Assembly (NCBI GenBank): GCA_015665315.1
Contig: JADFAK010000170.1
Span: 1-36,766 of the forward strand
Direction: 5' to 3'
DNA from: Flavobacteriales bacterium
GTDB taxonomy: Bacteria > Bacteroidota > Bacteroidia > Flavobacteriales_D > Sanyastnellaceae
DNA: 36,766 bases
The notes beneath the pieces were generated by a model that worked only from the letters and a program-made list of their open reading frames with translations, ran no database searches and was not told the DNA's origin. This document shows, in pieces, positions 1 to 36,766 of this stretch (within the stretch, counting starts at the first letter, position 1; every line of letters starts with the position of its first letter). A program made the translations under genes and the position numbers.

Positions 1-455
1 GGAAGCACTTGGGCGGTTTAGCGTATGTTGACGCTGCTCGCATTGGCATCCAAGGGTGGAGCTACGGTGGTTACATGACCTCTTTATGCATGACGAAGGG
101 GGCCGACGTTTATAAAGCAGGAATAGCTGTTGCTCCCGTGACCAACTGGAGGTATTATGACTCGATTTACACGGAGCGATTCATGCGTACTCCGCAAGAA
201 AACCCAACTGGATATGATGAAAATTCACCGATTAACCACGTTGAAAAATTAAAAGGCCCCTATTTATTGGTTCACGGATCGGGAGATGATAACGTCCATT
301 ACCAGAACACCATGGAAATGGTAGATGCATTGGTTCGAGCAAATAAGCAGTTCGACTTATTTATCTACCCAAATAAGAATCATGGAATTTATGGGGGGAA
401 CACCCGATTGCATTTGTTCACCAAGATGACGAATTTCATCCAAGAGAATTTATAA
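1..455 (+). CDS. Dipeptidyl-peptidase IV-like serine peptidase, C-terminal fragment (S9 family)
   Basis: This is the last roughly 150 residues of a prolyl-oligopeptidase-family (S9) serine peptidase; the frame is already open at the window edge, so the 5' part, including the beta-propeller, lies outside. All three catalytic residues are visible: Ser in GWSYGG, Asp in HGSGDDNVH and His in NKNHGIYGG, in the order and spacing of the alpha/beta-hydrolase domain. Members of the S9B group remove X-Pro or X-Ala dipeptides from oligopeptides, normally in the periplasm or at the cell surface. The next gene encodes a proton-coupled peptide transporter, so the pair plausibly releases and imports dipeptides (inference). 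The TTG at 9 is an internal Leu codon and not a start. DPP IV specificity is not proven by this fragment; another S9 peptidase is possible. Confidence 0.88.
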   Translation, partial: KHLGGLAYVDAARIGIQGWSYGGYMTSLCMTKGADVYKAGIAVAPVTNWRYYDSIYTERFMRTPQENPTGYDENSPINHVEKLKGPYLLVHGSGDDNVHYQNTMEMVDALVRANKQFDLFIYPNKNHGIYGGNTRLHLFTKMTNFIQENL

Positions 456-497
456 ACAGCTGATAATCAACCAAAACAACCTAACCTCGAATTTATT

Positions 498-505
498 AGA
501 TTTGA
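498..505 (+). promoter_or_regulatory. Putative -7 element of the POT transporter gene
   Basis: TAGATTTG matches the Bacteroidota -7 consensus TAnnTTTG and would start a transcript about 25 nt before the ATG at 537. There is no clear TTG at the usual -33 distance, so this is a half-supported promoter. Confidence 0.4.
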
Positions 506-536
506 GACTTCGTTTTTTTAACCAACAAACAACTCT

Positions 537-2039
537 ATGTCACAAGTAACGACTCCAAAAGCAGGCCATCCAGATGGACTGTACACGCTTTTCTTTTCGG
601 AAATGTGGGAAAGGTTCTGCTACTACGGTATGCGTACCTTACTTATCTTATTTCTTACGAAATCACTGATGAAAGGTGATGCTGAGGCCAGTTTGATTTA
701 CGGTGCTTATACAGCCCTTGTATATGCGGCTCCAGTACTTGGAGGAAGAATGGCCGACCAGTTCTTGGGATACCGATATGCGATTATGCTCGGTGCCTTG
801 CTCATGTCCATAGGAGAATTTATCCTCCTTGGTGGAACGGAGTTGTTTGGATTTGATGCCGGAACTAAAGAGCATTTCGTACTTATCGGTATGGGAGCAA
901 TTATTGTCGGAAATGGTTATTTCAAAGCAAACATCTCTACGATTGTAGGAAAACTGTACGAAGACAATGACCCTCGAAGAGATTCAGGATTCACAATATT
1001 CTATATCGGTATCAATATTGGAGCCTTCCTCGCAACCACAGTAGTTGCCTACGTAGGTGAGACTTATGGATTTGACAAAGGTTTCGGACTAGCGGGTATA
1101 GGTATGCTAGCAGGTTTCTTCATCTTTTGGACTGGACGTGCTAAGTACGCTGCTGCTGAGGGATTGGAAATTCGTGAAAAGGCAAAAGTTAAAGTGCTAG
1201 GTCCATTGAACTGGCTTCACCTTATCACTATTGGTTCTGTGCTATTGATTCCTGCTTGTTACTTTTTGATTAGCAAGAATGAAATTATGATGTTCCTATT
1301 GATTGGATTGTTTCTTCTTGTCGCCACAAACCTAATCCGTGCTGGAGCCAAAGCAGGTCCAATGTGGAGAGACAGGATGATCGCATTGGTGATCTTTATG
1401 GTCATTAATATCGTTTTCTGGGCATGTTTCGAGCAGGCAGGTACTTCGCTTACCTTGTTTGCCGATCGTAACGTAAACCGTGAACTATTGGGATGGACCA
1501 TGCCAGCTTCGATGACCCAGTTCTTCAATCCTATGTTCATTATCATCTTCGGCTCAATCTTCTCTGTAATGTGGATCAAGCTTGCCAAAGTTGGGAAGAA
1601 CCCCAGTATTCCAATGAAGTTTGCCCTTGGTATTCTGCAGCTTGGACTAGGATTCCTTATCACGAAGTTGGGTATGACCTTCGAAGTTGAATATCAAGTT
1701 CCTTTGTTGACTTTGGTATTCCTTTATATGCTTCATACAACAGGAGAGCTTTTCTTGTCACCTATTGGACTTTCAATGGTTACAAAGCTAGCCCCCAAAG
1801 ATATCGCTGGTACGGCCATGGGAGGCTGGTTCCTTTCGTTTGCAATTGCCAACTACCTTGCCGGTGGAATCGCTGCTCTTTCTGGAAGTGAAGATGGAGC
1901 TGCTGAGCTATCAATCGCCGAAGGACTTGAAAAGTATGTAGGAATCTTCTCTACCATCGGTTTGGTATTGATTGGAATAGCTATCCTGATTGCTGTTCTG
2001 AGCAAGCCGCTAAACAAACTTATGCATGGCGTAGAGTAA
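537..2039 (+). CDS. POT/PTR2-family proton-coupled oligopeptide transporter
   Basis: The 500-aa polytopic inner-membrane protein belongs to the POT/PTR branch of the major facilitator superfamily and imports di- and tripeptides with protons. The N-terminal ExxER proton-coupling motif is present (SEMWERFCYYG, residues about 21-31). The PTR signatures GGRMADQFLGYR (about 69-80) and FTIFYIGINIGAF (about 150-165) follow. About 12-14 hydrophobic helices run through the chain, and the length is normal for bacterial members. The start is the ATG that opens the first POT helix. It follows an S9 peptidase gene by 81 nt and has its own possible promoter. The exact substrate (dipeptide or tripeptide) cannot be read from the sequence. 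Confidence 0.93.
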   Translation: MSQVTTPKAGHPDGLYTLFFSEMWERFCYYGMRTLLILFLTKSLMKGDAEASLIYGAYTALVYAAPVLGGRMADQFLGYRYAIMLGALLMSIGEFILLGGTELFGFDAGTKEHFVLIGMGAIIVGNGYFKANISTIVGKLYEDNDPRRDSGFTIFYIGINIGAFLATTVVAYVGETYGFDKGFGLAGIGMLAGFFIFWTGRAKYAAAEGLEIREKAKVKVLGPLNWLHLITIGSVLLIPACYFLISKNEIMMFLLIGLFLLVATNLIRAGAKAGPMWRDRMIALVIFMVINIVFWACFEQAGTSLTLFADRNVNRELLGWTMPASMTQFFNPMFIIIFGSIFSVMWIKLAKVGKNPSIPMKFALGILQLGLGFLITKLGMTFEVEYQVPLLTLVFLYMLHTTGELFLSPIGLSMVTKLAPKDIAGTAMGGWFLSFAIANYLAGGIAALSGSEDGAAELSIAEGLEKYVGIFSTIGLVLIGIAILIAVLSKPLNKLMHGVE

Positions 2040-2099
2040 GCGGATTAACAATACTTAAGCCCTGATATTTTTTCAGGCAAACAATATTTTGCAACTTTG

Positions 2100-2149
2100 A
2101 ATACCCGTTTGGAAGGATTATTGTAACAATTCTCCGAAAAACGGGTATT
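2100..2149. repeat. 50-bp inverted repeat in the leader of the thioredoxin gene
   Basis: AATACCCGTTT (2100-2110) is repeated inverted and perfectly as AAACGGGTATT (2139-2149). Inside lies a second small palindrome, ATTG-TAA-CAAT (2119-2129). The element lies 23 nt before the thioredoxin start. It could be an operator or an RNA hairpin in the leader. The T-rich stretch after it also allows a weak terminator for the upstream transporter gene. Confidence 0.6.
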
Positions 2150-2172
2150 TACTTTTATAAAAAATAGAATTC

Positions 2173-2715
2173 ATGTTCAGATTTATTGCAGTTTTTGTTG
2201 CTTTCCTCCCTTTACTTGTTTCTGCTCAAGGTGGCGAAATCAACTGGATGACCATCGAAGAGGCCCAAGCAGCCCAGAAGAAAGTTCCGAAGAAAATTAT
2301 GATGGACGTATACACACATTGGTGTGGTCCTTGTAAAATGCTCGACGCTCAAACTTTCCACAACGCCGATGTTGTGAAGTATGTAAATGAGAATTATTAC
2401 GCCGTGAAGTTCAATGCCGAACATCCTGCAGATATTGATTTCAAAGGCAACACCTATACCAATCCGAATTTTGACCCTTCAAAAACTGGCCGGAATGGAG
2501 TACACGAACTCTCTCGTGCTTTAGGAGTTAGCGCTTATCCAACGATTATTTTTCTCGACGAAGATTTGAATACTATCTCACCCGTCACTGGTTATAAAAC
2601 CGCTCAACAACTGGAGCTCTACCTGAAGTTTTTCTTCTCGGATGAATATAAGTCAGTAACGACTAAAGAACAATGGCAAGCATATCAGGAGAATTTCACT
2701 CCTGAATTCAAATAG
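2173..2715 (+). CDS. Exported thioredoxin-fold protein
   Basis: The 180-aa protein starts with a Sec signal peptide (residues 1-18, ending VSAQG). A thioredoxin fold follows, with the redox motif WCGPC (Cys51, Cys54) and the cis-Pro in SAYPTIIF. The insertion of about 35 residues between the active-site helix and the cis-Pro strand, and the MMDVYTHWCGPC context, resemble the thioredoxin_7/DUF255-like extracytoplasmic thioredoxins of Bacteroidota. The likely role is dithiol-disulfide exchange or handling of folding substrates in the periplasm; the partner is unknown. It is a single-gene unit, with a palindrome in its leader and a strong terminator 38 nt after its stop codon. Confidence 0.88.
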   Translation: MFRFIAVFVAFLPLLVSAQGGEINWMTIEEAQAAQKKVPKKIMMDVYTHWCGPCKMLDAQTFHNADVVKYVNENYYAVKFNAEHPADIDFKGNTYTNPNFDPSKTGRNGVHELSRALGVSAYPTIIFLDEDLNTISPVTGYKTAQQLELYLKFFFSDEYKSVTTKEQWQAYQENFTPEFK

Positions 2716-2731
2716 AAAACCATAACATTAC

Positions 2732-2747
2732 TGAGGTGTCAACCTCA
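2732..2747 (+). repeat. Small perfect hairpin before the terminator
   Basis: TGAGGT-GTCA-ACCTCA forms a 6-bp stem with a tetraloop, 17 nt after the thioredoxin stop and just before the terminator hairpin. It may protect the mRNA 3' end. Confidence 0.5.
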
Positions 2748-2752
2748 CTAGG

Positions 2753-2786
2753 AAAAGCCGTGTCAGCAATGATTTGGCTTTTTTTT
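2753..2786 (+). terminator. Rho-independent terminator of the thioredoxin gene
   Basis: AAAAGCC (2753-2759) pairs with GGCTTTT (2776-2782), and the T-run continues to 2786. The loop is 16 nt. Confidence 0.8.
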
Positions 2787-2801
2787 AGCCTTCGGCAAAT
2801 G
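2784..2801 (+). repeat. Dispersed 18-bp repeat, copy 1
   Basis: TTTAGCCTTCGGCAAATG is present identically at 5111-5128. Close variants occur inverted at 19043, 19188 and 19333. All copies lie between genes. GCC-TTC-GGC can fold back on itself. Confidence 0.75.
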
Positions 2802-2931
2802 TTGGTTCAGAGTACCAATTAATTCTTCTCGATCATCGAACAAGCCCAAGGACAATTCACACTGTATTGACTGTCGAAATTTTACTGTGATTTATCACAA
2901 AATTGTTCACTGAAATACGGCGTTTTCTTGC

Positions 2932-2939
2932 TATATTTG
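2932..2939 (+). promoter_or_regulatory. Putative -7 element of the citrate synthase gene
   Basis: TATATTTG fits TAnnTTTG exactly and lies 33 nt before the ATG at 2973. The only -33-like triplet at the usual distance is CTG (2910-2912), a near match to TTG. Confidence 0.5.
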
Positions 2940-2972
2940 GCACGCTTTTTAAACCCCTTAATACGCATAACA

Positions 2973-4259
2973 ATGAGTGAAGTAGCCCGGATTATCCTGG
3001 ACGGAGTTGAGTACGAATTGCCAGTTATCACTGGATCTGAGAATGAAAAGGCTATTGATATTAGCAAACTAAGAGGTATGTCTGGCTATATTACGCTAGA
3101 CCCTGGTTTTAAAAATACCGGTAGCACAAAAAGCGCTATCACCTTTCTTGACGGTGAAAAAGGAATACTCCGCTACCGTGGATACCCTATAGAGCAATTG
3201 GCAGAAAAAGCATCTTTTATCGAAGTTGCCTACCTGTTGATTTATGGCGAGTTGCCGAACAAAACTGAATTGGATTATTTCACCAACAGTGTGTCAAACC
3301 ACACCTTGGTGCATGAAGACATGAAGCGTTTCTTCGCAGCTTATCCTAACAATGCACACCCAATGGGTATGCTTTCGGCCATGATCGCTTCACTTTCGAC
3401 TTTCTACCCAGAATCGCAAAACCCAAATCGTCCGTTCAAAGACATCGAATTGACTATGCATCGCGTAATTGCCAAACTTCCAACCTTGGCGGCGCAAGCA
3501 TATAAGTTCTCCATGGGTCACCCTATCATGTATCCAAACAATGATCTGAACTATACGGAGAATTTCTTGAACATGATGTTTGCCCTTCCTACCGACGATT
3601 ATGAAATCGATCCAGTAGTTGAGGACGCGTTGAACAAACTTTTGATTCTGCACGCAGATCACGAACAAAACTGTTCGGCTGCAACCGTAAGAATCGTAGG
3701 ATCTTCGCAAGCCAATCTTTATTCTGCTATTTCTGCCGGTATTGCCGCCCTTTGGGGACCACTTCACGGTGGTGCGAATCAAGCAGTAATTGAAATGCTT
3801 CAAATGATCAAGGATGACGGGTCAGACTTGCAGAAATGGGTTGACAAAGCCAAAGACAAGCAAGATTCGTTTAGATTGATGGGATTCGGACACCGTGTTT
3901 ACAAGAATTTCGATCCGCGTGCTAAGATTATTAAGAAGGCCGCCGACGATGTATTGGACAAACTAGGAATTGATGATCCTGTACTGGACCTCGCTAAGCA
4001 ACTTGAGAAAGTAGCTTTGCAGGATGAATATTTCATCGAAAGAGGTTTGTATCCGAACGTTGACTTTTATTCCGGAATCATTTACCGTGCACTCGGTATC
4101 CCTACTGAAATGTTCACCGTGATGTTCGCTATCGGACGTCTACCAGGATGGATTGCTCAGTGGAAAGAAATGGTTGAGAACAGTGAGCCTATTGGCCGAC
4201 CACGTCAGGTATACGTTGGTGCCACTGAGCGAAACTACAAGCCATTAGACGAAAGATAA
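2973..4259 (+). CDS. gltA: Citrate synthase
   Basis: The enzyme condenses acetyl-CoA and oxaloacetate to citrate, the entry step of the TCA cycle, in the cytoplasm. With the ATG at 2973 it is 428 aa, the size of Gram-negative hexameric (type II) citrate synthases. The catalytic triad is complete: His265 in GPLHGGAN, His307 in GFGHRVYKNFDPRAK and Asp364 in PNVDFYSGI, close to E. coli His264, His305 and Asp362. HADHEQNCSAATVR is also conserved. A TTG upstream at 2928 would add 15 residues without family support and lies within the promoter region, so the ATG is preferred. The gene is monocistronic, with a promoter before it and a strong terminator 22 nt after the stop. Confidence 0.97.
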   Translation: MSEVARIILDGVEYELPVITGSENEKAIDISKLRGMSGYITLDPGFKNTGSTKSAITFLDGEKGILRYRGYPIEQLAEKASFIEVAYLLIYGELPNKTELDYFTNSVSNHTLVHEDMKRFFAAYPNNAHPMGMLSAMIASLSTFYPESQNPNRPFKDIELTMHRVIAKLPTLAAQAYKFSMGHPIMYPNNDLNYTENFLNMMFALPTDDYEIDPVVEDALNKLLILHADHEQNCSAATVRIVGSSQANLYSAISAGIAALWGPLHGGANQAVIEMLQMIKDDGSDLQKWVDKAKDKQDSFRLMGFGHRVYKNFDPRAKIIKKAADDVLDKLGIDDPVLDLAKQLEKVALQDEYFIERGLYPNVDFYSGIIYRALGIPTEMFTVMFAIGRLPGWIAQWKEMVENSEPIGRPRQVYVGATERNYKPLDER

Positions 4260-4281
4260 TTTTAGACTTTTAATATAATTG

Positions 4282-4306
4282 GCCCCGTTAATTGCGGGGC
4301 TTTTTT
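4282..4306 (+). terminator. Terminator of gltA, abutting the next start codon
   Basis: GCCCCG (4282-4287) pairs with CGGGGC (4295-4300), followed by six T. The T-run ends only 5 nt before the ATG of the downstream crotonase gene, so the hairpin lies in or beside that gene's ribosome-binding region. Confidence 0.85.
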
Positions 4307-4311
4307 CTGCC

Positions 4312-5085
4312 ATGGAAAATAATCCCATTTTACTCGGAGATGTTGAATCGACCAATCAGGACGGCATCGCAACTATCACTTTCTCACATCCTTTGAGCAA
4401 TTCACTCCCTGGTCGTGTGTTGAATAAGTTGGCGCAGACCATTACCGCTCTAGGTGCCGATAAGGAAGTCAATGTGATCATCTTAAAATCTGCTGGTGAG
4501 CGAGCTTTCTGCGCTGGTGCCAGTTTCGATGAGTTGATTTCAATCAAAGATCTCGAATCAGGAAAGGAGTTCTTTTCTGGATTTGCCAAAGTGATCAATG
4601 CCGCGAGGAAATGTCCAAAGTTTATCTTGGGACGGGTTCAAGGTAAAGCTGTTGGCGGAGGCGTAGGAATGGCTAGCGCCGTAGATTATTGTTTCGCGAC
4701 GAAGTTTGCCGCCGTAAAATTGAGTGAACTCGCTATAGGGATAGGGCCATTCGTGGTCGGTCCGGCGGTTGAACGAAAGATCGGTACTTCAGCCATGACG
4801 CAATTGGCCATCAACGCAACAGAATGGCAATCGGCCAAATGGGCGCAGGAAAAGGGACTGTACACCGATATTTTCGACACCGTTGAAGAAATGGATCAGG
4901 CTATTGATCAATTGGCCCACAAGCTCAACAAGAGCAATCCAGAGGCTATGCGCTTGCTCAAACAGGTAGCCTGGACAGGAACTGAGAATTGGGATGCCCT
5001 ACTAGCCGAGAGAGCAGCTATGAGCGGACAACTAGTGCTATCCGAATTCACCATCAACGCGATTAACTCGTTTAAGAGTAAGTAG
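4312..5085 (+). CDS. Enoyl-CoA hydratase/isomerase (crotonase) family protein
   Basis: The 257-aa protein has the crotonase fold that binds acyl-CoA thioesters. The first oxyanion-hole segment is AFCAGASFDEL (about 63-73) and the second is GKAVGGGVGMAS (about 107-118). The acid equivalent to Glu164 of rat hydratase is in KLSELAIGIGP (about 134-144). The other hydratase Glu (position 144, normally in GGGCE) is Gly here, so it may be an isomerase, a methylglutaconyl-CoA hydratase-like enzyme or another crotonase. The start is the ATG after the gltA terminator; an in-frame TTG at 4279 would translate the terminator itself. Transcription must read through that hairpin or begin very close to it (TATAATTG at 4274-4281 is one base from the -7 consensus). 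HMG-CoA lyase (leucine breakdown) lies 8.7 kb away. Confidence 0.88.
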   Translation: MENNPILLGDVESTNQDGIATITFSHPLSNSLPGRVLNKLAQTITALGADKEVNVIILKSAGERAFCAGASFDELISIKDLESGKEFFSGFAKVINAARKCPKFILGRVQGKAVGGGVGMASAVDYCFATKFAAVKLSELAIGIGPFVVGPAVERKIGTSAMTQLAINATEWQSAKWAQEKGLYTDIFDTVEEMDQAIDQLAHKLNKSNPEAMRLLKQVAWTGTENWDALLAERAAMSGQLVLSEFTINAINSFKSK

Positions 5086-5110
5086 AGCCGTAAAGTTCCT
5101 TTTGTAATTC

Positions 5111-5138
5111 TTTAGCCTTCGGCAAATGATTGTTTGCC
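5111..5138 (+). repeat. Dispersed 18-bp repeat, copy 2, forming a hairpin
   Basis: TTTAGCCTTCGGCAAATG (5111-5128) is identical to 2784-2801. Here its end also forms a hairpin: GGCAAA (5121-5126) pairs with TTTGCC (5133-5138). It sits between two convergent genes and could serve as a bidirectional end signal. Confidence 0.7.
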
Positions 5139-5150
5139 CAATGCCTTTAA

Positions 5151-6710
5151 CTACCAAGAAGTTTTGGGCAATGGAATAGTCACTTCTAGCATTGTGCCCG
5201 CATTGGCAGGTCGTGATTTTAATTTGCCTTTGACTTGATGCAGACGAGCCTCGGCAGCCATGTGAAGTGCCGACTTATCCAATACGATGCCTGGAACATC
5301 GAAGGTAATCTCTAGCTTCTTGTCGACTACGTGCATCTCTATCCTCAACTCACCTGAACGAATTGAATCCAGGCAATTGTTAAACAGAGCCTCAATAATT
5401 CTAAATGCAGTCACTCTAAACTTCTTGTCCATCTTAACTTCATCCATTTGATGCGTTACTTGAATGGCGGTTCCAGATCGAGGGACAAATAGATCTTCCA
5501 AAGCCCGGTTTAATCCGACTTGCAAGTATGGATTCTTTTGTTGATTTCGGAGGTACTCCAATGCGCCCATAGCTCCCCGAAGTGCTTCTTGACTCATTTC
5601 CTTACCAGATGCGAGGGAGGACCCCTTGCCGTCAACAGACAAAGCTATCTCATGCCACACCAGGTCGGAGATTCGTTTGGTTTCACGCTCATAGCTTTGA
5701 TTCAAAATACGGGTACGTTCCCTACTCCTACTTCTCACCTTGCTCACCCATAGCAGCGCAGCGACGACGGCGACAACCAGACCTACCAGTAGAACCAGGA
5801 TTTTAGACTTGCGCTTTTCGGCCAAAAGCTCCGCGCGATCAACTTCGATTTGTTTTTCGGCTTTGGCGTGTTGAACTTCGAGTTCTTGAATTCGAGCACG
5901 GGTTTTGTCGCCGACATACTCGGCACTTTTACTCACAAAAGCTTCCAGAGTATCGTACGCAGCGCGATACAAATCTCGATTATAAAGCAAGACGCTGTAT
6001 GCTTCAAGCGCCTGTAGATATTCAATTCTATACAATGAATCTAGCTCCAAATCGAGCACAATATGCAATAACGAATCGGCAGTTTGATATTCCTCCACAT
6101 CCATGTAGAGACTGGCATAATTAGCCAATGCTGTATAATATGTACTCCTGTTCGCTTCCTTCCGCAACAAATCTAAAGACTCTTGGCATAGAGAAAATGC
6201 CAAATCATTTTGGCCACTTAGGCGACATGCGGTCGAAAGGTTTAGACAAGTATTAGCATATCCAGAAATATCACCATTTACCCATTTTATCTCCTTTGCT
6301 TCTGAAAGGTATAGCAACGCTGAATCATATTTTTCCAAAAGCAAATAGTTTCCGCCTAGATTATTCAATGCTTTGGCAATCAAGGCATCCGATTTTACCA
6401 TTCTCGCTATTCGGAGTATATTTTCAAACCTTTGATTGCTCTTACCAAGTTCCCCGGTGCGCCCGTATAATACGCCCAATTCAAGATTCACAGTACACAA
6501 AGCCAAAGAATCGTTCTCAATTTTTGCAGTAGATTCAATTTTATACGCCAAGTCAAAAGCGGCTTCCAGATTTCCAGTCTTTCTTAACATATTACAAGAG
6601 TCCAAAAGAAAAGCCATGGACTTAACCTGTCCATGGCTTATAAATACTCCCATAAGTAATATGCCGACAATAAGTGCTGATTTATGCTGCCAATTTTTGG
6701 CCGTCGTCAT
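5151..6710 (-). CDS. TPR sensor protein with a degenerate histidine-kinase core
   Basis: The 519-aa protein has a signal peptide (1-27), TPR-like helical repeats (about 35-255, for example ALNNLGGNYLLLEKYDSALLY), a coiled coil (about 270-300), one membrane helix (304-323) and a cytoplasmic region like LytS/NarX-type kinases. ETKRISDLVWHE (about 343-354) takes the place of the phospho-His helix. The N-box EALFNN (about 440-445) and a C-terminal NAGTMLEVTIPL strand are present. The ATP-binding DxGxG box is replaced by FDVPGIV and no GLGL loop is seen. It is therefore probably a pseudokinase or an atypical kinase. The ATG at 6710 is preferred because it opens a good signal peptide; an ATG at 6743 is possible but increases the overlap with the upstream gene from 29 to 62 nt. 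No response regulator is adjacent. Confidence 0.8.
   Translation of the reverse strand: MTTAKNWQHKSALIVGILLMGVFISHGQVKSMAFLLDSCNMLRKTGNLEAAFDLAYKIESTAKIENDSLALCTVNLELGVLYGRTGELGKSNQRFENILRIARMVKSDALIAKALNNLGGNYLLLEKYDSALLYLSEAKEIKWVNGDISGYANTCLNLSTACRLSGQNDLAFSLCQESLDLLRKEANRSTYYTALANYASLYMDVEEYQTADSLLHIVLDLELDSLYRIEYLQALEAYSVLLYNRDLYRAAYDTLEAFVSKSAEYVGDKTRARIQELEVQHAKAEKQIEVDRAELLAEKRKSKILVLLVGLVVAVVAALLWVSKVRSRSRERTRILNQSYERETKRISDLVWHEIALSVDGKGSSLASGKEMSQEALRGAMGALEYLRNQQKNPYLQVGLNRALEDLFVPRSGTAIQVTHQMDEVKMDKKFRVTAFRIIEALFNNCLDSIRSGELRIEMHVVDKKLEITFDVPGIVLDKSALHMAAEARLHQVKGKLKSRPANAGTMLEVTIPLPKTSW
6611..6639. repeat. Perfect 11-bp inverted repeat inside the sensor gene
   Basis: AAGCCATGGAC (6611-6621) and GTCCATGGCTT (6629-6639) are separated by 7 nt. 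On the mRNA this hairpin would lie at codons about 24-34, directly after the signal-peptide coding region. Confidence 0.65.
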
Positions 6711-6993
6711 ATGCAATATAACTTTTAGATTTCTTTTTTCCATCTTCTACTACTTCGGCTTCGACACGTGTCTCGCCAACCACTCTGTGGTATGTTGGAG
6801 TGTAGGTCATAGGTGAGACCGCATGAGGGTCATCTACGACTGTAATGACTATTGTTCGTTGGTTTCCCGTAACAGTGTTACTGGTGATCGTTCCTGTTTT
6901 TCCAGCAGGATAGGTCACTCGAATTTCATCTTGCCACTCGTCAGTTGCTACATCGATTTGCGTTAATCGTTGTGTAATTTTGTAATCAGCCAT
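6682..6993 (-). CDS. Small protein of unknown function
   Basis: The 103-aa protein starts MADYKITQRLTQIDVATD; I do not recognise the family. It has no signal peptide, membrane segment or cysteine. It is rich in Thr and Val with alternating polar and hydrophobic residues, suggesting a small all-beta fold, and ends in a Lys/Asp-rich tail (EDGKKKSKSYIAYDDGQKL). An in-frame start at 7050 would add 19 atypical residues, so the ATG at 6993 is preferred. Its 3' end overlaps the start of the TPR sensor gene by 29 nt, so the two are cotranscribed and probably translationally coupled. It could be a regulator or partner of that sensor (inference only). Confidence 0.65.
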   Translation of the reverse strand: MADYKITQRLTQIDVATDEWQDEIRVTYPAGKTGTITSNTVTGNQRTIVITVVDDPHAVSPMTYTPTYHRVVGETRVEAEVVEDGKKKSKSYIAYDDGQKLAA

Positions 6994-7241
6994 TCGTGTT
7001 GGTTTAAATATGATAAAAAAGTTTGAATAATAAGCGCACAAGTTGTGCACTTAGCTGATACGAAGCTCACCAAGGAAGTCTGTAAGCCCCTGTCCGTCTG
7101 TCTTGTAGGACAACACACCAAGTTGAATTATCAACAAGTACACTTGTCCTTATCCAAGCAATAATTGGAATTTGGCATTGCGATAACCTAAACAGCGCGT
7201 ATTATGGACTCCCTAAAGAGCACGCTGTAAAATATGCACAT
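6994..7241. other. Intergenic region with three small palindromes
   Basis: I see no gene in this region. It holds GCACAA-G-TTGTGC (7036-7048), 43 nt before the start of the small gene at 6993. Two more inverted repeats follow: GTTGA-ATTA-TCAAC (7122-7135) and ACAAGT-AC-ACTTGT (7134-7147). The first is well placed to be an operator of the minus-strand two-gene operon. No TAnnTTTG element is clear on that strand. Confidence 0.4.
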
Positions 7242-7276
7242 AAAAAACCCGAGGATAGTCCTGTGCTTTCCTCGGG
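7242..7276 (-). terminator. Terminator of the lipocalin-like lipoprotein gene
   Basis: Read on the minus strand, CCCGAGGA (7276-7269) pairs with TCCTCGGG (7255-7248) and is followed by six T (7247-7242). Confidence 0.8.
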
Positions 7277-7299
7277 GATAATCCTGTCATTCTCGGTGG

Positions 7300-7701
7300 C
7301 TATTGCTTCTTCCAATGCGATTCACTATCGTCGTCAACGACCATCCAAAGTTCCTTATTGGTAAGCCTTCTAATTTCAGCATAGTCCGTTGCTCCATAAT
7401 CCCATTCAAATCGGAGCTGTTCTTTGTCTGACACAAAAGACCATTCACCTTGCTCTGTTCTGAGTTGGCCTTCATCGATATATTCCACGCGCATCGTGTT
7501 GTCTTTGAAAAATTCGAGGTGTATGTCTTCGATGTTGACCGACGAGTCTATTTCCTCTGGTTGCCAGCTTTCGAGATCATAGCGACCTGTAAGTCGCTGT
7601 TTCTTTGTCAGAAGTGAAACTGCTGGTCCGTCCTCGTACTTGCTGCAACCAATGCAGAGTGTTATCGCCACGAGAGTCACGATTGCCATTGCTTTTTTCA
7701 T
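7300..7701 (-). CDS. Lipocalin-like lipoprotein
   Basis: The 133-aa protein starts with a type II signal peptide and lipobox, MKKAMAIVTLVAITLCIGC, with lipidated Cys19. The mature part (LLTKKQRLTGRYDLESWQ, then VEYIDEGQL and GEWSFVSDKEQLRFEWD) has the pattern of the small lipocalin-like lipoproteins common in Bacteroidota: a LxGxW-type opening followed by beta strands carrying 'GxWxF'. Function and ligand are unknown. The ATG at 7701 is chosen because it opens the signal peptide; the longer frame from 7737 would place charged residues before it. It is a single gene with its own terminator. Confidence 0.7.
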   Translation of the reverse strand: MKKAMAIVTLVAITLCIGCSKYEDGPAVSLLTKKQRLTGRYDLESWQPEEIDSSVNIEDIHLEFFKDNTMRVEYIDEGQLRTEQGEWSFVSDKEQLRFEWDYGATDYAEIRRLTNKELWMVVDDDSESHWKKQ

Positions 7702-8027
7702 CTCAATAAGTTTTAGTGTGTCGAACCTGCATTTCAACTGCGATAAAAGGCAAATTCATTATTCATAGATCTTGGTGACTCACGGAAGAAAGAACCAGCT
7801 TCGAACTGTCTGCAAACTGAGCTCACAGCAATCCAAACGGGTGTATTTAAATAATTATTGCGAGTGATTTTGGGATCACCCGGATTCACAGCTACCAATA
7901 CAAGGACGGGAACACCTGATACATCAAGGCTTTAGCCCAAACTGATGTTGGGTCAATTTCCAGAAATAATAATTCTTGAACCGAAAGAAAATGAACTTGA
8001 GATCAGCAGAATGAAAAATTAGGTCAC
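7702..8027. other. Gene-poor stretch with one protein-like open frame lacking an ATG start
   Basis: No gene can be supported here. On the minus strand a frame of about 66 codons stays open from just after a TAA near 7935 down to TGA at 7734-7736. It reads sensibly (for example NPGDPKITRNNYLNTPVW), but its only candidate starts are GTG and TTG. It might be a gene remnant, part of a dispersed repeat, or chance. TGAATTTG at 7758-7751 (minus) is a one-mismatch -7 element for the lipoprotein gene. Confidence 0.3.
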
Positions 8028-8057
8028 AAAAAAAAGGCACCGACTAAGTCAGTGCCT
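8028..8057 (-). terminator. Terminator of the tRNA-Ser gene
   Basis: On the minus strand AGGCAC/GTGCCT and GAC/GTC form a stem with one mismatch and a 3-nt loop, followed by eight T (8035-8028). Confidence 0.85.
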
Positions 8058-8066
8058 TCCTTTATG

Positions 8067-8151
8067 CGGAGAGAGAGGGATTCGAACCCCCGGTACGTTG
8101 CCGTACAATGGTTTTCAAGACCACCGCATTCGACCACTCTGCCATCTCTCC
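8067..8151 (-). tRNA. tRNA-Ser (anticodon UGA)
   Basis: The 85-nt class II tRNA folds with acceptor stem GGAGAGA (8151-8145) pairing with TCTCTCC (8074-8068), discriminator G at 8067, the T-arm GGTTCGAATCC and a long variable arm typical of tRNA-Ser. The anticodon loop CTTGAAA places TGA at the anticodon, reading UCA and related Ser codons. The 3' CCA is not encoded (the genome continues CATAAA), so CCA must be added by nucleotidyltransferase. It has a consensus promoter and its own terminator. Confidence 0.95.
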
Positions 8152-8162
8152 GATTGGGAGTG

Positions 8163-8192
8163 CAAAATTACATTGCTTTTTGAATTCGACAA
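8163..8192 (-). promoter_or_regulatory. Consensus Bacteroidota promoter of tRNA-Ser
   Basis: On the minus strand TTG (8192-8190), a 19-nt spacer and TAATTTTG (8170-8163) match the primary-sigma consensus TTG-N19-TAnnTTTG exactly. The start of transcription would fall only a few bases before the tRNA 5' end at 8151. Confidence 0.8.
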
Positions 8193-8278
8193 GCCTTTGA
8201 ACCAAAAAGATTCAGTAATTTTTGCGACGTCCCTCCAATTTCATTTGTTAACTTTACACTGCGTCCCAATACCCGCCT

Positions 8279-9739
8279 ATGATTCGAGTCGTTTTAAGTA
8301 CCCTGATTTTATCTTTTTGTGCCATTAGTTTGACTGCTGGCAACTTGCAAGCTTGGTTTGACTACAAAGTCTTCCAACTTCCAGGTGGTTCTCCTTATGT
8401 TGAAACCCATTTGAATTTCAAAGGTTTGTCCTTAGAACACACTGCTGTCAACGACTCTACTGATCAAGCTAAAGTGAGTGCGACCATCATAATCAAGCAA
8501 GGAGAGGACATCATAAACTTCAAAAAACTCACCATTGACGGTCCGCTTATTCCTACTGGTTACTACCAAGATTTCATGGATGTGCAACGTTTTCTCCTCG
8601 AAAATGGCGCCTATATCGTCGAAATCGAGTTAAGCGATTTGAATGACGCGAACCAGGACCCCGAGATCTTTGCGCAGCCCATCCTGGTCAACAATCCAGT
8701 CGACCAATGCTTTGTGAGCGATATCATGCTGGTTCAAGCCTATGCCGAGGCTTCCGAGCAATCGGATCTCAGTAAATCGGGCTATGACATGCTGCCTTAT
8801 GTGGACAATTACTTCCCATCCGATTTCAACGACCTCATGTTCTATGCTGAAATTTACAACGCAGATGAGATTTTCGGGGAAGATGAATTATTTGCGCTTG
8901 TCGCTCGCCTTGAATCAAAAAACAGTGGAACAATTGCGGCAAACCAGCAAATTATACGCCGAGTGAAAGCAAAAGAAGTCGTTCCGATTTTTCAAACTTT
9001 CGATATCAGTGAGCTCACTACAGGTGATTATGATCTTGTTGTGGAAGTGCGCAACCGGGAAAACCAGTCTGTAGCCTCTCAACGCCTGAAGATTACGCGC
9101 AATAAATTTCAAGGAGAAGGCACGGCACCTGTAGATATTACTAGAACTTTTGTATCGGTATTCGAGACGCGCGACTCCATTATGGATCATATTCGGTCTT
9201 TTAGTCCGCGAGCAACGACCTTGGAAATGAAAGCGATGAATTCAATAGTGCTTCCCGGCGACCTCACGATTCAGCAAAAATTCTTTTACAACTTCTGGGT
9301 TTCACGTGATCCCATCAATCCCGAAAAGGCTTGGAACGATTATTACCAAGAGGTGGTGGCTTGTGACAAGGAGTTTGGAACACAAATTATGGAAGGTTGG
9401 GAAACCGACATGGGACGTGTCTACTTGAAGTATGGCCGACCAAATACGCGTGTTCAACGACCACATCCCTCAGACTTATATCCTTATGAAATCTGGCACT
9501 ATTACCAAATTGCCAATACCAACGACAAGCGATTCTTATTCTATGCACCCACGGGAATAACCACGAATTACGTACTCTTGCATTCTGATTTAGTTGGAGA
9601 GATGCAAAACTTCAGCTGGCGGACCGTAATGCGTGTTGTGAGCGGACAGTTCTACTCGCAACAGGATAACTTGGATCAAAATAAGAACACTTCATTTGAA
9701 GGTGAAGAATTAGAAGCCTTATTTTACAATCCAAGATAA
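8279..9739 (+). CDS. GWxTD domain protein, exported
   Basis: The 486-aa protein has a Sec signal peptide (1-20, ending LTAGN) and a mature part of mainly beta-sandwich character. The C-terminal GWxTD domain is identified by EGWETDMGRVYLKYGRP (about 372-388) and YEIWHYYQI (about 403-411). GWxTD proteins are frequent in Bacteroidota and related phyla; they are exported and of unknown function, often placed beside glycan or gliding genes. The next gene, a GT2 glycosyltransferase, begins 12 nt downstream in the same reading frame, so the two are an operon. The ATG at 8279 directly opens the signal peptide. Confidence 0.85.
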   Translation: MIRVVLSTLILSFCAISLTAGNLQAWFDYKVFQLPGGSPYVETHLNFKGLSLEHTAVNDSTDQAKVSATIIIKQGEDIINFKKLTIDGPLIPTGYYQDFMDVQRFLLENGAYIVEIELSDLNDANQDPEIFAQPILVNNPVDQCFVSDIMLVQAYAEASEQSDLSKSGYDMLPYVDNYFPSDFNDLMFYAEIYNADEIFGEDELFALVARLESKNSGTIAANQQIIRRVKAKEVVPIFQTFDISELTTGDYDLVVEVRNRENQSVASQRLKITRNKFQGEGTAPVDITRTFVSVFETRDSIMDHIRSFSPRATTLEMKAMNSIVLPGDLTIQQKFFYNFWVSRDPINPEKAWNDYYQEVVACDKEFGTQIMEGWETDMGRVYLKYGRPNTRVQRPHPSDLYPYEIWHYYQIANTNDKRFLFYAPTGITTNYVLLHSDLVGEMQNFSWRTVMRVVSGQFYSQQDNLDQNKNTSFEGEELEALFYNPR

Positions 9740-9751
9740 AATAAGTGTGCT

Positions 9752-10780
9752 TTGGACCAAATTGCCGTTGTCATTCTTAATTGGAATGGCCTTTCCTTTT
9801 TACAGAAATTCTTGCCGACCGTTGTTGCATGCAGCCCGGAAGCTGAAGTCTGGATCATAGACAATGGTTCGACCGATGATTCATTGGCCTGGGTACGCGC
9901 GTCTTGTCCATCGGTAAGTATTCAAGAAAACGGCCGCAATTACGGGTTTGCGAAGGGGTACAATGCTGGATTGAAGTATATCCCTGCCGACTATTACGTT
10001 CTTCTCAATTCCGATGTCGAGGTTACTGAAAATTGGATCGCCCCTGTTCTGGCGACGATGAAATCGATGAACTTTGCCGCTTGTCAGCCCAAAATTAGAG
10101 ACTACAACCGCAAAGACTACTTCGAATATGCTGGAGCTGCAGGCGGATATTTGGATAAAAACGCCTTTGCCTTTTGCGCTGGTCGCATGTTTTATGAATA
10201 CGAAGAAGATCTGGGGCAATACGACGAATCGCGAGAGGTTTTTTGGGCTTCTGGGGCTTCACTTTTCATCGATGCGAAGAAGTACAATGAAGTGGGCGGC
10301 CTAGACGTCGATTTCTTTGCGCATATGGAGGAAATTGACCTCTGCTGGCGCTTGAAGAACCGTGGGTACCGCATAGGATATTGTGCCGATTCGACTGTTT
10401 TTCATGTTGGTGGCGGGACTTTGAATCAGCTGAATCCGTTCAAAACGTATCTCAATTTCAGAAACAACCTCTTCCTTATCACCAAGAACCACTTTTCTAG
10501 CCCTCTCCTACCTCATCTTTTTCGAAGGTTGGCGATTGATGGAATTGCCGCTGTGCGTTTTCTGACGGAGGGAAATTTTAAGTACTTGGCGGCGGTTTTC
10601 AAGGCGCACATTTCATTCTATGCCTCTTTCGGAAAAATGCGCAAGAAAAGAAAGTTAATTCACGCGGCTTTGCACAAACCGAATCTCGAAGGCCAATACA
10701 ATAGAAATGTACTTTGGGACTTCTTCATTAAAAGAAGAAAACACTTTACTGAACTCGATCCAGAGCAGTTTAAGGCCTAA
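9752..10780 (+). CDS. GT2-family glycosyltransferase (rhamnosyltransferase-like)
   Basis: The 342-aa protein is an inverting GT-A-fold glycosyltransferase of family 2. It opens with VVILNWNG (about 6-13). It carries the nucleotide-sugar site IIDNGSTDDS (about 35-44), the DxD-like LLNSDVE (84-90) and an acceptor or catalytic segment FFAHMEEIDLCWRLKNRGY (about 188-206). WcaA/RfbN-like enzymes of this type add sugars such as rhamnose to polysaccharides at the inner membrane. The start must be TTG at 9752: the frame follows directly after the in-frame TAA (9737-9739) of the previous gene, with only AAT AAG TGT GCT between. The donor and acceptor sugars cannot be assigned. Confidence 0.88.
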   Translation: MDQIAVVILNWNGLSFLQKFLPTVVACSPEAEVWIIDNGSTDDSLAWVRASCPSVSIQENGRNYGFAKGYNAGLKYIPADYYVLLNSDVEVTENWIAPVLATMKSMNFAACQPKIRDYNRKDYFEYAGAAGGYLDKNAFAFCAGRMFYEYEEDLGQYDESREVFWASGASLFIDAKKYNEVGGLDVDFFAHMEEIDLCWRLKNRGYRIGYCADSTVFHVGGGTLNQLNPFKTYLNFRNNLFLITKNHFSSPLLPHLFRRLAIDGIAAVRFLTEGNFKYLAAVFKAHISFYASFGKMRKKRKLIHAALHKPNLEGQYNRNVLWDFFIKRRKHFTELDPEQFKA

Positions 10781-10859
10781 ACGCCGCACTTACAAAGTTT
10801 ATTCGCAGGAATAATTGTCGGTTTCAGGGTGCGCTTATCTTGGTACAAACTGCTAAGAT

Positions 10860-12953
10860 ATGTGGGCCAGAGCTCCTTTGTTCAGACTTGCCATTCCGTT
10901 CTTCTGTGGAATGTATTTGCATCCTAGTACTTCCTTGCCGACTTTGGGAATTCTTTGTGGATTCCTGCTCATTCTGTTCACATTCCTGCAATATTTTCAC
11001 CTTCGGATCTGGAGTTACCATCATCGCCATGAGGGAGGGATGCTGACTTTCGGCGTTGTTTTCGTTTGTGGTTTGTTATGCGGACAACTCGGTCAGCAAC
11101 CAGCAACACCCTTTCCGACTGAAACTCCCAGTTCAATCACGGCACTGGAAATAACCGATGGTCCAAGCGAGAGAAAGTCTTCAATTCGCTACCAGGCCAA
11201 GCTAGTTGGCGCGACCGACGCACGTGTGGAAAGCCAGCGGGGAACGACGATTTGGCTCTACATCAAAAAAGACAGCTGCGAATTGTATTGCCCCGGGAAT
11301 ATCTTGGCGGTGAACAAGGCCCCCAAGGAAATTCAAGGTCCGCAAAATCCTGGTGAATTCGACTTTAAAGCCTACTCTTCCATTCTCGGAATAACGGGGA
11401 TGCTTTACGCCGTTCCAGACGATGTTCAACTAATCGACTCGACGCAAACAAGGTCACTTTTTTCATCCGCACGCGATCATATGCTGTCTAGGCTTGATTC
11501 ATCTGGACTGTCCACTGCACAATTGGGAGTCATTAAGGCCTTGTCTTTGGGATACAAGGATGACTTAGAATCGGCGCAAAAGGAGGACTTTGCCAAAGCT
11601 GGGGCCATGCACGTTTTGGCGGTATCGGGGCTTCATGTCGGACTGATCTACATGGTTCTGAACACTTTGTTGAAGGTACCTCCGGGGTTTCGGAAATTGA
11701 GGATTCTCAAAGGCTTGGTGGTCATCTCATTCATTTGGCTTTATGCCGGAATCACCGATTTCTCGCCTTCGGTATTGCGTTCATCGGTTATGTTCACTTT
11801 TCTCGTTGCTGGAGATTTATTGGGTCGGAAATTAAGCACCTTGAACAGCATTGCGGCATCGGCATTCTTCTTGGTGTGCTTGCAGCCGACTATCATATAT
11901 CGATTGGGTTTTCAACTGAGCTATTTGGCCGTTTGTGGGATTGTTATTTTTCAACCATTTCTCGCATCGTTGCTTGTACCGCGATTTAAACCAATCCGCT
12001 GGGCTTGGGACTTGACCTGCGTGAGCATTGCGGCCCAACTATTCACCTTGCCACTTACCTTGTATTATTTTGGGCATTTCCCCGTGTACGGCATATTGGC
12101 CAATCTCTTGATTATCCCACTGGCCACAGGACTTTTGTATTCAAGTTTACTCTTCTCGCTCCTCCCCTCAATCAAATGGGTTAGCACAGCACTGGAATTT
12201 ATCGTGGATATTCTTTCTACCTGCATGTTGGCCACGACCTCCTTTGTATCTCGTCTGCCCGGATCACAACTTACAGCACAATTGAGCGACTCCTGGGCCA
12301 TGCTGCTCCTCTTGTTGCTGGTGGTCGCCTTGGTCGTTTACCTTTTGTCGGCCATAAGGACTTGGCTCTTCGCCGTTGGCCTACTACTGCTCGTTTTGTT
12401 AAGTTGGCCGGCCCTCAAAGAATTTGGAAGTCAGTCCGATCCCGCTCTTTGTATTCACGCCTTTCCAAAATCCACCTGTATTTCATTTTTAGGAGAAGGC
12501 CGGGGGACCATTATGGCCCATGAGGAAGCCCATCTCGATTCAATAAGTCTGGAGCAAAAAGTAAAATGTTCGTGGAATCACTTTGATATTGACTGGAATA
12601 CGCGACAAGCGCAAATGCTGGGAAGGGGTATTACTTTGATAGAAGTGGGCACGAATAAATACCACGTGAACACGGGTGACTTGTCCGACTACAAATCGAA
12701 TGGCGAGTTCACATTAGTTATACCGCATGAGAAATGGAATGATGCCTACCGAAAATACTTCGTGCATGGACACAGCATAGTTTTAGACGAAAGCATCTCG
12801 TATTACGAACGAAACGATTGGATTCGCACATTGAAGGAAGAAGGGCAGGATTATTGGGATATTCGGGAAGAGGGAGCCTTGATCTTAACTAGGACCGATA
12901 TAGAAGCTGCATCAAGAAAGTATCGACGTACATCTCCCACTTTTTCAGATTGA
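10860..12953 (+). CDS. comEC: ComEC/Rec2-family DNA-uptake channel
   Basis: The 697-aa polytopic protein is the inner-membrane channel through which single-stranded DNA enters the cytoplasm in natural transformation. N-terminal membrane helices (about 8-95) are followed by an OB-fold-like extracytoplasmic domain (about 95-210). The competence domain is recognised by HVLAVSGLHVGLI (about 250-262), LYAGITDFSPSVLRS and LGFQLSYLAVCGI. About ten helices are present in all. The C-terminus (about 520-697) is a short soluble region without the metallo-beta-lactamase HxHxDH motif, as in many Bacteroidota homologues. The 3' end overlaps a convergent gene by 65 nt. Presence of comEC alone does not prove competence. 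Confidence 0.92.
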   Translation: MWARAPLFRLAIPFFCGMYLHPSTSLPTLGILCGFLLILFTFLQYFHLRIWSYHHRHEGGMLTFGVVFVCGLLCGQLGQQPATPFPTETPSSITALEITDGPSERKSSIRYQAKLVGATDARVESQRGTTIWLYIKKDSCELYCPGNILAVNKAPKEIQGPQNPGEFDFKAYSSILGITGMLYAVPDDVQLIDSTQTRSLFSSARDHMLSRLDSSGLSTAQLGVIKALSLGYKDDLESAQKEDFAKAGAMHVLAVSGLHVGLIYMVLNTLLKVPPGFRKLRILKGLVVISFIWLYAGITDFSPSVLRSSVMFTFLVAGDLLGRKLSTLNSIAASAFFLVCLQPTIIYRLGFQLSYLAVCGIVIFQPFLASLLVPRFKPIRWAWDLTCVSIAAQLFTLPLTLYYFGHFPVYGILANLLIIPLATGLLYSSLLFSLLPSIKWVSTALEFIVDILSTCMLATTSFVSRLPGSQLTAQLSDSWAMLLLLLLVVALVVYLLSAIRTWLFAVGLLLLVLLSWPALKEFGSQSDPALCIHAFPKSTCISFLGEGRGTIMAHEEAHLDSISLEQKVKCSWNHFDIDWNTRQAQMLGRGITLIEVGTNKYHVNTGDLSDYKSNGEFTLVIPHEKWNDAYRKYFVHGHSIVLDESISYYERNDWIRTLKEEGQDYWDIREEGALILTRTDIEAASRKYRRTSPTFSD

Positions 12954-13152
12954 TAATCGGAAGAATGCTATCCACGCGATTGTTATTCTTGGAATAAACT
13001 GCTTCCACGTAGAAGTCATGAACGTGAAAAATACAGATGATATCCCCCTCGCGTACAATGCGTTGACTGAGACACACTCCGTTGTCCCACAAGTAGTTGG
13101 TCTTTTCGTCCAACGGCAGATGAATGAAACTTTTAATATTCATTTTTGGCAT
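12889..13152 (-). CDS. Small conserved Bacteroidota protein of unknown function
   Basis: The protein is 87 aa from the ATG at 13152, or 84 aa from the ATG at 13143. The pattern, a short helix with 'LPLDEKTNYLWDNG', then 'LSQR', then strands 'DIICIFHVHDFYVEAVYSKNNNRV', resembles a family of 70-85-aa proteins I recall as widespread in this phylum, but I cannot confirm that here. No signal peptide or membrane segment is present. Its 3' end overlaps the end of comEC on the opposite strand by 65 nt, an unusual tail-to-tail overlap. It is followed upstream by the receiver gene on the same strand, 104 nt away. Confidence 0.6.
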   Translation of the reverse strand: MPKMNIKSFIHLPLDEKTNYLWDNGVCLSQRIVREGDIICIFHVHDFYVEAVYSKNNNRVDSILPIINLKKWEMYVDTFLMQLLYRS

Positions 13153-13256
13153 CGCAACAATTTTTCGTTGTTATTCAATTACCCCTCTATTCCAACACTC
13201 ACATGTTACCAAGACTGAATACGAGACAGTTACGAATTAAGTTTCAAGAAAGCACA

Positions 13257-13634
13257 TTATGCTACTATCCTGTAGTAATCGTATAAGAGTTTGTCAACAA
13301 TGTGTGGTAGATTTATAAAATCCTTGCGCTTGCTGATCAACTTTACTGCTCCACAATGCTTTGCTTCTTCTTGAGTTGTTCGGTCGTCGCGCGAACTCAA
13401 AAAGGCGACTGGTACATTGATGTAGCACTTTTGCATAACCTTCAACATATCAAAGCCATTTAGTCCTGGCATTTCCGTTTCGGAAAGAATCAAGTCAAAA
13501 TCTGAGGTAGCCAATGTATCGAGCGCATCTTTTGAGCTAAGCGTAGCCTCGACGAAATAACCATAGTTCTGAAGGAATTTCTTCGTCAGCGACAAGGTGA
13601 TGTCGTCATTATCAATAACTAGTATTCTTTTCAT
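13257..13634 (-). CDS. Single-domain receiver (response-regulator-like) with Glu at the phosphorylation site
   Basis: The 125-aa protein is a stand-alone CheY-like receiver without an output domain. The acidic pocket is present (VIDNDD, residues 6-11), as are the switch Ser (FLSS, 78-81) and the conserved Lys102 (ISKRKD). At the phospho-acceptor position the segment reads LILSETEMPG (48-57), which aligns with CheY ISDWNMPN, so Asp57 is replaced by Glu52 (codon GAA). Such a protein cannot be phosphorylated in the usual way and may be locked in an active-like state. The ATG at 13634 is preceded by AAGGAAG, one of the few Shine-Dalgarno-like sequences in the window, and by a perfect -7 element. 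Confidence 0.88.
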   Translation of the reverse strand: MKRILVIDNDDITLSLTKKFLQNYGYFVEATLSSKDALDTLATSDFDLILSETEMPGLNGFDMLKVMQKCYINVPVAFLSSRDDRTTQEEAKHCGAVKLISKRKDFINLPHIVDKLLYDYYRIVA

Positions 13635-13657
13635 GACTTCCTTTTAATTGGTTGAAT

Positions 13658-13665
13658 CAAAAGTA
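13658..13665 (-). promoter_or_regulatory. Putative -7 element of the receiver gene
   Basis: TACTTTTG on the minus strand matches TAnnTTTG exactly and implies a leader of about 15-20 nt. No TTG is found at the -33 distance. Confidence 0.5.
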
Positions 13666-13761
13666 GATAGGCAATACATGCTTCCTTGTAAGAGCGTATC
13701 TTTAGCCACTGTCAGAAAGTTCCTACATTATGTGGAACTTTGCAGATCAAAATATTGCATT

Positions 13762-14613
13762 ATGAAGCTAATAGAATGTCCGCGCGACGCCATGCAGGGC
13801 CTAACGGAGTTTATCCCAACCCAATCCAAGATTGACTACATCAATTCTTTATTGCAGGTTGGTTTTGACACGATTGATTTCGGAAGTTTTGTTTCGCCGA
13901 AAGCCATCCCTCAAATGAAGGATACGGCTCAAGTGTTAGAAGGATTGGATTTGGATGGCAGCAAAAGCAAGCTACTCGCCATCGTGGCCAATGTACGTGG
14001 GGCACAAGATGCAAGCAAGCATGGGGCCATTGATTACTTGGGATATCCCTTTTCTATTTCAGAAGAATTCCAAAAGCGAAATACGAATGCTAGTCTGGAT
14101 GAGTCCTTGGCAAGAGTAGAAGAAATCCAGTCTATTTGTTCTAAAACCAACAAAGAGCTTGTGGTCTACATATCGATGGCATTTGGCAATCCTTACGGCG
14201 AGAAATGGCATCCGGAGATTGCTGCCACATGGTCGCGGCGGTTGGCAGAAGAGCTTGATGTGAAGATTATAGCCTTGAGCGATACGATTGGTTCGTCGTC
14301 AAAAGAGACTATCGATCCGCTTTTTAGGACCTTGGTTCCCGAATTTGAACATGTAGAATTTGGTGCTCACTTTCACACCACGGCAGAACTGTGGGAAGCA
14401 AAAGTAGATGCCTCTTATCAAGCCGGTTGTCGGAGATACGACGGAGCGATAAAAGGATTTGGAGGATGCCCAATGGCCAAGGATGATCTGACGGGCAATA
14501 TGCCAACAGAGAATCTACTTGCCTATTTTGCAAAGAATAAGATTGAAACAGGACTGGACGAAGAAGCTTTCCAACGAAGTTTTATCCACGCGGCAAAAGT
14601 GTTTCCTCTATAA
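13762..14613 (+). CDS. Hydroxymethylglutaryl-CoA lyase
   Basis: The 283-aa enzyme cleaves HMG-CoA to acetyl-CoA and acetoacetate, the last step of leucine breakdown. It is a TIM barrel of the DRE/HMGL family: the entry motif ECPRDAMQG (5-13) supplies the catalytic Arg8 and metal-ligand Asp9. GAHFHTT (about 200-206) carries the two metal His residues, and GFGGCPMA (about 232-239) holds the active-site loop Cys. A frame open from a TTG at 13648 would add 38 unrelated residues, so the ATG at 13762 is the start. GAACTTTG at 13735-13742 is a one-mismatch -7 element. Homocitrate-synthase-like paralogues share the fold, but the GGCP loop favours HMG-CoA lyase. Confidence 0.92.
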   Translation: MKLIECPRDAMQGLTEFIPTQSKIDYINSLLQVGFDTIDFGSFVSPKAIPQMKDTAQVLEGLDLDGSKSKLLAIVANVRGAQDASKHGAIDYLGYPFSISEEFQKRNTNASLDESLARVEEIQSICSKTNKELVVYISMAFGNPYGEKWHPEIAATWSRRLAEELDVKIIALSDTIGSSSKETIDPLFRTLVPEFEHVEFGAHFHTTAELWEAKVDASYQAGCRRYDGAIKGFGGCPMAKDDLTGNMPTENLLAYFAKNKIETGLDEEAFQRSFIHAAKVFPL

Positions 14614-14806
14614 AGAAAAAATTCTTGGAACTATCAATTCAAGCAATGGTTGAACACTTTGAATCCAAACTTCTTTCTATAAAGTTGGATCGTTTCAAAC
14701 TTCTTGACGTTGATTCTAATTTTGCACCTTTTCACTTTGATCGAGTTTAGGTTAAACGGGCTTAGAAAAACTAAACCGGAGTTTCTGGTTGCTCGAATTG
14801 TACGTG
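14614..14806. other. Intergenic region with inverted repeats
   Basis: No gene is supported here. ATCCAA-A-CTT (14663-14672) can pair with AAGTTGGAT (14682-14690). TCGAG (14741-14745) can pair with CTCGA (14792-14796), enclosing GTTTAG/CTAAAC and AACCGGA/TCTGGTT. A perfect plus-strand -7 element (TAATTTTG, 14717-14724) stands just before this structured stretch. It could be a small RNA or only a leader-like remnant. Confidence 0.3.
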
Positions 14807-14833
14807 AAAAAATCAGTTGGGTTTCAAACTGAT
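14807..14833 (-). terminator. Putative terminator of a small minus-strand transcript
   Basis: On the minus strand ATCAGTT (14833-14827) pairs with AACTGAT (14818-14812) across an 8-nt loop, followed by T at 14812-14807. No annotated gene lies directly before it except the 34-codon frame at 14860-14964. Confidence 0.6.
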
Positions 14834-14859
14834 CGATAGTGCCAAGAAAAAGCTTCTAC

Positions 14860-14964
14860 TCAATTAAGGTAATGAGCAAAAATCAGGATTCTCTTTGAGG
14901 TCTTCTTCTTGATGAAGATGAACTCTACTTTCTCGTTAACTAATTTGGTTTTAAACGTCTTCAT
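14860..14964 (-). CDS. Possible 34-aa lysine-rich peptide
   Basis: An ATG frame encodes MKTFKTKLVNEKVEFIFIKK and 14 further residues, ending ILIFAHYLN. About one residue in four is Lys, with a hydrophobic C-terminal part. The frame lies between a perfect -7 element (TACCTTTG, 15060-15053) about 90 nt upstream and a rho-independent terminator 27 nt after its stop, so a complete small transcription unit is visible. I do not recognise the peptide. It may be a real microprotein or an incidental frame in a small RNA. Confidence 0.35.
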   Translation of the reverse strand: MKTFKTKLVNEKVEFIFIKKKTSKRILIFAHYLN

Positions 14965-15052
14965 GATAGCAGTATTAAGCAATTAAAGTTTGGTTAAAGA
15001 CTTTACTGAAATAATCGAGCCAAAGCACAACTCATTGATATTCAGTTTATTA

Positions 15053-15060
15053 CAAAGGTA
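15053..15060 (-). promoter_or_regulatory. Putative -7 element of the small transcript
   Basis: TACCTTTG on the minus strand is an exact TAnnTTTG match, lying downstream of the GRAM-like gene and pointing toward 14964. No -33 TTG is evident. Confidence 0.35.
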
Positions 15061-15071
15061 TGCGAGTGTAA

Positions 15072-15107
15072 AGTTTTCTATTTTTAGGAAGTTCTCTATT
15101 TTTGGGA
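15072..15107. repeat. Two tandem 18-bp units
   Basis: Units at 15072-15089 and 15090-15107 share 16 of 18 bases (consensus AGTTyTCTATTTTTrGGA). They follow the 3' end of the GRAM-like gene. Confidence 0.6.
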
Positions 15108-15124
15108 AAAGTCAAAGTCGGAAT

Positions 15125-15445
15125 TTAAATCTCCATTTTCGACCCTAAAAGCCCAGCAATTCGGTTCTTCCATTCAATCCGATTATCGACAACAAAACTG
15201 CTAATCGAGCCATCGGCCAACATCAACATTACTCCATTCGGAATTACGTTGAGCGTTTTGAAATAATCTACCTTGTCAACATCAGACAAGCTTATTTCAA
15301 TACTAACACAAGTTGGATTTTTCTTGTTCGATACGAACAGAACACGCTTGGTGGTTAGAGTAATCCTCCCACCAACTGCTACGAAATCTGAGCAGTATGA
15401 ACCACCCTCTTCGCAGACTAAAATTTCATTGTTTTTTAAATCCAT
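15125..15445 (-). CDS. Small GRAM/PH-like domain protein
   Basis: The 106-aa protein is probably a single GRAM-like domain. After an N-terminal strand comes GGRITLTTKRVLFVSNKK (about 25-42), the typical 'G.l.lT..rl.F.s' opening. EISLSDVDKVDYFKTL and LADGSISSFVV then follow. GRAM/PH-like domains bind lipids or proteins; no partner is known here. There is no signal peptide, so it should be cytosolic. The ATG at 15445 is preferred to the GTG at 15460. The family assignment rests on pattern only. Confidence 0.65.
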   Translation of the reverse strand: MDLKNNEILVCEEGGSYCSDFVAVGGRITLTTKRVLFVSNKKNPTCVSIEISLSDVDKVDYFKTLNVIPNGVMLMLADGSISSFVVDNRIEWKNRIAGLLGSKMEI

Positions 15446-15571
15446 GTCAGCAAAACGCACCCCTAAGATACGACTTTATTCACAATTCAATTGTTGAAAT
15501 GTTCATTTTTCACTTCCAGCCATCTACGTTAGGCCACCAAAGGTACCATGAAAACATGGAGAATAAGTAAC

Positions 15572-15613
15572 AAAAAAAACTGTCTAGCTACCATTCAAGT
15601 GGAAGCTAGACAG
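15572..15613 (-). terminator. Strong terminator of the peroxiredoxin gene
   Basis: On the minus strand CTGTCTAGCT (15613-15604) pairs perfectly with AGCTAGACAG (15589-15580). An inner CCA/TGG extends the stem across one mismatch, and a run of eight T follows (15579-15572). Confidence 0.92.
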
Positions 15614-15633
15614 CCTAAAAGTTTAAAAAAATC

Positions 15634-16266
15634 TTAGTGTTTTGCCAAATAATCGGCTACACCATCATGTGATTCGGCCATGCCTTCAGCTCCTTTGTTC
15701 CAGTTGGCTGGGCATACTTCACCATTCTCTTCGTGAAATTGCAGGGCGTCAACCATTCTAAGGGCTTCATCTACATTGCGACCAAGTGGGAAATTGTTCA
15801 CCAATTGGTGCTGAACGACTCCATCCTTATCGATGAGGAATAGACCACGGAACGCGATCATTGGCCCATTGGCACTCAGGCGTCCTTCTTCGTTGTAACC
15901 GTACTCGCCAGCCAATACGCCATAAGCGTCTGAAATGCTCTTATCTGTATCGGCAACAATAGGATAGGTAATACCTTTGATACCACCTTCTTTCTTGGCA
16001 ACCTGTAACCATCCCCAGTGCGACTGCTCTGTATCTGTTGAACATGCAACAACAGCGCAATTACGGCTTTCGAATTCAGCTAGTTTCTCTTGAAATGCGT
16101 GCAATTCAGTTGGACATACGAATGTAAAATCTTTCGGATAAAAGAAGAAAATGACATGCTTCTCCCCAAGGTACTGGTTCAAAGAAAAGTCTTCTACGAT
16201 TTGATTTCCATTTAGCAAAGCATTCGTCTCGAACGATGGTGCTTTTTTACCTACTAGTACTGACAT
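15634..16266 (-). CDS. Typical 2-Cys peroxiredoxin (AhpC/Tsa family)
   Basis: The 210-aa cytosolic enzyme reduces hydrogen peroxide and alkyl hydroperoxides with a thiol. The peroxidatic Cys51 lies in FYPKDFTFVCPTE, and the resolving Cys185 lies in NGEVCPANW near the C-terminus. The conserved Arg in FRGLFLID and the GGLG-like and YF-like regions of sensitive Prx proteins can be compared: here SANGPMIAFRG lies in the expected place. The reductant (thioredoxin or AhpF) is not encoded next to it. It is a single-gene unit with a perfect -7 element about 45 nt before the ATG and a strong terminator. Confidence 0.95.
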   Translation of the reverse strand: MSVLVGKKAPSFETNALLNGNQIVEDFSLNQYLGEKHVIFFFYPKDFTFVCPTELHAFQEKLAEFESRNCAVVACSTDTEQSHWGWLQVAKKEGGIKGITYPIVADTDKSISDAYGVLAGEYGYNEEGRLSANGPMIAFRGLFLIDKDGVVQHQLVNNFPLGRNVDEALRMVDALQFHEENGEVCPANWNKGAEGMAESHDGVADYLAKH

Positions 16267-16310
16267 ATTATTCTAATTTGTGAGATGAACTCTCTTTTTT
16301 GTTTGACCGT

Positions 16311-16318
16311 CAAAATTA
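16311..16318 (-). promoter_or_regulatory. Putative -7 element of the peroxiredoxin gene
   Basis: TAATTTTG on the minus strand matches TAnnTTTG exactly, 45 nt before the start codon. No well-spaced -33 TTG is seen. Confidence 0.5.
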
Positions 16319-16351
16319 ATACATCTAGTCCAATGAATGACATAAGATTTG

Positions 16352-17080
16352 TCATGCCGACAAATAAGCCAGGCTCAGGCCGATGAGGATAGTCACAAAT
16401 TTGGCCAAATTGAAGCGATGGCCTTCAGAAGACTCAAAAATGATTGTAGTGCTTACATGAAGAAGTATACCAATTAAGATCGCATTGGCGATATAGGGTA
16501 GGTCCCCACCTACGCCGATATCAAAAGAGGCCAATACTTTATAGACCAGCGCTCCAGCCGGCGACGCAAAGGCAAATATACCTAGTAGCAATAAGGACTT
16601 CCATTTGGCAAATTTTGCTGCCACCATCATTCCAGACAAGACCAAAGCTACGGGGACCTTATGAAGTAGAATTCCAACTAGGAGCGAATGACTATGCCCG
16701 TGATCATGTCCGCCAAAAGGCATTCCTTCAAAAAAGGCATGAATTCCAATCGAAATCAAAACGACGGTGGGAAAGGTTTTGTCATGCCCGTGACTGTGTT
16801 CGTGCGAATGAAAATGTCCATGCTCCACACCTTCGGAAAGATACTCTAGGACAATCTGCACCAAAAACCCGGCTATGATCCAGATTCCAGGACTAGCCAA
16901 GCTCCCACTGAACACGTAAGGAAAAAGCTGCAGCAGGCACAAACCCAATAGAAAGGCACCGCTGAAGGATAAGAGCAGTCGGCTCTTACTATGCAAGGAC
17001 TTACCAGATAAGATGACGGCCATACCAGTTATCATCACAACGGCAAAAAGTAGGATAATATCAATCCACGACTGGTGCAT
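16352..17080 (-). CDS. ZIP-family divalent metal transporter
   Basis: The 242-aa inner-membrane protein has about seven or eight helices and belongs to the ZIP family, which moves zinc, iron or related metals into the cytoplasm. The two metal-binding helices carry IGIHAFFEGMPFGG (about 114-127) and GILLHKVPVALVLSG (about 137-151). Two His-rich loops, HGHFHSHEHSHGHD and GGHDHGHSHS, are typical metal-sensing or binding stretches. Its ATG lies within the 3' end of the methyltransferase gene (20-nt overlap), so the two are cotranscribed. The metal specificity cannot be decided from sequence. Confidence 0.9.
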   Translation of the reverse strand: MHQSWIDIILLFAVVMITGMAVILSGKSLHSKSRLLLSFSGAFLLGLCLLQLFPYVFSGSLASPGIWIIAGFLVQIVLEYLSEGVEHGHFHSHEHSHGHDKTFPTVVLISIGIHAFFEGMPFGGHDHGHSHSLLVGILLHKVPVALVLSGMMVAAKFAKWKSLLLLGIFAFASPAGALVYKVLASFDIGVGGDLPYIANAILIGILLHVSTTIIFESSEGHRFNLAKFVTILIGLSLAYLSA

Positions 17081-17822
17081 GTGTTTTCTTTTTAGCTACG
17101 ATTATCAATCTAGGGGATTCGGCAGTCATAGGATCTAGCTTATACGAGCCGAATACCTGCTTGATGGCAAATCCTGCGCGCTCCAACATTTTTTTAAAAT
17201 CCTCAAAATGAAAAAGCTGAACTCGTTCCTCAAAATGAAGTTGCTCAGCGCCATCGACGATTTCAATTCCTTTGCAAATATGACCATTTCGCACCTCTTT
17301 CGAGATAGAAAAATGGACATTTCCTATCATCTTCTCTTCTGTCGGCACCATATTAGCTATTACACAAGTGGCATTGAAATAGTCCAAAACAAAAGTTCCG
17401 TCTTCTGCCAAATGCTCAAAAACGCGTTGTAGCACTGCACTGTTGTCTTCGCTATTCTCAAAATAGCCAAAGCTGGTGAATAGGTTAAATACGCAATCGA
17501 AGCGTTGCCCCAGTTCAAAAAACCGCATGTCCCCTACTTCATAAGTCTCACCACTTGACAGACTTTTTGCCTTGGCAATACTTTCGACGCTGAGATCGAG
17601 TCCCGTGACTTGATACCCCAACCTCGCCATAACCCGTGCATGTCTGCCCGCACCACAAGCCAAGTCCAAAACCTTCCCGCCCTTCTCTGCGTTAAGCACA
17701 TTTAGTAGTCGAACAATAAAGGCATCTGCCTCCTTATCGTCGCGATTGGAATAGAGTAAATGGTAATAGGGAGAATCAAACCATGATTCAAACCAAGGTT
17801 TACCAGTGGAATTAGTTGACAT
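17061..17822 (-). CDS. Class I SAM-dependent methyltransferase
   Basis: The 253-aa cytosolic protein has the Rossmann-type SAM site: motif I VLDLACGAGRHARVMARLGY (about 53-72) and motif II VTGLDLS (about 74-80). FDCVFNLFTSFGYF (about 109-122) follows at the motif IV region. The substrate is unknown; the nearest pattern is the UbiE/small-molecule group. The gene precedes and overlaps the ZIP transporter gene, so it is first in a two-gene operon; a functional link to metal homeostasis is not obvious. The ATG at 17822 opens the protein without a signal peptide. Confidence 0.85.
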   Translation of the reverse strand: MSTNSTGKPWFESWFDSPYYHLLYSNRDDKEADAFIVRLLNVLNAEKGGKVLDLACGAGRHARVMARLGYQVTGLDLSVESIAKAKSLSSGETYEVGDMRFFELGQRFDCVFNLFTSFGYFENSEDNSAVLQRVFEHLAEDGTFVLDYFNATCVIANMVPTEEKMIGNVHFSISKEVRNGHICKGIEIVDGAEQLHFEERVQLFHFEDFKKMLERAGFAIKQVFGSYKLDPMTAESPRLIIVAKKKTHAPVVD

Positions 17823-17875
17823 CGATTATAGAATTATCCTACAGCATTGGATAGGCAATATTAGAAATTGATTTT

Positions 17876-17883
17876 TAACTTTG
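17876..17883 (+). promoter_or_regulatory. Putative -7 element of the siaB-siaC operon
   Basis: TAACTTTG matches TAnnTTTG exactly. It implies a leader of about 110 nt before the TTG start of siaB. The nearest TTG upstream (17847) is too far for the ideal 19-nt spacer. Confidence 0.45.
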
Positions 17884-17999
17884 AGACATCATAATCATCT
17901 GACTTACATTTATCTGAGCAGATGGCTCAACTTGAGCAAAGAACATGAAGATACTGGAGTGGGCGAAATAAAATTCATCACAAAGGACAACACGACGAT

Positions 18000-18557
18000 T
18001 TGAAAGGAGAATTCGACATATTTGACATTTACCACGGATTGGAGCGTAACAACGTTATGCTGTTATTCAAGGGAGAGCTGACTCCCGATTTGATCAATTC
18101 CATCCTTCACATCGTAGAAGAAAAGATGAATCGATCAGATACTAACCTAAAGATTCGGAAAAAAGTATTTAATATTCTCGTAGAGTGTTTACAAAATCTG
18201 TATCATCACAATCAGATTAAAAGCAGTGATATTGATGCCAACAGTGATTTCCCAGCAGGAATGGTTATGGTCGCCGAAGACGACGATGGATATTCAATCA
18301 TGACGGGAAATTTTATTGCTTCTGAAGTCGTATCTTCTTTGCAAAAGAAATTGGAGGAGATCAACGACTTGGATCGAGAAGGGTTGAAAGCACTGTACAG
18401 TAAGATTCTGGACAACGGAGAAATGACTAAGAAAGGAGGAGGAAGTCTAGGCCTTATCGAGATAGCACGTAAGTCGGGAGAAAAGCTTGAATTTGGCTTT
18501 GCCCCATTAAACAATATGAATAATTTTTTCAGTCTCAACGTAAAAGTTAATCACTGA
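18000..18557 (+). CDS. siaB: SiaB-family protein kinase
   Basis: The 185-aa GHKL-fold protein matches SiaB, which in Pseudomonas phosphorylates the small partner SiaC. The N-box helix KKVFNILVECLQNLYHH contains the expected Glu62 and Asn66, and KKGGGSLGLIEIAR (about 140-153) is the Gly-rich ATP-lid region. The start is TTG at 18000: the only in-frame alternative upstream, before a stop at 17946, is a rare ATT, and MKGEFDIFDIYHGLERNNVML fits the family N-terminus. siaC follows after 3 nt. In Pseudomonas SiaC phosphorylation is reversed by the phosphatase SiaA and controls the diguanylate cyclase SiaD; neither is visible here, so the output is unknown. Confidence 0.88.
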   Translation: MKGEFDIFDIYHGLERNNVMLLFKGELTPDLINSILHIVEEKMNRSDTNLKIRKKVFNILVECLQNLYHHNQIKSSDIDANSDFPAGMVMVAEDDDGYSIMTGNFIASEVVSSLQKKLEEINDLDREGLKALYSKILDNGEMTKKGGGSLGLIEIARKSGEKLEFGFAPLNNMNNFFSLNVKVNH

Positions 18558-18560
18558 CAC

Positions 18561-18935
18561 ATGGAAGACATTAGAATACAAGGAACACCCAAAACGCCAA
18601 CTGTAAATTTCATTTCCAGTGAAGGTCTATTAGAAATCAAAGGAAGATCTATTCCTGAGAACTCGATTGAGTTTTACAAGCCGTTAATCGACTGGATTGA
18701 AAGCTATGCTCAGCAACCAAATGATTCGAGCAACGTGAATATTCAACTTGAGTATTTCAATACCAGTTCGTCCAAGTGCATCCTGGACCTCTTCAAGAAG
18801 CTTGAGGCGATCAATAAATCGATCACGATCAACTGGTATTACGAGGAGGATGATGAGGATATGCTAGAAGCTGGTGAGGATTACGAAGCCATCATCAATA
18901 TTCCGTTTAAAATGATTGAAGTCGAGGAGATTTAG
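18561..18935 (+). CDS. siaC: SiaC-family regulatory phosphoprotein (DUF1987)
   Basis: The 124-aa protein is the substrate of SiaB. The phosphorylation-site region reads LEYFNTSSSK, with Thr68 at exactly the residue number reported for the phosphorylated Thr of Pseudomonas SiaC. It starts 3 nt after the siaB stop and ends at a strong terminator, so siaB and siaC form a two-gene operon. The C-terminus is strongly acidic (YEEDDEDMLEAGEDYE). It probably switches the activity of a partner protein by phosphorylation, but no diguanylate cyclase is encoded in the window. Confidence 0.9.
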   Translation: MEDIRIQGTPKTPTVNFISSEGLLEIKGRSIPENSIEFYKPLIDWIESYAQQPNDSSNVNIQLEYFNTSSSKCILDLFKKLEAINKSITINWYYEEDDEDMLEAGEDYEAIINIPFKMIEVEEI

Positions 18936-18955
18936 GTCTTTTCGTTCACATATTT

Positions 18956-18989
18956 AAAGCCGGCTTTCTACATGAAGGTCGGCTTTTTT
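18956..18989 (+). terminator. Terminator of siaB-siaC
   Basis: GCCG-G-CTTTC (18959-18968) pairs with GAAGG-T-CGGC (18974-18983), with one G-T and one mismatch-like pair, followed by six T. Confidence 0.85.
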
Positions 18990-19405
18990 CGTTGCTGGTT
19001 CTCAATGTTTAGCAATAAATGCAAATGATTCTTCTAGCCCAACATTTGCCAACGGCTAGAAAAAGAAATACTAGCCCTGCACGACTTAATTCTCCTTTCG
19101 AAGGCTGAACAAACAAAACGACGGGAAATGAATCAATAAGAACTTGGGTGATTCGAGCCAGAAATACGGATTTCAACTACTGCATTGCATTTGCCAGCGG
19201 CTAGAAAAAGAAATGCTAACCCTGCACGACTTAATTCTCCCTTCGAAGGCTGAACAAACAAAACGACGGGAAATGAATCAATAGGAACTAGGGTGTTTTG
19301 AGCCAGAAATACGGATTTCAACTACTGCATTGCATTTGCCAGCGGCTAAGAAAACCACCAACCATGAAATCGAATGATCAAGAAGGGGACACAAACGACA
19401 GGCAG
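18990..19405. other. Intergenic region without genes
   Basis: Apart from the 145-bp tandem repeat I see no gene or RNA in this stretch. A 17-bp palindrome (AGCTATTC-C-GAATAGCT, 19404-19420) overlaps the stop codon of the ABC transporter gene that ends at 19406. Confidence 0.5.
19043..19350. repeat. 145-bp tandem repeat (two full copies and a partial third)
   Basis: Units start with CATTTGCC at 19043, 19188 and 19333, exactly 145 bp apart. The first two copies are over 90% identical along their whole length; the third stops after about 18 bp. The first base block, CATTTGCCrrCGGCTA, is the inverted form of the dispersed motif at 2784 and 5111. The upstream boundary carries GCAAATG (19021-19027), which can pair with CATTTGC (19043-19049). 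No reading frame is convincingly coding. Confidence 0.9.
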
Positions 19406-22400
19406 CTATTCCGAATAGCTAAACTTAACCCTCAATTTCAGGAGTTTTGCCAAACGCTCGGCAACACGCGTTAACAATTCAATTAAGCGTCGCAGTCCGT
19501 CGAAAAACAGCGTAACAACCATCAACATCGTCATGATCCAAATGACCATCATATTGGCCGAGAAGGTGGTAATCTGCTTGCCGAAAAGATTCTTGGAAGG
19601 AGCGTAAAACTGTGCTTTGAGGAAAGACTTGTGTATCGGAGTAATGTAGACAGGGTCGCTTTTTTGCACCAACTCGCCTTCGTACTCGACGATCTTTTCC
19701 ATTTCGTTTTCATTCGTCACGAAATCGGCCAAGCTCTCATTGAAATGTTCGTCTTTGATCCTTAGGTACTCTGCTTTTTTATCCGGCGTATTGGCAGCCA
19801 ATCCGATCACCTCGTCTTTGGCATTGAACTCTTTGTTGTAGCCCTTTTTGTAGAACTGATTGAGTTGATCCAGGCTCACCTTCACATTTTCTAGCACTTC
19901 GTGGGTCACTTTGGACGGATAGAGCTCATCAAATTGTGAAAATCTAAAATTGGCAAATTCCTTTTGTTCTTTCTCAAACTCATTGCGAATCAAGAGCAAG
20001 TTGTAATCTAGTTTGGTAGCGTCCTCTCCAGAGGCCAACAGGTTTTGGCATTCGATCGTCTTGCTCCGAATATCCTTGATCCAATAATCCTTTTTCCACT
20101 TGTAGCGCTCGATTTTCATGTCAAAATCAAACACCTGCTTCACGTGCTTGTTGTTCTTGTATTGGTACACGGCCATGGCTTCATAGGCCCAGCGGCTCGC
20201 CATAATATTGCCTATCCAAGGAACGCTGCTCTCGGATGAAAAGAGCGGATAGAGCTTGTCAAACTTCACAATTACCCCCGAAAACAAGAGTTGTGGAATG
20301 ATGAGAATAGGAATGAGGATATAAATAACTTTCGCCGAGTTGAAGCTGGCTGAGATATTGAGTCCGAGTAGATTGGCAAAGCAAGAAGTGGTAAATAGCA
20401 CAATCCAAAAAGGTAGGATCATGTCTTGAATTTCTAGGATGGTGTTTCCAACGAGCACGTAAAAAAGCGACTGCACCGCTGAAATCAGGAACATAATCCC
20501 AATTTTAGAACTCAGATAACTTCCTTTGCTCAAGTTGAGAAACTTTTCTCTTTTGAGAATTTTTTGATCGCGAATAATTTCTTCGGCGCTCACTGTCAGA
20601 CCGAGGAAAAGCGACACAATAACGGAGATGAACAAGAACTGTGGAATATTCTCACTTTCCCTAAAAATATAGCTTGAGGTAGCCTCCTCTCCTATTTTGT
20701 AATACTTGATGAAAAAGGACAACACGAAGGCCAAAAGTGGTGCTTCAAGAGTGTTGATAATCATGTATTGTTGATTCGCAATTTTACTCAACGCGTCGCG
20801 CGTAAGAAAAACACGAAGTTGCTTGAGCTTGTTGGGAATGCTAAAAGACGTGGTAGGAGTTTCTCGCTTTCTATCACGGATTTTTATGTGGTTACCAATG
20901 ATCACATTGAAGAAATTATTCCACTCACGAGGAGAGATCTTTCTGTGTTCGGTAAGGTTTCCGTATTCATCGACCACTTTGGACTCGATGATATTAAATA
21001 TTTGTTCGGGGTTCACATTTCCGCACCTGGGGCATTCGCTTTCGGTAACGTTGACGTGGTTAACCAGTTTCTTGAAATAGATAATACTCTCAACCGGGTT
21101 ACCATAATAAATCGGATAGCCTCCTTGATCTAGGATGAACAACTTGTCGAACATTTTAAAAATGTCGGACGAAGGCTGATGGATCACTACAAAGATTAGC
21201 TTCCCTTTCAAGGTGAGCTCTTTGAGTAAGTCCATAATATTTTCTGAATCTCGGCTAGACAATCCTGATGTAGGCTCATCTACGAACAATACGGCCGGCT
21301 CACGAATCAACTCCAGAGCAATGTTCAATCTCTTTCGTTGTCCGCCCGAGATAGTCTTTTCCATCGGCGACCCCACAGTAAGATCCCGGGCCTCAAACAG
21401 TCCGAGCTGCATAAGTGTTTCGTGGACGAGCGCAGTAATTTCCTCATCTCCTTTTTTCCCAAAACACAACTTGGCATTGTAGAACAGGTTCTCAAAAACA
21501 CTCAGCTCTTCTATGAGCAGGTCATCTTGCGCAACATAGCCGATTACACCTTCAATTTCATCGGATTCATGGTGAATGTCAATTCCATTGATCGTTACCT
21601 TTCCGAAGGTAGGCGTGTAGTTTCCATTGAGAACATTGAGCAAGGTAGACTTTCCCGAACCACTTGCTCCCATAATCCCAATCAGGGATCCTGATTCTTC
21701 GAACAGGTTTAATTGGTGTAGAGCTTGTTTGTTATTTCGCTTGAAATAGTAAGATACATTCTCGGCACGAAAAACGATGTTCATGCTGTCCGACTCATCC
21801 AAGAACCTATGGATTATGTCGCTGTAGTAGATCGGACTTATCTTGGAACCTCGGATAGACGATCCTTGAAGGAATACGTAGCTTCTGCTATTGCCTAAGG
21901 CCTGTCCGTTGAGCAGCAAGTCTTCGTTTCCAAAATATCGAACAAGGAACATGTTTTCCTTTTCGAGTCTGAAAAAAATGAATTTCCCCAGTAAGCCTTC
22001 TTTTTCTATGTGTTTGGCCGCTTTGAGATGTTCAGGTTTTTGGCTACCGGAAATCAATAAAAATTCAGGGTGATCGATCCAACCCTCTTCTTTTGCTGAG
22101 GCCAGCTCTACCAGGTACTCGTAGGTTTCTCGTTCAATGTTAAACGTATCAGCAACTGTCTCGACAAATTCCCATTCCTGGTCGTTGGTGTCTGGGAAAG
22201 CGCTAATAAACTCCAGCAGCCTCATGAGAACGAAAATTTTCTCTTTCTGGGCTAATTCTTCATTGATACGGGTACAAATTCTAAGAACTTTGACAGAAGA
22301 CAGTGATGTACGCTTGCGCGTTCCTTCCTTGCCGTCCTTTCTTTTGCTCTGATTCTGCGCGAGCAGCTCGTCATAAACATCCAAGTATTTGAGTACAAGG

Positions 22401-22531
22401 TCTTTATTCAGCTGCTGACGCAAGAACATCGCGACAATATTTCGTCCGGAGTCTGCATCACTTTCTCCCTCACCGCCTCGGGCGATGATAGCAAAAAGTT
22501 GCATTAAAGCTTTTAATATACCTGCACTCAT
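19406..22531 (-). CDS. Large ABCG-type ABC transporter with N-terminal TerB-like domain
   Basis: The protein is 1041 aa from the ATG at 22531 (an in-frame TTG at 22561 would add 10). Order: a helical TerB-like domain (about 1-150), an FHA-like beta region (about 185-245), an ABC ATPase, then a membrane half of about six helices. The ATPase has Walker A GASGSGKST (about 288-296), signature ISGGQRKRLN (about 394-403) and Walker B VLFVDEPTSGL (about 414-424), with the late H-loop IHQPSSD. A large soluble, coiled-coil-rich domain (about 790-980) precedes the last helix. A CxxC (CPRC, about 500-503) lies between the ATPase and the membrane part. ABCG half-transporters usually export lipids or hydrophobic compounds; the substrate here is unknown. 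Confidence 0.85.
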   Translation of the reverse strand: MSAGILKALMQLFAIIARGGEGESDADSGRNIVAMFLRQQLNKDLVLKYLDVYDELLAQNQSKRKDGKEGTRKRTSLSSVKVLRICTRINEELAQKEKIFVLMRLLEFISAFPDTNDQEWEFVETVADTFNIERETYEYLVELASAKEEGWIDHPEFLLISGSQKPEHLKAAKHIEKEGLLGKFIFFRLEKENMFLVRYFGNEDLLLNGQALGNSRSYVFLQGSSIRGSKISPIYYSDIIHRFLDESDSMNIVFRAENVSYYFKRNNKQALHQLNLFEESGSLIGIMGASGSGKSTLLNVLNGNYTPTFGKVTINGIDIHHESDEIEGVIGYVAQDDLLIEELSVFENLFYNAKLCFGKKGDEEITALVHETLMQLGLFEARDLTVGSPMEKTISGGQRKRLNIALELIREPAVLFVDEPTSGLSSRDSENIMDLLKELTLKGKLIFVVIHQPSSDIFKMFDKLFILDQGGYPIYYGNPVESIIYFKKLVNHVNVTESECPRCGNVNPEQIFNIIESKVVDEYGNLTEHRKISPREWNNFFNVIIGNHIKIRDRKRETPTTSFSIPNKLKQLRVFLTRDALSKIANQQYMIINTLEAPLLAFVLSFFIKYYKIGEEATSSYIFRESENIPQFLFISVIVSLFLGLTVSAEEIIRDQKILKREKFLNLSKGSYLSSKIGIMFLISAVQSLFYVLVGNTILEIQDMILPFWIVLFTTSCFANLLGLNISASFNSAKVIYILIPILIIPQLLFSGVIVKFDKLYPLFSSESSVPWIGNIMASRWAYEAMAVYQYKNNKHVKQVFDFDMKIERYKWKKDYWIKDIRSKTIECQNLLASGEDATKLDYNLLLIRNEFEKEQKEFANFRFSQFDELYPSKVTHEVLENVKVSLDQLNQFYKKGYNKEFNAKDEVIGLAANTPDKKAEYLRIKDEHFNESLADFVTNENEMEKIVEYEGELVQKSDPVYITPIHKSFLKAQFYAPSKNLFGKQITTFSANMMVIWIMTMLMVVTLFFDGLRRLIELLTRVAERLAKLLKLRVKFSYSE

Positions 22532-22623
22532 TGGGGGTGGATTATTATCTTCAAAGGGCAAGTTTCCGTTAAAATAGGAGATTCCATTGCAGTAACCTCT
22601 CTACTGTCTTCGTAGGAAATGGA

Positions 22624-23040
22624 CTATTGTTTGAAGCCGACTAAGAGTACGGCACATCCTGATTCCCTTTTCTTGTGATCGAGTTGTGCTTCAATCGTAC
22701 AATTGACTGTTGAGCCCACTACGAAATCCCAATAGGGTGCATTCAAGTGGTCGGCATTGCTAAAAAGTTCGTTCTTTTCTTCATCGAAAATTCGGAAGAT
22801 AAGATTGCCATCTTCTGCTCCACTGCAGGCTGCAATTCGGTAGGTACTGGCACCGAACATGGTCATTTGAAATTCGGCTACTTGATCGTGATATAGCAGT
22901 GCTCGATACATTTGACCGTCAGAAATATATTCGTCTGACATGTTGTGCCCACACCATGTTGCTATGCTATCACATTGAGCATTGACTGAGAATCCTATTG
23001 CTGCGAACAGCGCTATGAATGTTATTTTGATTGCTTTCAT
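22624..23040 (-). CDS. Secreted protein of unknown function
   Basis: The 138-aa protein has a Sec signal peptide (1-21, ending SVNAQ). The mature part contains six Cys (in CDSIATWC, RIAACSG, NCTIEAQ and GCAVLLVGF), suggesting disulfides outside the cytoplasm, and looks like a small beta-sandwich. I do not recognise a family. It begins 2 nt after the stop of the upstream lipoprotein gene, so the two are an operon and probably act together at the cell envelope. Confidence 0.65.
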   Translation of the reverse strand: MKAIKITFIALFAAIGFSVNAQCDSIATWCGHNMSDEYISDGQMYRALLYHDQVAEFQMTMFGASTYRIAACSGAEDGNLIFRIFDEEKNELFSNADHLNAPYWDFVVGSTVNCTIEAQLDHKKRESGCAVLLVGFKQ

Positions 23041-23042
23041 GC

Positions 23043-23975
23043 TTAGCTTATGATAATGGTTCTAATTTCTGATAGTTTGGTTCTGATTTGCTCAACATGG
23101 GCATCAGTAACCTCAACGCTACTCTTACAATTGAAGTAAGTCGTTTTTTCATCCTCGTCTGTGATAGGTGCCTCATAGGCGTATGAATACACCATTGAGT
23201 CAAAAATTCTTAGGACGTCGGTCAGACCTTTGCGCACTTGATTTACTTGCGGATCGTCATATTTACTTAGCAAAGCGACTAGACTTGTAAGGGCCGATCG
23301 TTGCTCACCAATCCTTTTTCTAATATCTTCATTGCTCTTGGCTACATCCAAAGCGATATGCAATGCTTCTATCCAGCCTCCGGCAAGAATCAAGCTGGCC
23401 GCTTCATTTCGCTCATTGTCCTTCAAATACTGGTTCACCTCACGATAGAGTTCGGCGTTCAAGACGTACAGAGAATCGCGTATTTCGCTGTTCTCGTGAA
23501 ATCGTGAAATAATTGTTGGATTGATGTTGTTTTTAATTCCCAAGTCATCGGCCAAGCGCTCAACGAGGGTGAAATACTCGATGCTCATTGACGTATTGTC
23601 GAAGTTTGACAAATAGGCCAAATCAGCTCCGTAAACGCCCATATTCATGGCTTTTTGAAATTGATTTACATAGCCCTTGTAGTTACTTGAAGGGTTAAGC
23701 AAAGCCTCGTTGTATGGAATTTTGGACTGACGAATAAGGAGGGCAGTCTGGATAGGAGATGGAATACTGAAGATCTCGCCTTTATACTTGATCACAGATC
23801 CACTCAAGCCTCCATCGCCGTTCTCCTTGATTTGAGGAATAGAGTCAGTAAGTACCTCTGCTCCGTCTTGGTCACTACTAGTCTCGCTGCAGGATGCCAA
23901 GCTAAATACTAGCGTGCCTACCGCAAGAGCAGACAGGAAATTTCGTTTGATAGGTGATGCCATTTGATTGAACAT
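23043..23975 (-). CDS. Lipoprotein of unknown function, alpha-helical
   Basis: The 310-aa protein has a type II signal peptide with lipobox FSLASC (lipidated Cys29 from the ATG at 23975; an ATG at 23963 is also possible). Ser/Asp/Glu residues follow (CSETSSDQDGAEVLTD), which could act as a surface-export signal (inference). The mature part is mostly helical, with no motif I can name. It is first in a two-gene operon with the secreted protein at 22624. A hairpin GGTTTA-ACGAC-TAAACC (24000-24016) lies in its leader. Confidence 0.65.
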   Translation of the reverse strand: MFNQMASPIKRNFLSALAVGTLVFSLASCSETSSDQDGAEVLTDSIPQIKENGDGGLSGSVIKYKGEIFSIPSPIQTALLIRQSKIPYNEALLNPSSNYKGYVNQFQKAMNMGVYGADLAYLSNFDNTSMSIEYFTLVERLADDLGIKNNINPTIISRFHENSEIRDSLYVLNAELYREVNQYLKDNERNEAASLILAGGWIEALHIALDVAKSNEDIRKRIGEQRSALTSLVALLSKYDDPQVNQVRKGLTDVLRIFDSMVYSYAYEAPITDEDEKTTYFNCKSSVEVTDAHVEQIRTKLSEIRTIIIS

Positions 23976-23999
23976 TATCAGGGTGTAAGAGTGTTGGTA

Positions 24000-24045
24000 G
24001 GTTTAACGACTAAACCCTCCACAGGTTCCATTGCAAGGAACTATT
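24000..24045. repeat. Two hairpins upstream of the lipoprotein operon
   Basis: GGTTTA (24000-24005) pairs with TAAACC (24011-24016). GGTTCC (24024-24029) pairs with GGAAC (24037-24041) and is followed by seven T on the plus strand. They lie in the leader or operator region of the minus-strand operon. Confidence 0.45.
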
Positions 24046-24160
24046 TTTTTCACAACACACTCGAATATGTCGGCATTGGTTATTAACCCCCTGATGTGGA
24101 AGGACTTAAAAAAGCACAAGGCAAATAAAAAAACAGAAAAAAAGCAGGGACTACCTCAGA

Positions 24161-25657
24161 TTATTCCCCGTTGGCCTCATAACAACCTAAGGCAGTGGGA
24201 GAAAATCTGCTCCACCCTTCGATGTCTTCACCAACTCCTCCAATTTGGGAAGCGGTCAAGTTGGAATTAATGGAGATCGGCAAGTCAAAATCGCCGTCAA
24301 ATGGGCCTTCGAAAGGTGGCTCACTTGGATTATTTGAAATATTGAAGAAATGATTGCCGTCATCAGAAACATCTCGTTCTGTATCGACAAAGCAATTGGT
24401 AAAAACGAATTGCTGGAAATCCTCTTCCTCCAAGTCGATAAAAAACTCGCTAAAATCGGTCAAGTCAGCATTATTACCATACAGAATACAATTGCGAAAA
24501 TCGACATCCACATCGCGGACTTGTAAATTTCCGTCAATGTCTTCGTAATAGTTCGTCAGCGCGAAAGTGGGCGCTTGTCGATTGCTCTCATTCCAATAAT
24601 TGGCAATAGTAGACTGATTGAAATGGTACTTTCCTCCCACTGCCAGTGACATGCAACTTTGACCGCAATTGGCAATCAAATCATTTTCTCCGTACACTGA
24701 TCCTCCGACGCCATATAGACCGACCGCCGACATATTCTTGATAATCGAATTGTTCACAGTAACGGCATATTCGCTAGTGGCCACTCCTGATGTATCCACT
24801 TGCAAACCAATAATTCCATTCTTCAACACAGCGAATTCGATTCTACTTTCCAGGCATTCATAAAACCAAATACCACCTCTAGATATCGTTGCTGTCTCAA
24901 TGCCAAACTGTGTCTGATAATCGAAGTCAATCTCAATTCCCCACTGACCTGCGAGGTTTTCGTAATAAGGTTCGAGCCGGTCTCCTTGAAAGACAACTTC
25001 ATTGTTCAGTTCGCCTTCGACCATCAAGCAACCCTTATAGATATAGAGGCCTGATTTGGCGTGACAATAGACTTGCGTTCCAGCATTGATCAAAAGGCAT
25101 TCGGCCGAATCAACGGCTACTATTCCATATATAACATGGGGTTTATCGTTACTCCACTCCGCATTGCTCTCGAGCACTGTCAGATTGCCAAGTCCGCCAT
25201 GAAAATGGGCGTCCTGTCCCCAGGCTACCAGGTTTACGATTTGCTCATTCCCATTCGTCTGGAACACCAAATTATCCTCGACTATAAATGGCAAGTCCAA
25301 ATCTTGGGGATCTATGGTCACTTCTATGAAAATAAAAATGCTATCGTTGGGCAATACAGTTACGTCAGAATGCGTATGTCCATCGATGCCATCGACATTG
25401 ACTCTGTACGACGAACTGCTGCCTTGATCTAGCCTAATGGATGAAATCTGGATCGTTTGATCGTGTGTATTGTAGGCTTTTAACAAGAAGGTTGTACTTC
25501 CGATAGATGTGAAAACAGTATCGAATAAGACCGTATCGACCGAGAATTCGAGTTTTGCTGATGAATCAGTTAGAATGTTCTCTTTTCTACAATTGACCAG
25601 TAAAATGGACATTGATAGAAGGAGCAAAAAATAAAAAGATAGCGTCTTGGTCGTCAT
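24161..25657 (-). CDS. Lipoprotein with a right-handed beta-helix
   Basis: The 498-aa protein has a type II signal peptide (lipobox ILLVNC, Cys23) followed by RKEN. The central part shows repeated short strands and Asn/Gly-rich turns typical of right-handed beta-helix (pectate-lyase-like or parallel beta-helix) proteins: IIKNMSAVGLYGV, LIANCGQSCMSLAV, STIANYW, FRNCILYGNN and FVFTNCFVD. An N-terminal beta-sandwich (about 30-140) precedes it. Similar proteins are common envelope lipoproteins in Bacteroidota with unknown substrates. It lacks obvious catalytic residues and may bind rather than cut glycans. It stands alone on the minus strand. Confidence 0.75.
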   Translation of the reverse strand: MTTKTLSFYFLLLLSMSILLVNCRKENILTDSSAKLEFSVDTVLFDTVFTSIGSTTFLLKAYNTHDQTIQISSIRLDQGSSSSYRVNVDGIDGHTHSDVTVLPNDSIFIFIEVTIDPQDLDLPFIVEDNLVFQTNGNEQIVNLVAWGQDAHFHGGLGNLTVLESNAEWSNDKPHVIYGIVAVDSAECLLINAGTQVYCHAKSGLYIYKGCLMVEGELNNEVVFQGDRLEPYYENLAGQWGIEIDFDYQTQFGIETATISRGGIWFYECLESRIEFAVLKNGIIGLQVDTSGVATSEYAVTVNNSIIKNMSAVGLYGVGGSVYGENDLIANCGQSCMSLAVGGKYHFNQSTIANYWNESNRQAPTFALTNYYEDIDGNLQVRDVDVDFRNCILYGNNADLTDFSEFFIDLEEEDFQQFVFTNCFVDTERDVSDDGNHFFNISNNPSEPPFEGPFDGDFDLPISINSNLTASQIGGVGEDIEGWSRFSPTALGCYEANGE

Positions 25658-25763
25658 TCAGCTGCGAAGATAATAGATTGAGAGTCCTCTACTATACGCG
25701 AGAGACATAGATTTATTGTAAAAACTGCAATCGTGTTTAATCCAATCCATTCAAAGACTCCAA

Positions 25764-26357
25764 TCAATGCAAGCTGCGCCATAAGTACCAACATGCAACG
25801 CTTCTATACGGAGCCCATGCTTGGGCGATGTTGGTATACTCTGCGTGTTTCGTTTCTTGAGGGAGATCATACAACCTAGCCATAGCCTTTCTGATAGCTA
25901 AATCGTCGACTGGAAACACGTCCAAACGTCCTAGGGTAAACATCAGAAACATTTGGGCGGTCCAAACGCCGATGCCTTTAATTGAAGTGAGTGCAGCAAT
26001 GATTTCCTGATCGGATTGATCTTCCAAATTCTCGAAGATTTCCGATCGGTCCATGAACTGAACACTCAGATCGTTGATATAGCTGGATTTCTGTCGGCTT
26101 ATCCCAACCTCACGTAGATCCTCTTTACTTTCGTTCCTTAATATTGAAGGGTCCAAGATTCCATTGTACCGAGCTACCAGTCGGGCATAAACTGTGTCGG
26201 CAGCTTTGACAGAGACTTGCTGGCCGACAATTGCTCGGATTAGAGCATCAAAGTGATCTGTGCGGGTGGGAATTTCGTACTTGCCGTATTCTGACAGCAT
26301 TGTGGAAATCACCGGATCAACCTCGCTAAAATGGCGGACATACTTTTCATGGCTCAT
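25764..26357 (-). CDS. DNA-3-methyladenine glycosylase II (AlkA/HhH-GPD)
   Basis: The 197-aa protein removes alkylated bases from DNA in base-excision repair. The helix-hairpin-helix LTSIKGIGVWTA (about 123-134) is followed by the catalytic Asp in VFPVDDLAIRK (Asp152), as in AlkA. AIVGQQVS (about 42-49) is the usual N-terminal motif. The ATG at 26357 is chosen; a longer frame to 26450 would overlap nosY and gives no family residues. It starts 35 nt after nosY in the same direction and may belong to the nos transcript, although its role is unrelated. Confidence 0.92.
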   Translation of the reverse strand: MSHEKYVRHFSEVDPVISTMLSEYGKYEIPTRTDHFDALIRAIVGQQVSVKAADTVYARLVARYNGILDPSILRNESKEDLREVGISRQKSSYINDLSVQFMDRSEIFENLEDQSDQEIIAALTSIKGIGVWTAQMFLMFTLGRLDVFPVDDLAIRKAMARLYDLPQETKHAEYTNIAQAWAPYRSVACWYLWRSLH

Positions 26358-26392
26358 AAGCCAAAAGTACGGAAAATCGCACCTTGGATAAA

Positions 26393-27181
26393 CTAGAAAT
26401 CTCGCCGATCGCCTTTCCACACCATGGCGAGAAGTGGAAGCACGATCCATGAAATAATAGTAGCAGCGCTAATTAGCATACCCGTAGTTGATCCAAAGAA
26501 TTTGCTAAAAACGGCTCCGGAGTACCCCATGAGAGAAGCTACATCCAGTTTCAACATGATAAAAATCCTTCCCATGTCGATTGGATTTAGCATGCTCAAT
26601 ACAATCGCATGCTCTTCTATGGGATATTCTGCAAACACCACGAAATAGAGCAGCATAAGTCCGTCATAAACAACAGCCATCAAGAGCCAAATGATCAAGG
26701 CCATTCCAATTCCCCTCAACTTGTCACTTATGGCAACGGACAAAAAGAAGGCAATGCTTGAAAAGACCAAAGACAAGGCCACACCGCAAATAATAAGACT
26801 AATTAAAACAGAGATACTTTGCGTCTGATCCAAGGTAAAAACGATTCCAATGAGCAATCCGACCAACACAGCCAAACTATGCGTAACGGCAATACCGAGA
26901 TAGATTCCCAGAAAGGCGTGTGATCGCTTAACCGGTTGTGACAGCAGTAGATGAAGGAAATCCGTCTTATTGTAGTAATACATGGTGGTCATCATGGTAC
27001 TCACCAAAGGGACAATAAGGATCACAATATTCATCAGGCTCACCACGGATCTTGTGAAGGAGCCTGTGAAATAAATCAACCCAAAAGAAGAAAGCGCGAA
27101 GAAGAGCATATACGTAACTGCCCAAATGCTTTTCAGGTTGTCGATAAAAACAAATTTGAAAATATTCAGCGTGGCCTTCAT
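26393..27181 (-). CDS. nosY: NosY, permease of the NosDFY copper-site maturation transporter
   Basis: The 262-aa inner-membrane protein has six helices and is the permease subunit of the NosFY ABC transporter, which supports assembly of the CuZ site of nitrous oxide reductase. The family segment near NPIDMGRIFIMLKLDVASLMGYSGAVF (about 195-222) is clearly present, which separates it from generic ABC-2 permeases. Its ATG overlaps the end of nosF by 4 nt. The C-terminus ends in WKGDRRDF, and the glycosylase gene follows. Confidence 0.92.
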   Translation of the reverse strand: MKATLNIFKFVFIDNLKSIWAVTYMLFFALSSFGLIYFTGSFTRSVVSLMNIVILIVPLVSTMMTTMYYYNKTDFLHLLLSQPVKRSHAFLGIYLGIAVTHSLAVLVGLLIGIVFTLDQTQSISVLISLIICGVALSLVFSSIAFFLSVAISDKLRGIGMALIIWLLMAVVYDGLMLLYFVVFAEYPIEEHAIVLSMLNPIDMGRIFIMLKLDVASLMGYSGAVFSKFFGSTTGMLISAATIISWIVLPLLAMVWKGDRRDF

Positions 27182-27885
27182 GCTATTTGGTTGGTATTTA
27201 AGAAAGCAGCAATGGCTCTTTCAAGAGTTGGCATTCCCGTATCTTGAAGCAAGGTACTCGCTTGTCCGCTGAAAACTATTCTTCCCTCCAAAAGGAAGGC
27301 TATTTCATCGGCAACTTCTTCGACATCGCTCATAATATGGCTTGTGAAAAATATAGTTTTGCCTCGTGCTTTCTCTTCCAAAACCAATTGTTTGAACTTA
27401 ACACGTGAAACCGGATCCAGGCCGACGGTTGGTTCGTCGAGAATAATAATAGGCGACTCGAAAAGAAAAGCAATCACGGCGCTCACTTTTTGGCGCGTTC
27501 CACCAGACAATTCGCCAAGCGGTTTTTTCATGTGATCACCTAGTTGAAAATATTCTACAAGTTTGGCAGGATCAGGATGTACCCCTCTCAAATCACCGAT
27601 CAGCTTTAACAATCTCTCCGCATTTATATTTTCAGCGAAATGTGCTACCTGTGGCATGTATGAAATCAAATTTCGCGCTTCGACATCAACAGAAGAGAAT
27701 CCATTGATTAAGATTTCTCCCCCAGATGGTCGAACAAGATTCAGGATGCATTTGATGAGAGTAGACTTTCCCGAACCATTGGGTCCAAGCAGACTGATTA
27801 CTTTACCTTCATCGATGGTAAAGCAAATATCTTTGAGCACCTCGTTCTTGCGAAAACTTTTAGAAACTGAGTTCAGCGTTATCAT
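27178..27885 (-). CDS. nosF: NosF, ATPase of the NosDFY transporter
   Basis: The 235-aa cytoplasmic ABC ATPase pairs with NosY. Walker A is LLGPNGSGKST (about 32-42), the signature is LSGGTRQKV (about 131-139), Walker B is IIILDEPTVGLDP (about 150-162), and the H-loop is TSHIMSDVE (about 184-192). The 5' end lies in the last 26 nt of nosD and the 3' end overlaps nosY by 4 nt, so translation is coupled. The context next to nosD, nosL and nosZ makes the NosF assignment firm. Confidence 0.94.
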   Translation of the reverse strand: MITLNSVSKSFRKNEVLKDICFTIDEGKVISLLGPNGSGKSTLIKCILNLVRPSGGEILINGFSSVDVEARNLISYMPQVAHFAENINAERLLKLIGDLRGVHPDPAKLVEYFQLGDHMKKPLGELSGGTRQKVSAVIAFLFESPIIILDEPTVGLDPVSRVKFKQLVLEEKARGKTIFFTSHIMSDVEEVADEIAFLLEGRIVFSGQASTLLQDTGMPTLERAIAAFLNTNQIA

Positions 27886-29122
27886 TCACAGGTTGCATTT
27901 GTGGGTTATTATCAATTAGGCTTTCCGGCGTTAGTACCGGTGTTACTTTTTCTGCCAGGTTGAGCAAGTCGATAAATGTACTTCTCATCAGTATAATTGC
28001 GGCGGGTGCTTGAGCGGTGATATAGGTGAACAATTTGACAGGTCGAAAAGGAATGTCTCCTACCCCATCGCGGTCCAAATCATAGCCCGTGTACTCCTCC
28101 CAATAATTCCCATTGAAGTCATTGTAATTCGTACGCGCATTCGTAGTGATATCGAATGAATTCTGGACAAAATCGTTGGCTGTAATGACATTATCATTGC
28201 AGTTTCCCATTATTCTCATCGCGTATCCATTGCGTTCAAAGCGATTGTTGTGCATGACGATCCTACCGGTATTATCGGCGCTGATTGCAATTGTATTGTT
28301 CTTAAAGACATTCCCATCCAATTCGGAATCGGTTATATCTTTCAAAAGCAGTCCATAAGCCGAACCTCCCCAGTTGTTGATGAATAGGTTTTCGATCATA
28401 GTAACGTTAGAAGAATACATCACTGCTACTCCTGCTCCATTCTTTTCAAATCGATTGCGCACATAGGTATTATCATGAGAGAACATGAAATGCAGTCCGT
28501 ATCTCATATTTCCTTCACTATGGTTTGAGGTGATCAAACTTCCTTTGACAAATTCGAAGTAAATTCCATCTCTATGAGACATTACCGTGTTGAATTGGAT
28601 GGTCATTTCTTCACAATACCAGAGATGTATAGCGTTACCATTTGCAGACTCCAGGTAATTTTGCTCATTAGCATCTCCTTGAATATCGCAATGTTCGACC
28701 AGTCCATATTTGCTTTTCTCGATCATTATTCCAAAGAATACGTGTCGAATAACTAGGTTGTGAATTGACAAATAATCGCTGTCATTGCATTTGAGCGCAG
28801 CTCTATCTTCGACATAATTGGTTGCGACATTCTGCAATTGAATATGATGAACGGAGACGCTATCGTGATGAATGTATAAAATGGTAAGCCCATTGCCATC
28901 CAAGATAGTACCAGCTTCTCCATGAATGGAAATGGCCTTCTCGATAACCAATTCTGACACCTCGTAGATGCCTTCTTTGATGAAAATATCATCTCCATCT
29001 ACAGCTAGCTCTACGGCACTTGCCAAGGTTGAAATAGGACAATCGGGACATACAACAATTTCCTCACAACTTCCAGCATGAAAGAAGCAGAAAAAGAGCA
29101 GGAACAATGCCAATCTCTTCAT
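27860..29122 (-). CDS. nosD: NosD, periplasmic copper-site maturation protein
   Basis: The 420-aa protein has a signal peptide (1-19) and a carbohydrate-binding/pectate-lyase-like right-handed beta-helix with the copper-handling features of NosD: repeats such as HSEGNMRYGLHFMFSHDNTY and RFEKNGAGVAVMYSSN (about 215-255). NosD acts with NosFY and NosL to insert copper and sulfide into NosZ. The start codon overlaps the end of nosL by 4 nt, and the 3' end overlaps nosF by 26 nt. The length is usual for NosD. Confidence 0.94.
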   Translation of the reverse strand: MKRLALFLLFFCFFHAGSCEEIVVCPDCPISTLASAVELAVDGDDIFIKEGIYEVSELVIEKAISIHGEAGTILDGNGLTILYIHHDSVSVHHIQLQNVATNYVEDRAALKCNDSDYLSIHNLVIRHVFFGIMIEKSKYGLVEHCDIQGDANEQNYLESANGNAIHLWYCEEMTIQFNTVMSHRDGIYFEFVKGSLITSNHSEGNMRYGLHFMFSHDNTYVRNRFEKNGAGVAVMYSSNVTMIENLFINNWGGSAYGLLLKDITDSELDGNVFKNNTIAISADNTGRIVMHNNRFERNGYAMRIMGNCNDNVITANDFVQNSFDITTNARTNYNDFNGNYWEEYTGYDLDRDGVGDIPFRPVKLFTYITAQAPAAIILMRSTFIDLLNLAEKVTPVLTPESLIDNNPQMQPVNDNAELSF

Positions 29123-29547
29123 TCCGAGTATTTATCTAGCATTTGTGACCAGGTAAAAATATCACCGCCATTTTGTGCAGCTAAGTCCTTTGCTTTTTCA
29201 TGAGAAGAAAACGCATTCAAATAGCCCCCCATAGGGCTTGGCATGTTCTTACTTACGAGGTATACAGCCTTGTCTGCATCCACAAAATGCTCTGGGTTAG
29301 CGAAATCGGACACGACAAGAAAAGCATGTTCATTATCTGATTCTGCCAAGTAATACAACATACATTCCGCGGCGTCAAATTTATAAGTCCGCCCCTTGGA
29401 CGTCACAGCTTCAGCCCCAAATTTGGGGTCAGCTATTTGCATCTGACACCAATGGCATGCATCCTGTCCGTATTGAATAGGGGATACTTCAGGCTTACAG
29501 CCAAATGCTAAAACAGTGATGAGGATGAAACAGAGTATTCTTGTCAT
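29119..29547 (-). CDS. nosL: NosL, copper-chaperone lipoprotein
   Basis: The 142-aa lipoprotein has lipobox VLAFGC (Cys17) and the copper-binding motif CHWCQM (Cys31, Cys34, Met36) that defines NosL. FDAAECMLYYL (about 73-83) and GGYLNAFSS are further family segments. NosL delivers Cu(I) to NosZ outside the cytoplasm. It begins 1 nt after the membrane-protein gene and ends inside the start of nosD. Confidence 0.95.
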   Translation of the reverse strand: MTRILCFILITVLAFGCKPEVSPIQYGQDACHWCQMQIADPKFGAEAVTSKGRTYKFDAAECMLYYLAESDNEHAFLVVSDFANPEHFVDADKAVYLVSKNMPSPMGGYLNAFSSHEKAKDLAAQNGGDIFTWSQMLDKYSE

Positions 29548-29548
29548 T

Positions 29549-30130
29549 TTAGTACGATGTTTTGGCCCATTTCTGGTGAACCATACCCCAGATTAAGAGA
29601 AAGCAAGATGTAGCAAGACAAATCCCACCGATGTGCGGGTAAGAAACAGCCTTAAAATTAAGTAGCCATTTGGCACCAAGCAATGGAGGTTGATAGACCA
29701 TACCATCTACTTTAATAGCAGCATGAGGATCAAGGTTATGACCGTAGTCGTACTCCCAAAGCCAGAAGTCAAATATTCCCAACACTGCCAAGATGAGCAT
29801 TAAAAAACCATAAACATAAAGAAGCTTTGGTTGCTTTTTCCACCAAACAAAAAGTCCGAATAGGATCAAGAACACTCCAACATATGGGAAGATTTTCAGT
29901 TCAGGGATGGAGTCAGGCTCAATTTTCTGCATTCCAATATAGTGGTTGAGAATATTGATGTTTTGCAAGGTGCTCTCATCTTGCCCAGTTATTTTATTCA
30001 CCCATATATACATTTCAATTCCATCGGGATATTGGGGAGCATCGAGGGCGATGTACCACAACGGTTGGACAAATATTCCAATAAGGAGAATTGAAGCAAT
30101 TAAGACATATGCTCTTGCAAGTGGTTTCAT
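29549..30130 (-). CDS. Four-helix membrane protein of nos clusters
   Basis: The 193-aa protein has about four membrane helices (about 8-24, 83-97, 103-123 and 165-185). Between helices 1 and 2 lies a hydrophilic loop containing ALDAPQYPDGIEMYIWVNKI and NILNHYIGM (about 28-67). I recognise this as a protein commonly found between nosZ and nosL in Bacteroidota nos clusters. It has no experimentally defined function known to me; NosB-like transmembrane proteins of clade II clusters are a possible comparison. The His and Met residues in the loop (NHYIGM) may bind copper (inference). It follows nosZ after a strong hairpin. Confidence 0.75.
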   Translation of the reverse strand: MKPLARAYVLIASILLIGIFVQPLWYIALDAPQYPDGIEMYIWVNKITGQDESTLQNINILNHYIGMQKIEPDSIPELKIFPYVGVFLILFGLFVWWKKQPKLLYVYGFLMLILAVLGIFDFWLWEYDYGHNLDPHAAIKVDGMVYQPPLLGAKWLLNFKAVSYPHIGGICLATSCFLLIWGMVHQKWAKTSY

Positions 30131-30157
30131 CGTTTGTTCGTTTAGTCTTATAATAAA

Positions 30158-30187
30158 TCAATCCAACCCCTTGCGGAGTTGGATTGA
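30158..30187 (-). terminator. Intercistronic hairpin between nosZ and the maturation genes
   Basis: On the minus strand TCAATCCAAC (30187-30178) pairs perfectly with GTTGGATTGA (30167-30158) across a 10-nt loop, followed by TTTATTAT. It is probably a partial terminator or mRNA-stability structure that makes nosZ more abundant than the downstream maturation genes. Confidence 0.6.
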
Positions 30188-30209
30188 TGAAATTCAGATA
30201 ATTATTTTC

Positions 30210-32183
30210 TCAATCTTCTCCCAGCCACCATTTGAGCTCAGTTGAAGATCCTTTTGCCGAAACTCTTGCATATCCTTGCATCTCCTGGTGGAGCGCCGAG
30301 CAAAAGTCGGTACAATAGAATGGAATGACACCTTCTTCCTTAGGCTCCCAATAAAGAGTCTTTGTAACTCCAGGCATAATAAGCAATTCGGAAGTATTGG
30401 CGCCCATCATTGCAAAGCCATGAGGAGTATCCCAGTCTTGTTCAAGGTTGGTTACATGGAAGTACACTTGATCGCCAACTTTGATTCCTTCAATATTATC
30501 AGGAGCAAAGTGAGAACGAATACAAGACATATAAACATGCACTTGATTTCCATCACGCTCTACCCGTGCATCTTCTTCAGACATAATTGCGTATGGGTGT
30601 TCGTTCTCGCTTAGTTTGAAGAATTTTTTAGAATTGGGCTTGATCAATTCTGCTGGACAACCTTGCGCATAGTGAGGCTCACCATCTGTTGGGAAATCGA
30701 GCAAGAGCTTCATCTTATCGCCAGAGATGTCAAAAAGTTGAGCAGAGTGCGCCAATTCAGGTCCTGTAGGAAGATATCTATCTTTTGTAATCTTATTCAT
30801 TGCGACCAAGTACTTACCCCAAGGCTTCATAGAGCCACCACCAGGGATGCTCAAGTGACCAATTGAGTAATAACATGGTACACGATCCAACACTTCATAC
30901 GTTCCCAATTTCCATTTTACAACCTCAGAAGAGATAAAGAAAGATGTATAAGCATTGCCTCTACCATCAAACTCAGTGTGCAAAGGTCCAAGACCGCCAG
31001 ACTTCACGACACCGTCCACGACACTTTCGTATTTAAGAACTGGAATACCGTCAACAATAGTCTCATAGTCTTCAGCTGCAATCGCAGCAAGCATCTTCTC
31101 AAAAGAGTGAACAGTAAGGTCTGCATTCAATTTTCCACAGCCAATAATGTATTCACCGGTTGTGTTAACATCAACACCGTGTGGAGATTTTGGCGTTGGA
31201 AGGAAATAAATCATTCCTGGGCAATCTGCAGCTTTAAGGACTTTCACCTTGTTGCGCATCTCTGTTGAAGCGATGTGTGTTTTCTCATCTACCTTGTTGT
31301 GGGCATATGAGCAATCCCATTCTTCGAATTTACCGGCAGCAACATATTCTTCAGCTTTTTTCCAGTTGATCGCAGCGATAAAATCTTTATCGTTTTGAGA
31401 AGCTGTGGCCTCCTTCATTGTATTTCCTTTCTCTGTATTATAAGTAGTGAAGAAAGTCCAGCCATGAGAAGGTCCTTTACCACTAGAAGCTAGGTCGTAA
31501 TCGAATCCTGGCATAACGATTTGGAAAGCAATGTCCATATCTCCGTGTTCGGGATCAACGCTAATAAAGCTCAATGCTCCATGGAAATTCTCCTTGTAGG
31601 TATTAATAGAAACATCTTTTTGAGGAATTGGAACAGAAAATCTAGTTCCTGCCACCAAATATTCGGTATTCATAGTCAAATATGGAGAAGAGTGGTTTCC
31701 CGCACTATTGGGAATCTCTAGAATTTCGGCCGTCTCAAAAGTCGTCAAATCAATTCGAGCCAATCGCGGAGTATTGTTACCGTTGATAAACAACCATCTT
31801 CCGTCGATTTCTCCATTGGTTTGAGAGAGTTTTGGATGGTGAGAATCATCCCATGGAACAAAACCATGAGAAGTTTGCAACATGGCTTTTGATTCTTCGT
31901 CAAAACCGTACCCTTTTTCAGCATCTACAGAGAATACTGGAATACGTCTAAAGAGTCGTCCTGAAGGAAGACCTACAACAGAAACTTGTCCGCTGAATCC
32001 GCCAGAAAAGAACTCATAAAACTCGTCGTGTTCACCGGGAGCAACATACACGGCTTCCGCAGCACTTGAGTTGTTCAAGGCTCCTGAATTAGACTTTTTA
32101 TTGTTGGATTGACCGCTATCCCCACAAGAAGAGATTAAAACGGTTGCCGCGAGGGCTACTGCGAATATTTTTAGTGTTTTCAT
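30210..32183 (-). CDS. nosZ: NosZ, clade II nitrous oxide reductase (Sec-exported, lipoprotein-like)
   Basis: The 657-aa enzyme reduces N2O to N2. The N-terminus is a Sec/type II signal with lipobox VLISSC (Cys20), not a twin-arginine signal, as in clade II NosZ. CuZ ligands are complete: HisHis in WDDSHHPKLSQTNG (115-116), His164 in SAGNHSSP, and the His residues in KSPHGVDV, GPLHTEFDG, YSIGHLSIPGG and GEPHYAQG. The CuA site near the C-terminus is CTDFCSALHQEM (Cys624, Cys628, His632, Met635), preceded by the His in DTPHGFAMMG. It follows the cytochrome c gene by 20 nt. All copper ligands needed for activity are present. Confidence 0.97.
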   Translation of the reverse strand: MKTLKIFAVALAATVLISSCGDSGQSNNKKSNSGALNNSSAAEAVYVAPGEHDEFYEFFSGGFSGQVSVVGLPSGRLFRRIPVFSVDAEKGYGFDEESKAMLQTSHGFVPWDDSHHPKLSQTNGEIDGRWLFINGNNTPRLARIDLTTFETAEILEIPNSAGNHSSPYLTMNTEYLVAGTRFSVPIPQKDVSINTYKENFHGALSFISVDPEHGDMDIAFQIVMPGFDYDLASSGKGPSHGWTFFTTYNTEKGNTMKEATASQNDKDFIAAINWKKAEEYVAAGKFEEWDCSYAHNKVDEKTHIASTEMRNKVKVLKAADCPGMIYFLPTPKSPHGVDVNTTGEYIIGCGKLNADLTVHSFEKMLAAIAAEDYETIVDGIPVLKYESVVDGVVKSGGLGPLHTEFDGRGNAYTSFFISSEVVKWKLGTYEVLDRVPCYYSIGHLSIPGGGSMKPWGKYLVAMNKITKDRYLPTGPELAHSAQLFDISGDKMKLLLDFPTDGEPHYAQGCPAELIKPNSKKFFKLSENEHPYAIMSEEDARVERDGNQVHVYMSCIRSHFAPDNIEGIKVGDQVYFHVTNLEQDWDTPHGFAMMGANTSELLIMPGVTKTLYWEPKEEGVIPFYCTDFCSALHQEMQGYARVSAKGSSTELKWWLGED

Positions 32184-32203
32184 GATAATGTGTTGAGAAT
32201 AGT

Positions 32204-32689
32204 CTACTTAGTTGGGTTTTCTTCGGCAAATTTTCGGAAGTACTCCAATACAGCTCTTGCCTCGTCCTCGGTCAGGTTTTGATTGGCCATTGGAGAAAGG
32301 TATTCGGCGAAAAGTTCTTTAGCCACTGGATCTTCCTTTACCATTTGCTCAGGATTGAGAATCATGTTCATGATCCAAGCGGGACTGTGTCTTTCAAGAA
32401 CTCCATTGAGTGCAGGACCAACATGACGCTTTTCCATTTTATGACACGAAGTACATAGGTTGGTGAAAATCGTATCACCTTGAATGGCAAGTGCATTGTC
32501 TATCGGACCAAGAATCATGGCCTCTTTAATTGGTCCTATTCCCTCCGGTCCAATTTCAGCCTTTGGGGTATAAACCTCAAAGCTTTCTTCAATCTGATCG
32601 TCCGTAGCCTCATCCGTTTCGCCTCCGCAAGAGAACAAAACAAAGGCACTTAGTAGAACGATAATAAATGCTGGAATTCTTAATTTCAT
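32204..32689 (-). CDS. Lipoprotein cytochrome c of the nos operon
   Basis: The 161-aa lipoprotein (lipobox VLFSC, Cys21) has an acidic linker (ETDEATDDQIEES) and one c-type heme domain: CTSCH (Cys79, Cys82, His83), with Met134 in LSPMANQ as the probable axial ligand. It is encoded directly before nosZ and is the likely electron donor to its CuA site, anchored to the same membrane face. It is comparable to the small cytochromes of clade II nos clusters. Confidence 0.9.
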   Translation of the reverse strand: MKLRIPAFIIVLLSAFVLFSCGGETDEATDDQIEESFEVYTPKAEIGPEGIGPIKEAMILGPIDNALAIQGDTIFTNLCTSCHKMEKRHVGPALNGVLERHSPAWIMNMILNPEQMVKEDPVAKELFAEYLSPMANQNLTEDEARAVLEYFRKFAEENPTK

Positions 32690-32708
32690 GTTTCAATTAT
32701 TAGAACGT

Positions 32709-33275
32709 TTATTGTGGAAGTAGCACTTGATCAACGACGTGCACAATTCCATTAGTTGCAGGCACAGTGCCTAATATCTTAGCTCCGTGAACATATGTTC
32801 CGTCATCTTTAATCTCGACTTTAATATTGTGTCCTGTAGCCACAAAAAGACTCTGTCCATCTTTCAAAGCTGGTACGTCATATGTTCCAGGTGCAGCGTG
32901 AAAAGTGATGATCTCAGCAAGCTTGCTTTTGTTCTCAGGCTTTAACAATTCGGCAACAGTACCTTCTGGCAAAGCATCGAATGCAGCGTTGGTTGGAGCA
33001 AACACCGTGAGCGGACCATTGTTGGCTAGAACTGTTGTAAGGCCTGCAGCCTGAACAGCGGCAGCTAGTGTTGTGTGATCAGGTGAAGCAGCGGCAACTT
33101 GCAGTATGTTTTTGGCCGATTCATCATCCTGAACCGCCTCCTGTCCGCTGAGGGTGACGGCATTGTTTTGATCGTTATTCACAGTAGACGTATCGTTTAC
33201 AGATTCGTCTGTAGAGCTTGGCGTACACTGAACAAGTATAATCGCTGAGCTTAATAAGAAGAGTAACCGTTTCAT
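32709..33275 (-). CDS. Fasciclin (FAS1) domain lipoprotein of the nos operon
   Basis: The 188-aa lipoprotein (lipobox IILVQC, Cys17) has a Ser/Thr/Asn/Asp-rich linker (about 18-55) and one FAS1 domain (about 58-187). Typical FAS1 segments are NGPLTVFAPTNAAFDALP (about 106-123) and ATNGIVHVVDQVLLP (about 173-187). FAS1 domains are adhesion or binding modules; the reason for one in nos operons of this phylum is not understood. As first gene of the operon it is the most highly transcribed position. A CRP/FNR-like site lies 77 nt upstream. Confidence 0.9.
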   Translation of the reverse strand: MKRLLFLLSSAIILVQCTPSSTDESVNDTSTVNNDQNNAVTLSGQEAVQDDESAKNILQVAAASPDHTTLAAAVQAAGLTTVLANNGPLTVFAPTNAAFDALPEGTVAELLKPENKSKLAEIITFHAAPGTYDVPALKDGQSLFVATGHNIKVEIKDDGTYVHGAKILGTVPATNGIVHVVDQVLLPQ

Positions 33276-33351
33276 GATTATTGCGTGTTTGAATTATTCT
33301 CCAAATAGACAATATCTACACGATCTTGATTTGATGGTGGTCATGATTTAA

Positions 33352-33367
33352 TGTGACAATCGACACA
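33352..33367 (-). promoter_or_regulatory. Putative CRP/FNR-family operator of the nos operon
   Basis: TGTGA-CAATCG-ACACA (plus-strand reading) matches the CRP consensus TGTGA-N6-TCACA at nine of ten conserved bases. Its centre lies about 63 nt before the start implied by TCTATTTG (33309-33302 on the minus strand, one mismatch from TAnnTTTG), the class I activator distance. Confidence 0.45.
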
Positions 33368-33458
33368 TAAGGGGGAAATCACTTAAGTAACATGACAATC
33401 ATCAAGTTATCCAGCTTTTAACAGATAAAAACAGGAGGTGCTTGAAAATATTGGGCAT

Positions 33459-33485
33459 AAAAAAAGCCCCGTAAACGAGGCTTTT
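33459..33485 (-). terminator. Terminator of rpoD (bidirectional)
   Basis: AAAAGCC (33462-33468) pairs with GGCTTTT (33479-33485). On the minus strand a run of seven T (33465-33459) follows; the plus strand also ends in TTTT, which would insulate against readthrough. Confidence 0.8.
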
Positions 33486-33501
33486 AAAATGTGAATGGGT
33501 G

Positions 33502-34371
33502 TTAGCCCAAATAGGATTTAAGAATTTTGCTTCTAGAAGTATGTTTCAACCTTCGAATGGCCTTCTCCTTGATCTGTCTTACTCTTTCACGAGTCAGGTC
33601 AAATCGCTCTCCGATTTCTTCCAGAGTCATTGGATGCCCTCCATTCAAACCAAAATACAGGCGAATAACATCAGCTTCACGCGTAGTCAAGGTTCTCAAT
33701 GAACGCTCAATCTCCTTACGGAGTGATTCATGCATCAAATCCTGATCTGGCGAAGGAGATTCACCCGTCTGCAACACGTCATACATCGTGCTCGAACTAT
33801 CGTCACCATCTTTCAAAGGTGCGTCCATCGACACGTGTCGGCCTGCATTCTTTAGCGACTGCTTCACTTCATCCAAGGTCATTTCCAATACTTCAGCCAA
33901 TTCGGCAGGAGTTGGGGGACGCTCGTATTCTTGTTCTAGTTTGGCGAATGCCTTATTGATTTTATTAATCGAACCAATTTTATTCAAGGGCAGACGAACA
34001 ATACGAGATTGTTCGGCCAATGCTTGAAGAATCGACTGACGAATCCACCAAACGGCGTACGAGATGAATTTAAAACCACGGGTTTCATCAAATCGCTGCG
34101 CAGCTTTGATCAAACCAAGGTTACCTTCGTTAATCAAATCGGGCAAAGACAATCCTTGATTCTGGTATTGTTTAGACACCGAAACAACGAAACGCAAGTT
34201 GGCTTTGGTAAGCTTTTCTAGCGCGTATTGATCGCCTTTTTTAATACGCTGAGCGAGCTCTACCTCTTCCTCAGCTGTAATCAAGTCAACACGACCGATC
34301 TCTTGTAAATACTTATCTAAAGAGGCGGTTTCTCTGTTGGTAACCTGTTTTGTAATTTTAAGCTGTCTCAT
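33502..34371 (-). CDS. rpoD: Primary sigma factor of RNA polymerase (sigma-A/RpoD, Bacteroidota type)
   Basis: The 289-aa protein is the housekeeping sigma factor of this phylum, which lacks region 1.1 and the long non-conserved insert of proteobacterial sigma-70. It has region 1.2 (about 17-45), region 2 with [37 protein letters not shown] split over 78-115, region 3 (about 125-200) and region 4 with [26 protein letters not shown] near 250-276. It recognises the TAnnTTTG-type promoters seen in this window. It lies downstream of pnp, separated by 108 nt holding nested inverted repeats. Confidence 0.97.
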
Positions 34372-34381
34372 ATTGACTTAA

Positions 34382-34450
34382 TCAGGTTTCAGATTATTAA
34401 TTCATTCTACTTCATTCCCATCAAAAACCGTGCTTGATGGTAAAACCTGA
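34382..34450. repeat. Nested inverted repeats between pnp and rpoD
   Basis: TCAGGTTT (34382-34389) pairs with AAACCTGA (34443-34450), and within it CCATCAA (34418-34424) pairs with TTGATGG (34434-34440). On the minus strand this is the leader of rpoD and could form a two-tier RNA structure. Confidence 0.55.
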
Positions 34451-34479
34451 CAGTATAGCATTTTATTGCTTACTCTCAG

Positions 34480-36624
34480 TTATGCATCCTTTCTTTCAGG
34501 ACGTGGAAGAAGAGCTTTACGTGACAACTTCACCTTTCCTGTTTTTGGATCGCGTCCAGTGACCTTGAATTTAATCAACTCACCTTCAGTGAAAACATCC
34601 GAAGAGTTCTCAACTCGCTCCCAACCGTACTCACTTATGTGAAGCAATCCGTCTTGTCCAGGTAGGATTTCAACGAAAGCGCCATAAGCAACAACGGTCT
34701 TTATCTTACCTTCATACGTCTCTCCTATCTCAATAGTTGGAGGAAAACAGATATTTTTCACTCTACTAACCGCTGCGTCAATGCTCGCTTTGTTCGTAGC
34801 TGATATTTGCACGTAGCCTTTACCGTCTACTTCATCAATCGAAATAGTGGCCTCAGTTGTTGCTTGAATCTCTTGAATAATCTTTCCACCAGGTCCGATT
34901 ACCGCACCAATAGTATCCGTAGGGATCTCAAATGCAACAATACGTGGAGCATGTGGCTTGTAATCATCATTTGGCTTAGCCATCGTCTCAACGATCTTAG
35001 ACAAAATGTGGAGTCTACCTTCTTTCGCTTGATTGAGGGCTTCAGTCAACACTTCCATCGACAATCCTTTGACCTTGATATCCATTTGACAAGCCGTAAT
35101 TCCTTCAGACGTACCAGTCACTTTAAAGTCCATATCTCCCAAGTGATCTTCATCTCCAAGGATGTCAGAAAGGATACGGTATTTTCCTGACTCAGGGTCG
35201 GTTACAAGTCCCATCGCGATACCAGAAACTGGTGCCTTGATTTGAACACCACCATCCATTAGAGCCAGACATCCTGCGCAAACTGTTGCCATAGAAGACG
35301 AACCGTTTGATTCAAGAATCTCTGACACAAGACGGATCGTGTAAGGACAGTCCTCTGTAGAAGGAAGAACTGGCTTCAACGCACGAAGTGCTAAGTTACC
35401 ATGTCCAACTTCTCTACGGCTTACTCCTCGCAGTGGTCGAGCCTCACCTGTAGAAAATGGTGGGAAGTTATAGTGCAAAAGGAATTTCTCAGTCTTCTCA
35501 AGCAAAGGACTATCAACGCGCTGCTCATCCATCTTGGTTCCAAGAGTAAGTGTTGTCAGCGATTGAGTCTCTCCACGTGTGAAGATGGCCGAACCGTGTG
35601 TAGTAGGCAAATAACCTACTTCGGCCCAGATAGGACGGATATCCGTTGTAGATCTTCCATCCAAGCGAATTCCTTCGTCTAGAAGAAGGTTTCTTATGGC
35701 CGACTTCTGTGCACTTTTCACGTATTGGCTGATCATGTATGATTTATCCGCTGCTTCAGCAGGGTCCATCTGATCGACGAATGCGCTTTTTATTTCTTTA
35801 AATCTTGCTTTGCGTTCAGCCTTCTCTACATTGGCTTTTGCCAAATCATAGAATGCCTGATACATGTTGTCATGAATGCTCTGTTTAAGATCAAGATCAT
35901 GACGCTCATGCTCGTAAGTACGCTTAGGCTCAGACTTTTTAACGGCAGCCGCCAGTTCAGTCTGCACTTGGCAATGTACTTTGATAGCGCTATGAGCAGC
36001 TTGAATTGCTTCAACCATTTCGGCTTCAGAAACTTCGCTCATCTCACCTTCTACCATTATAATGCTATCAGCTGATCCTGCAACCATCATATCGATGTCG
36101 GCACTTTCAAGCTCCACACTAGTAGGGTTAATCACCATAGTCCCGTTGATACGTGCAACACGTACTTCAGAAATAGGACCGTTGAACGGAATGTCAGAAA
36201 CAGCAATAGCCGCAGAAGCTGCTAATCCACAAAGTGCATCTGGCATTTCAATACCATCAGAAGACATCAATTGGATCTGAACTTGTGTATTGGCATGGAA
36301 GTCTTCCGGAAACCTTGGACGAAGTGCACGGTCTACCAAACGCATGGTAAGTACCTCATTGTCACTTGGTCGGGCCTCTCGTTTAAAGAATCCACCAGGA
36401 AACTTACCCGTTGATGCATATTTCTCACGGTAGTCAACTGTAAGTGGCAGAAAATCTACATTTTCTCCGGCTTCTTCATCAGCAACAACAGTTGCTAGGA
36501 GCATTGTATCTCCCATTCGTACTACTACCGACCCGTGGGCCTGTTTTGCCAATTTACCGGTTTCAATGTGGATGACTTTTCCATCCCCGAGATCAATTGT
36601 TTTTTGGTGTATGTCTAACTTCAT
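34480..36624 (-). CDS. pnp: Polyribonucleotide nucleotidyltransferase (PNPase)
   Basis: The 714-aa exoribonuclease degrades RNA 3' to 5' with phosphate, as a trimer that can join the degradosome. It has two RNase PH domains (about 10-140 and 320-480), with a helical domain between them, then KH ([13 protein letters not shown], about 560-572) and S1 ([27 protein letters not shown] split over about 630-660). The active-site acids lie in [19 protein letters not shown] (about 478-496). The order rpsO-pnp on the same strand is the classic bacterial arrangement, here with a terminator between the genes. Confidence 0.97.
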
Positions 36625-36657
36625 CTGGTATTATCCTATTGTCACTTAAAAAAAACC

Positions 36658-36684
36658 AAAAAAGGCAATTGCTATCAATTGCCT
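36658..36684 (-). terminator. Terminator between rpsO and pnp
   Basis: On the minus strand AGGCAATTG (36684-36676) pairs perfectly with CAATTGCCT (36671-36663) across a 4-nt loop, followed by six T (36663-36658). It lies in the leader of pnp and may set its level. Confidence 0.85.
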
Positions 36685-36727
36685 CCCTTGTTATATTGTT
36701 ATGTGTGTGTACACGAAATCTATCGAC

Positions 36728-36766
36728 TTATTTACGTAGTCCCAATTCTTTCACGATACTACGGTA
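36728..36766 (-). CDS. rpsO: 30S ribosomal protein S15, C-terminal end (partial)
   Basis: The last 12 residues (YRSIVKELGLRK) and the TAA stop at 36728-36730 are visible before the window ends. The sequence fits the conserved C-terminus of S15, and the position directly upstream of pnp on the same strand supports it. The rest of the gene lies outside. Confidence 0.88.
   Translation of the reverse strand, partial: YRSIVKELGLRK

Follow-up and report, generated by a model that had tools for sequence, protein, structure and literature searches.

A SiaB-SiaC pair in Bacteroidia and an adjacent ABC transporter as its candidate output

Results

The DNA analysed here, called the window throughout, is a stretch of 36,766 nucleotides that makes up contig C40 of a 4.6 Mb genome assembly (G000, 99.27% complete). 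Genes were called throughout with a simple longest-ORF script. The window holds a kinase gene and its putative substrate gene on the forward strand, facing a three-gene transporter cluster on the reverse strand:

siaB, 18000..18557, forward strand: TTG start, 185 aa, HATPase-type protein kinase with N-box E62/N66 and a GGGSLGLIEIARKS box
siaC, 18561..18935, forward strand: SiaC phosphoprotein family, 124 aa, T68 in FNTSSSK
terminator-like hairpin and T run, 18956..18986, forward strand: 3' of siaC
ABC transporter (proposed output), 19406..22531, reverse strand: ABC ATPase and ABC-2 membrane protein with a TerB-like and FHA-like N-terminus
w22, 22624..23040, reverse strand: 138 aa, signal-like N-terminus by eye, in the w23-w22-ABC cluster
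w23, 23043..23975, reverse strand: putative lipoprotein of about 300 aa, at the head of the w23-w22-ABC cluster

Window SiaB matched the Pfam family PF19788 (DUF6272) with an E-value of 1.4e-39 and 135.3 bits (cut-off 26.6) and the NCBIfam family NF038262 (SiaB_fam_kinase) with 167.9 bits (cut-off 85), and window SiaC matched the Pfam SiaC family PF09345 with an E-value of 1.5e-43. Both scored below the P. aeruginosa-type equivalogs, with 84.2 bits against a cut-off of 225 for SiaB (NF038264) and 93.2 bits against 150 for SiaC (NF038265). By profile score the two proteins are members of their families and belong to different equivalogs from the P. aeruginosa proteins. Using phmmer, SiaB matched its P. 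aeruginosa counterpart (6kko_A, E 3e-15), the E..QN boxes falling opposite each other, and SiaC matched P. aeruginosa SiaC (6kko_C, E 4e-17; the same SiaC sequence is found in 7e6g) with T68 opposite T68; by residue count E62 and N66 of SiaB lie within VECLQN. A preliminary description of this DNA had read a complete SiaB-SiaC pair with these three residues, and the Pfam, NCBIfam and phmmer matches bear out the pair just as counting and alignment put the residues where they had been placed.

The TTG start of siaB is in accordance with the called SiaB genes of two relatives (L117 and L138), which begin at about the same position. A gap of three bases between siaB and siaC together with the hairpin after siaC fits a two-gene operon; the hairpin is the sole such site between 17750 and 19450, which is weak support given that 1.1 are expected in shuffled sequence. 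No Rfam family matched between 17800 and 19500, and neither SpoIIE nor GGDEF domains matched anywhere on the window contig. The stretch from the siaC hairpin to the transporter gene contains a 145-nt tandem duplication (19043-19354, 94% identical) with the 22-nt start of a third copy, which is absent from the eight other stretches of the same genome that were compared. Further along, positions 26393-33275 hold what we take to be a nos-like (nitrous-oxide reductase) cluster, with a NosZ-like protein of 657 aa, NosL-, NosD- and NosF/Y-like proteins and a cytochrome c.

SiaC of P. aeruginosa switches on a c-di-GMP synthase (PMC8457831, PMC7647112, PMC12834913), SiaD, whose SiaC-binding motifs are S50-Q54 and S82-Q86, T68 of SiaC contacting S82 and Q86 (PMC8457831). 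In a phylum sample of 296 genomes we found SiaC in 18 genomes, at 28 places. The proteins encoded after siaC have in common some 76 N-terminal residues, the stalk (alignment A1, 14 rows), with a motif like K-I-T-R-I-[SG]-D-x-x-Q in which the Asp and the Gln are invariant. When the A1 profile was run against 177,635 PDB sequences the best match was P. aeruginosa SiaD (7e6g_A, whole-sequence E 0.0015), followed by a designed protein (E 0.02). The two aligned SiaD stretches are individually weak (i-E 0.43 and 54) and cover, at chain positions 16-56 and 64-100 with one position construct-offset, both SiaC-binding motifs. A single stalk used in phmmer against the PDB did not recover SiaD, whereas the 14-row profile did; when the stalk-GGDEF protein of L048 is taken in full, its alignment to 7e6g_A begins within the stalk, at residue 75. 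Since the profile finds SiaD best and covers both motifs, the absence of a stalk match is informative.

Outside families f1 and f8 a stalk was found near SiaC at 16 of 20 SiaC places, in 15 cases within about 230 nt and in one about 2.1 kb off. These stalks come with different partners:

stalk and histidine kinase: L049, L050, L063, L067 and L068 by Pfam, L047 by similarity
stalk and GGDEF: L048, L051
stalk and adenylate/guanylate (class III) cyclase: L062, L069
stalk and PP2C: L058
stalk and membrane-like tail (by eye): L064
stand-alone stalk: L054, L065, L070
stalk with split frame, assigned to no output: L052

Because the domain after the stalk differs between loci, the stalk looks like a portable SiaC receptor. 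Strong stalk matches, the best one in each genome reaching an E of 3e-22 or lower, occur in 12 of the 18 SiaC-bearing genomes of the phylum sample, where six further strong matches lie away from SiaC. They are missing in G109 and in the five SiaC-bearing genomes of the window's class (G000, G045, G049, G146 and G186), with weak matches alone in G186 and G109 (E 0.01 and 0.03). The locus L064 also encodes, at 9662-11539 beside SiaC, a 625 aa protein that combines response regulator, PP2C and SiaB domains and so has phosphatase and kinase in one chain.

The window's own genome gave no match to GGDEF (PF00990), a search that was positive in 8 of 14 control genomes, and no match to the stalk profile at E <= 10. 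The preliminary description had claimed a pair without SiaD whose output partner is probably different; the first claim is borne out by these two null results and, as the genome has neither domain, the second is well supported. A SiaD encoded elsewhere in this genome is rejected on the same grounds. The accompanying remark that many Bacteroidota have few or no GGDEF proteins holds for this genome, which has none, and is qualified by two other genomes of the phylum sample that carry a stalk-GGDEF gene after SiaC. One class III cyclase gene (on C15) was considered as a partner within the genome and set aside, the stalk profile having no match there.

Beyond the window the genome holds six SpoIIE-type PP2C genes (PF07228), none of them on C40 and two of them tied to siaBC through gene context in relatives. 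It also carries two SiaC genes and four SiaB domains in three genes, that is window SiaB and three domains in two further genes:

double-SiaB fusion (367 aa) and SiaC with Ser68, L039 371-1859 (contig C12): both N-boxes intact by eye
solo SiaB, L040 8578-9177 (contig C36): N-box intact by eye, HD-domain gene next

No SiaC gene lies near the solo SiaB in its 18 kb stretch. The second SiaC gene, siaC2, comes after the double-SiaB fusion, encodes Ser at position 68 and ends 370 bases from the end of C12. Contig C18 starts with a TPR-PP2C gene, and in G045 (L071), a genome of the same family, the same order is seen for a double SiaB, a SiaC, a convergent PP2C and the five genes beyond it. The ends of C12 and C18 share 96 31-mers, without an exact end-to-end overlap. 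From this gene order and the shared 31-mers, C12 and C18 are probably neighbours and a PP2C probably adjoins siaC2. A further PP2C gene, on C39, encodes a HAMP-PP2C protein of 592 aa (HAMP 25.4 bits, cut-off 25) and is preceded by YfiR-like and TPR-like genes. At the related locus L117 siaB-siaC is followed on the same strand by genes for a YfiR-like protein and for proteins of 322 and 595 aa, which are 35%, 28% and 45% identical, respectively, to the YfiR-TPR-PP2C cluster of C39. By similarity and gene context a SiaA-like enzyme is encoded in this genome, apart from siaBC, and is a candidate for acting on window SiaC.

The earlier statement that the pair lacks SiaA thus stands for the window and falls for the genome. 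Likewise, the pair that had been described as alone in a two-gene operon does fit an operon, in a genome that has a second SiaC, three more SiaB domains and six PP2C genes. Finding both siaA and siaD elsewhere had been named as what would make this the ordinary pathway, and of the two siaA-like genes were found and siaD was not.

For the neighbourhood of SiaC we used the best 80 of at least 452 relatives, selected by SiaC similarity. Three of them without a SiaC call (L136, L157 and L162) were excluded, leaving 77 loci, and six further loci with under 900 nt downstream were excluded from the adjacency count, leaving 71. Within these best 80, SiaB is encoded directly upstream of SiaC in 73 of 77 loci, and an ABC gene lies at most two genes downstream of SiaC in 33 of 71 loci and not in the other 38. 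The window has no called gene between siaC and the transporter, and here as in G045 the two genes are convergent. In families f1 and f8 the gene adjoining SiaC encodes an ABC transporter of 1023-1051 aa, and in f8 the order is PP2C-SiaB-SiaC-ABC, all on one strand. The "same-strand" ABC genes of L138 are a different gene pair and were excluded from the profile count of the TerB/FHA region. Seen from the transporter side, in 20 loci from 20 families hand-picked among the best matches to a profile that itself derived from SiaC-linked loci, SiaC adjoins the transporter in 6 loci and not in 14, and w22 and w23 stand beside the ABC gene in 18.

The co-occurrence of the two genes was examined in both samples. 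Across the 296 genomes of the phylum sample the transporter N-terminus (E <= 1e-10) was found in exactly five, which are the SiaC-bearing members of the window's class; the 13 other genomes with SiaC and the 278 without it had no match. In a class sample of 395 Bacteroidia genomes SiaC was present in 213, the transporter N-terminus in 187 (profile A4, E <= 1e-15) and the stalk in 26 (E <= 1e-4; best E per genome 1e-16 to 4e-5). Both SiaC and transporter occur in 178 of these genomes, SiaC only in 35, the transporter only in 9 and neither in 173, giving a Fisher p of 4e-63 that ignores relatedness and rests on a transporter profile derived from SiaC-linked loci. With SiaC in 213 of these genomes, the switch is nothing unusual in the class.

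By family, 43 of 44 families with the transporter also have SiaC. Five families have SiaC without the transporter; four of them (f85, f88, f105 and f114) carry a stalk and one (f91) does not. By genome, a stalk was found in 18 of the 35 with SiaC and no transporter, against 7 of the 178 with both. The remaining 17 SiaC-bearing genomes have neither transporter nor stalk, 10 of them being under 90% complete and 7 not, and among the nine genomes with the transporter only, one (G523) is a single contig. The pattern also varies within families: in f2 four genomes have both genes, four neither and three SiaC only, and in f8 three have both and one (G076) neither. Up to 11 SiaC and 6 transporter candidates were scored per genome of the class sample; SiaC matches number up to at least 11 in a genome and transporters 1-3, hence other SiaC copies must have other outputs. 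Some members of the class, G298, G316 and G487 among them, have a strongly enlarged SiaC family.

The transporter start was taken as the ATG at 22531, the open reading frame reaching a TTG at 22561, and the protein matched the Pfam families ABC_tran (E 1e-30) and ABC2_membrane (E 1.3e-18). We modelled residues 1-252 from 34 sequences (pLDDT 88). The best structural matches to this model were the TerB-like structures 2h5n_A and 2ou3_A, with Z-scores of 9.0 and 7.2 that are within the range helical bundles reach. Below this pair, 48 of the 50 matches shown were mostly FHA domains or FHA-containing proteins at Z 5.4-6.5 over 73-92 residues, where a Z under 8 may reflect a common arrangement; they cover residues of about 150-250, with a Foldseek E of 0.019 at best. 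The TerB family PF05099 (cut-off 24.4 bits) was passed by 3 of 8 scanned proteins (L122 with 31.1, L150 with 25.9 and L171 with 25.1 bits) and had no match in the window's transporter. Pfam gave no FHA match in the transporter at E <= 10, and a profile search of its N-terminus against the PDB gave no useful match. FHA domains usually bind phospho-threonine through canonical residues of the form GR...SxxH. In a 15-row alignment inspected by eye neither the GR nor the SxxH residues were evident, and a [KR]H is mostly conserved in the corresponding FHA-like stretch.

Neither w22 nor w23 matched a Pfam family. A Cys at the end of the w23 signal is invariant in an alignment of 12 sequences. As w23 resembles a lipoprotein and w22, by eye, an exported protein, an envelope or export role is likely for the predicted w23-w22-ABC system. 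A SiaC docking motif in the C-terminal tail of the transporter was considered too, the window's LLTRVAERLAKL resembling the stalk motif, and was rejected given that the tail has no conserved motif among the homologs compared.

The SiaC protein itself is the most conserved of the three. Across the named loci (the best 80 of at least 452 relatives), identity to the window ranges over 68-81% for SiaC (77 loci), 34-51% for SiaB (76 loci) and 45-63% for the transporter (39 loci), a comparison in which choosing the loci by SiaC favours SiaC. In G045, of the same family, SiaC is 81% and SiaB 36% identical to the window. The high conservation of SiaC relative to SiaB suggests, in loci that were SiaC-selected, a constrained partner besides the kinase. 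Among 87 window-type SiaC sequences the 14 positions that correspond to SiaD contacts have a conservation of 0.938 against 0.773 at the other 104, a value reached in 26 of 20,000 random draws; 34 stalk-type sequences show a weaker trend (0.687 against 0.551; 527 of 20,000 draws). Of the 14 contact positions, window SiaC shares Y65, N67, T68 and S69 with P. aeruginosa SiaC and departs from it at the other 10, with charge reversals at D29R, D79K and R103D. The changes to R29, I31 and D100 are also common in stalk-type SiaC of Bacteroidota, so that changes at contact positions do not alone mark a new partner.

Discussion

We tentatively propose, at somewhat less than an even chance, that the SiaB-SiaC pair of the window supplies kinase and substrate to a SiaA/B/C-type switch that acts on the neighbouring ABC transporter instead of on a diguanylate cyclase. 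SiaB would phosphorylate SiaC on T68, and a HAMP- or TPR-linked SiaA-like PP2C encoded elsewhere in the genome would dephosphorylate it when a signal arrives from the envelope or periplasm. Whether SiaC is phosphorylated would then decide if it docks on the TerB/FHA-like N-terminus that the transporter presents to the cytoplasm, and this docking, whether by the free or by the phosphorylated form, would switch the w23-w22-ABC system. Established here are the intact SiaB and SiaC, the PP2C genes, a genome in which no GGDEF or stalk was found, the recurrent adjacency and co-occurrence of SiaC and transporter, and the conservation of contact positions. We infer the phosphorylation of SiaC in this organism, the PP2C that acts on it, the direct contact of SiaC with the transporter and the form that binds. 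Co-occurrence and gene context suggest the transporter as output; the nine genomes with the transporter only, the 17 SiaC-bearing genomes with neither transporter nor stalk and the convergent orientation in the window weaken the proposal. The preliminary description had advised a search for the partner by co-occurrence, and this is the route by which the transporter comes to be proposed.

Other explanations have to be weighed against the transporter. SiaC might act on a coiled-coil, possibly membrane-anchored partner with an over-diverged stalk, the transporter being a mere neighbour. Proteins of this kind do exist in the class: its stalk-bearing genomes encode proteins of 140-199 aa with a stalk, a coiled coil and, by eye, a hydrophobic, TM-like C-terminus, mostly directly after SiaC, and in G326 (L310) such a stalk gene stands between SiaC and the transporter. 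Some copies have a weak motif already (L305 and L317). We regard this as unlikely in the window's genome, however, for the profile, which picked up diverged copies in 26 of the 395 class genomes, found none in G000, G045 and G549, the stalk has no match in G000 even at E <= 10, and no other gene was called between SiaC and transporter. In the loci L305 and L317 (family f88), from small genomes without a transporter match, SiaB-SiaC pairs stand in tandem, and one or two genes for a stalk with a TM-like tail come after them. About as doubtful, and a shade more so, is an association that is historical and not functional, in which the class inherited both SiaC and the transporter from its ancestor and other lineages lost the two together. 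Both are widespread (213 and 187 of 395 genomes), their neighbours in Bacteroidales loci resemble housekeeping genes by eye, and Fisher's test ignores relatedness; yet the two genes vary together within families f2 and f8, four of the five SiaC-only families carry a stalk instead, and the adjacency is kept while other neighbours change.

The two SiaC genes, the four SiaB domains in three genes and the six PP2C genes of G000 would also suit a partner-switch network in which the window's pair feeds the other SiaB and SiaC proteins (the double SiaB, SiaC2 and the solo SiaB) and has no enzyme or transporter of its own. We consider such a network improbable, as conservation of SiaC above SiaB points, in loci chosen by SiaC, to a constrained partner that is not the kinase, and as one SiaB stands directly upstream in nearly all of the named loci (73 of 77, from the best 80 of at least 452). 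Least probable by far is an ordinary SiaABCD pathway with a SiaD encoded at another place in the genome, for which the presence of SiaB, SiaC and SiaA-like proteins speaks and which the complete lack of GGDEF and stalk matches in a 99.27% complete genome contradicts.

A broader reading of the adjacent transporter as output, which we put forward as speculation that is unlikely as a whole, would make SiaB/SiaC a general threonine-phosphorylation output selector with a single type of docking stalk, exchanged among GGDEF, histidine-kinase, PP2C, class III cyclase, membrane-anchored and stand-alone forms. In much of the class the transporter would take the place of the stalk and be gated by SiaC directly, and the FHA-like part would perhaps read phospho-T68, such that phosphorylation creates docking and does not abolish it. 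That FHA domains bind phospho-threonine and that Pseudomonas SiaC is a phospho-threonine protein suggest this mechanism, which is a lead only since the GR and SxxH residues are not evident. If our hypothesis were correct, in a large part of a major bacterial class a transport system would be under the direct control of a Ser/Thr phospho-switch, with the same switch apparently wired to several different outputs in other lineages. For the SiaC subfamily with the highest conservation in this study, the transporter is a specific candidate partner open to testing, and the stalk profile offers a means of reading SiaC outputs from sequence.

The literature gives the proposal some background. DUF1987 proteins in general were suggested to modulate adjacent proteins, in the part of PMC8457831 drawn on here; the "SiaC" of PMC11885536 is, by the part of that article used here, an unrelated sialidase. 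Judged by titles and the start of abstracts, the open PMC literature yielded no SiaC output beyond SiaD, the articles found named none in the window's class, and a search there for TerB/FHA ABC transporters gave no lead. Our results suggest, on grounds of co-occurrence and gene context, a specific transporter output for a known switch.

The system shares with P. aeruginosa SiaABCD the SiaB and SiaC families, the kinase N-box, T68 together with Y65, N67 and S69, and a candidate membrane-type PP2C in the genome. It differs from SiaABCD in that no GGDEF or SiaC-binding stalk was found, in that the SiaA-like gene lies outside the operon, and in that 10 of the 14 SiaD-contact positions of SiaC are changed, three of them charge-reversed; its proposed output is an ABC transporter. 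In HsbA/HsbD and BgrV/BgrR, as described in the part of PMC8457831 cited here, a phospho-controlled STAS-domain protein likewise binds and modulates an output, which there is a diguanylate cyclase, absent from the genome studied here. Unlike those STAS-domain proteins, SiaC belongs to DUF1987, which is structurally related to STAS.

A further comparison is with Rv1747 of Mycobacterium tuberculosis, an FHA-ABC transporter linked to the kinase PknF. Both are ABC-2 type transporters with a cytoplasmic FHA or FHA-like part and a possible link to threonine phosphorylation. In the window's transporter, unlike Rv1747, the FHA-like part comes after a TerB-like part and is without an evident phospho-threonine motif, and the kinase would be of the SiaB type, acting on SiaC.
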